Positions 1 through 64,000 of a stretch of DNA of 64,000 nt are shown in pieces; the first letter of the stretch is position 1; each line of letters opens with the position of its first letter. Source of the stretch: Flavobacterium branchiarum (GTDB lineage: Bacteria > Bacteroidota > Bacteroidia > Flavobacteriales > Flavobacteriaceae). Under the pieces are notes generated by a model. It was not told the DNA's origin. It made no database searches and was given only the letters and a program-made list of their open reading frames with translations. The translations under genes and the position numbers were made by a program. The stretch spans positions 248,001 through 312,000 of the forward strand of contig NZ_JAUFQQ010000005.1 in NCBI RefSeq assembly GCF_030409845.1, given 5' to 3'.

Positions 1-417
1 AGAATCTACATCATAAACAATGATATCATTTTTAGTTACTAAAGCATCAATGATAGACACCATTCCTTGGTAACCAAAATTTAATAAATAAGCAGATTCT
101 TTCATTACGAAAGCTGCTAATTCATTTTCTAATTGTTCGTGGTATTCTGTGTGTCCTGACATCATACGAGCTCCCATTGGGTAAGCAGCACCAAATTTGA
201 TTGCCGCATCTGTATCTGCCTGACGTACTTCTGGATGATTTGCTAAACCTAAATAGTCATTCAAACTCCAGTTTAAAATATTTTTTCCACCAAATTGCAT
301 TCTTGGACCAAGTTCACCTTCTAATTTAGGGAAAACAAAATAACCCTCAGCCTGAGAAGCCCATTTTCCTAATGGTCCTTTATTGTTTTGAATTCTTTCG
401 AATAAATCTTTTACCAT
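1..417 (-). CDS. Alpha-oxoamine synthase family PLP enzyme, N-terminal part (truncated by window edge)
   Basis: The first 139 residues are visible; the reading frame runs off the left edge without a stop. The protein starts MVKDLFERIQ and has the family motifs WSLNDYLGL (residues 50-58), a Gly/Met-rich MGARMMSGHTEYHEQLE block (81-97) and FGYQGM (114-119), which form the substrate and cofactor pocket of fold-type I PLP enzymes that join an amino acid to an acyl-CoA. Family members are serine palmitoyltransferase, 8-amino-7-oxononanoate synthase and 2-amino-3-ketobutyrate CoA ligase. The visible part cannot decide between them; in Bacteroidetes a sphingolipid-forming serine palmitoyltransferase is common, but this is only a suggestion. 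The catalytic lysine lies outside the window. Confidence 0.85.
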   Translation of the reverse strand, partial: MVKDLFERIQNNKGPLGKWASQAEGYFVFPKLEGELGPRMQFGGKNILNWSLNDYLGLANHPEVRQADTDAAIKFGAAYPMGARMMSGHTEYHEQLENELAAFVMKESAYLLNFGYQGMVSIIDALVTKNDIIVYDVDS

Positions 418-458
418 AAATATATTTTGAAGTAATAATTTTAATTTTAAACAGCGTG

Positions 459-466
459 CAAAAATA
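459..466 (-). promoter_or_regulatory. Probable -7 promoter box of the oxoamine synthase gene
   Basis: Read on the minus strand this is TATTTTTG, an exact match to the Bacteroidetes -7 consensus TAnnTTTG, about 40 bases before the ATG at 417. The rest of 418-639 shows nothing else that I can assign. Confidence 0.5.
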
Positions 467-639
467 ATGATTATTATTCTAAAATAAAGTTTCCTTCTAT
501 TTTTCTTGAAAAATAATCTGAATATCAATATTCAAAAAAATAAATGGCTCTTAAACTCCAATTCAAAGACACAACTATTGAAATTATAACAATACAAATT
601 TCCTGAATAAATAATCTGTATTTCATGATTTTTATCATA

Positions 640-663
640 ATAAAAGACAGTTTTGTCTTTTAT
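640..663. promoter_or_regulatory. NO/denitrification operator, copy 1 (nirK)
   Basis: A perfect palindrome: ATAAAAGACA, four-base spacer GTTT, TGTCTTTTAT. Near-identical palindromes lie before norB (7943-7966) and before the rrf2-azurin genes (9057-9080) and I saw no other copy in the window. It overlaps the start of the nirK -7 box (661-668), so a bound protein would block RNA polymerase. The neighbouring Rrf2-family regulator is the natural candidate to bind it. Confidence 0.75.
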
Positions 664-668
664 CTTTG
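661..668 (+). promoter_or_regulatory. nirK -7 promoter box
   Basis: TATCTTTG matches TAnnTTTG exactly. It overlaps the last three bases of the operator palindrome and lies 37 bases before the preferred ATG at 706. This placement argues against the upstream in-frame ATG at 625, which would precede the promoter. Confidence 0.6.
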
Positions 669-705
669 TATAAAGATTTTAAAACTAAAACAAAACCAAT
701 TTATC

Positions 706-2154
706 ATGAAAAGAAAATACAAAATGCCATTAAAATTGAAAGTGTTTTTTTGTGCAATTTTTGCTGTGACGCTCTTAGCTTCATGCAAAAAAGAAGAAAG
801 TTCAACCAATTACACCAACATCGAAACCAGTGGAGAAATGGAAGCTGAGCTTACAGCCCCACCAATGGTACCTAAACCTGTTGGTGATAGAGGAGCTATG
901 AAATTAAAAATAAGTATGGAAATTAGAGAGCAAGAAGGAACTATGACAGATGGTGTAAAATACACTTATTGGACATTTGGTGGCTCTGTTCCGGGAAGTT
1001 TTATCAGAACTCGTGTAGGTGACGAAGTTGAATTTCACCTAAAGAATCATCCTGATAATAAGTTACCACACAACATCGATTTACATGCTGTTACAGGTCC
1101 AGGTGGTGGGGCAACCTCATCATTGGTCGCTCCAGGTCATGAAAAAACTTTTAATTTCAAGGTGATTAATCCTGGATTATACGTTTATCATTGTGCTACT
1201 GCACCTGTAGGAATGCACATTGCAAACGGAATGTACGGTTTGATTCTTGTTGAGCCTGAAGGTGGACTTCCTCCTGTTGATAAAGAATACTACGTTATGC
1301 AAGGTGATTTTTATACTCAAGGTGAATATGGAGCCAAAGGTCTTCAGCCTTTTGACATGAATAAAGCGGTAAAAGAAACACCTGATTATGTCGTATTTAA
1401 CGGAAAAGTAGGTTCGTTAACTAATGGAGGTGAACTTACTGCTAAAGTTGGAGAAACGGTGCGTTTGTTTGTTGGTAACGGTGGTCCTAATCTAGTCTCT
1501 TCTTTTCATGTTATCGGTGAAATATTTGACAAAGTTCATGTTGAAGGCGGAAGTATGATTAATGAAAATGTTCAAACTACACTAATTCCAGCTGGGGGAG
1601 CAGCTATACTTGATTTTAAAGTTGAAACTCCAGGAGATTTTATATTGGTTGACCACTCTATTTTTAGAGCATTCAATAAAGGTGCTTTGGGAATATTGAA
1701 AGTTGAAGGTGCCGAACATAAGAACATCTATTCTGGAACCATTCAAGAAGGTATTTACTTGCCTGAAGGAGGAACAATTCAAAAAATGCCAGATAACGGA
1801 GCAGCTAAAACAGTAACACCTAAAAGAACTGTAGCAGAGAAAGTAAAAATTGGTAAACAAATTTTTGGAACAACATGTTTTGCTTGTCATCAATCAGAAG
1901 GGCAAGGAATACCAAGCACTTTCCCTCCTCTTGCAAAATCAGATTATCTTAATTCTGACCCAAAACGAGCGATTAAAACAATCTTACATGGTTTAAGCGG
2001 AGAGATAACAGTGAATGGTAAAAAATATAACAATGTTATGCCCAGCCAGAACTTAACTGATGACGAAATAGCAAATGTTATGACTTACATCTACAACAGC
2101 TGGGGAAATAACAAAACAGATGTTACTCCAGAAATGGTAAAATCGCTAAGATAA
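706..2154 (+). CDS. nirK: Copper nitrite reductase with C-terminal cytochrome c domain (NO-forming), lipoprotein
   Basis: Reduces nitrite to NO outside the inner membrane. The 482-residue precursor has a lipoprotein signal (lipobox LASC, Cys 27). Two cupredoxin domains follow: type 1 copper ligands H122, C163, H171, M176; type 2 ligands H127, H162, H317; catalytic Asp 125 and His 268. The spacing C163 to H171 is one residue shorter than in the Alcaligenes enzyme, as in the shorter-loop class of NirK. The C-terminal 110 residues are a class I cytochrome c with heme site CFACH (391-395) and a likely axial Met 445 (VMPSQ), so the electron donor is fused to the enzyme. The in-frame ATG at 625 was rejected because the signal peptide begins at 706 and the promoter lies between. 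First gene of a probable nirK-nirV-sco operon (gaps of 13 and 17 bases). Confidence 0.95.
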
Positions 2155-2167
2155 CAACAGCAATATT

Positions 2168-2938
2168 ATGCAAAAACACACATTTATTACTATTCTTTTC
2201 TTGGCTTATTGGGGAATGATGAGCGCACAAGAATCGAAAATGGTTCCAATAAAAGAGGGCTCTTTTGTCCCTCTTTATGGGGCTACAGAAAAAACACCTG
2301 TCTCTGTAAAATCATTTTATATAGATGTTTATCCTGTTACCAATAGTGAGTTTTTGGTTTTTATCAAAAAGAACCCTAGCTATAGTAAATCTAAGATAAA
2401 AGGAATTTTCGCAGATAAAAGCTATCTATCTTATTGGAAGAGTGATTTTGATTTTGGGAATTCAAATCCTAAAGCTCCCGTAACAAACGTTTCTTGGTTT
2501 GCTGCAAAAAAATATTGTGAATGCCAAGGCAAACGATTGCCTACCATGGATGAATGGGAATATGTTGCTATGGCTGATGAGAAAAAAATTGATGCCAGAA
2601 CCAAAGCCGAATTTAATAAATACATTTTGACTTGGTACGAGAAAACGAAAACATATGAAAATCCAATTGGGAAAACATTCAAAAATTATTGGGGAGTTTA
2701 TGACATGCATGGATTAGTATGGGAATGGACCTCTGATTTTAATAGCATTTTTTTGTCTGGAGAATCTAGAAAAGATAAAAGTGATGACAAAAATCTTTTT
2801 TGTGGTGGTGCCTCAGTAAATGCGAGTGACTTAATGGATTATGCTGCTTTTATGCGTTATGCTTTTAGAGGAAGCCTTAAGGCACAATATTCGACTAGAA
2901 ACCTAGGCTTTCGATGCGCTAGCACAACAAAACTATAA
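2168..2938 (+). CDS. nirV: NirV-like protein of the formylglycine-generating enzyme (SUMF1) fold
   Basis: 256 residues with a signal peptide ending near MMSAQ. The body is a SUMF1/FGE-sulfatase domain: IDVYPVTNSEF near the start, VTNVSWFAAKKYC and KRLPTMDEWEY in the middle, VYDMHGLVWEWTSD, and the closing motif RNLGFRCAS. The region before the closing motif (about residues 218-245), where true formylglycine-generating enzymes carry a CxxxxC copper-binding pair, has no such pair, so oxidation of a sulfatase cysteine is unlikely. A SUMF1-like gene next to nirK is known as nirV in other denitrifiers; its role is not settled. Position directly after nirK and before a copper chaperone suggests a part in nitrite reductase maturation or function. 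Confidence 0.82.
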   Translation: MQKHTFITILFLAYWGMMSAQESKMVPIKEGSFVPLYGATEKTPVSVKSFYIDVYPVTNSEFLVFIKKNPSYSKSKIKGIFADKSYLSYWKSDFDFGNSNPKAPVTNVSWFAAKKYCECQGKRLPTMDEWEYVAMADEKKIDARTKAEFNKYILTWYEKTKTYENPIGKTFKNYWGVYDMHGLVWEWTSDFNSIFLSGESRKDKSDDKNLFCGGASVNASDLMDYAAFMRYAFRGSLKAQYSTRNLGFRCASTTKL

Positions 2939-2955
2939 TTCTAAATCATTTAAAA

Positions 2956-3561
2956 ATGAAAAAAACTGTAATCGCAATCTTTATACTTCTATTTACATTA
3001 CAAAGCTGTAAAGATTCTAAAAAAAAAACCAGTGCATTAGACATAAAAGACAAGCCTATTAGCGATTTATCTATTTACAATTTACCGTCGCAATGGACAA
3101 ATCAAGACGGGAAAGATATCGAATTAAAAAGCTTGAGAGGAAATGTTTTGGTTATGGTCATGATATACACCACTTGTAAAGCGGCTTGCCCTAGACTTGT
3201 TGCCGATATGAGGAATATTGAATCTCGATTAAATGCAAAAACTAAGAAAAATGTAAAGCTCATATTAGTAAGCATTGATCCCGAAAATGATACTCCTGAG
3301 AAACTAAAAGCTTTTGCTATTGCTAACAAAATGGACAATGATCCATGGATTTTCTTACGCTCTACGGAGGAAAACACCCGTGAATTTGCCGCTATTCTTG
3401 CTGTAAATTATAAAAAAATATCTCCTATTGATTTTTCACACTCTAACATTATAAGTGTTTTTAATTCTGATGGAGAGTTAGTTTACCAACAAGAAGGTTT
3501 AGGCGTAAACAATGATAAAACGATTGACAGAATAAATCTGGAAGCAGAAAAAATTAAATAG
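2956..3561 (+). CDS. SCO1/SenC-type copper chaperone lipoprotein
   Basis: 201 residues with a lipoprotein signal (Cys 18 in LQSC) and a thioredoxin-fold Sco domain. The copper site is complete: C74 and C78 (TCKAACP) plus H162 (FSHSN). The motif VSIDPENDTPEKLKAFA is typical of the family. Sco proteins deliver copper to membrane or periplasmic copper enzymes; here the obvious client is the NirK copper centre. Third gene of the nirK operon, followed directly by a bidirectional terminator. Confidence 0.92.
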   Translation: MKKTVIAIFILLFTLQSCKDSKKKTSALDIKDKPISDLSIYNLPSQWTNQDGKDIELKSLRGNVLVMVMIYTTCKAACPRLVADMRNIESRLNAKTKKNVKLILVSIDPENDTPEKLKAFAIANKMDNDPWIFLRSTEENTREFAAILAVNYKKISPIDFSHSNIISVFNSDGELVYQQEGLGVNNDKTIDRINLEAEKIK

Positions 3562-3576
3562 GTTAATTTAATTCGT

Positions 3577-3618
3577 AAAAAACAAGGGAAGATTTTAATT
3601 AATCGACTCTTGTTTTTT
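3577..3618. terminator. Bidirectional terminator between the sco gene and the convergent membrane protein gene
   Basis: AAAAAACAAG at 3577-3586 pairs with CTTGTTTTTT at 3609-3618, with two more possible pairs inside. A T-run follows in both directions. The right arm lies inside the last codons of the minus-strand gene. Confidence 0.6.
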
Positions 3619-4833
3619 TGTTTTTAGCATTGATGCAATAATCAAGATTAATCCCAAAACAATAAAAACGCTCGTTCCAAAGATTCCCTCATAATACCCA
3701 TAAAGAGCTCCTTTACCAAAATAGAGGTAGCCTCCTTGAAGAAACAATAGTACTTCGGTTACTATATATCCGAAAACAAAACACTTCACTCCTACCTGCA
3801 ATAAACTAGATTGATTTGAAAGCAACTTATGTTGTAATAACACTCCAAACAAAAAACCCGTTATTATACCTAAAGTTGTTAAATGAATAAAACCAATTAT
3901 AAAACTTCTTATTTGATGTGAAACTTCGGCTAAATCAGGAATAAGAACCAATAATTGTATGCTGATTTTCAAGAATAACGAACATAAAGCCAAGCTATAA
4001 ACGGTTTTAGTAATTGGTTCTAAACTTGCTTTAAACCATTCTATTTTTGGCTTTAGCATTTTATAGAAATAGATAAAAGCAACCAATTGCAAGATAACTC
4101 CAAAAGCATTAACCCATTTTAACATCCTGTTTTCGAGATACCAACTCATAGGAAATGCTACAGTTAAAAATGTAGCTACGATAAGTAGACTAAAAAATAT
4201 TTTAAAGCTATTTTTTTCAATTTTATCTTCAAATTGTTTTAAAAACAAAGCCAAAACTGCAAATAGAAACCAGCCATTAAACTGGAAATGCAGAAAAAAC
4301 TGAATTGCAATTTGATAAAAAGCACTTTGCTTTCCTAGCATACTTACTGCTGGACCCAAGCACCAAACTCCAAAAGTTGAAAAGATCATAAATAAAACTG
4401 CTACTAATAAGAGTTTATGATCTTTTGTTTTGTCCTGAAAACCATCTTTCCAAATCTGCCAACAAAAAAAATAACTTAATAAAATATGCAGGGTAGAAAA
4501 TACAATCGAAAACAAAGCATATCCCTGGATAGGAAAAGAAATCATCATACCGATAACTGTAAACTCTGTGATCCAAAATAACCGATTGTAAACAGGCTTA
4601 TTACTTTTTTCTTTTGGGAGATAGAAACGAACAATTAAAACATAAATCATCAAATATGCCCAACCTAACATTGCTACATGAGAATGTGCATGCAGTAGAA
4701 AACTATAATTTATGTTTAATGGAAACAAATAGAGATAACGCATTAACAACCCCATTAGTGAGGCAATCAAAAAGTTAAAGAAGCAACATAGTATCCAACT
4801 TTTATAGGAACCCATTCTAGATAACAATTTCAT
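3595..4833 (-). CDS. Twelve-TM membrane protein with heme-copper-oxidase-like His motifs, probable NO/heme-related protein
   Basis: 412 residues, almost entirely hydrophobic, with about twelve predicted membrane segments. Conserved-looking histidines sit in LLHAHSHVAMLGWAYL (about residues 46-61), FFLHFQFNGWFLF and GFIHLTTLGIITGFLFGV. The first motif resembles the HAHTALFGVYG motif of the quinol NO reductase encoded nearby. NnrS proteins and single-subunit relatives of heme-copper oxidases have this length and topology. It is convergent with the nirK operon and lies just after ric-norB, which points to a role in NO metabolism, but the operator palindrome is not seen in front of it. The function is not identified; the His motifs and context are what can be shown. 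Confidence 0.75.
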   Translation of the reverse strand: MKLLSRMGSYKSWILCCFFNFLIASLMGLLMRYLYLFPLNINYSFLLHAHSHVAMLGWAYLMIYVLIVRFYLPKEKSNKPVYNRLFWITEFTVIGMMISFPIQGYALFSIVFSTLHILLSYFFCWQIWKDGFQDKTKDHKLLLVAVLFMIFSTFGVWCLGPAVSMLGKQSAFYQIAIQFFLHFQFNGWFLFAVLALFLKQFEDKIEKNSFKIFFSLLIVATFLTVAFPMSWYLENRMLKWVNAFGVILQLVAFIYFYKMLKPKIEWFKASLEPITKTVYSLALCSLFLKISIQLLVLIPDLAEVSHQIRSFIIGFIHLTTLGIITGFLFGVLLQHKLLSNQSSLLQVGVKCFVFGYIVTEVLLFLQGGYLYFGKGALYGYYEGIFGTSVFIVLGLILIIASMLKTKKQESIN

Positions 4834-4888
4834 TTTTATTTAAATTAAAAGTAGTTTAAAACAATCTTATTGTAAAATTATAGCAATA

Positions 4889-4926
4889 AAAATGCACCGA
4901 TATTAATTAATTTATCGGTGCATTTT
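4889..4926 (-). terminator. Terminator after ric
   Basis: The arms at 4889-4901 and 4914-4926 (core AATGCACCGAT / ATCGGTGCATT) pair perfectly around a 12-base A/T loop. On the minus strand a TTTTT run follows the stem. It ends the norB-ric transcript. Confidence 0.75.
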
Positions 4927-4949
4927 CTAATTATTATGCATTCTGGATT

Positions 4950-5672
4950 TTAAGAAAACTCTTTTTCTAGCATCATTGCTTTAGGAAATAAAATATTATT
5001 CTCTAAATGAATATGTGTATGCAAATCTCCTTCAAATTCTTTCAGCATTGCAAACGTCACTTTATAAGTAGTACATCCATCACTTGGCGCAGTATAATCA
5101 TTTGTTAGGGTGGCAATTTCGCGAAAGCGTTCCCCTTCTGTATCATGCTCATGCATCATCATTGCAATTGGATTCGATACTGTTCCAAATGGAGGTTGCA
5201 TTAAATCTCCTGCTGTTTCTTTTGCTTTTACCATTTTTTTTACAAAAGGGAATAACATTAATTCTTCTTTTTTCATATGTTGCGCCAACTCACTTGCACA
5301 TTCAGTAAAAAGCTCATTTATTTTAAACAACTCAGGATGGTTAGCGCCATGAACACTACAAAGCTTATTTAAAAATTGCATGATGATAACTGACTTATCC
5401 TCTACATAACGGTGATGCGTTTTTTCGATATAATCAGCTAATAAATCTAATGGCCAAGAATTAAAGTCAATTTTATTATTTCCTTCTATCAATAATGACT
5501 CTTTAATTTTTCGGAGTAAAACTTTAGAATCTATTTCTTGTTTTTCGCAAACTTCAGTAATGGTTCTATTTCCTTTGCAACAAAAATCGATTTTATATTT
5601 TGTAAAAACTGCCGCTGTTCTAAAATCCTCAGCTACAAATGCTCCAATTGTTTTATTTTGTAAATTTTCCAT
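4950..5672 (-). CDS. ric: Di-iron iron-sulfur cluster repair protein (RIC/YtfE/ScdA)
   Basis: 240 residues, the usual length. The N-terminal ScdA (DUF542) domain has the diagnostic IDFCCKG motif (residues 28-34). A hemerythrin-like four-helix domain follows with the expected iron ligands: His 86/87 (KTHHRY), H132 with E136/E137 (QHMKKEE), H174 (MMMHEHD), and the HTHIHLE cluster near 218-224. The protein repairs iron-sulfur clusters damaged by NO. It starts ten bases after the stop of norB, so both are on one transcript under the palindromic operator at 7943-7966, which fits NO stress control. Confidence 0.93.
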   Translation of the reverse strand: MENLQNKTIGAFVAEDFRTAAVFTKYKIDFCCKGNRTITEVCEKQEIDSKVLLRKIKESLLIEGNNKIDFNSWPLDLLADYIEKTHHRYVEDKSVIIMQFLNKLCSVHGANHPELFKINELFTECASELAQHMKKEELMLFPFVKKMVKAKETAGDLMQPPFGTVSNPIAMMMHEHDTEGERFREIATLTNDYTAPSDGCTTYKVTFAMLKEFEGDLHTHIHLENNILFPKAMMLEKEFS

Positions 5673-5682
5673 AATTTATTTT

Positions 5683-7920
5683 TTATTTTCTTTTATTTTT
5701 TAATGTCAAATCAAATACAAACCAAGCTGTAGTTACGATTCCTATTCCGAAAATAGAATCTCCTATAGCACGCATCCATTTTAAGGTAATCATTGTAGGT
5801 TGTTGCATTAACTCTGATGAACGTGCGTACCACATTCCATGATCAATACTTTCGATAGCTTGCCAAATTCCTATTGGTAGCAAACTCAATACTGCCATTA
5901 AAAACAAACCTATATTTAATGACCAAAAAGTGATCCTAAGTAATTTCTCGTTCCAAGTAATATTTCTATATAAGCTTCTTAATACAAAAAGCATTAAACC
6001 AATTCCTAACATGCCATAAACCCCAAAAAGTGCTGTATGTGCATGAAGTGGTGTTGTATTTAAACCTTGTACATAATAAAGTGCAATTGGTGGATTAATT
6101 ATAAATCCGAAAACACCAGCTCCAAGGAAATTCCAGAATGCTACTGCAATCATAAAATAAATAGGCCATTTATAATCTATAATCCATTGCGTAGATTTTG
6201 ACATTTTGTAATTTTGATATGCTTCAAAACCAATTAATGTAAGTGGTACAACTTCTAGTGCACTAAACGAAGCTCCTAACGCCATAATTGCTGTTGGAGT
6301 TCCAGAGAAGTACAAGTGATGAAAAGTTCCTAGAATACCACCTGCCATGAAGATAATAGTTGCAAATAGAACATTTAAAGTAGCCGTTTTCGTTTTTAAC
6401 AATCCTAATCGAACAAATAAAAACGCAATAACAACCGTTGCAAATACTTCAAAGAAACCTTCTACCCATAAATGAACAACCCACCATCTCCAATATTCAG
6501 CAATAGCAAGATTTGTTTGTCTTCCCCACATTAATCCTGCACCATAAAACATGGCAATGGCTGTACAAGAAATTAAGAATAAAATGATTAGATTTTTTTC
6601 TTCTGTTTTTTTCTTAATAATTGGAATCAATGGTCGAACCATTAATGCTAACCATAAGAACAATCCAACTAAAAGGAATATTTGCCAAAAACGTCCAAGA
6701 TCTACATATTCATAACCTTGATGTCCAAACCAAAAATTTTGCACCAAGTCTAATTTTTGCATTACCCCAAACCATTGTCCTACCATTGAACCTAAAACAA
6801 TAATCAATAAAGCAATGAATAAGAAGTTCACTCCAAAACACTGAAATTTAGGATCTTTACCCGAAACTGCAGGAGCAATATATAATCCGGTTGCCAACCA
6901 TGCCGTTGCTATCCAAAAAATAGCCAATTGAGTATGCCAAGTTCTTGTAACTGCGTAAGGTAAAATTTGGTCTATTGGGATACCATATAATGCATTTCCT
7001 TCAACGCCATAATGCGCTGTGACTATTCCTAAAGCCATTTGAATAATCATTAATAAACTCACCACCCAAAAATATTTTTTAATCAAATACATCGATGGTG
7101 TCATTCCTTGATTAATTATTGGATCTTTTGTTGGTAAAGGAAATTCTTCTTCTTCACCCGATTTAGCATGATAAAACACTAGAATTCCAATACAGAAAAT
7201 CAATAAAATAATACTAACACCCGACCAAGCAAGTAGTTCTTTTGTGGCAACGTTACCAACCAAGTCGTCCGCTGGCCAATTGTGCGTGTATGAAATATCA
7301 GAATTAGGACGTTCTGTTACTGTAGCCCAAGTAGCCCAAAAGAAAAAGGCATTCATTTTATGCATTCTAGCTTCTTCCTTTACTGAATTTTTAGGAATAG
7401 CATACTCTTCTCTTAATTTATCAAATTTTGGATCATTGGTAAAAAGTCCTTCATAATATTTACTCAAGTACTTAATAGCTTCAACTCTATTTTCGGATAT
7501 GGTAAGCGTTTGTGAGTTTTCATCATAGCGATTTGCTCTCACATCTTTTTGTAGGCGTATCTTTAACGCTGCTTGTTGCTCTTCATCCAAGTCTTTGAAT
7601 TCCTTAGCGAAATCTTCTTGCGCATATTTATCTAGAATAAACATTGCTTCACGGTGTAACCAATCGGCTGTCCAATCGGGAGCTACGTAAGCACCATGCC
7701 CCCATATTGATCCCACTTCCTGACCTCCTATACTTTGCCAAACATTCTGCCCGTCTTTAATTTCGTCTTCAGAAAAAATCAGTTTTCCACTATCTGAAAC
7801 TATTTGCTTAGGAATTGGTGGTGCCTGCTGATAAATCTCGTAACCATAATATCCTAAAACTGCAAAGGATATAGCCATTACCAAAGAAAACGCAATCCAT
7901 AATTTTTTTTCTCTTTTCAT
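5683..7920 (-). CDS. norB: Quinol-dependent nitric oxide reductase (qNOR, single subunit)
   Basis: 745 residues, the length of qNOR. An N-terminal membrane helix is followed by a periplasmic domain (about 30-225) and then the heme-copper oxidase-like core. Key residues seen: H329 (RTWHTQLA), H483-E487-E491 (HLWVEGFFEVF, the non-heme iron site and its catalytic glutamates), H534-H535 (GTFHHLYFSG) and H626/H628 (LHAHTALFGVYG, heme ligands). It reduces NO to N2O with electrons from the quinol pool in the inner membrane. Together with nirK it gives nitrite to N2O; no nosZ is present in the window. The ATG is 22 bases from the operator palindrome. Confidence 0.96.
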   Translation of the reverse strand: MKREKKLWIAFSLVMAISFAVLGYYGYEIYQQAPPIPKQIVSDSGKLIFSEDEIKDGQNVWQSIGGQEVGSIWGHGAYVAPDWTADWLHREAMFILDKYAQEDFAKEFKDLDEEQQAALKIRLQKDVRANRYDENSQTLTISENRVEAIKYLSKYYEGLFTNDPKFDKLREEYAIPKNSVKEEARMHKMNAFFFWATWATVTERPNSDISYTHNWPADDLVGNVATKELLAWSGVSIILLIFCIGILVFYHAKSGEEEEFPLPTKDPIINQGMTPSMYLIKKYFWVVSLLMIIQMALGIVTAHYGVEGNALYGIPIDQILPYAVTRTWHTQLAIFWIATAWLATGLYIAPAVSGKDPKFQCFGVNFLFIALLIIVLGSMVGQWFGVMQKLDLVQNFWFGHQGYEYVDLGRFWQIFLLVGLFLWLALMVRPLIPIIKKKTEEKNLIILFLISCTAIAMFYGAGLMWGRQTNLAIAEYWRWWVVHLWVEGFFEVFATVVIAFLFVRLGLLKTKTATLNVLFATIIFMAGGILGTFHHLYFSGTPTAIMALGASFSALEVVPLTLIGFEAYQNYKMSKSTQWIIDYKWPIYFMIAVAFWNFLGAGVFGFIINPPIALYYVQGLNTTPLHAHTALFGVYGMLGIGLMLFVLRSLYRNITWNEKLLRITFWSLNIGLFLMAVLSLLPIGIWQAIESIDHGMWYARSSELMQQPTMITLKWMRAIGDSIFGIGIVTTAWFVFDLTLKNKRK

Positions 7921-7942
7921 ATATTATATTTATTTTTTTTAC

Positions 7943-7966
7943 ATAAAAGACAATTTTATCTTTTAT
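7943..7966. promoter_or_regulatory. NO/denitrification operator, copy 2 (norB-ric)
   Basis: ATAAAAGACA, spacer ATTT, TATCTTTTAT. It differs from copy 1 at one arm position. It lies 22 bases before the norB ATG. No clear TAnnTTTG box is seen next to it on the minus strand, so this promoter may differ from the nirK one. Confidence 0.72.
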
Positions 7967-7979
7967 TAGTTTAATAAAA

Positions 7980-8010
7980 AACTCTAACCCAATAAATTAG
8001 GATTAGAGTT
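7980..8010 (-). terminator. Terminator after the azurin-like gene
   Basis: AACTCTAACCC (7980-7990) pairs with GGATTAGAGTT (8000-8010) with one wobble pair. A TTTTT run follows on the minus strand. It separates the rrf2-azurin unit from the norB promoter. Confidence 0.72.
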
Positions 8011-8016
8011 CTTTAA

Positions 8017-8538
8017 TTATTCAACAATTAGAACCCCTTTCATCATAGCAACATGGCCTGGGAAAGTGCACAGGAAATTGTATGTTCCTTTTTTATCTAC
8101 AGTAAATTCAATAGTATCTTCTTCTCCTCCACCAATTAATTTAGTATGTGCAACGATTGAAGCTTTTTCAGAAGCTGGAATATAGTCAGTATCTTTAGCT
8201 TCAATTGCTTTAGCAGCAAAAGCAGCTTCATCTGTACCTTCTTGTAAAATAACTAAGTTATGTCCCATAGCCTCTTTAGGAATCTTACCTACGTGTTTTA
8301 ATGTTAACGTGATTGGTTTTCCTGCTACTGCTCTAAGTTCTTTAGTGTTAAACTGCATTTGATCATTTCCTTCAATAACCAAAACATTACTTACTGCATC
8401 AGTTTGTCCTTCTGAATCAGTTGTTGTTTCATTCATCTCAGTAGATTCTGTAGTTGGAGTTGCTTCTTTTTTACCACAAGAAGTAATTGCTAAACATCCC
8501 ATTAGCATTACAATCGAAATTTTGACTTTTTTATTCAT
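8017..8538 (-). CDS. Azurin/plastocyanin-like blue copper lipoprotein
   Basis: 173 residues. Lipobox ITSC (Cys 21), then an acidic Thr/Glu-rich linker, then a cupredoxin domain from about residue 50. The type 1 copper ligands are complete and spaced as in azurin: H93 (MGHNLV), C157 (LCTFPGH), H162 and M166. It is a small periplasmic electron carrier, a plausible donor to NirK or link to the cytochrome chain. It starts 40 bases after the rrf2 stop and is probably co-transcribed with it under the operator at 9057-9080. Confidence 0.92.
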   Translation of the reverse strand: MNKKVKISIVMLMGCLAITSCGKKEATPTTESTEMNETTTDSEGQTDAVSNVLVIEGNDQMQFNTKELRAVAGKPITLTLKHVGKIPKEAMGHNLVILQEGTDEAAFAAKAIEAKDTDYIPASEKASIVAHTKLIGGGEEDTIEFTVDKKGTYNFLCTFPGHVAMMKGVLIVE

Positions 8539-8578
8539 TTTTAAGTATTTAAATTGTTTTAATATTAATTGTTTTTAT

Positions 8579-9013
8579 TTATCGTTTTAAGAAAAATTCT
8601 CCTGATTTAACCCCAGAAGCAAGCTCTTCTAAAGTCGTAGTTGTGAGCATATCCAATAATAACCCACGTATAACTTTAAACTCATTGTGAACTGGGCAAG
8701 GATGCGATTCTGAACATTCTTTTAATCCAATACCGCAACCCATATATATACTATCTCCATCGACTGCATCAACGATCTGGATTAATTTAATCGATTTAAT
8801 AGCAACATTTGAAACCTCAAACCCTCCACCTACTCCTTTTGCAGAATCTATAATGCCATTTTTGGTTAAAATCTGCATTATTTTGGCTGTAAACGGTTCT
8901 GGAGAATCAATTTCTTTGGCCACATCTTTTATCCCAACACGAATTCCTTGGGAAGATTTAGTCGCTATAAATATTGAGGCACGAATCGCATATTCGCATG
9001 CTTTTGAAAACAT
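8579..9013 (-). CDS. Rrf2-family transcription regulator with three cluster cysteines (NsrR-like)
   Basis: 144 residues with an N-terminal winged helix (MFSKACEYAIRASIFIA and EPFTAKIMQILTKNGII are family-typical) and three cysteines C93, C100 and C106 in the pattern C-x6-C-x5-C, where NsrR and IscR hold an iron-sulfur cluster. NO attack on such a cluster releases DNA in NsrR. The gene lies among nirK, norB, ric and azurin and has one of the three shared palindromes over its own -33 box, so it most likely senses NO and represses these genes and itself. I leave the symbol empty because the operator differs from the classical NsrR sites that I know. Confidence 0.88.
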   Translation of the reverse strand: MFSKACEYAIRASIFIATKSSQGIRVGIKDVAKEIDSPEPFTAKIMQILTKNGIIDSAKGVGGGFEVSNVAIKSIKLIQIVDAVDGDSIYMGCGIGLKECSESHPCPVHNEFKVIRGLLLDMLTTTTLEELASGVKSGEFFLKR

Positions 9014-9036
9014 AGATTGGTTGGTTATATTTTATA

Positions 9037-9068
9037 CAAATATATTTAAAAAGTTATTAAAAGACAAA
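9037..9068 (-). promoter_or_regulatory. rrf2-azurin promoter (-33 and -7 boxes)
   Basis: On the minus strand TTTG (9065-9068) is followed after 20 bases by TATATTTG (9037-9044), a full Bacteroidetes promoter. The -33 box lies inside the operator 9057-9080, which fits autorepression. Confidence 0.7.
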
Positions 9069-9080
9069 TTTATCTTTAAT
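9057..9080. promoter_or_regulatory. NO/denitrification operator, copy 3 (rrf2-azurin)
   Basis: TTAAAAGACA, spacer AATT, TATCTTTAAT. It is the most degenerate of the three palindromes and overlaps the -33 box of the regulator gene itself. Confidence 0.68.
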
Positions 9081-9179
9081 AGATTTTTTAAATAAAAAAC
9101 CTTATTTATAACCAGAATAATTTAATTATCTCAAAACACATATTATAAAGTAAGTTTCCATAAAAACGAATTTAAATTT

Positions 9180-9187
9180 TACCTTTG
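9180..9187 (+). promoter_or_regulatory. -7 promoter box of the NYN gene
   Basis: TACCTTTG matches TAnnTTTG and is 29 bases before the ATG at 9217. Confidence 0.55.
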
Positions 9188-9216
9188 GTAGATTATAATT
9201 TTCTAAATCCCATAAA

Positions 9217-10020
9217 ATGTCCTTAAATAGCAATAGAGAATTAAAACTCGCTGTACTTATCGATGCTGATAATGTACCTTATAGTAATGTAAAAGGTATG
9301 ATGGAGGAAATTACTAAATTTGGTACTCCGACAACAAAACGCATTTATGCCGACTGGACAAAACCCAATGCAAATGGCTGGAAAAGTGTTTTACTAGAAC
9401 ATGCCATTACCCCTATTCAGCAATATAGTTACACTGTAGGTAAGAATTCTTCGGATTCTGCATTGATTATTGATGCCATGGATTTACTATATTCTGGAAA
9501 ATTAGATGGTTTTTGTATTGTTTCCAGCGATAGTGATTTTACAAGATTAGCAATTAGATTGCGTGAATCTGGTATGAAAGTAATTGGAATCGGTGAAAAG
9601 AAAACACCAAGTGCATTTATTGTAGCTTGCGATCGTTTTATATACATTGAAGTTTTGGATGGTGCTATTAAAAAGAAAGATCCAAAACCTACAACTACTG
9701 ATTCTAAAAAACCAGTTGAAAAACCAAATGGTAAGCAAATTGAGAAACAAACTGAAAAACCATTAAATAAAATCGATTTACAAACTATTGAACTCATCGA
9801 AGACACAATTGAAGCAATTGGTGACGATGACGGATGGGCATTCTTAGGAGATATAGGTAATCTTTTAGTAAAGAAAAAACCTGAATTTGACCCAAGAAAC
9901 TATGGTTTTTCTAAATTAACTCCAATGCTAAAATCCTTAACTGATATTCTTGAAATTGATGAGAGAGATTCAGATAAAAAAGGAATCAAACACAATTACG
10001 TTCGCTTGAGATACAGCTAG
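9217..10020 (+). CDS. NYN domain RNase-like protein with C-terminal OST-HTH/LOTUS domain
   Basis: 267 residues, no signal peptide, cytoplasmic. The N-terminal half is a NYN (LabA/DUF88, PIN-like) nuclease fold with acidic motifs VLIDADN (13-19), SSDSALIIDAMDLL and SSDSDFTRLA (about 103-112) that can bind a metal ion. A Lys/Pro/Glu-rich linker (about 153-188) leads to an OST-HTH/LOTUS domain with the motif DDDGWAFLGDIGNLL and YGFSKLTPMLKSL, which in related proteins binds RNA. Such two-domain proteins are widespread in bacteria and are thought to process RNA; the target is unknown. Confidence 0.88.
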   Translation: MSLNSNRELKLAVLIDADNVPYSNVKGMMEEITKFGTPTTKRIYADWTKPNANGWKSVLLEHAITPIQQYSYTVGKNSSDSALIIDAMDLLYSGKLDGFCIVSSDSDFTRLAIRLRESGMKVIGIGEKKTPSAFIVACDRFIYIEVLDGAIKKKDPKPTTTDSKKPVEKPNGKQIEKQTEKPLNKIDLQTIELIEDTIEAIGDDDGWAFLGDIGNLLVKKKPEFDPRNYGFSKLTPMLKSLTDILEIDERDSDKKGIKHNYVRLRYS

Positions 10021-10069
10021 CCACCTCACAATTTAGCACTTCCCACATTTAAACTAAATATTAAAAAAC

Positions 10070-11581
10070 ATGAGAAAAAAATTCTTCATTTACGGAATCT
10101 TATTGTTTCTAGTCGTTGCCGCAATTTACCTTTATTCTGGTCGTGGTTTTTTACTCGTTATCATTTTACCTATATTATTAGTAATTGGAATTTATAATAC
10201 CAAACAAGAAAAACACGCAATTCTACGCAATTTTCCTGTTCTTGGTTATTTTAGATATCTTTTTGAGATGATTGCTCCAGAAATTCAACAATATTTTATA
10301 GAAAGATCTACTGATGGCAAGCCTTTTTCAAGAAATCAACGTTCTTTAGTTTATCAAAGAGCCAAAAATATAGATTCTAGCTCTCCTTTTGGAACGCAGT
10401 TAAATCTTAATCATGATAGTTATGAAGGAATAAAACATTCTATTTTCCCAGCAAAAGTAAACGAAGAGTTACCTCGTGTTCTCGTTGGAGGAAAAGATTG
10501 TAAACAACCATATTCTGCTTCATTACTAAATATTTCTGCAATGAGTTTTGGTTCTCTTAGCGAAAATGCCGTTAGAGCCTTAAATATAGGTGCACAAAAA
10601 GGAAAATTCTATCAAAATACAGGCGAAGGTGGTCTTACAGAATTTCATCTTGCTGGTGGTGGTGATGTTACTTGGCAAATTGGTACTGGTTATTTTGGCT
10701 GTCGTGATGCTAATGGAAACTTTGATGGAGAAAAATTTAAGGAAAAAGCAATATTGCCAAATGTAAAAATGATAGAAATTAAGCTATCGCAAGGAGCTAA
10801 ACCAGGACATGGTGGTGTACTTCCTGCAAGTAAAAATTCTGAGCAAATAGCAAAAATAAGAGGTGTTGAACCACATACTACAATTTTATCACCTCCTAGT
10901 CATAGTGCTTTCTCTGATGCAAAAGGATTAGTTCATTTTGTAGCTCGTTTACGTGAATTATCAGAAGGAAAACCAATTGGCTTTAAACTTTGTATTGGAA
11001 ACACTAAAGAGTTTGAAGAGATTTGTCATGAAATGATCGCTGAAGATTGTTTCCCTGACTTTATTACTATAGATGGTGCCGAAGGTGGAACTGGTGCTGC
11101 TCCGCTAGAATTTGCAGATGGTGTTGGTATGCCATTTGAACCTGCATTAATTTTTGTAAATAAAACACTGATTGCCTTAAATATAAGAGATAAAATGAGA
11201 GTAATTGGTAGTGGAAAGATCATTTCTGGATACTCTATACTACATGCCGTAGCTCTTGGTGCTGATATGTGTAATAGCGCTAGAGGTTTCATGTTTTCAC
11301 TAGGTTGCATTCAAGCACTACGTTGCCATAATAACGAATGCCCAACGGGAGTTGCTACTCAAAACAAAATGCTAATGAAAGGTTTAGTAGTTACAGATAA
11401 ATCTGATCGTGTATATCATTTCCATAAAAACACATTACACTCGGCAAATGAATTATTAGCCGCATCGGGTAAAACACGTTTCTCAGATGTTGATATCAAT
11501 ATCTTTATGCGTGGTGATGAGTTTACTAATTTATCTGAACTCTATTTCCCAGATAACTTAACAAGCGTTACTAAACGCTAA
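10070..11581 (+). CDS. FMN-binding glutamate synthase-like (GltB core domain) membrane-anchored oxidoreductase
   Basis: 503 residues. Two N-terminal membrane helices (about 5-22 and 25-43) precede a domain like the FMN/iron-sulfur core of glutamate synthase. Family motifs include SAMSFGSLSENAVRALNIGA, the glycine-rich GEGGLTEFH, and QGAKPGHGGVLPASK. The iron-sulfur region is CIQALRCHNNECPTG, which has the three cysteines of a 3Fe-4S cluster. The glutaminase domain of full glutamate synthase is missing, so it is a stand-alone member of unknown substrate. It stands alone between the NYN gene (49-base gap) and a strong terminator. Confidence 0.9.
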   Translation: MRKKFFIYGILLFLVVAAIYLYSGRGFLLVIILPILLVIGIYNTKQEKHAILRNFPVLGYFRYLFEMIAPEIQQYFIERSTDGKPFSRNQRSLVYQRAKNIDSSSPFGTQLNLNHDSYEGIKHSIFPAKVNEELPRVLVGGKDCKQPYSASLLNISAMSFGSLSENAVRALNIGAQKGKFYQNTGEGGLTEFHLAGGGDVTWQIGTGYFGCRDANGNFDGEKFKEKAILPNVKMIEIKLSQGAKPGHGGVLPASKNSEQIAKIRGVEPHTTILSPPSHSAFSDAKGLVHFVARLRELSEGKPIGFKLCIGNTKEFEEICHEMIAEDCFPDFITIDGAEGGTGAAPLEFADGVGMPFEPALIFVNKTLIALNIRDKMRVIGSGKIISGYSILHAVALGADMCNSARGFMFSLGCIQALRCHNNECPTGVATQNKMLMKGLVVTDKSDRVYHFHKNTLHSANELLAASGKTRFSDVDINIFMRGDEFTNLSELYFPDNLTSVTKR

Positions 11582-11585
11582 AAAC

Positions 11586-11622
11586 AAAAATCCTCTTTGT
11601 AATATTCACAAAGAGGATTTTT
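11586..11622. terminator. Bidirectional terminator
   Basis: A 15-base perfect stem (AAAAATCCTCTTTGT at 11586-11600, its complement at 11608-11622) with a seven-base loop. It serves the plus-strand glutamate synthase-like gene and the convergent minus-strand lipoprotein gene. Confidence 0.85.
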
Positions 11623-11657
11623 TATTTCAAACAAAACTAATTAATAGCTCTGAATAG

Positions 11658-12062
11658 TTACTTCAATAAAACGTCTAAAGTTTCATTATTCAATACCTCT
11701 TTATTAAGAACAGTATTATCATTTGCCAAGAAATAAGCATCAAACTGTACTCCTTCTTTAATTAACTCCTTAGGAATTTGATTTTTGTTTATCATTTCTT
11801 TCAATAGCTTAGGAAATGCCAAGCTAGCAACTACTTTATTGGAATCGTTTTCTGGCAAATTAGTTTCAAAACGCAGTTCGACTTTATTATCATTTATATA
11901 ACCTCTGGCTGTAGTAAGTGTTACATGTTCTGCTTTAAAAGTTGCTGCAGTACTATTATAAGTGGTAACATACTCCTGAAGTTTTTGCTTGGTGTTTTTA
12001 CAACTTGCTAATAACACTACAATAGCAATGATAGATAAAACTTGGGTTATTTTCTTTATCAT
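11658..12062 (-). CDS. Small lipoprotein of unknown function
   Basis: 134 residues. The lipobox VLLASC places the acylated Cys at residue 21. The rest is a hydrophilic mixed alpha/beta domain with no motif I recognise. It is a single gene with its own space on both sides and a shared terminator. Function unknown. Confidence 0.75.
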   Translation of the reverse strand: MIKKITQVLSIIAIVVLLASCKNTKQKLQEYVTTYNSTAATFKAEHVTLTTARGYINDNKVELRFETNLPENDSNKVVASLAFPKLLKEMINKNQIPKELIKEGVQFDAYFLANDNTVLNKEVLNNETLDVLLK

Positions 12063-12221
12063 ATTTTTTTTAGTTCAGTTAATGAATCATTAATTCAAAC
12101 ATAATATAATTCCATTTCATACACAATAATTTTTACAGACAGTAACCCCACAAAAAATATTCAACCAAATTTTAGAATTTAAATGAGGACTCAAATGTTC
12201 TAAATAATACTAGGTCATTTT

Positions 12222-12317
12222 AGTCCTGTTCCGATAACTATCGGAAGAAATGGCATCCTTTCATGGCGGTCCCGATAGCTATCGGGATTCCATAAAAGAT
12301 TAAATAGACAGCAGGAT
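12222..12317. repeat. Palindrome-rich intergenic element (REP-like)
   Basis: Two 18-base palindromes, TTCCGATAACTATCGGAA (12229-12246, one central mismatch pair) and the perfect TCCCGATAGCTATCGGGA (12270-12287), sit within a block flanked by short inverted ends (TCCTG at 12224-12228, CAGGA at 12312-12316). Sequences of this kind are dispersed between genes in flavobacterial genomes, to my recollection. It fills most of the 12063-12405 gap together with the rdgB promoter; the left part 12063-12220 shows nothing assignable. Confidence 0.6.
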
Positions 12318-12364
12318 AAGCTACAAAAAATCTACTGTAAAATTAAAGTTTCATTAAAACGTTG

Positions 12365-12372
12365 TAACTTTG
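12365..12372 (+). promoter_or_regulatory. rdgB -7 promoter box
   Basis: TAACTTTG matches TAnnTTTG. The upstream TTG codon at 12370 lies inside this box and cannot be the start, which fixes the rdgB start at the ATG at 12406. Confidence 0.65.
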
Positions 12373-12405
12373 TGTAAGCCTTTTTTAATTAAACACCTAT
12401 ATATA

Positions 12406-12981
12406 ATGAATCTCGTTTTCGCTTCGAACAATCAAAATAAAATTCTGGAAATACAAAGCATTCTTAATGGTAGTATAAAAGTACTAAGCCTGGAAGATAT
12501 TGGCTGTCATGAAGATATTCCTGAAACTGCAGATACAATAGAAGGAAATGCTATTCTTAAAGCCGATTATGTTACTAAAAAATACGGTTACGACTGTTTT
12601 GCTGACGACACTGGACTTGAAATAAATGCTTTAAACGGAGAACCAGGAGTTTATTCAGCTAGATATGCCGGAGAACAACGCAATTCTGATGACAATATGA
12701 ATAAGGTTTTGAGTGCTTTAAGCGATGCTTCTGATCGAAATGCGAATTTTAAAACGGTCATTGCATTAAATCTTAACGGAAAGCAACATTTATTTACCGG
12801 AATTGCTAATGGAAAAATTACTCACGACAAAAAAGGCAGTCAAGGTTTTGGCTATGATCCTATTTTTCAACCTGAAGGATATCAAGAAACTTTTGCTGAA
12901 TTACCGCTAAATATCAAAAATGAAATTAGCCATCGCGCAAAAGCAACACAGCAACTTATCGATTTTTTGAACATAATTTAA
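12406..12981 (+). CDS. rdgB: Non-canonical purine NTP pyrophosphatase (RdgB/HAM1)
   Basis: 191 residues, normal length. It hydrolyses dITP/ITP and XTP to monophosphates and so keeps deaminated purines out of DNA and RNA. Motifs: LVFASNNQNKILEI at the N-terminus (nucleotide-binding SxN.HK-like loop), CFADDTGLEINAL with the catalytic aspartates near 64-66, GVYSARYAG, and GFGYDPIFQPEG near the C-terminal third, all family signatures. Single gene with its own promoter. Confidence 0.95.
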   Translation: MNLVFASNNQNKILEIQSILNGSIKVLSLEDIGCHEDIPETADTIEGNAILKADYVTKKYGYDCFADDTGLEINALNGEPGVYSARYAGEQRNSDDNMNKVLSALSDASDRNANFKTVIALNLNGKQHLFTGIANGKITHDKKGSQGFGYDPIFQPEGYQETFAELPLNIKNEISHRAKATQQLIDFLNII

Positions 12982-13159
12982 TAATTGTTTAAAATGCAAC
13001 ATTTTATAATGTAAATTTTAAATTTCAAGACGTTTTTTTGCTTCAATTTCTAAAAAAATGACTACAGAATAACAACACATAAATATAACTATTTGATAAT
13101 CAAATCTTAATAAATACATAATTCTTAAAATAGCATTAGTTTATCTGAATAATTAACAG

Positions 13160-13167
13160 TAATTTTG
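13160..13167 (+). promoter_or_regulatory. DEAD-box helicase -7 promoter box
   Basis: TAATTTTG matches TAnnTTTG, 21 bases before the ATG at 13189. It overlaps the in-frame TTG at 13165, which is therefore not the start. Confidence 0.6.
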
Positions 13168-13188
13168 CACCCTATTTTAAAAATACAT

Positions 13189-15087
13189 ATGAATAAATTT
13201 GAACAATTAGGATTGAGTGAATCGTTACTGAAGGCGATTTTAGATCTAGGATTTGAGAATCCGACCGAAGTACAGGAGAAAGCGATTCCCCTATTATTGG
13301 AAAAAGACACAGATATGGTTGCGTTGGCTCAGACAGGGACAGGGAAAACGGCAGCTTTTGGTTTTCCGCTAATTCAGAAAATTGATGCCAACAATAGAAA
13401 TACACAAGCATTAATTTTATCTCCAACACGCGAGCTTTGTTTGCAAATTACTAACGAAATTAAAAACTACTCTAAATACGAAAAAGGTATTAACGTAGTA
13501 GCTGTTTACGGTGGTGCAAGTATTACAGAACAAGCTAGAGACATAAAAAGAGGAGCGCAAATTATTGTGGCTACTCCAGGTAGAATGCAAGATATGATTA
13601 ACAGAGGATTGGTAAACATTTCTCAAATCAACTATTGTGTTCTTGATGAGGCTGACGAAATGTTAAACATGGGATTCTACGAAGATATCGTAAACATCTT
13701 ATCTACATCTCCAGACGAAAAAAGCACATGGTTGTTCTCTGCAACTATGCCACAAGAGGTTGCTAGAATTGCAAAACAATTCATGCACGACCCATTAGAA
13801 ATTACTGTTGGAGCTAAAAACTCAGGTTCTTCGACTGTATCTCACGAATTTTACTTAGTAAACGCACGTGACCGTTACGAGGCTTTGAAACGTTTAGCTG
13901 ATGCTAATCCAGACATTTTCTCTGTAGTTTTCTGTCGTACTAAGAGAGATACTCAGGCTGTTGCCGAAAAATTAATTGAAGATGGATATAGCGCTGCTGC
14001 GTTGCACGGAGATTTATCTCAAGCACAACGTGATGGTGTAATGAAATCTTTCCGTGGAAGACAAATTCAGATGCTTGTTGCTACTGACGTTGCTGCACGT
14101 GGAATTGATGTTGACAATGTGACTCACGTTGTAAACTACCAATTACCTGACGAGATTGAAACATACAATCACCGTTCTGGTCGTACTGGTAGAGCTGGAA
14201 AATTAGGAACTTCTATCGTAATTGTTACTAAAAGTGAATTACGTAAAATTTCTTCAATTGAAAGAATCATCAAACAAAAATTTGAAGAGAAAACTATTCC
14301 TTCTGGAATCGAAATTTGCGAAATTCAATTATTGCACTTAGCAAATAAGATTAAAGATACTGAAGTTGATCACGAAATTGACAACTACCTTCCTGCTATT
14401 AACAATGTTTTAGAAGGACTTACAAAAGAAGAATTAATCAAGAAAATGGTTTCTGTTGAATTTAACCGTTTTATTGCTTATTACAAAAAGAACAGAGATA
14501 TCACTAATCAATCTGCAGGTTCTGAAAGACGTGATGATAGAGATGGTAGCGCAAGACCAAACAACAATGGTGGTGCAACTAGATACTTTGTTAACATTGG
14601 ATCAAGAGACAATTTTGACTGGATGTCATTAAAAGATTACTTGAAAGAAACATTAGACTTAGGTCGTGATGACGTTTTCAAAGTAGACGTAAAAGAAGGT
14701 TTCTCTTTCTTTAACACTGACCCTGAGCACACTGAAAAAGTAATGGAAGTATTAAACAACGTTCAATTAGAAGGACGTAGAATTAATGTTGAAATTTCTA
14801 AAAATGATGGTGGTGGAAGACGTGACCATAACGGAAGAAATTCTGGTGGTGGTTTTGGTGGCGGAAGAAGTTCTGGACCAAGAAGAGAAGGTTCTGGCGG
14901 TGGATTTAGAAGCGACAGAAATTCTGCTCCAAGAGAAGGTGGTTTTAGAAGCGACAGAAACTCTGCTCCACGTGAAGGTGGTTTTAGAAGCTCTGCTCCA
15001 AGAAACGAAGGTGGTTCTGATAGAGCTCCTAGACGTTCTGAAAGCTTTGGTGATTCATCTAGACCAAGAAGACCAAGAAGAGATTAA
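13189..15087 (+). CDS. DEAD-box RNA helicase with DbpA-type RNA-binding domain and Gly/Arg-rich tail
   Basis: 632 residues. It has the Q motif region (about 6-30), motif I AQTGTGKT (47-54), PTREL (79-83), DEAD (153-156), SAT (184-186) and HRSGRTGRAG (motif VI). A DbpA-like RNA-binding domain follows (about 463-536), then a tail rich in Gly, Arg and Ser with a tandem repeat (GGFRSDRNSAPRE). This is the CsdA/DeaD architecture; such helicases act in ribosome assembly and RNA turnover, often in the cold. Codons in the body (for example GTT, CGT, AAC use) look more optimised than in neighbours, as in a highly expressed gene. No terminator is seen before the next gene. Confidence 0.95.
   Translation: MNKFEQLGLSESLLKAILDLGFENPTEVQEKAIPLLLEKDTDMVALAQTGTGKTAAFGFPLIQKIDANNRNTQALILSPTRELCLQITNEIKNYSKYEKGINVVAVYGGASITEQARDIKRGAQIIVATPGRMQDMINRGLVNISQINYCVLDEADEMLNMGFYEDIVNILSTSPDEKSTWLFSATMPQEVARIAKQFMHDPLEITVGAKNSGSSTVSHEFYLVNARDRYEALKRLADANPDIFSVVFCRTKRDTQAVAEKLIEDGYSAAALHGDLSQAQRDGVMKSFRGRQIQMLVATDVAARGIDVDNVTHVVNYQLPDEIETYNHRSGRTGRAGKLGTSIVIVTKSELRKISSIERIIKQKFEEKTIPSGIEICEIQLLHLANKIKDTEVDHEIDNYLPAINNVLEGLTKEELIKKMVSVEFNRFIAYYKKNRDITNQSAGSERRDDRDGSARPNNNGGATRYFVNIGSRDNFDWMSLKDYLKETLDLGRDDVFKVDVKEGFSFFNTDPEHTEKVMEVLNNVQLEGRRINVEISKNDGGGRRDHNGRNSGGGFGGGRSSGPRREGSGGGFRSDRNSAPREGGFRSDRNSAPREGGFRSSAPRNEGGSDRAPRRSESFGDSSRPRRPRRD
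14899..15009 (+). repeat. In-frame tandem repeat in the helicase tail
   Basis: Two 39-base units (14899-14937, 14938-14976) encode the same 13 residues, GGFRSDRNSAPRE, and a shortened third unit (14977-15009) encodes GGFRSSAPRNE. The units differ only at silent positions plus the deletion, so copy number may vary between strains. Confidence 0.8.
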
Positions 15088-15118
15088 TTCTCTTTGTTAA
15101 TTTTCTGATAATAATACC

Positions 15119-15196
15119 AGAAGACTACAAAATATTCAATCCTGATTACTACTTTTAGAGTCTTAAATCAGTTTATGAAATATTTTGTAGTCTTCT
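15119..15196 (+). promoter_or_regulatory. Long hairpin over the translation start of the next gene
   Basis: An 18-base perfect inverted repeat: AGAAGACTACAAAATATT at 15119-15136 and its complement at 15179-15196. The right arm covers codons 2-8 of the gene starting at 15175. A second stem, CTGATT (15142-15147) with AATCAG (15166-15171), nests inside the loop. A T-rich stretch follows the right arm. It could occlude translation initiation or act as an early terminator/attenuator. Confidence 0.6.
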
Positions 15197-15942
15197 TATT
15201 TTTAGTACTATCCACAGCCGCGTTTTCTCAAGAGACTGAGCATCCTCAACGCGTATCTGGTTACGTTGTTAACGACAACACAAAACTCCCTCTATCTAAC
15301 GTAAACATCATCAATCTTAACAAAGTAAGAGGTGCTACATCTGACATAAAAGGGTATTTTGAAATTGATGTTCAGCCAAATGATACCTTACACTTCTCTA
15401 TTTTAGGATTTCAATCCTTAAGAATTCGTGTAACCAATGACTGGATAAAAAATAAAGTCACTAAAATTCAGCTTACTGAAAAAGCTATTGCACTTGAAGA
15501 AATTGTAATAAGACCTTTTAACTTAACTGGGTACCTAGAAGTTGACTCAAAATTAATTCCTTCAAAAGAAAATTACCGTTATAGTATTTCTGGACTAACT
15601 CAAGGCTATGAGGCTGGAGAATACTCTCCTAATGCTTTTGGAAAAGTACTTGGATCTATTTTCAATCCAACCGATGTTCTTTATAATTTTTTTGGTAAAA
15701 ACCCCAAGGAATTAAGAAAGCTTAAGGAAATGAAAAAAGACGATACTGTTCGTAATCTGTTAGAATCTAAATTTGACAGAGAAACTGTATCTGTACTACT
15801 TGGAATAAGCAAAGAAGAAATACCTGAGATTTTAAAGCGTTGCAATTATTCTGATTCATTTATACAAGGCGCAAACGATTTACAAATAATGGATGCCATA
15901 AGCGGTTGTTATGAACAATACAAAATCCTTAAACGTAATTAG
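15175..15942 (+). CDS. Exported protein with CarbopepD_reg-like (carboxypeptidase regulatory) domain
   Basis: 255 residues. Signal peptide ending near AAFSQ (residue 19). Residues about 26-108 form the beta-sandwich domain that opens SusC/RagA-type receptors (VSGYVVNDNTKLPLSNVNIIN, GATSDIKGYFEID, IALEEIVI). It then leaves the receptor pattern: no plug or barrel follows, only a helical C-terminal half of about 145 residues with no motif I know. Stand-alone proteins of this type are common in Flavobacteria with unknown function. The start codon lies within the large hairpin 15119-15196. Confidence 0.8.
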   Translation: MKYFVVFLFLVLSTAAFSQETEHPQRVSGYVVNDNTKLPLSNVNIINLNKVRGATSDIKGYFEIDVQPNDTLHFSILGFQSLRIRVTNDWIKNKVTKIQLTEKAIALEEIVIRPFNLTGYLEVDSKLIPSKENYRYSISGLTQGYEAGEYSPNAFGKVLGSIFNPTDVLYNFFGKNPKELRKLKEMKKDDTVRNLLESKFDRETVSVLLGISKEEIPEILKRCNYSDSFIQGANDLQIMDAISGCYEQYKILKRN

Positions 15943-15967
15943 GCACTAAAAACATAAAAAAAAAACG

Positions 15968-16002
15968 ATCCTCACTACCAAAAGTAGCTGAGGATTTTTT
16001 TT
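15968..16002 (+). terminator. Terminator
   Basis: ATCCTCA-CTAC (15968-15978) pairs with GTAG-(C)-TGAGGAT (15984-15995) with one bulge, followed by nine T residues. Confidence 0.8.
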
Positions 16003-16078
16003 TCACACAACTCCCCTGCTACACCTAAATTTTCTGATATATAATTTGTAACTTAACATTTCGTAAACTCTTTTGCAG

Positions 16079-17389
16079 ATGAAAAAAGAAATAAATAAAG
16101 TCTTAAATTTTATAGACCTTCATAAAGGAGAAGAGAACAAAAAGAAAGTAATTGAAAACATTACAAGTAGCATCTCTTTTAGAGGCTCTAACCTATGGAT
16201 ATTAGCTTGTGCAATACTTATTGCGTCTGTAGGCTTAAATGTAAATTCTACGGCAGTTATAATTGGCGCCATGTTAATTTCTCCTCTAATGGGACCAATT
16301 GTTGGAGCCGGTTTTGGACTAGGAATGTATGATTTTGAATTGGTAAAGAAATCTATTAAAAACCTTCTGATTGCTACATTTGTAAGTTTAGCAATTTCTA
16401 CTTTATATTTTTACGCAAGCCCCTTTAAAGAGGCCCAATCGGAGCTCTTAGCTCGAACATCTCCAAATATATATGATATATTAATCGCCTTCTTTGGTGG
16501 CTTAGTTGGCGTGATTGCAGTGACAAGAGTCGAAAAAGGAAATCCAATTCCTGGAGTTGCCATCGCAACTGCTTTAATGCCTCCTTTATGTACTGCTGGA
16601 TATAGCCTAGCTCTAGGAAACATAAGTTATTTTTTGGGCGCTATGTATTTATACGCCATTAACTGCGTATTTATATGCATTGCTACTTTTATAATCGTAA
16701 AATTTCTACAATACCCCGTTGCTCAACAATTGGATTTAAAACGTGAAAAACAAGTAAAATACGGGATTACTATACTTATCATGCTAATGATTTTACCTAG
16801 TATTTATTTCGCATATCAACTTTTTATTGAAAAGAGCTACCGCTTAAAAACAGAAGTTTTCATCAAAAAAGAGTTCACAGATCATGATTACCCCTTAATA
16901 TATAAAAAGGTAGATTACAATAGTAACCCTAAAAAAATAGAACTTGCTTTTTTATCTAAAAAATTCAACAATGAGGAAATTAGCGAATTAAATAAAAAAC
17001 TGATTGACTATAATTTGCCAAATACCCAACTATTAATTCAACAAGACACTTTTAACATAAGCCGTGACATTCTAAATAAAATGAATTCTAGCAGAGATTT
17101 AGTTGACAAAAAAGACATTATAATCAATAGCTTACGCGAACAACTAGCTGAATACCAATTTAACAATGAGCAAATTACAGACGAATCAAAAGTTCTTTTT
17201 CCTTATGTATCTTCATTGACTATCGGAAACTACTCTTATAAAAATGCACAAAACACCAAAATAATACCTATTATTTTATATCAAAGTAAAAAAGAATTAA
17301 ACAAAGACACAAGTCAGAAATTAAAATCATGGCTCAAAATTCGATTAGCAAAAGACTCCATCGAAATATACAGACAAGTACCTAAATAA
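16079..17389 (+). CDS. DUF389 membrane protein
   Basis: 436 residues from the ATG at 16079; an in-frame TTG six bases upstream has no support. The first two thirds have about six membrane segments with the DUF389 signatures STAVIIGAMLISPLMGPIVGAG and IPGVAIATALMPPLCTAGY, both rich in Gly, Pro and small residues. The C-terminal 190 residues are soluble and hydrophilic, with a possible periplasmic or cytoplasmic domain. The family is described as a membrane protein of unknown transport function. It is a single gene. Confidence 0.88.
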   Translation: MKKEINKVLNFIDLHKGEENKKKVIENITSSISFRGSNLWILACAILIASVGLNVNSTAVIIGAMLISPLMGPIVGAGFGLGMYDFELVKKSIKNLLIATFVSLAISTLYFYASPFKEAQSELLARTSPNIYDILIAFFGGLVGVIAVTRVEKGNPIPGVAIATALMPPLCTAGYSLALGNISYFLGAMYLYAINCVFICIATFIIVKFLQYPVAQQLDLKREKQVKYGITILIMLMILPSIYFAYQLFIEKSYRLKTEVFIKKEFTDHDYPLIYKKVDYNSNPKKIELAFLSKKFNNEEISELNKKLIDYNLPNTQLLIQQDTFNISRDILNKMNSSRDLVDKKDIIINSLREQLAEYQFNNEQITDESKVLFPYVSSLTIGNYSYKNAQNTKIIPIILYQSKKELNKDTSQKLKSWLKIRLAKDSIEIYRQVPK

Positions 17390-17480
17390 TATATTTGATT
17401 TGAAATACTTTATTAGCTTATTAAAAAATAGTTACTATATTTACTTTTACATAATAAGAAATTAACTAAACTAGAATATC

Positions 17481-17591
17481 ATGTCAAAGGGTCAAGACGC
17501 AAAGAAAACTGCAAAAAAAGAACCTCTTAAAACTGCAAAAGAAAAGAAAGAGGAAAAGAGAGAAAAGAAAAATAGTCCTAAAAGAGACTAA
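17481..17591 (+). CDS. Small Lys-rich basic protein (36 aa), hypothetical
   Basis: ATG to TAA frame of 37 codons encoding MSKGQDAKKTAKKEPLKTAK and a further 16 Lys/Glu/Arg-rich residues. About 40 percent of the residues are lysine and there is no hydrophobic stretch, so it would be a disordered cytoplasmic peptide that could bind nucleic acid. It stands alone in the 17390-17664 gap, ends just before a hairpin repeat, and its codon pattern looks coding (AAA/AAG and GAA/GAG mixed, no rare codons). Short Lys-rich proteins of this style are annotated in flavobacteria, as far as I recall. Coding status is inferred. Confidence 0.55.
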   Translation: MSKGQDAKKTAKKEPLKTAKEKKEEKREKKNSPKRD

Positions 17592-17594
17592 TTT

Positions 17595-17661
17595 TTAGTA
17601 TTCAGTTACAGTCACAGTTTTCAGCTTATAACCGATTACTGTGACTGCATACTGATACTAA
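17595..17661. repeat. CAGTCNCAGT-family hairpin, small copy
   Basis: TTAGTATTCAGT (17595-17606) pairs with ACTGATACTAA (17651-17661, one bulge) and CAGTCACAGT (17609-17618) pairs with ACTGTGACTG (17638-17647). It lies between two convergent gene ends and shares words such as CTGCATACTGA with the larger array at 36130-36355. It may act as a bidirectional terminator, but the T-run is weak. Confidence 0.65.
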
Positions 17662-17664
17662 TTA

Positions 17665-19125
17665 TTATTTAACTGGAATGTTGCTTAGAATTTCTAAAAC
17701 AAATTTCCAATATTTTTGAGCTGAAGAGATACTCGCTCTTTCATCTGGTGAATGTGCTCCGTGAATTGTTGGACCAAAAGAAATCATATCCATATCAGGA
17801 TAATTAGTTCCTAAAATACCACATTCTAAACCAGCGTGACAAGCCACAACTTTTGGTTTTTCATTATTTTGTTTTTCATAGATTCCAACTAAAACATCTA
17901 ATATCTCTGAGTTTACATTTGGAGTCCAACCTGGGTAACTTCCAGAAAGTTCTACTTCACAACCTACTAATTCAAAAGCAGAACGCAATGCGTTAGCCAA
18001 GTCAAATTTAGATGTTTCAACAGAAGAACGTGTTAAACATCCAATCTTAATTTCACCATCTTTTACTATAACACGAGCAACATTATTTGAAGTTTCAACT
18101 AAGTCGTCCATATCAGCACTCATTCTGTAAACTCCATTATGAGCAGCATAAATAGCGCGAATAATACCTTCTTGAACCCCTAAATCCATTACTTTTTCAG
18201 GCAAATCGCATTTAACGATTTCTATCGTAAGATTTGGCTCAGTAGTTTTATACTCCGTTTTAATATCATTGATGATTTCCTGCATATCAAAAATGTAAGC
18301 TTCATCAAACATCTCTGATATGATTACTTTCGCTACACTTTCTCTTGGAATCGCATTACGCAAACTTCCACCGTTTATCTCAACTACTTGTAATCCGAAA
18401 TTTTCAAAAGCATCAAACAACAAACGGTTCATAATTTTGTTGGCATTCCCCAAACCTTTATGAATATCCATTCCTGAGTGACCACCTTTAAGACCTTTTA
18501 CAGTGATAATGTGTCCAACAGATCCTTCTGGAACTTCTTCTTCATTATACGTTCTTGTAGCTGTTACATCAATACCTCCTGCGCAACCTATATCAATTTC
18601 ATCATCTTCTTCAGTATCTAAATTCAATAAAATCTGACCTTGAAGAATACCTCCTTTTAAGTTTAACGCCCCTGTCATTCCAGTTTCTTCATCAATTGTA
18701 AACAAAGCTTCGATTGCTGGATGCGGAATATCTTTACTTTCTAAAATAGCCATTATCGTTGCAACTCCAAGTCCATTATCCGCACCTAGTGTAGTTCCTC
18801 TAGCGCGAACCCAATCCCCATCAACATACATATCAATTCCCTGTGTGTCAAAATCAAAAACCGTATCTGCATTTTTTTGGTGCACCATGTCCAAGTGGCC
18901 TTGCAAAACGATTGCTTTACGATTTTCCATTCCCGGAGTAGCTGGCTTGCGAATAATTACATTACGAATTTCATCCTCAAAAGTTTCTAATCCTAAACTA
19001 GTTCCGAAGTTTTTCATGAACTCAATAACACGCTCTTCTTTCTTCGATGGACGCGGTACCGCATTCAAATCAGCAAACTTATTCCAAAGTGCTTTTGGTT
19101 CTAAATTTCTTATTTCTTGACTCAT
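17665..19125 (-). CDS. pepD: Aminoacyl-histidine dipeptidase (PepD family, M20)
   Basis: 486 residues from the ATG at 19125 (MSQEIRNLEP); an upstream in-frame ATG at 19149 would add eight residues and lies only about 10 bases from the promoter box. The M20 metallopeptidase motifs are clear: QGHLDMV (His and Asp zinc ligands), TTLGADNGLGVA (bridging Asp), TIDEETGMTGA (catalytic Glu pair), and HAGLECGIL plus GPTIHGAHSPDER near the C-terminus. It cleaves Xaa-His and other dipeptides in the cytoplasm. Single gene. Confidence 0.94.
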   Translation of the reverse strand: MSQEIRNLEPKALWNKFADLNAVPRPSKKEERVIEFMKNFGTSLGLETFEDEIRNVIIRKPATPGMENRKAIVLQGHLDMVHQKNADTVFDFDTQGIDMYVDGDWVRARGTTLGADNGLGVATIMAILESKDIPHPAIEALFTIDEETGMTGALNLKGGILQGQILLNLDTEEDDEIDIGCAGGIDVTATRTYNEEEVPEGSVGHIITVKGLKGGHSGMDIHKGLGNANKIMNRLLFDAFENFGLQVVEINGGSLRNAIPRESVAKVIISEMFDEAYIFDMQEIINDIKTEYKTTEPNLTIEIVKCDLPEKVMDLGVQEGIIRAIYAAHNGVYRMSADMDDLVETSNNVARVIVKDGEIKIGCLTRSSVETSKFDLANALRSAFELVGCEVELSGSYPGWTPNVNSEILDVLVGIYEKQNNEKPKVVACHAGLECGILGTNYPDMDMISFGPTIHGAHSPDERASISSAQKYWKFVLEILSNIPVK

Positions 19126-19159
19126 TATGTTTTGTTTGATGTTTAACATTTTTCAACTT

Positions 19160-19167
19160 CAAAGTTA
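19160..19167 (-). promoter_or_regulatory. pepD -7 promoter box
   Basis: TAACTTTG on the minus strand matches TAnnTTTG and lies 34 bases before the preferred start at 19125. Confidence 0.55.
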
Positions 19168-19234
19168 CAAAGTTTAAATTCTTTTTCGAAACAATTGATA
19201 TTGTATTTATATTTACGAATTCAAAATTTACACT

Positions 19235-20296
19235 GTGAAATCAAAATATATTCTTCCCTTATTTTTACTACTCCAAATCATTTTCTTAAAGATCATCCCT
19301 TTTTACCCTGAATTTGTAGAAAAATACTACAGTACTGGTCTGTATTTAAAAATTGCTTCTTTTTCAAGGATTACATTTGGGCGAATTCCGTTTTCTATAG
19401 GCGATTGCATTTACTTCATCTTAATAGTATTGTTTATTAAGTGGATTTGGACTAAACGAAAGTCATGGAGGCTATTATGGAAGGATAACCTCTTAACTGC
19501 CTTAAGTTTTCTTTCGGTATTTTATTTTTTATTCCATTTCTTATGGGCTTTTAATTATTACCGAGTGCCTTTATTTGAAAAAATGGGAATTCAAAGAGAA
19601 TATTCTGATGGAGACTTATTAGATTTTACAAAAAAATTAATCACCAAAACGAATTCCATTCAATACCAAATAACTAAAAACAACAACCTAAAAGTTAAAT
19701 CTCCTTATTCGCAAGAACAACTTTTTAAAATGAATTTAAACGGGTATTACAATCTCGCAACCGAACATCCTTATTTTACCTATTCACATTTAAGTGTAAA
19801 AAAATCACTTTTCAGCCTTCCTCTTACCTATATGGGATTTGGTGGTTATCTAAATCCATTTACTAATGAAGCTCAAGTAAATGATCTTGGTCCGTTGTAT
19901 AGTTTTCCGATGACTGCAAACCATGAAATGGCACATCAAATGGGATATGCAAGCGAAAGCGAATGCAATTTTATAGGATTCTTAGCTTCTATAAAAAATG
20001 ACAATTTACATATTCAATATTCAGGCTATAGCATGGCTTTACGCTATTGTTTAGGAATTATAAGAGCAAAAGATGAAAAATTATTTAATCAAATAGTGAA
20101 AACTGTTCATCCTGGAATTCTAAATAACTATAAAGAAAGCCAAGATTTCTGGAAGCAATATGAAACATTTATTGAGGTTGGTTTTCATATTTTTTATGAC
20201 AATTTCTTGAAAATGAATCAGCAAAAAGATGGCATGGATAGCTATAGTCGATTTGTTGATTTAATGATTAATTACTACAAAGAGAAAGAGCTATAA
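19235..20296 (+). CDS. DUF3810 membrane protein with zinc-protease-like HExxH motif
   Basis: 353 residues with a GTG start (GTG AAA TCA). Three N-terminal membrane segments (about 5-25, 55-72, 87-110) are followed by a soluble domain with NHEMAHQMGYASESECN, an HExxH zinc site with a following Glu as in gluzincin-type metallopeptidases. DUF3810 is the family. A membrane-bound metallopeptidase is the likely function but the substrate is unknown. Single gene upstream of the sigma factor unit. Confidence 0.85.
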   Translation: MKSKYILPLFLLLQIIFLKIIPFYPEFVEKYYSTGLYLKIASFSRITFGRIPFSIGDCIYFILIVLFIKWIWTKRKSWRLLWKDNLLTALSFLSVFYFLFHFLWAFNYYRVPLFEKMGIQREYSDGDLLDFTKKLITKTNSIQYQITKNNNLKVKSPYSQEQLFKMNLNGYYNLATEHPYFTYSHLSVKKSLFSLPLTYMGFGGYLNPFTNEAQVNDLGPLYSFPMTANHEMAHQMGYASESECNFIGFLASIKNDNLHIQYSGYSMALRYCLGIIRAKDEKLFNQIVKTVHPGILNNYKESQDFWKQYETFIEVGFHIFYDNFLKMNQQKDGMDSYSRFVDLMINYYKEKEL

Positions 20297-20329
20297 TTTT
20301 TTCTTTAAGGAATAAAAACTGTAACAAAA

Positions 20330-20346
20330 TCGGCATTAATACTACT
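20330..20346 (+). promoter_or_regulatory. Possible ECF-type promoter of the sigma factor gene
   Basis: TGTAACA (20330-20336) followed closely by TACTAC resembles the GTAAC-type -35 element of ECF sigma promoters and lies directly before the sigma gene, where autoregulation is common. No TAnnTTTG box is seen here. Weak evidence. Confidence 0.3.
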
Positions 20347-20354
20347 AATACAAT

Positions 20355-20849
20355 ATGAACGATAATTTAGAACATTCATTTGTTGTGCAATTGCAGGCAA
20401 ACCAGAATATAATCCACAAGATTTGTAGATTATATACTGCAAACCAAGATGCTCACAAGGATTTGTTTCAAGAAATTACGATTCAGTTATGGAAAGCATA
20501 TCCAAAATTTAGAGGTGATAGCAAATTTTCTACTTGGACTTATCGAGTCGCGCTAAATACCGCTATTACGTTATATCGAAAAACAAAACGTTCGATAGCT
20601 ACTGTAGAGTTTGAAAATCACCAGCATTTTATAAAAGAAGTTGATTACAACTATGAAGAAGAGGAACAAATTAAGTTAATGTACAAAGCCGTTTACCAAC
20701 TAAACGATATCGAAAAAGCATTGATTTTCATGTATCTAGAAGATAAAGATTATCAAGAAATTGCAGAAACTTTGGGGATTAGTGAAGTAAATGCACGAGT
20801 GAAAATGAATAGAATTAAAGGGAAACTTAAAAAAATATTAAATCCTTAA
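20355..20849 (+). CDS. ECF-type RNA polymerase sigma factor
   Basis: 164 residues with sigma region 2 (DLFQEITIQLWKAYPKFRGDSKFSTWTYRVALNTA, about 35-75) and region 4 (DYQEIAETLGISEVNARVKMNRIKGKLKK, about 130-160). No other domain. It directs RNA polymerase to a small set of promoters. The next gene follows after six bases and encodes a membrane protein, as expected for a sigma/anti-sigma pair. Confidence 0.92.
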   Translation: MNDNLEHSFVVQLQANQNIIHKICRLYTANQDAHKDLFQEITIQLWKAYPKFRGDSKFSTWTYRVALNTAITLYRKTKRSIATVEFENHQHFIKEVDYNYEEEEQIKLMYKAVYQLNDIEKALIFMYLEDKDYQEIAETLGISEVNARVKMNRIKGKLKKILNP

Positions 20850-20855
20850 AAAAAT

Positions 20856-21485
20856 ATGAAAGAGCTGGATTTACTAAAAAAAGATTGGAACAAAACCGCA
20901 ACTACTTTTGAGCAAGTATCTGAAGTAGATATTTATAACATGATTCACAAAAAGTCGTCATCGATTGTAAAATGGATCTTGGTTATAAGTTTTCTAGAAA
21001 TATTATTTTGGACCGCATCGAATATCTTGTTTAGCATTGATGATTTCTTGAGACAAATCAATCATCCTGAATATATACTATACCTTGAAATAATAACGTA
21101 TTTTAATTATGTAGTACTACTTGTTTTTATGTATTTTTTCTATAAAAACTACACAACTATATCGACTACAAAATCTACAAAATTATTAATGAGTAGTATC
21201 TTAAAAACCCGTAAAACGGTTCAATACTATGTTTGGTTTAATTTAGCAATGGCCGTTTTTAGCTCATTTATAAGCTTCTTTATTGCTTTATCAAGCCCTG
21301 AAATGAACTACCTTAAAGAGAAAATCGCGACCAACGGAATGGTAATGCTAATGGTTATAGGCATTTTACTCCTAGTTACTCTTGCTTGGTTGGGATTTGC
21401 ATGGTGCTTTTACAGAATTCTATACGGTAGATTACTACGAAGATTATACGTTAATTATAAAGAGCTTAAGAAAATAGATTTATAG
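20856..21485 (+). CDS. Four-TM membrane protein, putative anti-sigma partner
   Basis: 209 residues. A cytoplasmic N-terminal segment (MKELDLLKKDWNKTATTFEQ) is followed by about four membrane helices (near 38-60, 73-95, 125-147, 158-185). There is no zinc-binding ZAS motif HxxxCxxC and no FecR domain. The call as an anti-sigma factor rests on the six-base gap to the ECF sigma gene and the membrane topology alone. Confidence 0.6.
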   Translation: MKELDLLKKDWNKTATTFEQVSEVDIYNMIHKKSSSIVKWILVISFLEILFWTASNILFSIDDFLRQINHPEYILYLEIITYFNYVVLLVFMYFFYKNYTTISTTKSTKLLMSSILKTRKTVQYYVWFNLAMAVFSSFISFFIALSSPEMNYLKEKIATNGMVMLMVIGILLLVTLAWLGFAWCFYRILYGRLLRRLYVNYKELKKIDL

Positions 21486-21499
21486 GGATGTAAAACATA

Positions 21500-21560
21500 T
21501 TTTGTAAAATGTAAAGATGGTAAATATTTGAAATTAAATCCATTATTACATTTTACAAAA
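21500..21560. terminator. Bidirectional terminator-like hairpin
   Basis: TTTTGTAAAATGTAA (21500-21514) pairs perfectly with its complement at 21546-21560; a second stem ATGG/CCAT continues inside. It separates two convergent genes. The stem is A/T-rich. Confidence 0.6.
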
Positions 21561-21563
21561 AAA

Positions 21564-22373
21564 CTAATATCCCCATCTACGCATTTTGTTCAATTCTTCT
21601 TCTAATTTTAGGTCTTCAGCTGAAATAACTTTTAAAAATGAAGGATGTTGTTCAATAGCGTATTCTACTTTTTCGACAATTTCATCAATTGTATCATTAT
21701 CATAATCAATATCAAGTGGTTCTTTGATTATAAATGACTGTAATATTCCTTTCTTTTTCATTCGTAATCCTTTTTTATCAAAAGATCTACGGAAGCCATC
21801 GATTACAATTGGAACAACTATTGGTCTGTGTTCTTTTATAATGTGCGCTGTTCCTTTACGAACTGGCTTAAATGACTTCGTTGTTCCTTGCGGAAACGTA
21901 ATTACCCATCCATCATTAAGAGCAATTTTTATATTTTCGGTATCATTAGGATTTACATCTCTTTTTTCAGTAACATCTACACCTTTAGCTCTCCAAGTAC
22001 GTTCTACGCTTATTGCTCCAACATAAGCCATAATTCTAGGCAACAAGCCAGATCTCATAGTCTCTTTAGCGGCAACATAATAAATATTCATTTTAGGTTG
22101 CCATAAGTAACCTACATTTTTTATATTATCTGCTCTTCCACTCAAACTTGCGTTAAAAACATGAAACATAGCTACAACATCAGCAAAGTAAGTCTGATGA
22201 TTGGATATAAAAAGAACATTAGTATCTGGTAAATTTCTTATGATTTCTGAACCCTCGATTTGCAATTCGTTAAAACCTCGATAACGTCTGTGTGTAATTG
22301 CACCAAATATTCGAATTAACCATTTTTTTATAAATAGTATATGACCAAAAGGATTTCTCTTAAACAATCCCAT
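21564..22373 (-). CDS. 1-acylglycerol-3-phosphate acyltransferase-like (PlsC family)
   Basis: 269 residues from the ATG at 22373. The PlsC acyltransferase motifs are SNHQTYFAD (the HxxxxD-type site is here NHQTYFAD) and VITFPQGTTKSF (glycerophosphate-binding block), then VVPIVIDGFRRSF. A membrane-associated N-terminus is visible. It most likely acylates a lysophospholipid or a lipid precursor. A longer frame with a GTG at 22448 exists, but an exact -7 promoter box lies between the two starts, which favours the shorter one. Confidence 0.85.
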   Translation of the reverse strand: MGLFKRNPFGHILFIKKWLIRIFGAITHRRYRGFNELQIEGSEIIRNLPDTNVLFISNHQTYFADVVAMFHVFNASLSGRADNIKNVGYLWQPKMNIYYVAAKETMRSGLLPRIMAYVGAISVERTWRAKGVDVTEKRDVNPNDTENIKIALNDGWVITFPQGTTKSFKPVRKGTAHIIKEHRPIVVPIVIDGFRRSFDKKGLRMKKKGILQSFIIKEPLDIDYDNDTIDEIVEKVEYAIEQHPSFLKVISAEDLKLEEELNKMRRWGY

Positions 22374-22405
22374 AAATTTATGTGTTATTTTGAAAATTAG
22401 AAAGA

Positions 22406-22413
22406 CAAACTTA
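22406..22413 (-). promoter_or_regulatory. PlsC-type gene -7 promoter box
   Basis: TAAGTTTG on the minus strand matches TAnnTTTG and is 32 bases before the ATG at 22373. Confidence 0.55.
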
Positions 22414-22598
22414 CGAAATTTATTTTTGTCTTTTCCACCAACAGTCACTCTTGCACCACAAATCGCAACTATCTATATATCAAACAAAAGAAGATTTTCT
22501 CTCAAAATTCAAAACAAAAAGGAGTCAATCAGATATGAGCTAAATAGGCATAAAAAAAATCTTTTAAAGTAAGTAACTGCCCTTTCTTTGCTTTTCGA

Positions 22599-23243
22599 TT
22601 AATTTACAATATTTGTTTTCAAAACTTCTTTTAACTCACTCAATATCATAGCAGTTGCTCCCCATACAATGTGATTTTCTATTTTAAAAGCAGGCACAGT
22701 AATATTTGTCGCATACGAAGTTGACAAAGTCGTTTCGATAACAATTTCATCATCTAAAAAAACTGAAAGTGGCAACTCGATGATATCTGCAACCTCTCTT
22801 GGATCTGGTCGAAAATAAATCTCTTCTTTACAAATCCCTAAAAAAGGATGTACTACAAAATTACTTGGTGGAATATAGGTCGGTGTAAATGCCTTTATAA
22901 CTTCAATTTTATCAGGCAAAACGCCAATTTCTTCATGTGTTTCACGCAATGCAGTATAAGCATAATTCTCATCATCTTGCTCATATTTCCCTCCAGGAAA
23001 TGCTATTTGTGATGAATGCACTCCATTATAGGCATTACGCACGATTAAAACCAAATGAGCAATCTCATTTTTAGGATAAAGCAACATCATAACCGCAGCA
23101 ACTCTCGGAGTAATCCCCTTACTTTCAATATTTTTCACAACTTCCATTCGTTCCAATGGAGCCATTTTATAATGTGCTACTTCCGCAGGAAGCGATACTG
23201 CAACAAGATTTGGAACATAATGCAATACGTTTTGAAAATTCAT
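22599..23243 (-). CDS. Nudix hydrolase (CoA pyrophosphatase-like)
   Basis: 214 residues. The Nudix box is present as FPGGKYEQDDENYAYTALRE and THEEIGV, with the catalytic glutamates in REThEE. The preceding SSQIAFPGG resembles the motif of CoA-cleaving Nudix enzymes (NudL type). It would hydrolyse CoA or a related nucleotide diphosphate. Single gene; the 150 bases before the next gene hold no recognisable feature. Confidence 0.88.
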   Translation of the reverse strand: MNFQNVLHYVPNLVAVSLPAEVAHYKMAPLERMEVVKNIESKGITPRVAAVMMLLYPKNEIAHLVLIVRNAYNGVHSSQIAFPGGKYEQDDENYAYTALRETHEEIGVLPDKIEVIKAFTPTYIPPSNFVVHPFLGICKEEIYFRPDPREVADIIELPLSVFLDDEIVIETTLSTSYATNITVPAFKIENHIVWGATAMILSELKEVLKTNIVN

Positions 23244-23426
23244 ATAGGAGTTTCTAAGTAATTTAAATAATATATAAATATAGTTTAGAATTCATCATCT
23301 CACAAGTTTTAAGAAAAACTAACTCCTTAAAATTCTTTATTTTTAAAAGAAAACACAATAAAAATCGTACTTTTATAATAGTTTTTCACTGAAAACCAGA
23401 ATCTTTAAGTCTGATAAAATTAATTT

Positions 23427-24173
23427 ATGACTAAAAAATCCTTACTCCTTTATTGTTTGTTATTTACTCTATTATTGTTTGTTCAGGCAAGTACTGCTCA
23501 AAATCAAATTAATAAAGACAGCATAAGTTCTAAAAATAAACTGACAGCAAAAGGGAATACGTATAGTGGGCTAACTTTTAAACTCTCGTCAAAAGACACT
23601 GATGTAAGACAAGGCCTTTTTGTAAACGTAAGTGATCAATCCCGAAATTTATTTAAAACTAGTGTCGATGCGGGGTATTTTGTCAAAGACAATCTAGCCT
23701 TGGGAGCCTTGATAAGCTATGAGAATGATCGTAGGGACCAAATTGAAACCGATCAACAAAATGTTCAAACCGCTGTGCAATACGCTAAAGACTCCTATGG
23801 AATTTATGGCACCATGAAAAATTTCATTCCTCTGGACAATAAGGGACGTTTTTATCTATATAATTTAGTCCTTTTGGGAGCCAATTTTAAAAATATAATC
23901 GAAGAACGAACTACAGATGATTTATTAAAAAGGAGCTATACTAAAAACAAAGTCGTTGAATTACAAATTAATCCTGGAATCATGGTTAATATAGTAAGGG
24001 GATTTTCGGTAGAAGTAGGCGCACAAGTTGCAGGTATAAGTACTTCTTGGTCTGAAACCAAGGTAAATAATGAAATCACCGAAAAGTCACATGCTACTGA
24101 TGCCGATTTCAGTATAAACTTACTACGATTGAACATCGGTTTTTACTATTATTTTCCACTTAAAAGAAAATAA
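23427..24173 (+). CDS. Outer-membrane beta-barrel-like exported protein
   Basis: 248 residues. The signal peptide ends near STAQ (residue 25). The mature part has alternating polar and hydrophobic stretches and ends in an aromatic strand (LLRLNIGFYYYFPL), as in small outer-membrane barrels. No specific family is recognised. It overlaps nothing and is followed after two bases by the next gene, so they are one operon with the DUF4268 gene behind them. Confidence 0.7.
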   Translation: MTKKSLLLYCLLFTLLLFVQASTAQNQINKDSISSKNKLTAKGNTYSGLTFKLSSKDTDVRQGLFVNVSDQSRNLFKTSVDAGYFVKDNLALGALISYENDRRDQIETDQQNVQTAVQYAKDSYGIYGTMKNFIPLDNKGRFYLYNLVLLGANFKNIIEERTTDDLLKRSYTKNKVVELQINPGIMVNIVRGFSVEVGAQVAGISTSWSETKVNNEITEKSHATDADFSINLLRLNIGFYYYFPLKRK

Positions 24174-24175
24174 AA

Positions 24176-25249
24176 ATGAAAAATACATTCTTCTATAAAA
24201 CATTAATTTTTATCTTATTATTAGTTGCAACTTCTTGTGTAAACGATACTTATTTTGGTAAATCTGATAAAAATGACATTCGTTATTTTACTCTACAAAA
24301 CCAATCTGGATTTTCTAATATTAACATCAAAGCAAAGACCATTTCTATAACTATAAATGCCGAAACAGATCTAACAAAACTAGCTATTGATTCTGTTGCG
24401 TTGTCTACTTTTGCAACGCTTTCTCCAAATAAAGAAACAAGCAGAGATTTTACAACTCCGCAAACTTATACTGTTACTGCCGAAAATGGCGACAAGGCTA
24501 CTTATACCGTTACAGTTATCCAAGAAGGAGCTTATCCACAATTAGATAACAGCAATTTTGATTCTTGGTACACTCCATCAGGAAAGAAATACCAACAACC
24601 AGGAGCTGACGATAATACAATTTGGGCAACTGCCAATGATGGAACTACGACTACAAACAGCTCTAATGTGACAACATATCCATATCAGAATTCTGGCACT
24701 GATTATCTGGCACAAATTGTTACCAAAGATTTAGGTAATCTAGCAGGATTAATTGGCCAACGCATGGGATCTGGTACTTTATTTACAGGTAAATTTGTTT
24801 TGAATATCGCAAATCCATCTACTTCTGCACAATTCGGAATTCCTTTTACCGCCAAACCAAAAAGCTTTACTGTTCAGATAAAATATACTGCGGGAACTCC
24901 ATATCAAGATGGTAAAGGCAAGGTTATAGATAAAGCTGACCAAGCTGATATTTATGTGATTCTTGAAAACAGAGACGATCCAAATGCCATTAAACGCATC
25001 GCTACTGGCTGGCATAGAACTGGAACAACAATGGGTATGAATCTTCAAAATATTAATGTAGATTTGACCTACGGAACGTTAAACTCAAGTTTTCCTGATT
25101 ATCAGAAACCTAGCAATGGACTTTATGGAAATTCCAACGACAAGCCTACACATATCAGCGTAGTTTTTGCCTCAAGTGCCGATGGAATTTTATATGAAGG
25201 TGGAGTAAATAGTACGTTATACGTGAATAATTTTGAACTTAAATATTAA
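24176..25249 (+). CDS. PCMD-domain (putative carbohydrate metabolism) lipoprotein
   Basis: 357 residues with lipobox VATSC (Cys 21). An N-terminal immunoglobulin-like beta domain (about 32-120, DFTTPQTYTVTAENGDKATYTV is typical) precedes a PCMD-type domain (about 125-357) with the words NFDSWY, FTGKF, KPKSFTVQIKYTAG and the C-terminal LYVNNFEL. PCMD proteins are surface or outer-membrane-attached in Bacteroidetes and are often near sugar genes, though their binding partner is not known. Operon with the barrel gene before it. Confidence 0.82.
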   Translation: MKNTFFYKTLIFILLLVATSCVNDTYFGKSDKNDIRYFTLQNQSGFSNINIKAKTISITINAETDLTKLAIDSVALSTFATLSPNKETSRDFTTPQTYTVTAENGDKATYTVTVIQEGAYPQLDNSNFDSWYTPSGKKYQQPGADDNTIWATANDGTTTTNSSNVTTYPYQNSGTDYLAQIVTKDLGNLAGLIGQRMGSGTLFTGKFVLNIANPSTSAQFGIPFTAKPKSFTVQIKYTAGTPYQDGKGKVIDKADQADIYVILENRDDPNAIKRIATGWHRTGTTMGMNLQNINVDLTYGTLNSSFPDYQKPSNGLYGNSNDKPTHISVVFASSADGILYEGGVNSTLYVNNFELKY

Positions 25250-25279
25250 AAATAGTTACGACTATACAAATTATTAAAG

Positions 25280-25714
25280 ATGTACAGTAAAGAAGAATCG
25301 CAGAAAATGAAAAGAGAATTTTGGGTGGCTTTTGCCGAGAAATACCCAAGAAAATGGGTGCTTTATGATACCAAAATTAAAGATTTCTCTTTTAAGTTTT
25401 ATGTTGACAATAAAAAAGCACAAGTTTTAATCGATATTGAACATCGTAATGATGATAAACGAAATGCTTACTATGAAAAACTAGAAGCATTAAAAAATAT
25501 TCTAGAAGAAGAATTCATTAAAGATCTTGTTTTTGAAAAAGAATATACTTTAGAAAGTGGTAAAACCATAAGCCGTATCTGGATTGAGAAACTAGGAGTT
25601 GGCTTTAGTAATCGTAACTATTGGGATGAAATATTCGACTTTTACTTCGAAAAAATGAATGCGCTAGAAATGTTCTATCTAGAATATGATGAATTTATTA
25701 AGGACATAGAATAG
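25280..25714 (+). CDS. DUF4268 domain protein
   Basis: 144 residues, cytoplasmic. The sequence MYSKEESQKMKREFWVAFAEKYPRKW and FSFKFYVDNKKAQVLIDIEHR matches the DUF4268 family as I recognise it, a fold related to nuclease-like domains but without proven activity. It starts 30 bases after the PCMD gene and could be on the same transcript. Function unknown. Confidence 0.75.
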   Translation: MYSKEESQKMKREFWVAFAEKYPRKWVLYDTKIKDFSFKFYVDNKKAQVLIDIEHRNDDKRNAYYEKLEALKNILEEEFIKDLVFEKEYTLESGKTISRIWIEKLGVGFSNRNYWDEIFDFYFEKMNALEMFYLEYDEFIKDIE

Positions 25715-25780
25715 CATTTTTATTTAGGTTCCGAAATGCTAAATATCAAAGAACAAAAATTTCATAAACTACAATAACAA

Positions 25781-25817
25781 ACAAACCCGACCAATTATAA
25801 AAATCTGTCGGGTTTGT
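25781..25817. terminator. Bidirectional terminator
   Basis: ACAAACCCGAC (25781-25791) pairs perfectly with GTCGGGTTTGT (25807-25817); a T-run follows on the plus strand. It serves the DUF4268 gene and the convergent minus-strand operon. Confidence 0.8.
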
Positions 25818-25824
25818 GCTTTTT

Positions 25825-26235
25825 TTAGATAGTGAAAATATTATATACAATAATTCTGTTATTGAAATTTATATATAACTGTTTCCTATTGTCTTGTTTC
25901 TTTCTGGTAATAATTGATAATTTAGTATCATTCCCATTTAAATCTTTACAAACGAAAGAATAAACAATATCCGTTTCATTTTCTTCTCTAGCAATATAAT
26001 CAGAGATTTGATATACTTGTGTCTCTTGAGAATTAACTACAATTCGGTTTTTATCTGTATCCAAAACTACTAAAACATTAACCAACTCAAGATCTGACCA
26101 CTTGCCCCATTTTCCTCTTTCATTTTTCTCTAAAACACTATAACCAGAAGTTCTAAACTTATAACTCTGAGCATAGGTTTGTTGCACACAAAGTCCTAGA
26201 AAAAATAATACTATAACTTTTTTTATCTGATTCAT
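25825..26235 (-). CDS. Small exported protein, hypothetical
   Basis: 136 residues with a signal peptide ending near QTYAQ (residue 23). The mature part is a beta-rich domain with no family I recognise. It starts three bases after the stop of the flavoprotein gene upstream and is the last gene of the mnmA-subtilase-NMO unit. Confidence 0.7.
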   Translation of the reverse strand: MNQIKKVIVLFFLGLCVQQTYAQSYKFRTSGYSVLEKNERGKWGKWSDLELVNVLVVLDTDKNRIVVNSQETQVYQISDYIAREENETDIVYSFVCKDLNGNDTKLSIITRKKQDNRKQLYINFNNRIIVYNIFTI

Positions 26236-26238
26236 TCG

Positions 26239-27183
26239 CTAGAAATCTAAGTTTACTGTTTGTTTACGTACCTCATGAAATTCCAAAATCATTTCTTCAA
26301 GAATGGTTGCGGCAGGTTTAATATCATGAATAAGTCCTGCTACTTGTCCGATTTCTAGTTCTCCTTCATCCAAATCTCCTTCAAACATGCCACGCTTTGC
26401 TCTTGCTCTTCCAAGGAGCTCTACAAGTTCCTCTTTTGTCGGACACTTTTCATACAATGCCTGAACATCTTGATAAAATTTATTCTTGATTAATCGAACC
26501 GGAGCCAACTCTTTTAATGTCAATTGAGTATCTCCCTCTTTTACATCAACAATCGTTTGCTTAAAATTATCATGTGCCGAAGATTCTGTTGAAGCCGCAA
26601 AACGACTACCAACCTGAACTCCATCAGCCCCCAAAACCATCGCTGCAAGCATTCCTCTTCCTGTTGCAATTCCTCCCGCTGCTATAAGCGGAATGGCAAT
26701 TTTTTCGCGTACCATTGGGATCAATGTAAAAGTTGTTGTTTCGTCTCGACCATTATGTCCTCCAGCTTCGAATCCTTCGGCTACAATAGCATCGACGCCT
26801 GCTTCTTGAGCTTTTAAGGCAAAAATAGTACTACTTACCACATGTACGACTGTGATTCCCTTTTCTTTCAAAAAAGAAGTCCATGTTTTAGGATTTCCAG
26901 CCGATGTAAATACTATTTTAACTCCTTCATCTACAATAATTTTCATTATCTCCTCAATGTTAGGATAAAGCATTGGTACATTTACACCAAAAGGATTTGA
27001 AGTTTCTTTTTTACATTTTTGTATGTGCTCACGCAATACTTCTGGATACATCGAGCCCGCTCCTATTATTCCAAGACCTCCAGCATTACTTACTGCACTT
27101 GCCAGTTTGTAACCACTATTCCAAATCATTCCTGCTTGAATTATTGGATACTTTATATTAAATAGAGTTGTTATTTTATTCAT
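26239..27183 (-). CDS. Nitronate monooxygenase/FabK-like FMN enzyme
   Basis: 314 residues, TIM-barrel flavoprotein. Motifs: YPIIQAGMIWNSG at the N-terminus, SNAGGLGIIGAG, VAEGFEAGGHNG (FMN and active-site His region) and IPLIAAGGIATGRG followed by LGADGVQVGSRF, the phosphate-binding loops. The family includes nitronate monooxygenases (2-nitropropane dioxygenase) and enoyl-ACP reductase FabK; which one this is cannot be told from the sequence. Close gaps to both neighbours suggest one transcript. Confidence 0.88.
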   Translation of the reverse strand: MNKITTLFNIKYPIIQAGMIWNSGYKLASAVSNAGGLGIIGAGSMYPEVLREHIQKCKKETSNPFGVNVPMLYPNIEEIMKIIVDEGVKIVFTSAGNPKTWTSFLKEKGITVVHVVSSTIFALKAQEAGVDAIVAEGFEAGGHNGRDETTTFTLIPMVREKIAIPLIAAGGIATGRGMLAAMVLGADGVQVGSRFAASTESSAHDNFKQTIVDVKEGDTQLTLKELAPVRLIKNKFYQDVQALYEKCPTKEELVELLGRARAKRGMFEGDLDEGELEIGQVAGLIHDIKPAATILEEMILEFHEVRKQTVNLDF

Positions 27184-27196
27184 GTAATAATGCCAA

Positions 27197-28810
27197 TTAT
27201 TGTTTTATGATTTTTCCTGTTTTGTAGAAGTTACCTGCCTCTAAAGTATAAAAATAAATTCCTGAATTTAACGATTGTAACGAAACTAATGATGACTGAT
27301 TTGTAATTTCTTTTTCAATTACCTTTTGCCCGAGTAAAGAATATACACATACTAATGCTACATTAACCTCTTTTGATAACACAAATGAAATTGAAGATTT
27401 AGTTGGATTAGGATATACCAAAAAATTTGTTTTTTCAATTGACTCTACATCTAATCCAGTATTTAAAGCCAAGCTAAAATTTGGTATTCCGTAACCATAT
27501 TGAACATTTGGAGATGTGTATCTATCAGATGATTGCAAAACCAATTGCCTAATTTCCTGATTTGTTTTGTTTGGAAAAGCCTGCCATAAACAAGCGATTG
27601 TACCTGCCATTATTGGACATGAAAATGAAGTTCCATTTATTCTAACAATATTCCCCGAAACATCCGAAACTACAGCTGCACTTCCTTGTGCCATGACATC
27701 TGGCTTAATTCTACCATCATAACTAGGACCAATAGAACTGAAATTCGATACCATTTTAGAAGCAGTCACTGAACCCACTGTAATTACCGACATTGCATCG
27801 GCGGGAGCGCCAATATGTTTCTCTAATTCATCTCCTTCATTACCTGCAGACGCAACTACAATCATTCCTTTACTAAAAGCAATTTCTGCTCCTCTCGATA
27901 TAAAGTTGGTTGTACCATTCATATCACTATACACATGACTGTAATTTGGATTGTCGTATTCGAAATAGCCCAAAGAAGTTGTAATAATATCAGCTCCTAA
28001 TCTATCAGCTTCTTCTGCTGCTTCAACCCAAAGCGATTCTTCAACAGGATTCTCCGAAGCATCATCTTCTGTGATGAATAAGTAATAAGAAGCATCGGGA
28101 GCAGTTCCTACCAAAGCATTTTCTTTGTATCCTCCCATTGTAGAGAGCACTTCTGTACCGTGTGAATCTCCTGTATTGAAGTTAGGGCTTCTTAAAACAT
28201 AATTATAACCGCCTAAGATTTTATTATTAACTCGCAAACGCTCAAAAGTACTTGCAGTATTGACTCCCGGGAAACCAGCATCAAGAACAGCTATTATTTT
28301 ACCTGAGCCTGTATAATTTTGTTCGTGCAAAATTTGCCCATTTAGCATTTGAATCTGGTTTGCAGATGTACCATAAGAGTAATTTACAGCAGTTTTAAGA
28401 TTTTTATCTGTAATTTTTACTTTATCTGATGTTATTTTTTTTGCTGTACTGTTTAATGCATTATTTGCAAAATCAACTTTAGATACAAATGCAAGTAACT
28501 TTAGTGAATTGATATTTGCTTGCGTGCCTCGGATATGAAGTGCGTTTAACCATTTGGATTGTGCCATAACAGTGATTCCAGCGCTTGCTTTTACCTGATT
28601 GATATAAGTAGTTTCAACAGGAATATCTTTAATATCTAAAGCTATCTTTTGGTTGCTCCTCCTATCCAAAGCTCTTTGCGTAAGCATCAACAAAGGATTA
28701 TCGTAATAGACTTGAGCATTGGGTTTACCGTTAAAATAAACCCATGCTTCTTCTTGCGAGAAAGTCGCAGACGATATGATTAAAAAGAGAAATAGGAAAT
28801 ATCTTTTCAT
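27197..28810 (-). CDS. Secreted subtilisin-family (S8) serine protease with type IX secretion sorting domain
   Basis: 537 residues. Signal peptide ending near TFSQ (residue 19). An N-terminal pro-region (about 20-165) precedes the S8 domain with catalytic D177 (AVLDAGF), H217 (DSHGTE), oxyanion Asn 324 (SAGNEG) and S395 (GTSFSCP). The last 75 residues are a type A sorting domain (FLVYPNPTKSS, SLLGQKV, LNSGIYFYTLEAGNFYKTGKIIK), which directs export by the type IX system. It lies 48 bases after mnmA and 13 bases before the flavoprotein gene. Confidence 0.93.
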   Translation of the reverse strand: MKRYFLFLFLIISSATFSQEEAWVYFNGKPNAQVYYDNPLLMLTQRALDRRSNQKIALDIKDIPVETTYINQVKASAGITVMAQSKWLNALHIRGTQANINSLKLLAFVSKVDFANNALNSTAKKITSDKVKITDKNLKTAVNYSYGTSANQIQMLNGQILHEQNYTGSGKIIAVLDAGFPGVNTASTFERLRVNNKILGGYNYVLRSPNFNTGDSHGTEVLSTMGGYKENALVGTAPDASYYLFITEDDASENPVEESLWVEAAEEADRLGADIITTSLGYFEYDNPNYSHVYSDMNGTTNFISRGAEIAFSKGMIVVASAGNEGDELEKHIGAPADAMSVITVGSVTASKMVSNFSSIGPSYDGRIKPDVMAQGSAAVVSDVSGNIVRINGTSFSCPIMAGTIACLWQAFPNKTNQEIRQLVLQSSDRYTSPNVQYGYGIPNFSLALNTGLDVESIEKTNFLVYPNPTKSSISFVLSKEVNVALVCVYSLLGQKVIEKEITNQSSLVSLQSLNSGIYFYTLEAGNFYKTGKIIKQ

Positions 28811-28858
28811 TTGTTACTTCTTTAAAAAAGGGAAAGCCCTCTGTAAAAAAGTACTAAT

Positions 28859-30046
28859 CTAAGAAATTACTCCCGAACCAACTAATTCATTATCTAAATA
28901 CCAAGCAGCAAATTGTCCTTCGGTTATAGCTGATTGTGGTTCATCGAAGTGAATATACATACCTCCTTCAAATTGGTATAAGGTTGCTTTCTGTAAGGGT
29001 TGACGGTAACGAATTCTTGCCATTACTTCCATTTGTTCACCGTTTTTTAAAGCCATATCTGTTCGAATCCAGTGTACTTCTGAATTTTCGATAAATAATG
29101 CTTTTTTAAATAAACCTGGATGTTGACTCGTTAATCCTGTGTAAATTGTATTTGTTTCTACGTTGGTTGCAATGATAAACAACGGATCTGTTGTTCCCCC
29201 CACATTAAGTCCTTTTCGTTGACCAATTGTAAAATAATGTGCTCCTTGATGTTTTCCTACTACTTTACCCATTTTTGGTGTATAAGGTAGTTTTTGAGAC
29301 TCAAATTCTAATTCTTTTTCAAGAGATAAACCTGTTTCTTTTTCTGAATTATATATTGGATCGTTTTTATCTATTTGTACAATTAAACCATCTTTAGGTT
29401 GCAATTGTTGTTGTAAAAACTCAGGCAAACGCACTTTTCCAATGAAACACAAACCTTGCGAATCTTTCTTTTCGGCAGTAACCAAATCCATTTCGGTAGC
29501 AATTTCTCGTACTTCTGGTTTTGTTAATGCGCCAATAGGAAATAATGATTTAGCCAATTGCTCTTGTGACAACTGACATAAAAAATAAGATTGATCTTTA
29601 TTAGTATCGGCTCCGGCAATAAGTTGGTATACTTTTTCGCCGTTAACCTCAATTTCTGCTTTTTGACAATAATGTCCTGTTGCTACATAATCTGCTCCAA
29701 GACTTAATGCAATTTTCATAAAAACATCAAATTTAATCTCACGATTACATAACACATCTGGGTTTGGTGTGCGTCCTTTTTCATATTCGTTGAACATATA
29801 ATCAACGATTTTTTCTTTGTATTCTTCGCTTAAATCAACGGTTTGAAATGGAATTCCAAGTTTCTCGGCTACCAATAAAGCATCATTACTATCTTCTAAC
29901 CAAGGGCATTCGTTAGAAATTGTAACTGAATCATCATGCCAATTCTTCATAAAAAGGCCAATAACCTCGTATCCTTGTTGTTGCAACAAATAAGCGGCAA
30001 CACTTGAATCAACACCTCCAGAAAGTCCTACTACAACACGTTTCAT
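28859..30046 (-). CDS. mnmA: tRNA 2-thiouridine(34) synthase
   Basis: 395 residues. The PP-loop SGGVDSS (9-15) activates the uridine at position 34 of tRNA Lys/Glu/Gln, and the catalytic cysteines are C100 ([10 protein letters not shown]) and C200 (GLCFIGK). A C-terminal tRNA-binding barrel is present. The enzyme inserts the sulfur of mcm/mnm5s2U with help from a sulfur relay. First gene of the four-gene minus-strand unit, with its own promoter box. Confidence 0.97.
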
Positions 30047-30075
30047 ATATTCGAAATCTAAAAAAAATTATTTTA

Positions 30076-30083
30076 CAAAGTTA
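30076..30083 (-). promoter_or_regulatory. mnmA -7 promoter box
   Basis: TAACTTTG on the minus strand matches TAnnTTTG, 29 bases before the mnmA ATG. Confidence 0.55.
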
Positions 30084-30244
30084 ACCCTTAATTGCAGATA
30101 ATAACTATTGTTTCCATTAGTTTATCCAATCGAAGGGTAGATAAAAGTTATTATGCTTTTTGTTTGAATTTATTCCTCTAAAATAACAACATAAATCTAT
30201 TGAACATCTTTTAGTTGAAGTTGAATAGATTATTTACTATTGAT

Positions 30245-30967
30245 TTATTTTTTTTTCTTTTCAACCTTGGTAGCGGTTTCATTTGTGTTTTTTGGGTCAC
30301 TCATATTGACTTCTTTTACTAGTTTTCCACTTTCAAAAAACTGCCAATTACCCATTTTTTTTCCTTTCCTGAATATTCCTTTTGAAGCAACAACACCATT
30401 CGAGTTATTAAAAACAGCATCTCCATCGAGTTCGTTATTTTTATAGTTCAGTTGTTCCAAAATGTTTCCGTTTTCAGCAAATCTTTTATAAGCACCTTCT
30501 TTTACATCTTTTGCATAATTCATTTCTTCAGCAATTTTCCCATTTGGATAAAAAACTGATCGTAAACCATTTAGTTTTCCTTTACTATAATTTTCAATTG
30601 TCATTACAGTTGGCGATGCTTGATGGTAATACTTCCATTCGCCCTCAAAAAGTTTATTAATGACTTTACCTTCGCTTACTTTGTTCTTAGCTTGATCGTA
30701 AAAAATAGTATAAGCACTGCCATCATTTGCACTAAAATCTCTTGTTGCAATCACACTAGCTGCTTTCGTATCATCATAAAACTTAAAAACACCCGTTTCC
30801 TTACCATGATTAAAAATTCCTTCATAACGAGGTCTTTTTGACTCCTCATAAGTTCCTTTCCAAGGTCCATCCTTTTTTCCGTTTTCATCTAGCTTATTTA
30901 CTGTTTGTGCATTTATAAAAAAAGCATTTAACAATAATAACCCAAGTAATATTTTTTTACAAATCAT
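30245..30967 (-). CDS. Exported MORN-variant repeat protein
   Basis: 240 residues, signal peptide ending near FINAQ (residue 21). The mature protein has several repeats of the MORN-variant type, for example WKGTYEESKRPRYEGIFNHGK, GEWKYYHQ, GLRSVFYPNGKIAEEMNY, GAYKRFAENGNILEQLNY and GNWQFFESGKLVKEVNM. The tail is Lys-rich. Such proteins are abundant in Bacteroidetes; the function is unknown, possibly at the envelope. Single gene. Confidence 0.8.
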   Translation of the reverse strand: MICKKILLGLLLLNAFFINAQTVNKLDENGKKDGPWKGTYEESKRPRYEGIFNHGKETGVFKFYDDTKAASVIATRDFSANDGSAYTIFYDQAKNKVSEGKVINKLFEGEWKYYHQASPTVMTIENYSKGKLNGLRSVFYPNGKIAEEMNYAKDVKEGAYKRFAENGNILEQLNYKNNELDGDAVFNNSNGVVASKGIFRKGKKMGNWQFFESGKLVKEVNMSDPKNTNETATKVEKKKK

Positions 30968-31024
30968 CTTATAGTCTATTTTTTAACCTTAACGAAATAA
31001 TGCATTAATAAATTATACGTGTAT

Positions 31025-31053
31025 AAAAAAATCCCGATAAATCGAGATTTTTT
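31025..31053 (-). terminator. Terminator after yidC
   Basis: An A/T-rich stem, AAAAAATCCCG (31025-31035) with CGAGATTTTTT (31043-31053), one mismatch, six-base loop, followed by T residues on the minus strand. Confidence 0.7.
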
Positions 31054-31070
31054 TATTTTCAATACTTCTA

Positions 31071-32978
31071 TTATTTTTTGCCTTTAGCCGCTTTTGCAGC
31101 TTCTTGTTGCTCCATAACATCTTGTAAACGTTTCTGGAACTTACTTTGTTTTTTAGGCTCTTTTAATTTATTTTCTTGTATTTGAGCATGAATTTTATCG
31201 CTATCTACAATGTAGTTTTTAATTACAAACATAATTCCGATTGTAATTAAGTTAGAGATAAAGTTATACAAACTCAAACCTGCTCCATACGAGTTGAAAA
31301 ATATCAACATCATAAGTGGTGAAACATAGATCATGATTTTCATCATCTTAGCCATATCTGGCATACCTTCTTGTTGAGGAGCTGCCATTTGTTGATCTCC
31401 AGATGTCATTTTCATGTAAAAGAAAATCGCAATTGCTGCCAATATAGGAAACAAACTAATATGATCTCCATATAAAGGAATATGGAATGGTAAATTTACA
31501 ACAGCATCAAATGAAGATAAATCGTCTGCCCAAAGGAATCCTTTTTGTCTTAACTCAAACGCTGATGGGAAGAACTGGAACGAAGCATACATAAACGGAA
31601 GTTGTATCAAGGCTGGAATACATCCCGCCATTGGGTTTACTCCTGCTTTATTATACAGCTTCATTGTTTCTTGCTGTTTCTTCATTGGGTCTTTCTTGTA
31701 TTTTTCACCCAATTCTGTAATTTCAGGTCGCAATACTTTCATTTTTGCCTGTGACAAGAATGATTTATAGGTAATTGGCGACATCACTATTTTGATTATA
31801 ATCGTAAACACGATAATAGCAATTCCCAAAGATAACCCCATTGTTGAACTCAAGAATCCAAATAAAGGAATGAAGATAAATTTATTAATCCATCCAAATA
31901 TTCCCCAACCTAATGGAATAATTTTCTCTAAATTTGCATCATAAGCTTTTAATGTTTTATAATCTGATGGTCCAAAGTACCAACTCATATTATAATCAAT
32001 CTCTCCATTTGAAAAAGCTAATGGTATATTAGATTTGAATTGTTTAGTAAAAACGGTATCTATTTTTTCATCATTAACTAAATCAATAGATTCTAATTTA
32101 GAATTCTCAAAAGGTTTTTTTGTTAATAAAATAGTTGAGAAAAAGTGCTGTTTGTAAGCAAGAAAACTTAAGCTTTCAGGTGTAACTTCTTCTTTCTTAC
32201 CTAAACCAGCATAATCAACTTTTCCATCTTTATGCTCGTAATAAATTTCAGCATAACGCTTTTCAATAGAAATGCTTTTCTCATTTCTATACGTCTTTAA
32301 ATCCCATTGTAAATCCAATGGTTTAGACGTATTTAAAACTTTATTTAATCCTTGTGAACGAAGATCAAATCCAATCATATAATCGTTTGGTTTCAACACA
32401 TACTTGTATTCCAAGAATTCGTTTGGACCTGCTTTTAAACGCATTGATAATACTTGATCCTCACCATTTTTAGTCAATGTAGGCTCAAAGAATAAATCTT
32501 TAGTGTTTAAAGTACGATTATCATTAGTCGCTAATTGAATATTTAAACTAGCATTGTTGTCTTTAATTAACTCTACTAATTGTCCTGATCCTTTTTCGAA
32601 TTTTTCGTATTTTTTCAAAATTGCTTCAACTATAAAACCACCTTTATTAGCGATTTTTAGTTTTACAACATCATTTTCGATTGTAGTAAAAGTTTCTTTA
32701 GCAGAAGGAAGTGTAGCCGAATAAGCAAATCCACCTAATGTTTTTTGCAATTTTGCTAATTGTAATGTATCTCCAGGAGTTGTTGCAACTGGCAAAACCG
32801 CAGCTTTAGCAGCAGTATCTTTAGCTTGGGCTTCTTGTTTAGCAACTAATTCTTTTTTGGCTTTTTCTGCAGCGATAGTAGCTTCAGAAGGTTTGTTTTG
32901 ATACATGATCCAAATCAAAATACCAAAAATCAATACAAAACCAATAACCGAATTGAGATCAAATTTTTTTTCTTCCAT
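31071..32978 (-). CDS. yidC: Membrane protein insertase YidC
   Basis: 635 residues. An N-terminal membrane helix (IGFVLIFGILIWIMY) is followed by the large periplasmic beta domain (about 60-350) of Gram-negative YidC, then the conserved insertase core with five helices (GWGIFGWINKFIFIPLFGFL, SPITYKSFLSQAKMKVLRP, GVNPMAGCIPALIQLPFMYA, MIYVSPLMMLIFFNSYGAGLSLY). The basic C-terminal tail is Lys-rich. It inserts proteins into the inner membrane with or without SecYEG. The 66-base gap to pyrG suggests one transcript, as in other Bacteroidetes. Confidence 0.97.
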   Translation of the reverse strand: MEEKKFDLNSVIGFVLIFGILIWIMYQNKPSEATIAAEKAKKELVAKQEAQAKDTAAKAAVLPVATTPGDTLQLAKLQKTLGGFAYSATLPSAKETFTTIENDVVKLKIANKGGFIVEAILKKYEKFEKGSGQLVELIKDNNASLNIQLATNDNRTLNTKDLFFEPTLTKNGEDQVLSMRLKAGPNEFLEYKYVLKPNDYMIGFDLRSQGLNKVLNTSKPLDLQWDLKTYRNEKSISIEKRYAEIYYEHKDGKVDYAGLGKKEEVTPESLSFLAYKQHFFSTILLTKKPFENSKLESIDLVNDEKIDTVFTKQFKSNIPLAFSNGEIDYNMSWYFGPSDYKTLKAYDANLEKIIPLGWGIFGWINKFIFIPLFGFLSSTMGLSLGIAIIVFTIIIKIVMSPITYKSFLSQAKMKVLRPEITELGEKYKKDPMKKQQETMKLYNKAGVNPMAGCIPALIQLPFMYASFQFFPSAFELRQKGFLWADDLSSFDAVVNLPFHIPLYGDHISLFPILAAIAIFFYMKMTSGDQQMAAPQQEGMPDMAKMMKIMIYVSPLMMLIFFNSYGAGLSLYNFISNLITIGIMFVIKNYIVDSDKIHAQIQENKLKEPKKQSKFQKRLQDVMEQQEAAKAAKGKK

Positions 32979-33044
32979 TGTAATTTTTATTCTAAATTTT
33001 ATTTTTTCGTTTCTTCTGTTTTTAGAAACTTATGCAAATATGTA

Positions 33045-34748
<1,704 letters not shown>

Positions 34749-34847
34749 TCATTTTTTTAAACAGAACGTTTAGTTGTTTCCATAATTCATAATTTTCCTT
34801 TTCAAATAGACGTCATTTTAATCAATCTACTTATTCTATCTGAAATT

Positions 34848-35240
34848 TTATATTATGACTAAGTTATAAAATGAAAATATAAAAAATATTGCACTGCAAA
34901 TGACGTCAAAAGTCAGCAGTAACTTAAAATTAGAAGAGTTCATTATTTTATTAACAACTAAACGAGCTATTAATTGAATTAGAAAAAATGAAAAGATTTT
35001 CAAACTGTAAGCATTGTAAGCAATAGCTTTCTCGAGGTTAAAATTCAAAATCTGAGAAAAGGCTCTTGTTAAACCGCGACTTTTGCAATAGCCTATTGGC
35101 ATCCCTTCACAAGAAGAGGGAATCCCAAAATTCAAAAAAGCAGACAAATAGGAATAAAAAAAGACAAACATAATTAATATAATAAAAATTAAGTTTATCT
35201 TTTTATAAGAATCTATTCCGTAAGAAGTATTTATTTTCAA
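34848..35240 (-). CDS. DUF2752 membrane protein
   Basis: 130 residues with three membrane helices. The family motif is partly kept: CEGMPIGYCKSRGLTRAFSQILNFNLEKAIAYN corresponds to the Cys-Gly-Leu-Thr-Arg-Ala core of DUF2752. It starts 11 bases after the stop of the DUF4190-type gene; such pairs are frequent in Flavobacteria. Function unknown. Confidence 0.78.
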   Translation of the reverse strand: MKINTSYGIDSYKKINLIFIILIMFVFFYSYLSAFLNFGIPSSCEGMPIGYCKSRGLTRAFSQILNFNLEKAIAYNAYSLKIFSFFLIQLIARLVVNKIMNSSNFKLLLTFDVICSAIFFIFSFYNLVII

Positions 35241-35251
35241 AAAAAAATATA

Positions 35252-35665
35252 TTATTTCTCTTCTTCTACTTTAACTGTATCAGCAGTTACCTCAATACTA
35301 TTATTTAAAGAATCTTGCGATTTTGTTGCTTCAACATTTATAGAATCAAATGTTTTGCTAATCCCGCTATTATTAAATCCAAAAACAGAACTAATAGTAT
35401 TTACCATAACAAGCCCCCATATAATAATAAAAGCTGTTGCAACTATTCCTAGTATTAAACCTGCTATTGGCATCGTAGTAGGAGCATTTTCTTTTTTTGC
35501 TTGCGATAAGCCAATTGCTCCAAAAATGATAGCTAATACTCCAAAAAGTACTGCAATTAAACCGAAACAGGGAATAAATGCTGCAACAACAGCTACTATT
35601 CCTAAAACTAAAGCTGCAATGCTCATTCCTTGACCCGCATTCGACGTAGGTAAATTGTTTTCCAT
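35252..35665 (-). CDS. DUF4190-like small membrane protein
   Basis: 137 residues. Two glycine/alanine-rich membrane hairpins (about 14-52 and 65-92: GMSIAALVLGIVAVVAAFIP, GLILGIVATAFIIIWGLVM) and a hydrophilic acidic tail (about 95-137, ending EEEK). The family is DUF4190/CCC-motif type. It is the first gene of a two-gene unit with DUF2752. Function unknown. Confidence 0.78.
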   Translation of the reverse strand: MENNLPTSNAGQGMSIAALVLGIVAVVAAFIPCFGLIAVLFGVLAIIFGAIGLSQAKKENAPTTMPIAGLILGIVATAFIIIWGLVMVNTISSVFGFNNSGISKTFDSINVEATKSQDSLNNSIEVTADTVKVEEEK

Positions 35666-35783
35666 AATTTTTTAATATCTTAATTACTACAAAAATATAA
35701 AAAAATCATTGAAAACAAAGTAAAAAACCTACATTAAAATTTCAAGTTATCAACAATCAAATAAAATGAGTTTTATTACTATA

Positions 35784-36014
35784 TTATGTTTTTGGGTATT
35801 TCTTTCTAATATTTCGAATTAATTCTTCTAAGCCATTTAATTTTAATTCGTAAACCAATTGCAATTGCAATCCCAATTCTCCTTTTGGAAATCCTTTATT
35901 ACTATACCAAACCACATAATATTCAGGTAGATCAATAAGAAAACGCCCTTCGTATTTACCGAAAGGCATTTTTGTATGGGCTAATTTTATAAGCTCTTTG
36001 TTGTTTTGTTCCAT
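35784..36014 (-). CDS. DUF3820 family protein
   Basis: 76 residues from the ATG at 36014. The sequence has the family motif HTKMPFGKYEGRFLIDLPEYYVVWY and GFPKGELGLQLQLVYELK. A longer frame starting at 36083 was rejected because a -7 promoter box lies on that start codon and the extra 23 residues are encoded by a terminator-like hairpin. DUF3820 proteins are small and of unknown function, thought to bind nucleic acid. Confidence 0.85.
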   Translation of the reverse strand: MEQNNKELIKLAHTKMPFGKYEGRFLIDLPEYYVVWYSNKGFPKGELGLQLQLVYELKLNGLEELIRNIRKKYPKT

Positions 36015-36030
36015 TTTTAAAATAAAAAAA

Positions 36031-36069
36031 AGCAAGAAAAAAGAGTACAGATTGAATCTTTTTCTTGCT
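36031..36069 (-). terminator. Terminator-like hairpin in the leader of the DUF3820 gene
   Basis: On the minus strand AGCAAGAAAAAGA (36057-36069) pairs with TCTTTTTTCTTGCT (36031-36044, one bulged base) around a 12-base loop, followed by TTTTTTTATTTT. It lies between the -7 box (36081-36088) and the ATG (36014), so either it attenuates the DUF3820 gene or it ends the upstream nagB transcript. Confidence 0.65.
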
Positions 36070-36080
36070 TCTAATGAATG

Positions 36081-36088
36081 CAAAGCTA
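36081..36088 (-). promoter_or_regulatory. DUF3820 gene -7 promoter box
   Basis: TAGCTTTG on the minus strand matches TAnnTTTG; about 66 bases before the ATG at 36014. Confidence 0.5.
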
Positions 36089-36129
36089 TTATTATTTCAG
36101 TAACTTTTTATTTTTTCTACCACAGATTT

Positions 36130-36355
36130 TTAAAATAGTCTACAGTCGAAAGACAGTCGCAGTCTTCAGTCGCAGTTTACAGTCGCAGTTTTTAAAATAG
36201 TTTACCGTTTTCAGTCTCAGTTTACAAATTGACTGCTTACTGAGACTGAGACTGTTTACTAATACTGAGACTGTTTACTGAGACTGAGACTGTTTACTAA
36301 GACCGTAAACTGAGACTGCGACTGCATACTGAAAACTGCGACTATAAACTAAATA
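36130..36355. repeat. CAGTCNCAGT-family array, large copy
   Basis: About 225 bases built from the words CAGTCGCAGT, CAGTCTCAGT and their complements ACTGAGACTG and ACTGCGACTG, separated by TTTAC or TTTTC. The left half carries mostly CAGTC words and the right half ACTG words, so the whole forms a very large imperfect hairpin centred near 36232. It directly follows the nagB stop codon on the minus strand. No protein frame runs through it. A small copy is at 17595-17661. Confidence 0.75.
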
Positions 36356-38284
36356 CTAAAAGTGCCATCTCACGAATGCTTCCATTGCAGCATAACGTGA
36401 TAAACCTAATTGATTGTATAATTCTGCTGTTTCGCTATTTCTATCTTCAGCTCTTTGCCAAAATTCACGAGCATCAGAACCTTGAAATACTACTCCATCT
36501 TTTTGAGATTGGTGCTTGAAGATTCCGTGACGTTTTGCTAATACTTGATCTGGGCTCATTGGTACTGCCATTTCAACTTCGTCAATCCCCCATTCTTGCC
36601 AAGCTCCACGATATAACCATAACCAACAGTCATCCATGAATGCTTTTGTTTTCAATCTTTTAACAGCTTCAAAAATAGCATCTAGACATACTTTATGCGT
36701 TCCGTGTGGATCAGCTAAGTCTCCTGCTGCATATATTTGATGTGGTTTAATTTTCTCAATTAAATCCATTGTCAATTGAATATCTTCTTCTCCTAATGGT
36801 TTTTTCTCGATTGCTCCAGTTTCATAAAACGGAAGTTCCATGAAGTGAATTTGTTCATCTGGCAAACCAACAAAGTGACTTGTAGAACGCGCTTCTCCTT
36901 TTCTGATTAATCCTTTTATATAACGAACTTCTGGAATATCGATTTCACTAGTTTTTTTATTACTTAAGAACGTGATTGCTTTGTTATAGATTTCATCTGC
37001 TTCTGGACTTTTTATTCCAAATTTCTCGTTGTAATCAATCACAAATCTTGCAAACCTTAGTGCTTCATCATCAGCTACAGCAATATTTCCAGATGTCTGA
37101 TAAGCTACATGTACCTCATGCCCTTGTTGTTGCAATCTCATGAATGTACCTCCCATACTAATGATATCATCATCTGGGTGCGGACTAAAGATCAGTACTC
37201 TTTTTCTTGCTGGCTCAGCTCTTTCTGGTCTCTTAGTATCGTCTGCATTTGGTTTTCCACCTGGCCATCCTGTAATGGTGTTTTGCAGTTTATTAAATAT
37301 TTTAATATTGATATCATAAGCTGGCCCTGAATCTGCCAATAAATCGCTCATTCCGTTTTCGATATAATCGGCATCGGTTAACATTAAGATTGGTTTTTTC
37401 AAATCTAAAGCTAATCCCAAAACGGCTTTACGAGTTAATTTGTCTGTCCAAACAATTTTCTCAACTAACCATGGTCTGTTGATTCTTGTTAGTTTTGATG
37501 ATGCTTCTTTGTCTAAAACAAAAACAACATTGTTATGCTCTTGCAAAAATGACGCAGGAATTCTGTTTGTAACTTCTCCTTCTACAGATTTCTTTACAAC
37601 CTCTGCTTTTCCTTCACCCCATGCTAATAGGATTACTTGTTTGGCTTCCATTATCTTTTTTACTCCAAGTGTTATTGCTGTTCTTGGCGTGTTGTTTAGT
37701 CCAAAAAAGTCTTTACTTGCTGCAACTCTTGTAATATGATCTAATGCTACAAGTCTTGTTTTTGAATTTTGCAATGAACCCGATTCGTTGAATCCGATAT
37801 GTCCATTTGCCCCAATTCCTAAAACTTGCAAATCAATTCCACCTAGAGCTTCGATTTTTGCTTCGTAATCGGCACAATAGTCCGCAATTTCTTCTTTTGA
37901 TAAAAGTCCGTCAGGAATATGATAATTTTCAGGTAAAATATCTACTTGATCCATTAACAATTCTTTCATGAATCGCACGTAACTATTTACAGAATCTGGT
38001 TCCATTGGATAGTATTCGTCCAAGTTAAAAGTGATTACATTTTTAAAACTCAATCCTTCTTCTTTGTGCAAACGTACTAACTCAGCGTACAACCCTTTTG
38101 GTGAAGACCCTGTAGCTAATCCTAAAACACATGACTCATTATTCTCTTGTTTTGACTTGATAAGTGTTGCTATTTGCTTTGCAACTGCTTTAGATGCTTC
38201 GGTTGAATTTTCAAAAACTACCGTGTCAATGTTTTCGAATCTTTTTTCGAAACCTGTCGCCTTATCTATGGAACTTTTTAACAT
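36356..38284 (-). CDS. nagB: Glucosamine-6-phosphate deaminase fused to a PIG-L/LmbE-type deacetylase domain
   Basis: 642 residues, more than twice the length of plain NagB. Residues about 1-265 are NagB (GLATGSSPKGLY, FNLDEYYP with the catalytic Asp, GANGHIGFNE). A linker follows, then from about 366 a PIG-L domain with the zinc motif SPHPDDDIISMGG and a distal HGTHK. The first half converts glucosamine-6-phosphate to fructose-6-phosphate; the second could remove an N-acetyl group. Such fusions occur in Bacteroidetes. It follows the sugar transporter after 41 bases, so import and catabolism are coupled. Confidence 0.94.
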   Translation of the reverse strand: MLKSSIDKATGFEKRFENIDTVVFENSTEASKAVAKQIATLIKSKQENNESCVLGLATGSSPKGLYAELVRLHKEEGLSFKNVITFNLDEYYPMEPDSVNSYVRFMKELLMDQVDILPENYHIPDGLLSKEEIADYCADYEAKIEALGGIDLQVLGIGANGHIGFNESGSLQNSKTRLVALDHITRVAASKDFFGLNNTPRTAITLGVKKIMEAKQVILLAWGEGKAEVVKKSVEGEVTNRIPASFLQEHNNVVFVLDKEASSKLTRINRPWLVEKIVWTDKLTRKAVLGLALDLKKPILMLTDADYIENGMSDLLADSGPAYDINIKIFNKLQNTITGWPGGKPNADDTKRPERAEPARKRVLIFSPHPDDDIISMGGTFMRLQQQGHEVHVAYQTSGNIAVADDEALRFARFVIDYNEKFGIKSPEADEIYNKAITFLSNKKTSEIDIPEVRYIKGLIRKGEARSTSHFVGLPDEQIHFMELPFYETGAIEKKPLGEEDIQLTMDLIEKIKPHQIYAAGDLADPHGTHKVCLDAIFEAVKRLKTKAFMDDCWLWLYRGAWQEWGIDEVEMAVPMSPDQVLAKRHGIFKHQSQKDGVVFQGSDAREFWQRAEDRNSETAELYNQLGLSRYAAMEAFVRWHF

Positions 38285-38325
38285 TATTCGCTTCTTTATA
38301 TATTAACTTAAATTATTTATCTGTC

Positions 38326-39708
38326 TTAATTGCGAGACCAACTTCTGTACTTATGCCCTTTGTATGCAAAAAATATAATCATTAAATAGCAAGGCACCAA
38401 CATTAAATATGCAATCTGATTGCCACTCTTAGCTGTTTTATCCACTCCGTTTGCTAGATTAGCAGTATTAATACTTTCTGCCCAAGCACCATATATTAAA
38501 GGGAAGATTGCACCACCTATAATACCCATGATCAAAATTGCGCTTCCTATTTTGGTGTATCCTTTTAAATCTTGTAATGCCATTGGCCATATTGCCGGCC
38601 AACAAAGTGCATTTGCAAGTCCCATTAATGCTACTAAAATTATAACTACTGGCATGTCAGGAATTCCCGAAAACTGAACAGTTATTTCCGGTGATATAAC
38701 AACTATTAAAATTACTAAAATTAATCCTAAAATTCCAGATGCTTTTAAAGCAGTAACTTGCGAAAGATATTTTGGTATTAATGTAATTCCTAGAATATAC
38801 CCTACTACCATTGCAGACATAGTAAATGAAGTTAATTTTAAATAAAAATTACCATCTTTACCATACACTCCAAGTTCTTTTCCAAATCCACCGATTGAAT
38901 CACCTGCCAAAACTTCGGCAGCTAAATATAGCATCAAGGTTATAACTCCTAGAACTAATTGAGGGTGTTTAAAAGCATTTTTTATTTGTTTAAAAATACT
39001 CAAATTCATTACAGCTCCTTCTTCATCTAAATCAATTTCTGGTAATGGAGACAGCTTAACTAAAAGTGCCAAAACCAAAATAACTAATCCCATATAAAGG
39101 TAGGGCGTCTGCAATTGTAATGTCAGCAAATTTAAGGCTTCTGCTTTAGAAACTTCATCTAAAAGTGCAATTTTCTCAGCTGTGTAATCTTGCATATTCG
39201 ATAACACCAATGCTGTTAAGGCTAATGGCGCTATAAATCCTGCTAATTTATTTGCAATTCCTAATACACTAATTCTTGCAGCGGCGCTTTCTCTTGGTCC
39301 AATCACTACTACATAAGGGTTTGCAGCAGTTTGCAAGATTGCTAAACCTGTTCCCATTGTGAATAATGCTACTAAAAAGAAAAGATAAGTTCTTGTTGCT
39401 GCAGCTGGATAAAACATAAAAGCGCCTATAGCAATTACAATTAAACCGAGCGAAACACCATTTTTGTAACCTACCTTTTCGATTACCCAAGAAGACGGAA
39501 TAGCCATGACAAAATAGGCAATATAAAAAGCAAATGTTACAAAATAAGCTTGAGAAGCTGTTAGCTCACAAGCTAACTCAAAAAAGGGAATTAAAGGCCC
39601 GTTAAGCCAGGTAACGAAACCTAGAATAAAAAATAATGCGGTTAAAATAACCATAGGAATAATTGTACTCCTTTGATCTATACGTATTGCACTTTCAGTC
39701 TTTGACAT
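38326..39708 (-). CDS. Sugar MFS transporter (FucP/NagP-type, FHS family)
   Basis: 460 residues with twelve membrane helices. The word FVTWLNGPLIPFFELACELT near the N-terminus and FALGLA-like ATNPYV block (LAILQTAANPYVVVIG) are typical of fucose/N-acetylglucosamine permeases of the FHS family. It imports a monosaccharide by proton symport. Co-transcription with the NagB-deacetylase gene points to N-acetylglucosamine or a related amino sugar. Confidence 0.9.
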   Translation of the reverse strand: MSKTESAIRIDQRSTIIPMVILTALFFILGFVTWLNGPLIPFFELACELTASQAYFVTFAFYIAYFVMAIPSSWVIEKVGYKNGVSLGLIVIAIGAFMFYPAAATRTYLFFLVALFTMGTGLAILQTAANPYVVVIGPRESAAARISVLGIANKLAGFIAPLALTALVLSNMQDYTAEKIALLDEVSKAEALNLLTLQLQTPYLYMGLVILVLALLVKLSPLPEIDLDEEGAVMNLSIFKQIKNAFKHPQLVLGVITLMLYLAAEVLAGDSIGGFGKELGVYGKDGNFYLKLTSFTMSAMVVGYILGITLIPKYLSQVTALKASGILGLILVILIVVISPEITVQFSGIPDMPVVIILVALMGLANALCWPAIWPMALQDLKGYTKIGSAILIMGIIGGAIFPLIYGAWAESINTANLANGVDKTAKSGNQIAYLMLVPCYLMIIFFAYKGHKYRSWSRN

Positions 39709-39777
39709 AATTTTTTTCTGGTTGATGGTTAATAGATTTAGTAATTTTTCAATCTAAAATAGCACCAACACTTTCCT

Positions 39778-39822
39778 GTTTTTTTTGCAAAATCACAATA
39801 AATAGTTGCGTTTTTTTTGCAA
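39778..39822. repeat. Two 13-base direct repeats in the transporter gene leader
   Basis: GTTTTTTTTGCAA occurs at 39778-39790 and again at 39810-39822, 32 bases apart, between the -7 box (39831-39838) and the transporter ATG (39708) on the minus strand. A spacing of three helical turns suggests a protein-binding pair. No LacI-type palindrome is seen here. Confidence 0.45.
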
Positions 39823-39830
39823 TGATACGA

Positions 39831-39838
39831 CAAAAGTA
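39831..39838 (-). promoter_or_regulatory. Sugar transporter -7 promoter box
   Basis: TACTTTTG on the minus strand matches TAnnTTTG. The leader to the ATG at 39708 is about 120 bases long. Confidence 0.55.
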
Positions 39839-39891
39839 GCTCAATAAGTTCTTCTTATTCCTAAATTAGATATGAAATTTTTGTTAATTTT

Positions 39892-40767
39892 TTATGCTTC
39901 CCAATTTAACTGTGGGTAATATTTTTTTAGATATTCTTTTACTTCAGCGATATCTTCTTTGGCCGTTAAATCTGGAACATGCTCTGAAAAAGGAATTCCT
40001 AAAGTTGTGTTTGGATTATCTTTTATTGCATTTAAAAGTACCGTTGGTAATTCTTTTTCGTCGCGTTCTGGGTGAACTGGACAGTTTTTTAGATATGGAT
40101 ACAACATTGCGCCATCAAATTTAAAAGCATTCATACTTACTCTTAACTTCCCTTCAGAATCTTTATAATTTTCTAAATCAGCGGCAGTTGGTTTTTCAAG
40201 TATATCCAATAATTGATTGTTCGCATCCAATTTAGCAATTGCAAAACGTGAAATTCTTTCAGATGGAAACTCTAAAGCATCACGATCATAACCTATAAAA
40301 GCGTTTAAACTATTGGTTTTTCTTAAAGCTAATAAAGCTGCTGTAGAGTATAAATTATCACTATTACAAACTGTGTAACTTTTTGAGTTCATTTCAGGAT
40401 ATTGTTCTACTGCTTGAAATAAAGCATCGGCTGTACCAAATGGTTTTACTCTATCTTTTGGAATGTATTGAACTGCAAATGAAATATTCAAACCATGGAA
40501 ATCATTATTCTTATCTTGATTGCCATAAAATTCTTTAAACAATTCTCCTTGCTCTCCTATTATGATTATAATATTTTTATATCCTGCTTTTTTTGCATTT
40601 AGCAAAAGATAATCTAACAAAGGTCTTCCGTTTGGACCAACCCCAATAAGTCCTTTACTTCGCTCATTTGCTTGAGCTATTTCGTCTTCGGTTAAATTAT
40701 TCAATACAACTTCCTTTTTCATTCGAGAAGATGCACCGCCTGCTAAAATAATTAAATTGTCATGCAT
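39892..40767 (-). CDS. Sugar-phosphate nucleotidyltransferase family protein
   Basis: 291 residues. The N-terminus LIILAGGASSRM is the glycine-rich nucleotide-binding signature (L-AGG-x-G-x-R type), and GPNGRPLLDYLLLNAKKAGY and CNSDNLY continue the fold. It would transfer a nucleotide from NTP to a sugar-1-phosphate. It follows the GHMP kinase by 24 bases, so the pair could make a nucleotide sugar from a free sugar. The sugar and nucleotide are not shown by sequence; GalNAc or galactose would fit the locus. Confidence 0.82.
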   Translation of the reverse strand: MHDNLIILAGGASSRMKKEVVLNNLTEDEIAQANERSKGLIGVGPNGRPLLDYLLLNAKKAGYKNIIIIIGEQGELFKEFYGNQDKNNDFHGLNISFAVQYIPKDRVKPFGTADALFQAVEQYPEMNSKSYTVCNSDNLYSTAALLALRKTNSLNAFIGYDRDALEFPSERISRFAIAKLDANNQLLDILEKPTAADLENYKDSEGKLRVSMNAFKFDGAMLYPYLKNCPVHPERDEKELPTVLLNAIKDNPNTTLGIPFSEHVPDLTAKEDIAEVKEYLKKYYPQLNWEA

Positions 40768-40791
40768 GTTTTATTCTTTAAAATTTTAATA

Positions 40792-41871
40792 TTATTGTAT
40801 TATTCTTGCTCCTGGATCTACAGTTACAGTATAGGCTTCCTTTGCTCCAGCAGCCAATATTGCTGCTACAACTTCGTCTTCTTTTTTTGGATCTGCTATT
40901 ACAACAATACTTCCTCCTCCTCCTGAACCAACAATTTTGGCTCCATAAGCTCCCGCACGTAATGCAGCATCGATCATGGCATCAATTTTAGGCACAGTTA
41001 TCTTCAATAAATCTCTTAAAACTGCATGATGCATATTCATTAATTCACCTATTCTAACTAGATCCAGCGTTGGTTTTTCAAATTCTTTTAGCGCTTCTCT
41101 TGTATAATGGTGATTTTTTATAGCTGCTTCAAAAAACGGAATTAATCTATCTGGTAGATAATTACTGAATTTATCAATATCTACAATTTCAGTTTTATGT
41201 AAATCAAAGCTTCTAAAATTTCGTTTTACAATATCGATTGCCAATAAAGCATTGCCTTTTAACTCCCCTATTAATCCTATTGTTTCTTTTGGAACTCCTG
41301 AAACTCCAGTAATTAGCCCTTTTAATTCTGTGCCAATTATATTATATGAAAATGGAACACTTGTATTGATATAGACAATATTCCCTACTCCTATACTAAA
41401 ATGATCCATCATACCACCTGGTTCCCCATGCTCCAAAACTTCTGAAGCGTAGCCCATTTGAGCAATAAATTCTGGTGTAACTTCACAATCAACACCATAT
41501 GCGTTTATAAGGAAATTAATCCAAGCCATTAATAATGCAGATGAACTCGAAGTTCCTGAGTTAATAGGAATATTTCCTGTTATCGTAATATCGTAACCAA
41601 CAGTAGGCACACAACCATGTCTTCTTAAAACTCGTAATGAAGAAGCAAAATAATCACGTGGTTCTAATTCTACAAAAGTCGCATTGATATCGATAATTCT
41701 GACTTGATCAATATCGACCATGTCTAATTTAAAAACTGAAGTGTCATTTTGTACTGCCGTTAATTCTATATTTCTATTTATAGCACATGCTATAACGGGT
41801 AATCCTAAATAATCTTGATGATCACCAAAAAGGCAAGTTCGCCCTGGTGCTAATGATATGATTTTCTTCAC
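40792..41871 (-). CDS. GHMP-family sugar kinase (galactokinase-like)
   Basis: 359 residues. Three GHMP motifs are visible: SLAPGRTCLFGDHQDYLG at the N-terminus (like the galactokinase PGRVNLIGEHTDY), the ATP loop INSGTSSSSALLMAW (about 106-120), and KIVGSGGGGSIVVIAD near the C-terminus. It phosphorylates a small molecule, most likely a sugar at C1. First gene of the kinase-nucleotidyltransferase pair, driven by a LacI-type operator-promoter unit that it shares with susC, the orphan susD and the phosphoesterase gene. Confidence 0.85.
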   Translation of the reverse strand: MKKIISLAPGRTCLFGDHQDYLGLPVIACAINRNIELTAVQNDTSVFKLDMVDIDQVRIIDINATFVELEPRDYFASSLRVLRRHGCVPTVGYDITITGNIPINSGTSSSSALLMAWINFLINAYGVDCEVTPEFIAQMGYASEVLEHGEPGGMMDHFSIGVGNIVYINTSVPFSYNIIGTELKGLITGVSGVPKETIGLIGELKGNALLAIDIVKRNFRSFDLHKTEIVDIDKFSNYLPDRLIPFFEAAIKNHHYTREALKEFEKPTLDLVRIGELMNMHHAVLRDLLKITVPKIDAMIDAALRAGAYGAKIVGSGGGGSIVVIADPKKEDEVVAAILAAGAKEAYTVTVDPGARIIQ

Positions 41872-41956
41872 TTTTAAAATATATTAAAACAATGTAATTC
41901 TTTAATTACATTGTAATTAGTTTATGAAACAGGCTTGTATTTAATTTTTAACTTTA

Positions 41957-41988
41957 CGAAACTAGATATTAAATTTTAATAAAGCAAA
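41957..41988 (-). promoter_or_regulatory. Kinase operon promoter, TAGTTTCG type
   Basis: On the minus strand TTTG (41985-41988), 20-base spacer, TAGTTTCG (41957-41964). The -7 box differs from TAnnTTTG at one strongly conserved T. The same variant box stands in the promoters at 44080, 46194 and 48018. The operator 42003-42016 lies 38 bases upstream of the -7 box. Confidence 0.72.
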
Positions 41989-42002
41989 GAAAAAACAAAA
42001 AA

Positions 42003-42016
42003 TGTGCTCGAACACA
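42003..42016. promoter_or_regulatory. LacI-type operator, kinase operon, proximal
   Basis: TGTGCTCGAACACA, a near-perfect palindrome with a central CG as in LacI-family sites. Confidence 0.78.
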
Positions 42017-42025
42017 CTTAAATAA

Positions 42026-42039
42026 TGTTATCGAGCACA
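42026..42039. promoter_or_regulatory. LacI-type operator, kinase operon, distal
   Basis: TGTTATCGAGCACA, one good and one degenerate half. Its centre is 23 bases from the proximal site, about two helical turns. The remaining part of the 41872-42282 gap (42040-42260) shows nothing else that I can assign. Confidence 0.55.
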
Positions 42040-42267
42040 CTTATTAATATACTTATGAAAATTGATTAATATCTTCCTTAAAATTATTAAGATATTTACG
42101 ATATTTGAAATAAGAATATCTAATTTTATACTTTTGCTTTATTATTTAACTAATTTCACATATTGACTTATTATGTAGTTAATTGTTTATTCAAAAACTT
42201 CATCACAAATAAAAAACTTTTCTTTTTTTAAATAAATCAGAAAAAAAACAAACACAAAGTTTTTATA

Positions 42268-42275
42268 TATATTTG
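42268..42275 (+). promoter_or_regulatory. LacI-family regulator gene -7 promoter box
   Basis: TATATTTG matches TAnnTTTG and is only seven bases before the ATG at 42283, so the mRNA would have almost no leader. Confidence 0.5.
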
Positions 42276-42282
42276 CCTTCTT

Positions 42283-43323
42283 ATGGATAAAAAGTATACA
42301 ATTAAAGATATTGCTAAATTAGCAGGAGTTTCAAAAGGTACTGTAGACAGAGTGTTACACAAAAGAGGAAAAGTTTCTCCGTTGGCACTAGAAAAAGTAA
42401 ATGAAGTTTTAAATGTAATTAATTACGAGCCTAATCTTATAGCCCGAAATCTTAAGAATAATAAGATCTATCGCATTTGCATAGCTCTACCTGATCCTGA
42501 AATCGATCCTTATTGGTCTCCTTGTATTAAAGGAATTAATGATGCAATACAAGAATTTAAAGCATACAACATACTTGTAGAAACGCTTTTTTTTAATCCC
42601 GAAAAAACGAAATCATTTACAAATATCAATGAAGTAATTATTGAAAAAGCACCAGATGCCGTTTTACTTGCTCCATTATTCCATAAAGAAACAATAGAAG
42701 CCATTAAAAAATATGATTCCTTAGATATTCTTATAAATACATTTAATAATCAGGTTGAATCTACATTGATTAAGAATTTTGTTGGACAAGATTTATTTAG
42801 AAGTGGTCGTGTAGCAGCTAAATTATTAAATACTATTCTAGACAAAGGCCATATTGCAATTATACACATTGATGAAACCTATAAGAATGCAATTCACATG
42901 CAGGAAAAAGAAAGAGGTTTTAGAAATTATTTTAATGAAAAGGAAAATATAGATTACAAGATTACTACCTTAAAATTAAAAAGCCCAAATGTCGAAATCA
43001 ATCTAAAAAACTTTATTGCTGAGAATCCTGATTTATCTGGTGTTTTTATTACCACATCCAAAGCCTATCAAATAGCCAAAACAATTGGTGAGGTTAAGCA
43101 TAAAAGAATCCGAATTATTGGTTATGATTTAATTGATGAAAATGTAAACAACCTAAATCTAGGCGTTATCGATTTTTTAATTCATCAGAACCAAAAAAGA
43201 CAAGCCTATCTAGGTATAACTTACCTTGTAGATCATTTTCTTTTTCACAAAGAAACTCCAGCTGTTACCCTCCTACCTATCGATATTATTAATTCTGAAA
43301 ATGCAGATTTTTATTTAGAATAA
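42283..43323 (+). CDS. LacI-family transcription regulator of the glycan locus
   Basis: 346 residues. The N-terminal helix-turn-helix is KDIAKLAGVSKGTVDRVLHKRG (about 7-28) followed by the hinge KVSPLALEKVNEVLN. The sensor domain is a periplasmic-binding fold (IALPDPEIDPYW, then FVGQDLFRSGRVAAKLL, VFITTSKAYQIAKTIGE). It binds DNA as a dimer and is released or activated by a sugar. The palindrome TGTGYDCGARCACA beside this gene and before three other transcription units in the locus is its likely site. It is the central gene between the two arms of the locus. Confidence 0.92.
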   Translation: MDKKYTIKDIAKLAGVSKGTVDRVLHKRGKVSPLALEKVNEVLNVINYEPNLIARNLKNNKIYRICIALPDPEIDPYWSPCIKGINDAIQEFKAYNILVETLFFNPEKTKSFTNINEVIIEKAPDAVLLAPLFHKETIEAIKKYDSLDILINTFNNQVESTLIKNFVGQDLFRSGRVAAKLLNTILDKGHIAIIHIDETYKNAIHMQEKERGFRNYFNEKENIDYKITTLKLKSPNVEINLKNFIAENPDLSGVFITTSKAYQIAKTIGEVKHKRIRIIGYDLIDENVNNLNLGVIDFLIHQNQKRQAYLGITYLVDHFLFHKETPAVTLLPIDIINSENADFYLE

Positions 43324-43324
43324 T

Positions 43325-43975
43325 TTATTCTTTCAAAGTTAAGACTCCAAACGAAGATAGAATATGAAAATTGGGTGTTTCAGTAACAGGATTCACCCAA
43401 GTAATCCAAGTAGGCTCATAACTATCGCTGTCGCCTTTAACGTATTTTGCTCTAAAAACACCTGCCTCAATTTGGTTATTCTTGATTAAATTAAACTGTT
43501 TTAAAGAAGCAATACTTATTGCTCCTTCCACAATAAAACAATCCTTATTTATTGATGATTTAACTAACAACTCCTCTTTTGGCCAAGACCAATCAAAATT
43601 AAAATTCTTATTGGGATAAGCTATAAAATCCATAATTCTGGCAGTAGCATCTATTTCTAGACAATAATATGGATTTAGCGTATTATCAGGTCTAAAAAAT
43701 AGCTCTACCCTATCTGAGTTCCCAATACTTTCCTTACTGTTATCTTTCTTTTCGATATGAATTTCGGTATCGTAAACTGTAAAACAAAAAAACAATTGCT
43801 CCAAATCCCATAGTGCTTTAAACGCAATTCGAGCAGGCAATTTAGAATCCCAAGGTGAAATAAAATCATCTAGAGCAGTTGCCTTATTCCATAAATGAGA
43901 ATCTCCCTTTCCTGAAATAATCAATTCATTTTTTGGTATCGAATTTACTTCGTAGTTCTTAATTTCTTGATTCAT
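43325..43975 (-). CDS. CBM9-like carbohydrate-binding domain protein
   Basis: 216 residues without a signal peptide. The body is a family 9-like carbohydrate-binding beta-sandwich: LWNKATALDDFISPWDSK, FKALWDLEQLFFCFTVYD, SDRVELFFRPD and the Trp-rich NFDWSWPKEE. Lack of a signal suggests a cytoplasmic protein or an unusual export. Its stop is one base from the LacI gene stop (convergent). Its promoter shares the operator 44028-44041 with the orphan susD gene in the other direction. Confidence 0.8.
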   Translation of the reverse strand: MNQEIKNYEVNSIPKNELIISGKGDSHLWNKATALDDFISPWDSKLPARIAFKALWDLEQLFFCFTVYDTEIHIEKKDNSKESIGNSDRVELFFRPDNTLNPYYCLEIDATARIMDFIAYPNKNFNFDWSWPKEELLVKSSINKDCFIVEGAISIASLKQFNLIKNNQIEAGVFRAKYVKGDSDSYEPTWITWVNPVTETPNFHILSSFGVLTLKE

Positions 43976-44018
43976 ATTATTTTTAAATAATGCCTTTTAT
44001 ATAATTATTACCCTTTTA

Positions 44019-44026
44019 CAAATATA
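44019..44026 (-). promoter_or_regulatory. CBM9-like gene -7 promoter box
   Basis: TATATTTG on the minus strand matches TAnnTTTG. It is one base from the operator 44028-44041, which would lie in the -7/-33 spacer, a position that suits repression. Confidence 0.55.
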
Positions 44027-44027
44027 A

Positions 44028-44041
44028 TGTGCACGAACACA
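44028..44041. promoter_or_regulatory. LacI-type operator, divergent CBM9/susD region
   Basis: TGTGCACGAACACA. It is 38 bases upstream of the orphan susD -7 box and directly upstream of the CBM9 -7 box on the other strand. One site could control both directions. Confidence 0.78.
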
Positions 44042-44056
44042 TTATCCCATTATTTC

Positions 44057-44087
44057 TTGCTTAATAATTCTTTTATAGTTAGTTTCG
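44057..44087 (+). promoter_or_regulatory. Orphan susD promoter, TAGTTTCG type
   Basis: TTG (44057-44059), 20-base spacer, TAGTTTCG (44080-44087). The leader to the ATG at 44362 is about 270 bases; I see no clear RNA element or susC remnant in it. Confidence 0.72.
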
Positions 44088-44361
44088 TTAAAATTATCAT
44101 TTTATAAGTTAAAACATATTAATATAAATTCAAACAAAATACTTATACTACAAAATAATCACAATAATAATTACAGTCTAATTTTTGAATTATATATTAT
44201 AACTGAAAGACCAATTCATATCCAATAATTACTAACTAACCAATTTGAGCCTATGAAATAAAACCCCTTAAGTATTTAAATTTTGAAATCCTCCCCCAAA
44301 AAATCACAACTATCATTAAGCAAATGAATTTGCTTTAAATCTTAATCATTAAACTTAAATC

Positions 44362-46059
44362 ATGAAAAAAATATTCACACTATTTATTATTATCAGTTTT
44401 CTAGTTTCATGCGATTTAGAAAGAGAACCAAACGACTCTTACACAAAAGATAAAATCATGAAGGATCGAGAAGCCGCTGTCGAAGTACTTCTAAACGGAT
44501 GTTATGCTCAACTCAAGAATTGGTCGGATATAATGCATTCTGCGGGGGAATATCCTAGTGACAATATAATGATTAGAGGAACTTCAACAGGAGTTTCATT
44601 CTCATTCATTTCATATCAACACATTCCTAATAATGGAAGTTTATCTGCATTTTGGAACAACAGTTATAAAATTATTTCACAATCAAGTGATTTAATGAAA
44701 ATGGTTTCAGAGGGGGAAAATCTTAAGATGGATCAAAAATTAGGCGAAATGTATTATTTAAGAGGAACTATCTATTTTTATTTATGTCGCATTTATGGTA
44801 GGCCTTATTCTCAATCTCCAGAAACTAATTTAGGGGTACCAATTATAAATGGAATGCCTGAAGATGTCAACAATATTAACCTACCTGACAGAGCTACTGT
44901 TAAAGCAACGTATGAGCAAGCCATAAACGATCTTAAAAAAGGGGAAGCTTTAATGAATGAAAACAGAACCGCCGCTTATGCCACCAAACAAGCTGCACAA
45001 GCAATGTTATCAAGAATTTATTTGTACATGAGTGGCACTTATGAAACTCCTAATCAAGAATATGCTGATTTATCTATTGAATACGCTAATAAAGTAATTT
45101 CTAGTGGCCGCTACAATTTACTTAGCAGAGCTAATTTTATGAAATACAATACTTTTGCTCCTGACGCAAGCGGACAAACTGAAACTATTTTTGCCATTAA
45201 GCGTGTAGCGTCAGAATATTCAGGTAGTGACTACTATAATAGCATTGGTGGTATGTATGCCAACATACAAGGACAAGGTTGGGGAGAAATGTATGCTAGC
45301 GCAAAATACCTAGACTTATTGCGTAAATCTGGTTTAAAGAAAGATGCTAGATGGGCTTTTATTGATCCTCAATACACATTAGATGGCTCCAATAATAAAA
45401 CAACCGCTTTCCGTTTTGTTGTAGATGTTTTTAATACTGCAGGTCAACAAACTGGATACAACTATGTACAACAACCACTTAAAACAAATTCTAACGGATC
45501 TTATTACATTACTATAGCTAATACAAATTATAATCTTACTGCAGTTGATACTAGTGAAAATAGCTACTCTATTACTTATGAAGGAAAAACATATGTGGGT
45601 GAAAAAGATTATATGATGTTATTAAACCGTGTTTATCCAATGTACTACATTACAAAATGCTCATTACAAGACAATAACTCTCACTTACACTCTCCTATTA
45701 TCTCAAGATTAGCTGAAATGTATTTAAACATGGCTGAAGCTTATGCAAAAAAAGGAGATTATCATAATGCACTAACAAACTTAAATACAATTAGAGAAAG
45801 ATCAATTGTAGGCGGTAGCTATACCTCTTTAAATAAAACAAATGCTGCACAACTTATTGATGAAGAGCGCCAATTAGAACTTGCTTTTGAAGCTCAACGT
45901 GGCTATGATGTATACAGAAATGGACAAACAATGACACGCCACTATCCTGGTCCTCATGAGTCAATGGACGATATCCCTGCAACAAGCTTAAGAGTAGTGC
46001 AATATATTCCTCAATCAGAAATTAATGCTTACGAAGGAACTTTAACTCAAAATCCATAA
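44362..46059 (+). CDS. SusD/RagB-family glycan-binding lipoprotein, orphan copy
   Basis: 565 residues, lipobox LVSC (Cys 17), then a SusD helical TPR-like fold (DREAAVEVLLNGCYAQLKNW, KLGEMYYLRGTIYFYLCRIYGRP, QAAQAMLSRIYLYMSG, AEMYLNMAEAYAKKGDYHNA, EERQLELAFEAQRGYDVYRNG). It binds oligosaccharide at the cell surface and normally caps a SusC channel. No SusC gene precedes it. The same 565-residue protein type is encoded after SusC at 51334; most residues are identical, so this is a recent duplication. It has its own promoter and operator. Confidence 0.95.
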   Translation: MKKIFTLFIIISFLVSCDLEREPNDSYTKDKIMKDREAAVEVLLNGCYAQLKNWSDIMHSAGEYPSDNIMIRGTSTGVSFSFISYQHIPNNGSLSAFWNNSYKIISQSSDLMKMVSEGENLKMDQKLGEMYYLRGTIYFYLCRIYGRPYSQSPETNLGVPIINGMPEDVNNINLPDRATVKATYEQAINDLKKGEALMNENRTAAYATKQAAQAMLSRIYLYMSGTYETPNQEYADLSIEYANKVISSGRYNLLSRANFMKYNTFAPDASGQTETIFAIKRVASEYSGSDYYNSIGGMYANIQGQGWGEMYASAKYLDLLRKSGLKKDARWAFIDPQYTLDGSNNKTTAFRFVVDVFNTAGQQTGYNYVQQPLKTNSNGSYYITIANTNYNLTAVDTSENSYSITYEGKTYVGEKDYMMLLNRVYPMYYITKCSLQDNNSHLHSPIISRLAEMYLNMAEAYAKKGDYHNALTNLNTIRERSIVGGSYTSLNKTNAAQLIDEERQLELAFEAQRGYDVYRNGQTMTRHYPGPHESMDDIPATSLRVVQYIPQSEINAYEGTLTQNP

Positions 46060-46090
46060 TTATACATAACTGTAGCTATTTTTAATAAAA

Positions 46091-46122
46091 TTCCTCTTAA
46101 TTCATAAATTAGTTAAGAGGAA
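46091..46122 (+). terminator. Hairpin after the orphan susD gene
   Basis: TTCCTCTTAA (46091-46100) pairs perfectly with TTAAGAGGAA (46113-46122) around a 12-base loop. No T-run follows on the plus strand, so it is a weak terminator or a 3' end stabiliser. Confidence 0.45.
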
Positions 46123-46140
46123 ATATTCAAACCAAAGTAA

Positions 46141-46154
46141 TGTGCACGAACACA
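46141..46154. promoter_or_regulatory. LacI-type operator, phosphoesterase gene
   Basis: TGTGCACGAACACA, identical to the site at 44028-44041. It is 39 bases upstream of the -7 box at 46194. Confidence 0.78.
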
Positions 46155-46170
46155 TTTTACAATGCTTTTC

Positions 46171-46201
46171 TTTGTTTAATAAAATATAATTGATAGTTTC
46201 G
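46171..46201 (+). promoter_or_regulatory. Phosphoesterase gene promoter, TAGTTTCG type
   Basis: TTTG (46171-46174), 19-base spacer, TAGTTTCG (46194-46201). The words around it (CTTTTC, TTTAATAAAAT) are shared with the susC promoter. Confidence 0.7.
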
Positions 46202-46262
46202 TCACTATTAATACCAAACAACCTCTCTTTTAAACTATAAATAACCAAATTTTTATCTTTTT

Positions 46263-47486
46263 ATGAAAGAAGAAAAAAACTCTCGTCGGTCTTTCCTAAC
46301 AAAAGCAATAGTAGGTCTTTCGGGTTCTGTTGTTGCGACTGGATTGCCTCTATCTGCATTTGCATCAAATCAAGACTCAGAACCATTAGACACTGCCCAT
46401 ACCTTTTTAACAAAGCCCTATCTTCAAGCTCCTACAATTGATGGCATTACAATTATGTGGCTTACCAACCAATTTTGTTTGAATTGGATAGAATATGGTG
46501 AAACCGAAAAACTAGGAACAAAAGCCGAACAATGTACACACGGCATGATGAATACCAATTCTAGAATTAATACTGTAACGCTAGCAAACCTTAAACCAAA
46601 TACCAACTATTTCTACAAAGTTTTCTCGAAACAAATTGTAGATTTCCGACCTTATAAAATTACTTTTGGAGATACAATAAATAGTGAAACCTATTCCTTT
46701 AAAACTCTCAATCCTAAACCAAAAGAAGTCAGTTGGTTAGTTTTAAATGATATTCACGATCGTCCAGAATCTTTTAAGGAACTATTACAACTCAATCAGA
46801 ACAAGCCCTATGATTTTGTTTTTTTGAATGGAGATATGTTTGACTATCAAACTGATGAAAACCAAATCATCAATCACTTACTGAATCCATGCAGTTTATT
46901 TTCAACAGAAAAACCTTTTATGTTCGTAAGAGGAAACCATGAGACAAGAGGTAAATATTCTAGAAATCTATTAGACTATTATTACAATTATGACAAGAAA
47001 GAGTATTATAGTTTTAAAATGGGACCCGTTTTTACAATTGTTTTAGATACGGGTGAGGACAAAAAAGATTCCCACCCCGTATATGGTGGTACTGTTAATT
47101 ATGATTCGTATCGTGAAGAACAAGCTATTTGGTTAGAGAAACAAATGAAATCTAAAGCTTTTAAGAACGCTCCATTTCGCGTAGTAATGATGCATATCCC
47201 CCATTATCACTCGGATGAAGAACATGGAACAACTGAATGTCGCAGGTTATTTGGACCTTTATTCGAGAAATATAAAATCGATTTATTTGTTGCTGGACAT
47301 ACCCACGAATACGGAATGTTTGAACCAAATAATGAGCACTCTTATCATTATGTAATTGGTGGCGGACCAGAAACAGGAAATAGAACTTTAATACGAATTG
47401 ATGCCACCTCCAAAGTTTTAAATCTACAAATGCTAAATGATTCGGGAAAAGAAATTGGATTATTTACACTTAATAGTAAAAGATAG
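46263..47486 (+). CDS. Exported calcineurin-like metallophosphoesterase with N-terminal fibronectin-like domain
   Basis: 407 residues. The N-terminus SRRSFLTKAIVGLSGSVVA is a twin-arginine-type signal. An Ig/FN3-like domain (about 48-150) precedes the metallophosphoesterase core with LNDIHD, NGDMFD, RGNHETRG, MMHIPHYH and AGHTHEYG, the five metal-binding motifs in order. It hydrolyses a phosphate ester outside the cytoplasm. It is under the same operator as the kinase, orphan susD and susC genes, so its substrate is probably tied to the same glycan, for example a phosphorylated sugar. Single gene with a terminator 136 bases after the stop. Confidence 0.9.
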   Translation: MKEEKNSRRSFLTKAIVGLSGSVVATGLPLSAFASNQDSEPLDTAHTFLTKPYLQAPTIDGITIMWLTNQFCLNWIEYGETEKLGTKAEQCTHGMMNTNSRINTVTLANLKPNTNYFYKVFSKQIVDFRPYKITFGDTINSETYSFKTLNPKPKEVSWLVLNDIHDRPESFKELLQLNQNKPYDFVFLNGDMFDYQTDENQIINHLLNPCSLFSTEKPFMFVRGNHETRGKYSRNLLDYYYNYDKKEYYSFKMGPVFTIVLDTGEDKKDSHPVYGGTVNYDSYREEQAIWLEKQMKSKAFKNAPFRVVMMHIPHYHSDEEHGTTECRRLFGPLFEKYKIDLFVAGHTHEYGMFEPNNEHSYHYVIGGGPETGNRTLIRIDATSKVLNLQMLNDSGKEIGLFTLNSKR

Positions 47487-47622
47487 AATTTCAAAATAAC
47501 ACCTTGAAATCTCAACTATATTTCGAGTTTACTAATTACTATATTATCAAGACTAGGAATCGTTTCTTTTTTGCCATTTTACTTCGAATAAAAAGATGAA
47601 CCTCTCTAATTTCAAACAATAC

Positions 47623-47655
47623 AAACCTTCAAACGATACAACTCTTTGAAGGTTT
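47623..47655 (+). terminator. Terminator after the phosphoesterase gene
   Basis: AAACCTTCAAA (47623-47633) pairs perfectly with TTTGAAGGTTT (47645-47655), 11-base loop, T-run after. The rest of the 47487-48261 gap is A/T-rich with only the operator-promoter unit and leader of susC; 47660-47930 shows nothing assignable. Confidence 0.8.
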
Positions 47656-47941
47656 TTTTAATTCATCGATTTAATCAAAAAAACACATTAAACACCTAAC
47701 TCTTAAGGACAAGATTAATGCTATATCCTTGTTTTATTAACAGTTCTACAACAAAAACATCCAATATTCAATTGAAATATTTTATAGTAATTTGACAACT
47801 TTTTCTGCAATCTTTTTCCTTATTCATTTATCTAATAATAATTATCTGCAAAATTCTTGTTTTACTTAAACTATAAACTTTCATTTTTTTTAATAATAAA
47901 CTAGAATTTTATTACTAAAAAAACATTTTCAATAAAAAAAA

Positions 47942-47957
47942 TGTGCTCGAGAACACA
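47942..47957. promoter_or_regulatory. LacI-type operator, susC, distal
   Basis: TGTGCTCGAGAACACA, the same palindrome with a two-base insertion at the centre. Its centre is 22 bases from the proximal site. Confidence 0.6.
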
Positions 47958-47964
47958 AATATTG

Positions 47965-47978
47965 TGTGTTCGAGCACA
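47965..47978. promoter_or_regulatory. LacI-type operator, susC, proximal
   Basis: TGTGTTCGAGCACA, exact complement of the site at 42003-42016. It is 39 bases upstream of the susC -7 box. Confidence 0.8.
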
Positions 47979-47993
47979 TTTTTAGCACTTTTC

Positions 47994-48025
47994 CTTGTTT
48001 AATAAAATTTAAATATATAGTTTCG
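47994..48025 (+). promoter_or_regulatory. susC promoter, TAGTTTCG type
   Basis: CTTG (47994-47997), 20-base spacer, TAGTTTCG (48018-48025). The leader to the susC ATG is about 230 bases. Confidence 0.72.
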
Positions 48026-48164
48026 TCATATCTTAAAAAATAAAACACAATTTATGTTAAAAAACAACCTCTAAATAAATAAGAAAAAGTGCGTGATTTT
48101 AAGCTTGAAAAAATGATTTCTTCAACATAATTGATTGTAAAAAATATAATAGAATAAGAATTTC

Positions 48165-48188
48165 ATTTAAGGCAATACCACCTTAAAT
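48165..48188 (+). other. Hairpin in the susC leader
   Basis: ATTTAAGG (48165-48172) pairs with CCTTAAAT (48181-48188), eight-base loop. It lies 73 bases before the ATG; it may affect translation or stability, or be chance in an A/T-rich leader. Confidence 0.35.
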
Positions 48189-48261
48189 CGATTATAATAA
48201 AAATGAATACCAGTTAAAACAACACAACACAAATTATTAACCAAACACCATTTTTAAGAGT

Positions 48262-51200
48262 ATGAAATTATTAATTAAAAAAAAGCCTAGAGACTTATGG
48301 TCGCCATCTAGGAAGGAAATCAAATTAACAATTCTGTCATTGTTCGCTTTGACTTTTCAAATTTCAACAGCTGCTCCATCAAAATCAACTAGTTTAAAGA
48401 CAATTGATTTAGCACTTGTAAAAAAAATAGTAAAAGGAAAAGTAACCGATGCTACTGGACTACCTCTTCCGGGAGTAAACGTCCTAATTAAAGGAACTAC
48501 CATTGGGGTGCAGACAGATTACAATGGTGAGTTTGCCATTGAAGTTGAAGATAACCAAACTATATTGGTTATTTCTTATATGGGAATGCAAGATGAAGAA
48601 GTGACAATCGGAAAAGGGCCTATTGTTGTTACTCTTAAAGAAGTAGGACAAGTAATGGACGAAGTGGTTATTGTAGGTTACAGTAAAATTAAAAAAGAAA
48701 GTCTTACTGGTGCTTTACAAACCATTAATAATAAAAAACTAATTGACGCTACTACTCCATCGGTAGAAAATTTACTTTCTGGTAAAGCAACTGGAGTATA
48801 CGTAAGTTCTGGTAGCGGGCAACCTGGTGATGTTGGTAAAATAGTAATTCGTGGAAAAACTACAGTTAACGGTAGCACTGACCCTCTATGGGTTGTTGAT
48901 GGTGTTATTGTAGGTAGCGGTTCAGGAAATGTGAATCCAGCTGATATCGAAACTTTAACGGTTCTTAAAGATGCCGCATCTACTGCTGTATATGGTTCTC
49001 AGGGAGCAAACGGTGTAATTATTGTTACTACAAAAAGTGGTAAAAGTGGTAAAGCAACTATTAATGCTTCTATCAAAACCGCAGCTACAACTTTAAATAC
49101 AGGGAATTTTGATATTATGAACGGAGCAGAATTATATGACCTATATGATTCTTTCTCAAACAAGCAACTTTTTAATACTGCATGGTGGTGGACTCCAGAA
49201 TTGAGAAATAAAAATTTCGACTGGTGGAAAAAAGCTACAAACACGGGTATTGCTAGAGACTTTAACCTATCAATTAATGGTGGTAGCGATGTTTTTAAAA
49301 GCTATGTTTCTCTTGGAGTATATGATGAAACTGGTGCAATAAAAGGATATGACTACACACGTTATAACTTACTTCTTAAATTTAGTTACAAAGTAAATAA
49401 TTGGTTAACGATACGTCCTCAAGCTAATATTACGCGTAACGAAACATTTGATCAACAACATTCTGTAGGTGCTATGTATGCCAATATGCCTTGGGATAGT
49501 CCTTATCTTCCTGATGGAACTTTAGTAGGAAACCAACCTAATCCAACTTGGGTAAATACAACAGGTTCTAACTATTTATATGATTTGCAATGGAATTATG
49601 GAGAATCTGAAGCATATAGCGCAAGAACAAACCTAAGCTTTGATGCAAAGATAAATAGCTGGTTAACATTTACTTCTACAAATAACTATACGTTTTCAAA
49701 CTCTAATTCAATGTACTATACTGATCCTAGATCATCTGGAGGATTAGCAGTTAAAGGAAGAATTCAAAATAACACAAACAGCTATAATCGATTCTATACA
49801 AATCAATTATTAGCTGCTAATAAAACATTTGGAGCACACTCTATAAATGCTATTGCTGCTTACGAATGGGATGAGTATAAAGGTAAAAATACGGAAGGTA
49901 TTGCAACTGGAATACCTCCTGGATTTATTGTTCCAGATGCTGCAACTGTTCCAGAAAAAGTTCGTGGAGGAAGGTCAGAATGGGCTGTACAATCTTTGTT
50001 AACCAATATCAATTATACTTATGATGATAGGTATATGGCGCAATTTTCTATTCGTCGAGATGGAGCTTCTAATTTTGGAGAGAATGCTAGATATGGAAAT
50101 TTCTTTTCTATAAGTGGTGGTTGGAATATTCACAAAGAAAAATTCTTTAAAGCGGATTATATCAATAACTTAAAACTTAGAGCAAGTTATGGTTCTGTAG
50201 GTAACAGACCAACAAGCTTATATCCTCACTTGCCATTATATTCTGTATCGACTGGATATAATGAAAACCCAGGTGCAATTATCTCTCAATTAGGAAACCC
50301 AGATTTAAGTTGGGAAAAAACTTTTACAACAGGCTTTGGTTTAGATGTAAGCTTTTTAAACAGAATTAATTTAACATTAGATTATTACGATAAAGACACA
50401 TCTGATTTATTATATCAAGTTCCGTTACCTGGAGTAATTGGGGTGACTAGTATTTGGAGAAATGTTGGAGCTGTTAATAATAAAGGTTTCGAAGCGTCTC
50501 TTAATGTAGATATTATTAAAAATGAAAACTGGAAATGGAATGTAGATGTGAACATCGGAACAAATAAAAATAAAGTAACAAATCTTTACGGAACAAAACA
50601 AGAAATTATTGTTGGTGATGGAACTGGTATTTCTGGTTCAGCATCTAAATTATTAAAACCCGGAATGGATGTAGATACTTGGTACCTTCCTGAATGGGCA
50701 GGAGTAAATTCTGATAACGGACAACCACAATGGTATAAAACTGACACAAAAACAGGAGAACGCGTTTTAACTTCAAGCTACGGCGAAGCATCGAAAAATC
50801 CTATTGCAGCGGGATCATACACTCCGTCTTATTTCGGAGGATTTTCGACTACTTTAAATTATAAAAATTTCGACTTTGGAGCAACATTCACATACTCTGT
50901 AGGTGGTGAGATTTATAACTATGCTCGTGCAGAGTTTGATTCAGATGGAGCTTATACAGACCGTAACCAAATGAATCTTCAAAGCGGATGGAGCCGTTGG
51001 GAAAAACCAGGCGATATTGCTACTCATCCACAAGCTATTTATGGTAACAAAAGTCAATCAAACAAAGCGTCAACACGTTTCTTAGAAGATGCGTCATACC
51101 TAAAATTAAGAAGTGTATCATTTGGATATAATGTATCTATTGAACGCTTGAATATATCAAATTTGAGAATATTTGTAACAGGAGAAAACCTTTTTACATT

Positions 51201-51321
51201 AACCGATTTCTCAGGTGTTGACCCAGAGATACCGCCGAGAAACAATATGATTACAGGAGTTTCTACCTCTGTATATCCTCAAACTCGCCGATTTGTATTA
51301 GGTTTTAATCTTACTCTTTAA
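48262..51321 (+). CDS. SusC/RagA-family TonB-dependent outer-membrane glycan importer
   Basis: 1019 residues, normal length. A long signal region (about 1-38) precedes the carboxypeptidase-like domain (VKGKVTDATGLPLPGVNVLIKG, YNGEFAIEV, about 57-137), a TonB-box-like stretch (DEVVIVGYSKIKKESLTGA) and the plug domain (SVENLLSGKATGVYVSSGSG, VVDGVIV, VLKDAASTAVYGSQGANGVI). The remaining 750 residues form the 22-strand barrel and end in RFVLGFNLTL. It imports glycan fragments with energy from TonB. The SusD partner starts 12 bases after its stop. Confidence 0.97.
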   Translation: MKLLIKKKPRDLWSPSRKEIKLTILSLFALTFQISTAAPSKSTSLKTIDLALVKKIVKGKVTDATGLPLPGVNVLIKGTTIGVQTDYNGEFAIEVEDNQTILVISYMGMQDEEVTIGKGPIVVTLKEVGQVMDEVVIVGYSKIKKESLTGALQTINNKKLIDATTPSVENLLSGKATGVYVSSGSGQPGDVGKIVIRGKTTVNGSTDPLWVVDGVIVGSGSGNVNPADIETLTVLKDAASTAVYGSQGANGVIIVTTKSGKSGKATINASIKTAATTLNTGNFDIMNGAELYDLYDSFSNKQLFNTAWWWTPELRNKNFDWWKKATNTGIARDFNLSINGGSDVFKSYVSLGVYDETGAIKGYDYTRYNLLLKFSYKVNNWLTIRPQANITRNETFDQQHSVGAMYANMPWDSPYLPDGTLVGNQPNPTWVNTTGSNYLYDLQWNYGESEAYSARTNLSFDAKINSWLTFTSTNNYTFSNSNSMYYTDPRSSGGLAVKGRIQNNTNSYNRFYTNQLLAANKTFGAHSINAIAAYEWDEYKGKNTEGIATGIPPGFIVPDAATVPEKVRGGRSEWAVQSLLTNINYTYDDRYMAQFSIRRDGASNFGENARYGNFFSISGGWNIHKEKFFKADYINNLKLRASYGSVGNRPTSLYPHLPLYSVSTGYNENPGAIISQLGNPDLSWEKTFTTGFGLDVSFLNRINLTLDYYDKDTSDLLYQVPLPGVIGVTSIWRNVGAVNNKGFEASLNVDIIKNENWKWNVDVNIGTNKNKVTNLYGTKQEIIVGDGTGISGSASKLLKPGMDVDTWYLPEWAGVNSDNGQPQWYKTDTKTGERVLTSSYGEASKNPIAAGSYTPSYFGGFSTTLNYKNFDFGATFTYSVGGEIYNYARAEFDSDGAYTDRNQMNLQSGWSRWEKPGDIATHPQAIYGNKSQSNKASTRFLEDASYLKLRSVSFGYNVSIERLNISNLRIFVTGENLFTLTDFSGVDPEIPPRNNMITGVSTSVYPQTRRFVLGFNLTL

Positions 51322-51333
51322 AAACTCAAAACC

Positions 51334-53031
51334 ATGAAAAAAATATTCTTATTATTTATTACTCTTATTTTTCTAACTTCATGTGAGTTGGAGCGTGAAC
51401 CATATGGTTCATACACAAAAGACAAAATCATGAAGGATAAAGAAGCTGCTGTTGAAGTACTTCTTAACGGATGTTACGCACAACTTAAGAATTGGTCAGA
51501 TGTTATGCATCGTGTAGGTGAATATCCAGGAGATAATATCATGATTAGAGGAGCATCTACTGATCCTTTCTTCACTTTTATCTCTTATCAACATACACCA
51601 ATTAACGATAGATTATCTACTTTTTGGAATAATAGCTACAAAGTTATCTCACAATCAAGTGATTTAATGAAAATGATTTCTGAAGGAGAAAGCCCTAAAA
51701 TGGATCAACAATTAGGAGAAGCCTATTACTTAAGAGGAATGCTATATTTCTATCTTGTTAAAACATATGGTAGACCTTATGCCCAATCACCAGAAACAAA
51801 CTTAGGTGTGCCAATTGTAAATGGATTACCAGCTGATTTGGTTAACATTAATCTTCCTGATAGAGCTACTGTTAAAGCGGGCTATGAGCAAGCAATAAGC
51901 GACCTTAAAAAAGGAGAAGCTTTAATGACTGAAAACAGAAAAGCATCTTATGCAACCAAAGAAGCTGCACAAGCAATGCTTTCTAGAGTGTATTTATACA
52001 TGAGTGGTACATATGAAATACCAAATCAACAATATGCTGATTTGTCTATTGAATATGCTAACAAAGTAATTGCTAGCGGTCGTTACAATTTACTTGGTAG
52101 AAATGACTTTATGAAATACAATACTTTTGCTCCTGATGCAAGCGGACAAACTGAAACTATATTTGCTGTTAAAAGAGTAGCATCAGAATACTCAGGTTCA
52201 GATCATTATTATGGTATTGGTGGTATGTATGCTAATATACAAGGGCAAGGCTGGGGAGAAATGTATGCAAGCGCAAAATACCTGGACTTATTACGTAAAT
52301 CTGGACTTAAGAAAGATGCAAGATGGGCTTTTGTCGATCCTCAATACGCATTAGACAAATCCAATAATAAAACAGATGCATTTCGTTTTATTACAGATGT
52401 ATTTAATGCTGCAGGAGTTCAAACTGACTATAACTATGTGCAACAACCACTTAAAACTAATCCAAATGGTAGCTATTATATAACTATTGCTGATGTAAAC
52501 TACAACCTTACACCTGTAAATGCTGCAGAAAATAGTTATTCAATTGTTTATGGAGGTAAAACATATGTAGGTGAAAAAGATTATATGATGTTATTAAATC
52601 GTGTATACCCGATGTACTACATCACAAAAGCTTCTTTGCAAGACAATAGCTCGCACTTACATTCGCCTACTATTTCAAGATTAGCCGAACTGTATTTGAA
52701 TATGGCAGAAGCTTATGCTAAAAAAGGAGATTATCAAAATGCTGTTACTAATTTAAATAAAATTAGAGAAAGAGCAATTGTAGGTGGAGGATATACTTCA
52801 TTAACTAGTACAAATGCAGCGCAACTTATTGATGAAGAGCGTCAATTAGAACTTGCATTTGAAGCGCACCGTGGTTACGATGTGTACAGAAATGGACAAA
52901 CAATGACTCGTCATTATCCAGGACCTCACTCTCCGATGATAGATTATCCAGCAACAAGTCTAAGAGTAGTACAATATATTCCTCAATCGGAAATAAATGC
53001 TTATCCAGGGACTTTAACTCAAAATCCATAA
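51334..53031 (+). CDS. SusD/RagB-family glycan-binding lipoprotein, SusC partner
   Basis: 565 residues with lipobox LTSC (Cys 17) and the same fold and motifs as the orphan copy at 44362-46059 (for example LLRKSGLKKDARWAF is identical). The two proteins differ mostly at scattered positions, including parts that face the ligand in SusD proteins, so their glycan preferences could differ. It follows susC by 12 bases and forms the usual pair that caps the SusC barrel. Confidence 0.96.
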   Translation: MKKIFLLFITLIFLTSCELEREPYGSYTKDKIMKDKEAAVEVLLNGCYAQLKNWSDVMHRVGEYPGDNIMIRGASTDPFFTFISYQHTPINDRLSTFWNNSYKVISQSSDLMKMISEGESPKMDQQLGEAYYLRGMLYFYLVKTYGRPYAQSPETNLGVPIVNGLPADLVNINLPDRATVKAGYEQAISDLKKGEALMTENRKASYATKEAAQAMLSRVYLYMSGTYEIPNQQYADLSIEYANKVIASGRYNLLGRNDFMKYNTFAPDASGQTETIFAVKRVASEYSGSDHYYGIGGMYANIQGQGWGEMYASAKYLDLLRKSGLKKDARWAFVDPQYALDKSNNKTDAFRFITDVFNAAGVQTDYNYVQQPLKTNPNGSYYITIADVNYNLTPVNAAENSYSIVYGGKTYVGEKDYMMLLNRVYPMYYITKASLQDNSSHLHSPTISRLAELYLNMAEAYAKKGDYQNAVTNLNKIRERAIVGGGYTSLTSTNAAQLIDEERQLELAFEAHRGYDVYRNGQTMTRHYPGPHSPMIDYPATSLRVVQYIPQSEINAYPGTLTQNP

Positions 53032-53093
53032 ACAAGATTTTGAAAAAACTAATTTTTGAATTTAATGGTTAGTTATTAAATTGGACTTTCTTT

Positions 53094-53125
53094 AGAATTC
53101 CCCCTTTGCTAACAAGGGGGATTCT
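53094..53125 (+). other. Intercistronic hairpin after susD
   Basis: AGAATTCCCCCTT (53094-53106) pairs with AAGGGGGATTCT (53114-53125) with one bulge and a seven-base loop. No T-run follows, so it is more likely a processing or stability element than a terminator. It could lower expression of the downstream enzymes relative to SusC/SusD. Confidence 0.5.
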
Positions 53126-53171
53126 GGAGAAGTTAAATTCAAAGAATTAATAACAGCTAAAATCAGGCTAA

Positions 53172-54470
53172 ATGAAATATTTTAAAATTATTTTCTCTTT
53201 CCTAACATTGGTATTTTTAAGTACGAATGTATTAGCACAAGAATCAAAAAACGAAATTATTTTGCCTCTAGGTGGCAATGCTTTCAGTTCTAATACTCTT
53301 GAGAAAAACAATACTGTAACCGATAATGGAATAGAAAACTGGACTAACCCTAAAGAATATTTTACGGTTTATTTTAGAGTTTCAACTCCGGGATTAGTCC
53401 GAATTTCTACAGATGAAAATGTATCTGTTCAAGGAAAATCTACATTAGAATTTGGCATTAATAAAGAATTCAAAAAAATCGAATTTGACCAATCTAATAA
53501 AAAGCCTATTGTAATAGGTGAATGGAAAATTGTTGACACAGGATATGTAGCTTTAAAAATAAAAGGATTTTCTAAAACACAAAATAGCTTTCCTTCTATT
53601 TCTAAATTATTCATTAGTGGAACAGCGCTTCAAGGAAAGGTAGCCTACGTACCAAATAATGATGATAATTTTTTCCATTGGGGTCGCAGAGGTCCTTCGG
53701 TGCATTTAAATTACGAGGTTCCTGAAAAAGTAAATGTGCAATGGTACTACAATGAAATCACTGTTCCTGTAAACGAAGACAAAATAGGGTCTTATTATAT
53801 GGCAAATGGTTTTGGCGAAGGTTATTTTGGAATTCAAGTAAACTCTGAAACGGAACGTCGCGTATTATTTTCTGTTTGGAGTCCTTTTGTAACTGATGAC
53901 CCTAAAAGCATTCCTGAATCGCATAAAATTAAAATGCTTAAAAAAGGTGAAAATGTAAAAACTGGTGAGTTTGGAAATGAAGGTTCTGGTGGACAAAGCT
54001 ATTTAAAATACAACTGGAAAGCTGGAAACACTTATAAATTCTTGCTGAATGGAGTTCCTCAAAACGACAACTCAACTACATACACTGCTTACTTTTATGC
54101 GCCTGAACAAAAAAAATGGATGTTAATTGCTAGTTTTAATCGACCACAAACTAACACCTACCTAAAAAGATTTCATTCTTTCTTAGAAAATTTCGTTCCA
54201 CAACAAGGAAATAAATCCCGCAAAGTTTTATTTAACAATCAATGGTATTGTGATGATAAAGGCGTTTGGAAAGAAGTAGGCGCTGCCACTTTTACCGTAG
54301 ATAATACTGGTAGAAAAGGATATAGAATGGATTATTCTGGTGGTGTCGAAAAAGGTTTTTTCTTTTTAAAAGATGGCGGTTTCTTTAATCAATATACAAA
54401 AGCAAAAACCAAGTTCACAAAACCATTAAATCATAAAATGCCAAGTATAAATTTTAGTACTTTGCCATAA
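53172..54470 (+). CDS. Exported DUF5077-DUF3472 domain protein
   Basis: 432 residues with signal peptide ending near VLAQ (residue 22). The N-terminal about 130 residues match DUF5077 (beta-sandwich, carbohydrate-binding-like), and the C-terminal 260 residues match DUF3472 with NVQWYYNEITVPVNEDKIGSYYMANGFGEGYFGIQVN and FSVWSPF. Such proteins are common in Bacteroidetes glycan loci and are thought to bind or process glycans; no catalytic motif is known to me. It is in the susCD operon direction, 140 bases after susD. Confidence 0.82.
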   Translation: MKYFKIIFSFLTLVFLSTNVLAQESKNEIILPLGGNAFSSNTLEKNNTVTDNGIENWTNPKEYFTVYFRVSTPGLVRISTDENVSVQGKSTLEFGINKEFKKIEFDQSNKKPIVIGEWKIVDTGYVALKIKGFSKTQNSFPSISKLFISGTALQGKVAYVPNNDDNFFHWGRRGPSVHLNYEVPEKVNVQWYYNEITVPVNEDKIGSYYMANGFGEGYFGIQVNSETERRVLFSVWSPFVTDDPKSIPESHKIKMLKKGENVKTGEFGNEGSGGQSYLKYNWKAGNTYKFLLNGVPQNDNSTTYTAYFYAPEQKKWMLIASFNRPQTNTYLKRFHSFLENFVPQQGNKSRKVLFNNQWYCDDKGVWKEVGAATFTVDNTGRKGYRMDYSGGVEKGFFFLKDGGFFNQYTKAKTKFTKPLNHKMPSINFSTLP

Positions 54471-54532
54471 AAAAACAACACTAAAACAATCCTAAAAAAA
54501 TTGTCTACAATTTTAAATTAAATCAATTCAAC

Positions 54533-55912
54533 ATGAAAACTAGTATCTTTAAATTTATTGTAATGTCCTGCTTCTTTTTAGGATATGCTACTTCTTCCGC
54601 TCAAATGATTAAGACACCTACTCCTCCTCGTGCAAAAGGACAAAAAGATGTTTTACGTTTAGCGACAGCACCAATTCCAAACGTTCGTGTTGCTTTTATC
54701 GGACTCGGAATGCGTGGTCCTGGAGCAGTAGAACGTATGACACATATTCCAGGAGTAGAAATTGTTGCTTTATGTGACATGACTCAGGAAAATACAGCTA
54801 AAGCAAATGAAATTCTAACTAAAAGAGGGCTTCCAAAAGCACAAGAATTTTATGGAGATGCTAATGCATGGAAAAAAGTTACTGCATTACCTAATGTAGA
54901 CTTAGTATACATTGCTACAGATTGGAAAAACCACGCTAACATTGGTACTCAAGCAATGAAAGATGGTAAGCATGTTGCTATTGAAGTTCCTGGTGCAATG
55001 AATATGAAAGAAATCTGGGATCTTATCGATACTTCAGAAAAAACTCGTAAACACTGTATGATGTTAGAAAACTGTGTGTATGACTTCTTTGAACTTACTA
55101 CATTAAACATGGCTCAACAAGGTTTGTTTGGAGAAATTCTTCATGCTGAAGGAGCTTATATTCACGGGCTTCAACCATTTTGGGGTGAATACTGGAATAA
55201 CTGGCGTATGGATTACAACAAAAAACACCGTGGTGACATTTACGCAACACATGGTATGGGACCGGCTTGTCAAGCATTGAACATTCACCGTGGTGACAAA
55301 ATGAACTACTTAGTTTCTATGGATACAAAAGCAGTTGGGAACCCTGCTTACATTAAAGAAAAATCTGGAGTTGACGTAAAAGACTTTAGAAATGGAGATC
55401 ATACAATGACAATGATTCGTACAGAAAAAGGTAAAACAATCCAAATTCAACATGACGTAACATCTCCACGTCCATACAGCCGTATGTACCAACTTAGCGG
55501 AACCAAAGGTTTTGCTAATAAATATCCTGTAGAAGGTTATGCATTAGATGCTAAATCTATTAGCTCTGATATTAAACCAGATCATGAAAACTTAAGTGCA
55601 CACAGATTTATGCCAGAAGATGTAAAAAAAGCATTAATGCAAAAATACAAACACCCAATTGTTGTTGGAATCGAAGAAAAAGCAAAACAAGTTGGTGGAC
55701 ACGGTGGAATGGATTTCGTAATGGATTACCGTTTGATTTACTGCCTACAAAACGGATTACCTCTTGACATGGATGTATATGATTTAGCTGAATGGTCTTG
55801 TTTAGCTCCATTAACAGAAATTTCTCTTGACAATAATTCATCTCCAGTAGAAATCCCTGATTTCACACGTGGTGGATGGAATAAATTAAAAGGTTTAGAA
55901 TTTTCTAAGTAA
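54533..55912 (+). CDS. GH109-type glycosidase (Gfo/Idh/MocA fold, NAD-dependent), probable alpha-N-acetylgalactosaminidase
   Basis: 459 residues with a signal peptide ending near SSAQ (residue 24). The Rossmann NAD site is AFIGLGMRGPGAVERM (from residue 54). The dehydrogenase-like fold continues with VYIATDWKNHANIGTQAMKDGKHVAIEVPGAM and ends with KQVGGHGGMDFVMDYRLI, a block I know from GH109 enzymes. These cleave alpha-GalNAc by a transient oxidation that needs NAD. The exported location and locus fit a glycan with terminal alpha-GalNAc. Other members of this fold have different activity, so the substrate is inferred. Confidence 0.87.
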   Translation: MKTSIFKFIVMSCFFLGYATSSAQMIKTPTPPRAKGQKDVLRLATAPIPNVRVAFIGLGMRGPGAVERMTHIPGVEIVALCDMTQENTAKANEILTKRGLPKAQEFYGDANAWKKVTALPNVDLVYIATDWKNHANIGTQAMKDGKHVAIEVPGAMNMKEIWDLIDTSEKTRKHCMMLENCVYDFFELTTLNMAQQGLFGEILHAEGAYIHGLQPFWGEYWNNWRMDYNKKHRGDIYATHGMGPACQALNIHRGDKMNYLVSMDTKAVGNPAYIKEKSGVDVKDFRNGDHTMTMIRTEKGKTIQIQHDVTSPRPYSRMYQLSGTKGFANKYPVEGYALDAKSISSDIKPDHENLSAHRFMPEDVKKALMQKYKHPIVVGIEEKAKQVGGHGGMDFVMDYRLIYCLQNGLPLDMDVYDLAEWSCLAPLTEISLDNNSSPVEIPDFTRGGWNKLKGLEFSK

Positions 55913-55939
55913 TTCTTTTTTGAAGTTAGTTAAATTGTT

Positions 55940-55972
55940 ACAAGAGGGCACCTATATAAAGTGCCCTCTTGT
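55940..55972 (+). terminator. Strong hairpin between the GH109 and GH35 genes
   Basis: A 12-base perfect stem (ACAAGAGGGCAC at 55940-55951, complement at 55961-55972) with a nine-base loop. Only short T stretches follow, so termination is possible but may be partial. The GH35 gene begins 32 bases later and has no other promoter that I can see. Confidence 0.55.
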
Positions 55973-56004
55973 TTGTTATACCTATCACTTTTAAGCAAAG
56001 CAAA

Positions 56005-57873
56005 ATGAAAAAAACATTCTATTTAGCCCTCTTATTTTCTTTATTCATAGCAACTCCCCTATTTGCTCAACCAAAACAAACTTTTGCCATAAGCGATGGA
56101 AATTTTCTATTGAATGGTAAACCTGTGCAAATCCACTCGGGTGAAATGCATTATTCTCGCATTCCACAACAATACTGGCGTCATCGTCTAAAAATGATGA
56201 AAGCTATGGGATTAAATGCGGTAGCAACCTATGTGTTTTGGAACTACCACGAAATAACTCCTGGCGTTTGGGATTTTAAAACCGGTAATAAAAACGTAGC
56301 CGAATACATTAAAATAGCACAAGAAGAAGGCTTATTCGTAATCTTACGTCCAGGGCCTTATGTATGTGCCGAATGGGAATTTGGAGGATATCCATGGTTT
56401 TTACAGAATGTTCCTAATATGGTTATTCGCGGTAATAATAAAGAATATCTAACTGCAACCAAAGCCTATTTTACTGAATTGTATAATCAAGTTAAAGATT
56501 TACAAATTACTAAAGGAGGCCCAATTATTATGGTACAAGGAGAGAACGAATTTGGTTCTTATGTAGCACAACGAAAAGACATACCTCTTGAAGAGCATAA
56601 AAAATATAGTGCAGCGGTATTTCAACAATTAAAGGACATTGGTTTTGAAGTTCCTTTCTTTACTTCTGATGGAAGTTGGTTGTTTGAAGGTGGTGCATTA
56701 CCAGGAGCTTTACCAACAGCTAATGGAGAAAGTGACATTGATAAGCTAAAAACAGTAGTCAATCAATTCAACAATAATCAAGGCCCTTATATGGTGGCAG
56801 AATTTTATCCTGGTTGGTTAGATCATTGGGCAGAACCATTTCCTACTCAAAAAGCGGAACAAACAGCACGTTTGACAAAAAAATACCTTGATAACCAAGT
56901 TTCATTTAATTATTATATGATTCATGGTGGTACTAATTTTGGTTTTACTTCGGGTGCAAATTACGACAAGGAACACGATATTCAGCCCGATATGACATCT
57001 TATGATTATGATGCACCTATTAGTGAAGCTGGTTGGGCAACTCCTAAATATGAAGCGCTTAGAGAATTATTAAAAACAGCCGAAACTCCAAACATTCCTG
57101 CTAAAATACCTGTAATAACTATTTCGAACATAAAGCTGACTAAAGCAGTAGATTTGGCTGATTTAAAATCAAAAATAACTCCTGTAATAGAAGACAAACC
57201 ATTAACATTCGAACAATTAAACCAAGGAGACGGTTACGTTTGGTATAGCAAAAAATTCACACAACCTATCAGCGGAAAATTAGAATTAAATGGATTACGC
57301 GACTACGCAATAGTATATGTCAATGGAAAAAAAGTGGCTGAGTTAAATCGTTATTATAAAAAGTACGATTGCGAAATCGAAGTTCCATTTAATGCTACCC
57401 TAGATATCGTTGTTGAAAACATGGGACGTATAAATTACGGAGCACAAATTAATGCCAATAATAAGGGAATTATAAGTCCAGTTATCATTAATGGGGAAAC
57501 AATTACGGGCGATTGGGAAATGTATAAATTACCTATGACTTCTGAACCAGATTTGATAGCATACAAAAATACTGCAAAGACAAATCGTCCAACTTTATAC
57601 CAAGGTACTTTTAAACTTAGTAAAACAGGAGATACATTTTTAGATATGCGCGATTGGGGCAAAGGAATTGTATTTATAAACGGAATTAATATTGGCCGCT
57701 ACTGGAGTGTTGGCCCCCAACAAACTCTATACGTACCAGGATGCTGGCTTAAAAAAGGTAAAAACAATATTACCGTTTTTGAACAAAAAAATGAAACCAT
57801 TCAAAAAGAAGTAAAAACATTAGATACTCCTATTCTAGAAGACCTAAAACCTGAAAAAGGTATTCCAAATTAA
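56005..57873 (+). CDS. Beta-galactosidase, glycoside hydrolase family 35
   Basis: 622 residues from the ATG at 56005 (MKKTFYLALL), signal peptide ending at LFAQ (residue 22). An upstream in-frame ATG at 55969 lies inside the hairpin and would spoil the signal peptide. The GH35 barrel has the signature GGPIIMVQGENEFGSY with acid/base E182 and MVAEFYPGWLDHW with nucleophile E266. C-terminal beta domains (about 390-620) include a galactose-binding-like part (DWGKGIVFINGINIGRYW). It removes beta-linked galactose from the non-reducing end. Last gene of the locus. Confidence 0.96.
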   Translation: MKKTFYLALLFSLFIATPLFAQPKQTFAISDGNFLLNGKPVQIHSGEMHYSRIPQQYWRHRLKMMKAMGLNAVATYVFWNYHEITPGVWDFKTGNKNVAEYIKIAQEEGLFVILRPGPYVCAEWEFGGYPWFLQNVPNMVIRGNNKEYLTATKAYFTELYNQVKDLQITKGGPIIMVQGENEFGSYVAQRKDIPLEEHKKYSAAVFQQLKDIGFEVPFFTSDGSWLFEGGALPGALPTANGESDIDKLKTVVNQFNNNQGPYMVAEFYPGWLDHWAEPFPTQKAEQTARLTKKYLDNQVSFNYYMIHGGTNFGFTSGANYDKEHDIQPDMTSYDYDAPISEAGWATPKYEALRELLKTAETPNIPAKIPVITISNIKLTKAVDLADLKSKITPVIEDKPLTFEQLNQGDGYVWYSKKFTQPISGKLELNGLRDYAIVYVNGKKVAELNRYYKKYDCEIEVPFNATLDIVVENMGRINYGAQINANNKGIISPVIINGETITGDWEMYKLPMTSEPDLIAYKNTAKTNRPTLYQGTFKLSKTGDTFLDMRDWGKGIVFINGINIGRYWSVGPQQTLYVPGCWLKKGKNNITVFEQKNETIQKEVKTLDTPILEDLKPEKGIPN

Positions 57874-57876
57874 ACT

Positions 57877-57914
57877 AAAAAAGCCATCAAAGAATATTCT
57901 TTGATGGCTTTTTT
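57877..57914. terminator. Bidirectional terminator at the end of the glycan locus
   Basis: A 16-base perfect stem (AAAAAAGCCATCAAAG at 57877-57892, complement at 57899-57914), six-base loop, T-run in both directions. It marks the right border of the locus. Confidence 0.88.
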
Positions 57915-57934
57915 AATATGCATTTATTACAAAA

Positions 57935-58336
57935 TTACTTCCAGTTAAAAGTAATTCGTTTTTCGATTTCAGGATGTAAACTCAAGAAAACTGGGCAAGT
58001 CATACCAGCTCTCACTAAGATCGTTTTACTTTTTTCATCATGCGTTCCTTCCATCTCAAAAACAATCTCGATTGCTCCTATTCTTCTAGGTTCTCCACTC
58101 ATTATTTTAGTAACTTCAGCGGTAGAATTAGCAATATCAAGATTCATATCACGCGCTTTAATTCCCATGATAGTCATCATGCAACTTGCTAAAGCATTTG
58201 CAACCGTATCTGTTGGAGAAAAAGCTTCTCCTTTTCCGTTGTTATCTAAAGGTGCATCAGATATGATTTCACTTCCTGATTGCACATGTATTGATTTAGT
58301 TCTTAAATCACCTAAATAGGTTACTTTTGATGTCAT
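57935..58336 (-). CDS. OsmC-family peroxiredoxin-like protein
   Basis: 133 residues. OsmC fold with the two cysteines of the family (NALASCMMTIMG and MTCPVFLSLHPE). It reduces organic peroxides in the cytoplasm. Its ATG overlaps the stop of the LysM gene by one base, so they are translationally coupled. End of the guaA-LysM-LysM-OsmC run. Confidence 0.9.
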   Translation of the reverse strand: MTSKVTYLGDLRTKSIHVQSGSEIISDAPLDNNGKGEAFSPTDTVANALASCMMTIMGIKARDMNLDIANSTAEVTKIMSGEPRRIGAIEIVFEMEGTHDEKSKTILVRAGMTCPVFLSLHPEIEKRITFNWK

Positions 58337-60366
58337 TAGTTTGCTTCTTTTATTGTTAAGTCACTATCGTAATATAAGATGTAAACACCTTTGTTAGCAT
58401 ATCCACCCTCTTCTTTTTTGTAAAATTGAAATTTATTGTCAATTTGTTCCGTAGCGATTTCATTTGCAGTTTCCTCATAGGTTTTCCCTTGAGACAAACG
58501 CATCATAGTATCAAAAGTTACATCAAAACCTCTTGTCGCATAAGTGTTAGGATTAATTTTATTTTTGATTCTATACTCTTTTTCAAAAATAAGGGCTCCT
58601 GGAGATTCATTTTCACGAGTTACAGATGGGTACATTAATTTCAACTTCGTTAAGTTTTCAAAATTAATTTCATCCGTATCCAACGTACTATTTGGCTCTA
58701 AAATCACCAACTGCACTTGATATGATGCCATAGCGCCAATCATCACTTTTATGGTAGCTTTAATCATGGCAGTATTAGCCGTTTCCATCACAACATAATT
58801 CATTCTATTAGAAACAAACTGAATCTTTAAACCTGCTGGATTAAAATCGCCTGTTTCTGTAACTGGAGCAAAAATTACTCCTTTTTGGTTTTGTTGGATA
58901 TACTGTCTAACCGATTCTTTTTTCTTATCAACAACTGCAATTATATTTCCTCCTTTAGAGCGCATATAATCAAACATGGCATTTCTTGTAATGTCATTAG
59001 ACGGGATTGTCTGATATAAATTATCAAAAGCATTCCCTTTATCTTTAGACAAAGGAGAAATTACCGGAACATTACTTTCATTAACTAATTTGGCTGTTGC
59101 CTCTGCATTAGCTTGATAAAATGGTCCAACAATCGCATCTGCTTCTTGCAATCTATTATTTTGGATAATTGAAGCTATATTAGAACCATTTTTGGTTTCC
59201 TGAGAATCAAAGATTGAAACATCTATTGGTAGTCCTAAAACTTTAGCTGAATCTATTGCCATTAAGGCTCCAGAATAAAAATCTAAAGTCATGTTTAAAA
59301 ATTTATCTTTCTTCAAACGATTAGCAGTACCAGTCGTATCGCTTTGAATTTTAGACAAATTAAATGGTAACAATAATGCTATTTTCTTACGTTCATTAGA
59401 ACCTTTCTTTTTAGATAAAGTAACAATATCTTTAACCTCTTCTTTAATTTCTGGTCTAGTTTCAGATTTAATTTCTGGCGTAGGCATAATTCCAGCAGGA
59501 ACTTTTAAAATCATCCCTTCTTGAACTCCTCCAGTTAAAACCGGATTCAATTTTATTAATTCATCTTGCGACAAACCAAATGTTTTAGACAAACTATACA
59601 ATGTCTCTTTTGGTCTCACCTGATAATCTGCATACGAAACTTTCTTAGCTGTTTCAATTACTGGAGATTTTACTTCATTTTTAACGGCAGGACTTGTAGT
59701 TACAACAGTTTTTGGAGCTGTACCTTTTATAGTTAAGCGATAACCCTCTGGTAAGTTTGGAATAACCTCTGGATTGCGTTTTTCCAATTCTTCAACTGTA
59801 ATTCCGTATTGTTTTGCAATCGAATATTTAGTTTCTTTTGACAAAACATCATGATAAACATATTGATCTTGTTTTGCTGGAACTAACTTAGTAGCAGGTA
59901 TTGCTTTAGCTTCTTTTGCTGTCTCTTTAGCATTTTTATTTCCTGAAGGAATAACAAGCGTTTGTCCTATTTGTAAGCCATCTTTTTCAAGAAATGGATT
60001 TGCTTTTTTTAATGCTTCATCAGAAACATTATATTTCTTTTCAATACCAAAAAGTGTTTCTTTAGCAACAACTTCATGTGTAGTAGAACCATTTACTTTT
60101 TTAGGAGCAACAGTTGTTGCTACAACTTTTTCTGAACTTGCAGTTTTTCCTGAGTTATTAGGAATCAACAAAACACTATCTGGTTTTAAACCTCTTTGTG
60201 CATCTGGGTTAAGCTTATAAATATCATAAGGAGTCACCTTATATTTTTGTGCAATCTGGTTTATTGTTTCGCCCTTGGCAACAGTGTGTTTACTAATTTT
60301 ATCCTGTGAAAAAACAGAATAAGACATCAAAAAAACGGTTGTAATTAGTATTGAAATGTATTTCAT
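58336..60366 (-). CDS. LysM protein with periplasmic-binding (PBP1/LppC-like) domain
   Basis: 676 residues from the ATG at 60366 (MKYISILITT); an upstream in-frame start at 60423 lacks a signal. The signal peptide ends near VFSQ (residue 21). Four LysM repeats follow (KHTVAKGETINQIAQKYKV; THEVVAKETLFGIEKKYNV; YHDVLSKETKYSIAKQYGI; DYQVRPKETLYSLSKTFGL), then a receptor-type alpha/beta domain (KIALLLPFNLSKIQ; ALMAIDSAKVLGLPIDVSIFD; AIVGPFYQANAEAT) of about 330 residues. It would bind peptidoglycan in the periplasm and a small ligand or partner. The pair with the next LysM gene is typical of Flavobacteriia. Confidence 0.9.
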   Translation of the reverse strand: MKYISILITTVFLMSYSVFSQDKISKHTVAKGETINQIAQKYKVTPYDIYKLNPDAQRGLKPDSVLLIPNNSGKTASSEKVVATTVAPKKVNGSTTHEVVAKETLFGIEKKYNVSDEALKKANPFLEKDGLQIGQTLVIPSGNKNAKETAKEAKAIPATKLVPAKQDQYVYHDVLSKETKYSIAKQYGITVEELEKRNPEVIPNLPEGYRLTIKGTAPKTVVTTSPAVKNEVKSPVIETAKKVSYADYQVRPKETLYSLSKTFGLSQDELIKLNPVLTGGVQEGMILKVPAGIMPTPEIKSETRPEIKEEVKDIVTLSKKKGSNERKKIALLLPFNLSKIQSDTTGTANRLKKDKFLNMTLDFYSGALMAIDSAKVLGLPIDVSIFDSQETKNGSNIASIIQNNRLQEADAIVGPFYQANAEATAKLVNESNVPVISPLSKDKGNAFDNLYQTIPSNDITRNAMFDYMRSKGGNIIAVVDKKKESVRQYIQQNQKGVIFAPVTETGDFNPAGLKIQFVSNRMNYVVMETANTAMIKATIKVMIGAMASYQVQLVILEPNSTLDTDEINFENLTKLKLMYPSVTRENESPGALIFEKEYRIKNKINPNTYATRGFDVTFDTMMRLSQGKTYEETANEIATEQIDNKFQFYKKEEGGYANKGVYILYYDSDLTIKEAN

Positions 60367-60432
60367 AATGAGATAAAAAATTTTAAACAAGGTAGTATTT
60401 CTGTATAAAACAAGATTCGTCATACCTGTTAA

Positions 60433-62355
60433 TTATTTGCTAATGTATAATTCTAATTTAGCAATACTCCAGTTTTTATAAAGTGGTGTATTTTCTTTTT
60501 GTTTGTACTTATATAAAGCTTCTTCTATGTTTACAAAACCATCAGAATAAACATAATACGATTGACTGTTTAGATTATAGAAAAAACTAGCATTAAAATC
60601 ACCTGTATCTATTAACTTCATAATAAACTGATCTCTTTGCGTAGCGTCTGTAAAGATACCTAAAACCAAATAATATCCATTAGGAACTGCTTTAAGGTTA
60701 TCAAAAACTTCAATCTTCACCTCTTCATTATTATAAAGCGGATCTTCTTTTATTTTCTGCTTTATTTCATCTAATGATAACGTGACGATTGGAGTTTCAG
60801 TATCCAATTGATTATGAATAACTTTATCTTGGTATCTTTTTAATTTAACCAATGCCAATCTATCATCAAATTCGCGGGCTTCGGATCCGTAAAACGAAGC
60901 TTTACTAATACGTCGTTTTACTTCTATTTTTTTCTGAGTATCTAATGAATCAATTTTAGCAATCAATTTCTGATTCTGAGCATCATTTTTCTCCTGACCA
61001 ATTTTATAAGACTGGATTTTTTCTAAAGAAAGACTTTGCAATAAGGGCTCTCCGGTTTTATTTTTAATGTTCTCACGAACCTTCCTTTTGTATTCTTGAT
61101 TTTCTTCAACAGCAATTCGCTCTACTTTATTCATTAAACCTGCATAAGACTTTCTATTCTCTGCTAATTCTTTTTTTAGTTGAGATGACAACTCATTAGT
61201 AATGGCAATGCTTTCATAAGATTTCTTCTCTAAGCGCTTAGATTCTTTCATATTCAAGATATCCGTCTTCTTTAAATCATATAAATCATCGGTCATAATT
61301 ACAACCAGTGAATCTAATTTTGACATTAAGACTTCCTGAACATTTTTATTAGCTTCTAAAACCAGTCTTAGTTTTTCTACCGAATTACCTTTTAAACCAT
61401 CCATGCCTTTAAGATCAACATTAAGATCGTTGATTTTAATTACTTTTTGGTTCATTTCTTTCTGAACTACCAATCTGTCTTTTAAATCTTCTAATTGGAT
61501 TGTCTTAGCTTTCGTCTTTTCTACTACAACTTGTTTTTCTGCCAAAGCAAGCATCAACTCTTCGTTGTCGTTGGTTGGTGTAATTTCTTTAATATTAATA
61601 GCCAGCTTATTGCCCTCAATTAATCCGTTTACAATTTCAGGATTCTGAGCTTCAAGCTGATCAATTGTAATTTCATATTTTTTAGCAATCGAATACTTGG
61701 TTTCTTTTGGAGCTACAATATGAAAAATAGTCTCTCCATTAATAATACGTACTCGACCATCGATTGTTTTTCTTTTGTTTGGAATCACAATAGTTTGTCC
61801 TATTTGTAAACCATTTAATAAGATATCCTTATTTAAAGTTTCTAAATCCTGAACCGAAACATTGTATTGTCTAGCAATACTAAATAAAGATTCTTTAGCC
61901 ATCACCTGATGCAATGCTTTAGATGAAGTAACTGAATTTGCAGAAGCATTTTTTACTTTATTGTTGTTATCTTGTGGGATAATAAGTTCCTGTCCCATTT
62001 TTAATCCATCGGCAAGGATTGAAGCATTTTCATTTTGAATCGCTTCGACACTTACATTGTATTGTTTTGACAATCCAAACAATGTTTCTTTGGCAGCAAC
62101 TGTGTGTGTAAGTTCTTTGGTTTCTTTCTCCTTAATTGGAGCATGTACTGGAATACGGATAATCTGACTATCCTTTAATCCGCTTTGTGATTCGGGGTTT
62201 AATTTGTAAATCTCTTCTAACGAAACTTTATATTTCTGGGCAATGAAATAAGCAGTTTCACCTTTTTCGATCTTGTGCTCTATAATAGACTCTTGTCCGA
62301 ACGCTTTGTTAAATACTAGTAGGAATACAAATAAAACCGTTAAAAAGTCTCTCAT
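60433..62355 (-). CDS. LysM protein with coiled-coil middle and SPOR-like end
   Basis: 640 residues, signal peptide near KAFGQ (residue 21). Four LysM repeats in the first 250 residues (HKIEKGETAYFIAQKYKV; THTVAAKETLFGLSKQYNV; HQVMAKESLFSIARQYNV; HIVAPKETKYSIAKKYEI) precede a long Lys/Glu-rich helical stretch (about 265-490) and a C-terminal 80-residue domain (NGYYLVLGIFTDATQRDQFI, SYYVYSDGFVN) that resembles SPOR. It anchors to peptidoglycan. It lies between guaA and its LysM paralog, with 66 bases to the latter. Confidence 0.85.
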   Translation of the reverse strand: MRDFLTVLFVFLLVFNKAFGQESIIEHKIEKGETAYFIAQKYKVSLEEIYKLNPESQSGLKDSQIIRIPVHAPIKEKETKELTHTVAAKETLFGLSKQYNVSVEAIQNENASILADGLKMGQELIIPQDNNNKVKNASANSVTSSKALHQVMAKESLFSIARQYNVSVQDLETLNKDILLNGLQIGQTIVIPNKRKTIDGRVRIINGETIFHIVAPKETKYSIAKKYEITIDQLEAQNPEIVNGLIEGNKLAINIKEITPTNDNEELMLALAEKQVVVEKTKAKTIQLEDLKDRLVVQKEMNQKVIKINDLNVDLKGMDGLKGNSVEKLRLVLEANKNVQEVLMSKLDSLVVIMTDDLYDLKKTDILNMKESKRLEKKSYESIAITNELSSQLKKELAENRKSYAGLMNKVERIAVEENQEYKRKVRENIKNKTGEPLLQSLSLEKIQSYKIGQEKNDAQNQKLIAKIDSLDTQKKIEVKRRISKASFYGSEAREFDDRLALVKLKRYQDKVIHNQLDTETPIVTLSLDEIKQKIKEDPLYNNEEVKIEVFDNLKAVPNGYYLVLGIFTDATQRDQFIMKLIDTGDFNASFFYNLNSQSYYVYSDGFVNIEEALYKYKQKENTPLYKNWSIAKLELYISK

Positions 62356-62373
62356 ATATAGTTATTTTAAACA

Positions 62374-62403
62374 ATTAAGTCGTTACAAATGTAACGACTT
62401 AAT
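62374..62403 (-). terminator. Hairpin between guaA and the LysM gene
   Basis: ATTAAGTCGTTACA (62374-62387) pairs with its complement at 62390-62403; the real loop is about four bases. The following minus-strand sequence is A/T-rich but has no long T-run, so read-through into the LysM genes is possible. Confidence 0.6.
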
Positions 62404-62416
62404 CATAAAAGTTTTA

Positions 62417-63946
62417 TTATTCCCACTCAATTGTTGCGGGTGGTTTTGAGCTAATATCGTAAACAACTCTATTTACTCCTTTTACTTTATTAATGATATC
62501 ATTAGAGACTTTCATCAAGAATTCATAAGGTAAATGTACCCAGTCGGCAGTCATACCATCAGTAGATTCTACGGCTCTAAGCGCTACTACTTTTTCGTAA
62601 GTACGCTCATCCCCCATTACACCTACACTATTTACAGGAAGCAAAATTGCTCCAGCCTGCCAAACTTTATCGTACAATCCCCAAGATTTTAATCCGTCAA
62701 TAAATACGGCATCAACATCTTGCAAAATTTGTACTTTTTCAGGAGTAATATCTCCAAGAATTCTAATTGATAATCCTGGTCCTGGAAAAGGGTGTCTTCC
62801 TAATAACTCTGGATCTATACCTAAAGAGGCACCTACTCTACGTACTTCATCTTTAAAAAGCATACGAAGTGGCTCTACAATTTTCAATTTCATGTAATCT
62901 GGTAATCCACCTACGTTATGGTGCGACTTAATAGTTGCCGAAGGTCCTTTTACCGAAACCGACTCAATAACATCGGGATAAATTGTTCCTTGTGCCAACC
63001 ATTTTACATCTTCGATAAGGTGTGATTCATCATCAAAAACTTCAATAAATACACGGCCAATAGTTTTACGTTTGGTTTCTGGGTCACTAATTCCTGCCAA
63101 TTGAGACAAGAAACGATCTCCAGCATCTACTCCTTTAACGTTTAATCCCATTCCTTTGTATTGATCCAATACGTTTTGGAATTCGTTTTTACGAAGTAAA
63201 CCGTTATTTACAAATATACAGTATAGGTTTTTACCGATTGCTTGGTTTAACAATACAGCCGCTACAGTAGAATCTACTCCTCCTGATAATCCTAAAACTA
63301 CTTTATCGTCACCTAATTTTTCTTTCAATTCTGCCACCATTTCTTCAACAAAGGCATTTGGTGTAAAGTTTTGAGGAACTTCAGCAATTTTAACTAAAAA
63401 GTTCTCAAGCATCTTTGATCCATCTGTTGAATGGAAAACTTCTGGGTGATATTGAATAGCATATGTAGTTTCGCCTTCAATTTTGTAAGCAGCATATTCT
63501 ACGTCGTGCGTACTTGCTAATTTTACTCCATTTGTAGGCAAAGCTTTGATACTATCACTATGACTCATCCAAACTTGACTGTTTTCTGAAACACCTTCAA
63601 AGAAAACTTCGTTTTCCTTAATATAAGATAGATTAGCTCTACCATATTCTCTGGTATTTGAAGCAGCTACTTCTCCTCCACTAAAATGTGCTAGGTATTG
63701 TGCTCCGTAACAAACTGCCAACATTGGAAGTTTACCACGAATTTGAGATAAATCAGGATGTGGAGCATCTTCTGCACGAACAGAAAAAGGGCTTCCTCCT
63801 AAAATTACTGCTTTATAACTTGATAAATCACTCGGGAAATGATTATAAGGGAAGATTTCGCAGAATATATTTAATTCGCGAACTCTACGCGCAATAAGCT
63901 GAGTATATTGCGATCCGAAATCTAAAATAAGTACGTTGTGTTGCAT
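62417..63946 (-). CDS. guaA: GMP synthase (glutamine-hydrolysing)
   Basis: 509 residues from the ATG at 63946 ([17 protein letters not shown]); a TTG six bases upstream is inside the promoter box. The class I glutaminase domain has the catalytic Cys in [12 protein letters not shown] and HPEVFHS. The ATP pyrophosphatase domain has [15 protein letters not shown], and the C-terminal dimer domain ends in PPATIEWE. It converts XMP to GMP. The gene is the head of the minus-strand run toward OsmC. Confidence 0.97.
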
Positions 63947-63949
63947 GCG

Positions 63950-63957
63950 CAAAAGTA
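63950..63957 (-). promoter_or_regulatory. guaA -7 promoter box
   Basis: TACTTTTG on the minus strand matches TAnnTTTG. Its last G is only four bases from the A of the guaA ATG, so the transcript may start at or next to the start codon. Confidence 0.55.
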
Positions 63958-64000
63958 CTTTTTATATTCCGAATTGAAAAATCAGAGCAATGAAAAAAAT

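What the first reader, a model, noticed from the sequence alone, without database searches (positions are those of the whole stretch)
41957..48025. A LacI-family glycan regulon with a fixed upstream operator and a variant -7 box
Seen: four promoters (minus strand at 41957-41988; plus strand at 44057, 46171 and 47994) each have a palindrome TGTGYDCGARCACA exactly 38 or 39 bases upstream of a -7 box TAGTTTCG. The box differs from the Bacteroidetes consensus TAnnTTTG at the same base in all four. Flanking words (CTTTTC, TTTAATAAAAT) are also shared. Known: LacI-family sites are palindromes with a central CG, and the only such regulator gene here (42283-43323) sits between the sites. Inference: a site upstream of the -33 box combined with a weak -7 box is what an activator needs, so this LacI protein may activate these genes when sugar is present. 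Most LacI-family proteins repress from sites over the promoter, so this would be a less usual design, and it links transport, phosphoesterase and kinase functions to one signal.
Basis: partly seen in the sequence, partly recalled or inferred. Interest (0 to 1): 0.85.

Follow-up and report, generated by a model that had tools for sequence, protein, structure and literature searches.

The report
Sugar regulator with upstream-only promoter sites
A sugar-sensing regulator of the LacI family appears to switch on, rather than off, a set of glycan-digestion genes in many Flavobacterium species, from sites kept at a fixed distance from unusually weak promoters; the arrangement is conserved, but the switching itself has not been tested.

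Summary
All four promoters have the palindrome 38 or 39 bases upstream of TAGTTTCG; the exact palindrome occurs at only these four places in the 5.0 Mb genome. Of 398 genomes of the genus, 94 have the regulator; the operator-box composite occurs in 85, all among those 94, and in 0 of the other 304.

New: a second operator about 23 bp upstream in 135 of 145 promoters. The box breaks the published Flavobacterium consensus TAHHTTTG at two bases. The regulator's own promoter keeps a consensus box in 75 of 80 loci. No operator-like site lies at or after 142 promoters. Eight genomes of seven other genera keep an operator 38-40 bases from a TA..TT box, but the box varies.

Best explanation: a class-I-type LacI-family activator of an amino-sugar glycan regulon (about 0.7). 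Activation is inferred, not shown. Against it, two promoters in the same genome with C at -6 carry a LacI-type palindrome over the start site, so a weak box alone does not prove activation.

The parts
42283..43323 (+). LacI-family regulator gene (346 aa; LacI HTH plus Peripla_BP_4 sensor domain)
   Evidence: Pfam PF00356 54.1 bits (cut-off 27), PF13407 94.3 bits (cut-off 35.1); orthologs at E<=1e-80 in 94 of 398 genus genomes
42268..42275 (+). Consensus -7 box TATATTTG of the regulator's own promoter
   Evidence: Read; TAnnTTTG lies within 120 nt upstream of the regulator ATG in 75 of 80 named loci
42003..42016 (-). Proximal operator of the kinase operon (TGTGTTCGAGCACA read on the minus strand), centre about -57.5
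42026..42039 (-). Distal operator (TGTGCTCGATAACA), 23 bp upstream of the proximal one
41985..41987 (-). -33 TTG, 20 bases upstream of the box
   Evidence: read
41957..41964 (-). -7 box TAGTTTCG of the kinase operon
36356..41871 (-). Operon: GHMP sugar kinase (40792-41871), nucleotidyltransferase (39892-40767), NagP-like MFS transporter (38326-39708), glucosamine-6-phosphate deaminase-like/PIG-L protein (36356-38284)
   Evidence: the same gene order in most of the 80 named loci
44028..44041 (+). Single operator TGTGCACGAACACA
44080..44087 (+). -7 box TAGTTTCG in front of an orphan susD copy
44362..46059 (+). Orphan SusD-like lipoprotein, 84% identical to the SusD at 51334-53031
46141..46154 (+). 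Single operator TGTGCACGAACACA
46194..46201 (+). -7 box TAGTTTCG in front of the phosphoesterase gene
46263..47486 (+). Purple-acid-phosphatase-like metallophosphoesterase
   Evidence: PF00149 and PF16656
47942..47955 (+). Distal operator TGTGCTCGAGAACA
47965..47978 (+). Proximal operator TGTGTTCGAGCACA, centre about -58.5
47995..47997 (+). -33 TTG, 20 bases upstream of the box
   Evidence: read
48018..48025 (+). -7 box TAGTTTCG of the susC operon
48262..57873 (+). SusC (48262-51321), SusD (51334-53031), DUF5077/DUF3472 protein (53172-54470), GH109 (54533-55912), GH35 (56002-57873); that they form one operon is inferred
   Evidence: GH109 matches solved alpha-N-acetylgalactosaminidase 2ixa, E=1.3e-69

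Best explanation
The LacI-family protein encoded at 42283-43323 is most likely an activator. As a dimer it binds a promoter-proximal operator centred about 58 bp upstream of the transcription start. At most promoters a second dimer binds about two helical turns further up, at about -81. From there it contacts RNA polymerase, probably through the alpha subunit's C-terminal domain on the T-rich stretch between operator and -33, and starts transcription from housekeeping-sigma promoters whose -7 box (TAGTTTCG) is held in a doubly non-consensus form. This keeps them quiet until the sugar ligand, probably from an N-acetylhexosamine-containing glycan, puts the regulator in its active state. The regulator gene has an ordinary consensus promoter, so a sensor pool is always made. 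Shown by sequence: operators, spacing, box, co-occurrence, target genes. Inferred: binding, activation, polymerase contact, ligand.
For: Gap between operator and box: 38, 39 or 40 in 148 of the 150 composite matches that one search listed (its list was cut; it allowed 25-50 and required C at -6); the other two are at 30. In a separate scan of 343 directed palindrome contexts, TAnnTT[CA]G falls at 38-40 in 165 of 191 placements, and TAnnTTTG falls there in none.
Co-occurrence: the composite is in 85 of 94 regulator-bearing genomes (one of them, G202, only by a gap-30 match) and 0 of 304 others; reversed-pattern control 1 of 398.
Box: operator boxes have G at -10 in 135 of 140 and C at -6 in 139 of 140; non-operator TAnnTTTG boxes 20-120 nt before an ATG have G at -10 in 19 of 214.
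No operator-like site in the 260 bases from the box onward at 142 promoters (best score 7 of 10 fixed positions).
A distal operator scoring 8 or 9 of 10 in 135 of 145 promoters, spacing 23 in 125 of them.
Regulator's own promoter: TAnnTTTG in 75 of 80 loci.
Relocation: in G180 and G079 the cassette occurs at four and three separate places away from the regulator.
Other genera: an operator with a TA..TT box at 38-40 in eight of eight genomes of seven genera.
Rule: CcpA, a LacI-family protein, activates from cre sites upstream of -35 (PMC3463425, passages).
Against: No expression, binding or start-site data. C at -6 also occurs at two promoters whose LacI-type palindrome overlies the start site, a repressor's place, and TAnnTTCG is enriched upstream of other susC genes, so it is not specific to this regulator. 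In two of the eight genomes of other genera the box is consensus, and one of them (L345) has a further operator before susC with no box at 38-40. Six of 100 fetched regulator loci hold no palindrome, and five of 178 palindromes have no box at 37-40, two of these lying at a contig end. The nine-base box is more uniform than a merely weak site needs to be, which could mean a different sigma factor. Many of the species are close relatives, so the counts are not independent.
Confidence: 0.7

Rival explanations
1. The LacI protein represses from the upstream sites by contacting polymerase or distorting promoter DNA (as GalR is said to do at gal; recalled), and the sugar lifts this.
For: Most LacI-family proteins repress (recalled). 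A fixed helical phase would also be needed for contact repression. A different LacI-type palindrome in the same genome sits in repressor position at two promoters with C at -6.
Against: No operator-like site at or after 142 promoters; the core promoters are off consensus, so lifting repression alone should give little transcription; the tandem operators are about 23 bp apart, too close for a loop (inference).
Confidence: 0.13
2. TAGTTTCG(T) is the -10 element of an alternative (ECF) sigma factor, and the LacI site is an added layer of control.
For: CGT is conserved (99, 99 and 94% of 145 promoters). A motif with a CGT box in F. psychrophilum was attributed to an ECF factor (PMC9723704, passages). 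All nine bases are nearly fixed, more than a weak housekeeping box needs.
Against: TTG is 94-99% conserved per base 20 bases upstream of the box. The sister clade (TACTTTAG, TATTTTAG) and several other-genus loci (TAGATTTG, TAAATTGT) keep TA..TT but lose CGT. I noted no typical ECF -35 element by eye; this was not tested with a model.
Confidence: 0.1
3. The LacI protein blocks a different activator (anti-activator, like CcpA at lev).
For: A known mode for a LacI-family site upstream of a promoter (PMC3463425, passages). Conservation just upstream of the distal operator (0.53-0.62) is slightly above the 0.41-0.50 further up, so a weak site is not excluded.
Against: No strongly conserved element other than the two operators and the core promoter is seen.
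Confidence: 0.04
4. The palindrome is bound by another protein, for example a CRP-type factor.
For: TGTG-N6-CACA resembles a CRP site (recalled).
Against: The composite is confined to genomes with this LacI ortholog (85 of 94 against 0 of 304); the palindrome is even with a central CG, as for 1173 of 1303 LacI-family regulators surveyed (PMC4052901, section 9).
Confidence: 0.03

Closest known systems
CcpA of Bacillus subtilis acting at ackA, pta and ilvB (LacI-family activation from cre sites upstream of -35)
   Same: LacI-family protein, central-CG operator upstream of -35, helix-face dependence reported (PMC3463425, passages); the ackA cre at about -56.5 is recalled, not seen in a call
   Different: This is a local regulator of one regulon, not a global one; it has tandem operators and a co-conserved non-consensus -7 box; NCBIfam ccpA score 56.7 against cut-off 442.35
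LacI-family regulators of Bacteroides (KdgR, UxaR, UxmR, UxuR)
   Same: LacI-family control of sugar catabolism in Bacteroidota (PMC3878776, passages)
   Different: Those act on uronate pathways; the passages seen describe no upstream-only operators, tandem pair or special -7 box
LacI-family regulons with only double operators 21-22 bp apart (RafR, ScrR)
   Same: Two dimers about two helical turns apart, read there as cooperative binding (PMC4052901, section 9)
   Different: Here the pair is upstream of -33 at a fixed distance, and single-operator promoters also exist (two of the window's four; 10 of 145)
SusR, HTCS and ECF/anti-sigma control of polysaccharide utilization loci
   Same: Positive control of polysaccharide loci by glycan signals (PMC3878776 and PMC10766802, passages)
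   Different: Here the regulator is a LacI-family protein, by its domains a soluble one-component type, and the susC operon shares its signal with kinase, deaminase-like and transporter genes

Membership tests
LacI/GalR family (regulator) | N-terminal LacI helix-turn-helix | tested here: met
   PF00356, residues 6-51, 54.1 bits against cut-off 27
LacI/GalR family (regulator) | Periplasmic-binding-protein-like sensor domain | tested here: met
   PF13407, residues 67-318, 94.3 bits against 35.1; closest solved relative by profile 3gbv, E=5.8e-49
LacI/GalR family (regulator) | Even palindromic operator with central CG | tested here: met
   Central CG was part of the search pattern; the linkage of this pattern to the regulator (85 of 94 against 0 of 304) was not. 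Binding itself not tested
LacI/GalR family (regulator) | Hinge helix with conserved leucine | tested here: met
   A54, R55 and L57 invariant in 9 orthologs; their hinge role is recalled
LacI/GalR family (regulator) | Sugar ligand alters DNA binding | not testable with these tools
   needs binding assays
CcpA | Equivalog-level sequence match | tested here: not met
   56.7 bits against 442.35
Class-I-type activator | Binding site upstream of -35 at a fixed helical phase | tested here: met
   gap 38-40 in 148 of 150 listed composites and in 165 of 191 placements; the start site itself is inferred
Class-I-type activator | Raises transcription through the alpha C-terminal domain | not testable with these tools
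   needs reporters or in vitro transcription
Flavobacterium housekeeping promoter | -7 box TAHHTTTG | tested here: not met
   G at -10 in 135 of 140 and C at -6 in 139 of 140 operator boxes; consensus from PMC6847099 (passages)
Flavobacterium housekeeping promoter | TA at -12/-11, TT at -8/-7, TTG about 20 bases upstream | tested here: inconclusive
   TA and TT were part of the scan's filter, so their 100% is by construction; TTG at 94-99% per base is not. The -33 TTG is missing in the operon promoters of the sister clade
ECF promoter with CGT box | Conserved CGT | tested here: inconclusive
   kept in 94-99% per base of 145 promoters, lost in part of the sister clade and in several other-genus loci

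The most novel reading that the evidence does not exclude
A class of obligately activator-dependent promoters in Flavobacteriaceae in which the -7 box has been fixed in a specific anti-consensus form (TAGTTTCG, disfavoured bases at -10 and -6) and is opened only by a sugar-bound LacI-family activator at -58/-81. It would be a portable ~100-bp cassette that has spread to unrelated genes of one amino-sugar glycan pathway, and, as far as the open-licence searches show, the first case of a one-component LacI-family activator driving a susC/susD locus.
Probability: 0.45. Interest if true: 0.75.

Novelty: new variant of a known kind. Interest (0 to 1): 0.6.

Why it matters
LacI-family proteins are the textbook repressors. 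Here some 85 genomes of one genus keep the operators upstream, at one distance, from promoters that break the housekeeping consensus at two bases. If activation is confirmed, it gives Bacteroidota a simple one-component way to switch on glycan loci, a natural set of activator-dependent promoters for asking how their unusual primary sigma factor reads the -7 box, and a compact inducible cassette for genetic work in the phylum. It also links an uncharacterised kinase, nucleotidyltransferase, deaminase-like protein and phosphoesterase to amino-sugar glycan use.

Tried and rejected
Downstream or overlapping operators for looping or occlusion: none at 142 promoters. Known RNA elements in 41800-48300: no Rfam match at gathering threshold. 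Genomes without the regulator as a test of the box: of 160 genomes searched, only G005 and G031 had a close NagP (83%) without the regulator; there nagP-nagB follows an SDR-like gene and an HTCS-like gene (names by eye), and the likely promoter contains TAACTTCG, so this did not isolate the regulator's effect. Nine loci with paralogs 30-35% identical: a palindrome scan of noncoding DNA found nothing comparable. No structure prediction or viral/metagenome search was run.

Literature: the searches found no paper; some searches gave listings, from which I saw passages or one section of nine papers (PMC3878776 came from a reference list). Supplements were not available, so the F. psychrophilum motif logos were not seen. 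None of these showed a LacI-family activator in Flavobacterium, but only open-licence papers are held.

Biases kept in mind: the composite search required C at -6. Searches left that base free but required TA..TT.[GA] 37-40 bases from the operator; one search searched TAnnTT[CA]G and TAnnTTTG separately at any distance up to about 100. Clustering promoters by flank identity still leaves C at -6 as the commonest in 26 of 29 clusters at the 60% level. P values are not corrected for relatedness.
Full report
CHECK OF THE OBSERVATION. In the whole 5,002,601-base genome the exact pattern TGTGNNCGNNCACA occurs at four places, all four in this locus; the same pattern read backwards occurs at two. The finding therefore rests on clustering, spacing and conservation, not on the bare number. 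The LacI-family gene at 42283-43323 is the only one in the window.

PHYLOGENETIC TEST. The regulator has an ortholog (E<=1e-80) in 94 of 398 genomes of the genus. The pattern TGTGNTCGANCACA-N25-50-TANTTTCG occurs in 85 of 398, with the reversed control in 1. All 85 are among the 94; none of the 304 regulator-less genomes has it (Fisher p about 5e-77, not corrected for relatedness). One of the 85, G202, counts only by a gap-30 match. Of the 150 matches that one search listed before cutting its list, 147 have a gap of 38 or 39, one has 40 and two have 30.

LOOK AT THE BOX WITHOUT FIXING THE BASE. The two sets overlap in part; identical promoters were counted once. Six of the 100 loci held no palindrome. 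Of 178 palindromes, five had no TA..TT.[GA] at 37-40, two of them at a contig end. Of 144 distinct promoters, 133 have C, 10 have A and 1 has T at that position, and none is TAnnTTTG. Around 343 directed palindrome contexts, TAnnTT[CA]G falls at 38-40 in 165 of 191 placements; TAnnTTTG never falls there, but does at 68-72 in 54, which by its distance I read as the regulator's own divergent promoter. Published mapping puts the box at -12 to -5 (F. psychrophilum, PMC9723704, passages) and revises the F. johnsoniae consensus to TAHHTTTG, with G at -10 virtually absent among 241 promoters (PMC6847099, passages). TAGTTTCG breaks this twice. In 89 loci (80 named, nine others), operator boxes have G at -10 in 135 of 140 and C at -6 in 139 of 140, while non-operator TAnnTTTG boxes have G at -10 in 19 of 214. 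With a -33 TTG required, the seventh base is C in 133 of 133 operator boxes and in 4 of 98 others. The regulator's own promoter has TAnnTTTG within 120 nt of its ATG in 75 of 80 named loci; two of the 80 have a TAnnTTCG there.

ANATOMY. Aligned promoters of the named loci show a proximal operator TGTGTTCGAGCACA and, in 135 of 145, a distal operator (consensus TGTGCTCGAGAACA; 8 or 9 of 10 fixed bases), start-to-start spacing 23 in 125 of these. The half-site facing the promoter is GAGCACA in about nine of ten, so this nominal palindrome has a conserved orientation; the window's two single sites, TGTGCACGAACACA, are exceptions. Between operator and -33 lie conserved T tracts; TTG sits 20 bases from the box. 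Nothing operator-like lies in the 260 bases from the box on (142 promoters; best 7 of 10), and two of 142 have a further 9-of-10 site more than 30 bases upstream of the proximal one. The share of the commonest base is 0.87 in the distal operator, 0.53-0.62 over the next 50 bases and 0.41-0.50 beyond. With the box at -12 to -5, the operator centres are about -57.5/-58.5 and -80.5/-81.5.

TARGETS. The usual order is nagB-like, NagP-like, nucleotidyltransferase, GHMP kinase, promoter, regulator, CBM9 gene, promoter, susC. After susC the window has SusD, DUF3472, GH109 and GH35 genes. The GH109 matches a solved alpha-N-acetylgalactosaminidase (2ixa, E=1.3e-69). The GHMP kinase matches mevalonate kinase best, then galactokinases and an N-acetylgalactosamine kinase, so its substrate is open. 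In G180 and G079 the composite occurs at four and three places away from the regulator. In G180 these precede a NagP-like transporter, a NagB-like deaminase, a nucleotidyltransferase followed by an APH-family kinase, and a GH95 protein (AnmK 1.5 kb beyond its end); Pfam or NCBIfam was run on these. In G079 three of the four recur by their N-terminal sequence, so the two genomes may share one move. That moved, partly non-orthologous genes of the same pathway carry the cassette is the best evidence for function. An amino-sugar (perhaps GalNAc-containing) glycan is an inference from these families.

WIDER RANGE. In a sister clade within the genus (regulators 57-60% identical) the box is TACTTTAG, TATTTTAG or TACATTCG at gaps of 39-40, and the operon promoters lack the -33 TTG. 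In eight genomes of seven other genera of the family (regulator 47-57% identical) all eight keep an operator with a TA..TT box at 38-40: consensus in two (TATTTTTG, TAGATTTG) and not in six (TACATTCG, TAAATTGT twice, TATTTTCA, TAAATTCA, TACATTCA). A second operator in L345, before susC, has no such box. With eight loci and two directions some of these short matches may be chance. Spacing is thus more conserved than the exact box.

MECHANISM. Fixed spacing, upstream-only sites, off-consensus core promoters and a consensus promoter for the regulator itself fit activation better than repression. For CcpA, another LacI-family protein, sites upstream of -35 go with activation, with exceptions such as lev (PMC3463425, passages). 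I put activation at about 0.7. Against it: TAnnTTCG is enriched upstream of susC genes (11 sense against 1 antisense in 53 upstream regions, all 23 susC genes above cut-off in the own genome and 30 of 43 in G006; 9 against 1 without the two operator promoters; other genes 14 against 17; p=0.025). At two promoters of the same genome, one of them before a susC gene (L316) and one before an unidentified gene (L315), TAnnTTCG is followed at once by TGTAATCGATTACA, a LacI-type palindrome in repressor position. C at -6 may thus be a wider habit of polysaccharide-locus promoters. The near-fixed TAGTTTCGT might also be read by another sigma factor; loss of CGT outside the main clade argues against that.

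NOVELTY. LacI-family activation from upstream sites and tandem LacI operators about 22 bp apart are both known (PMC3463425, passages; PMC4052901, section 9). What I did not find in the searches is a LacI-family activator of a susC/susD locus, or a regulator tied to one fixed anti-consensus -7 box. I rate it a new variant of a known kind.

CHANGES ON CHECKING. I corrected the number of other genera from eight to seven (eight genomes), a cluster count (26 of 29), the description of the two TGTAATCGATTACA promoters and the wording on relocation.

Noticed in passing
window 44362-46059 and 51334-53031: Two SusD copies 84% identical; the first is an orphan without SusC, with its own operator and box. 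The five named loci with the closest regulators after the window's own by that search (L113-L117) have no SusD between the CBM9 and phosphoesterase genes, so this looks like a lineage-specific duplication that took or gained the cassette.
   Followed up: partly
L315:9494, L315:19328, L316:8036 (own genome, contig C3): A different LacI-type palindrome, TGTAATCGATTACA, directly after TAnnTTCG at two promoters (repressor position; one before susC) and about 48 bases from a TAATTTCG at a third place. In G006 (L299) the same palindrome follows a consensus-like TATGTTTG. Possible second regulon with mixed geometry.
   Followed up: partly
L255-L314 (susC genes of two genomes): TAnnTTCG is enriched upstream of susC genes on the sense strand (9 against 1 antisense without the operator promoters), not upstream of other genes; possibly a general variant of polysaccharide-locus promoters.
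   Followed up: partly
L243 and L244 (G005, G031): Genomes without the regulator keep nagP and nagB-like genes behind an SDR-like gene, with an HTCS-like gene upstream and a TAACTTCG box: same catabolic genes, apparently under a different kind of sensor (names by eye).
   Followed up: partly
L118/L147 (F. oncorhynchi), G210, G310, G173: Second regulator copies: two on one contig about 20 kb apart (F. oncorhynchi, G210) or 7 kb apart (G310), and far apart in G173.
   Followed up: no
L246 (G133): The NagP-like transporter in the otherwise conserved operon is a 44%-identical paralog, suggesting replacement of the transporter within the operon.
   Followed up: no
window 43325-43975: A CBM9-like protein with no signal peptide obvious by eye lies convergent to the regulator in most loci; in the sister clade an operator promoter points into it. 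Its role is unknown.
   Followed up: no
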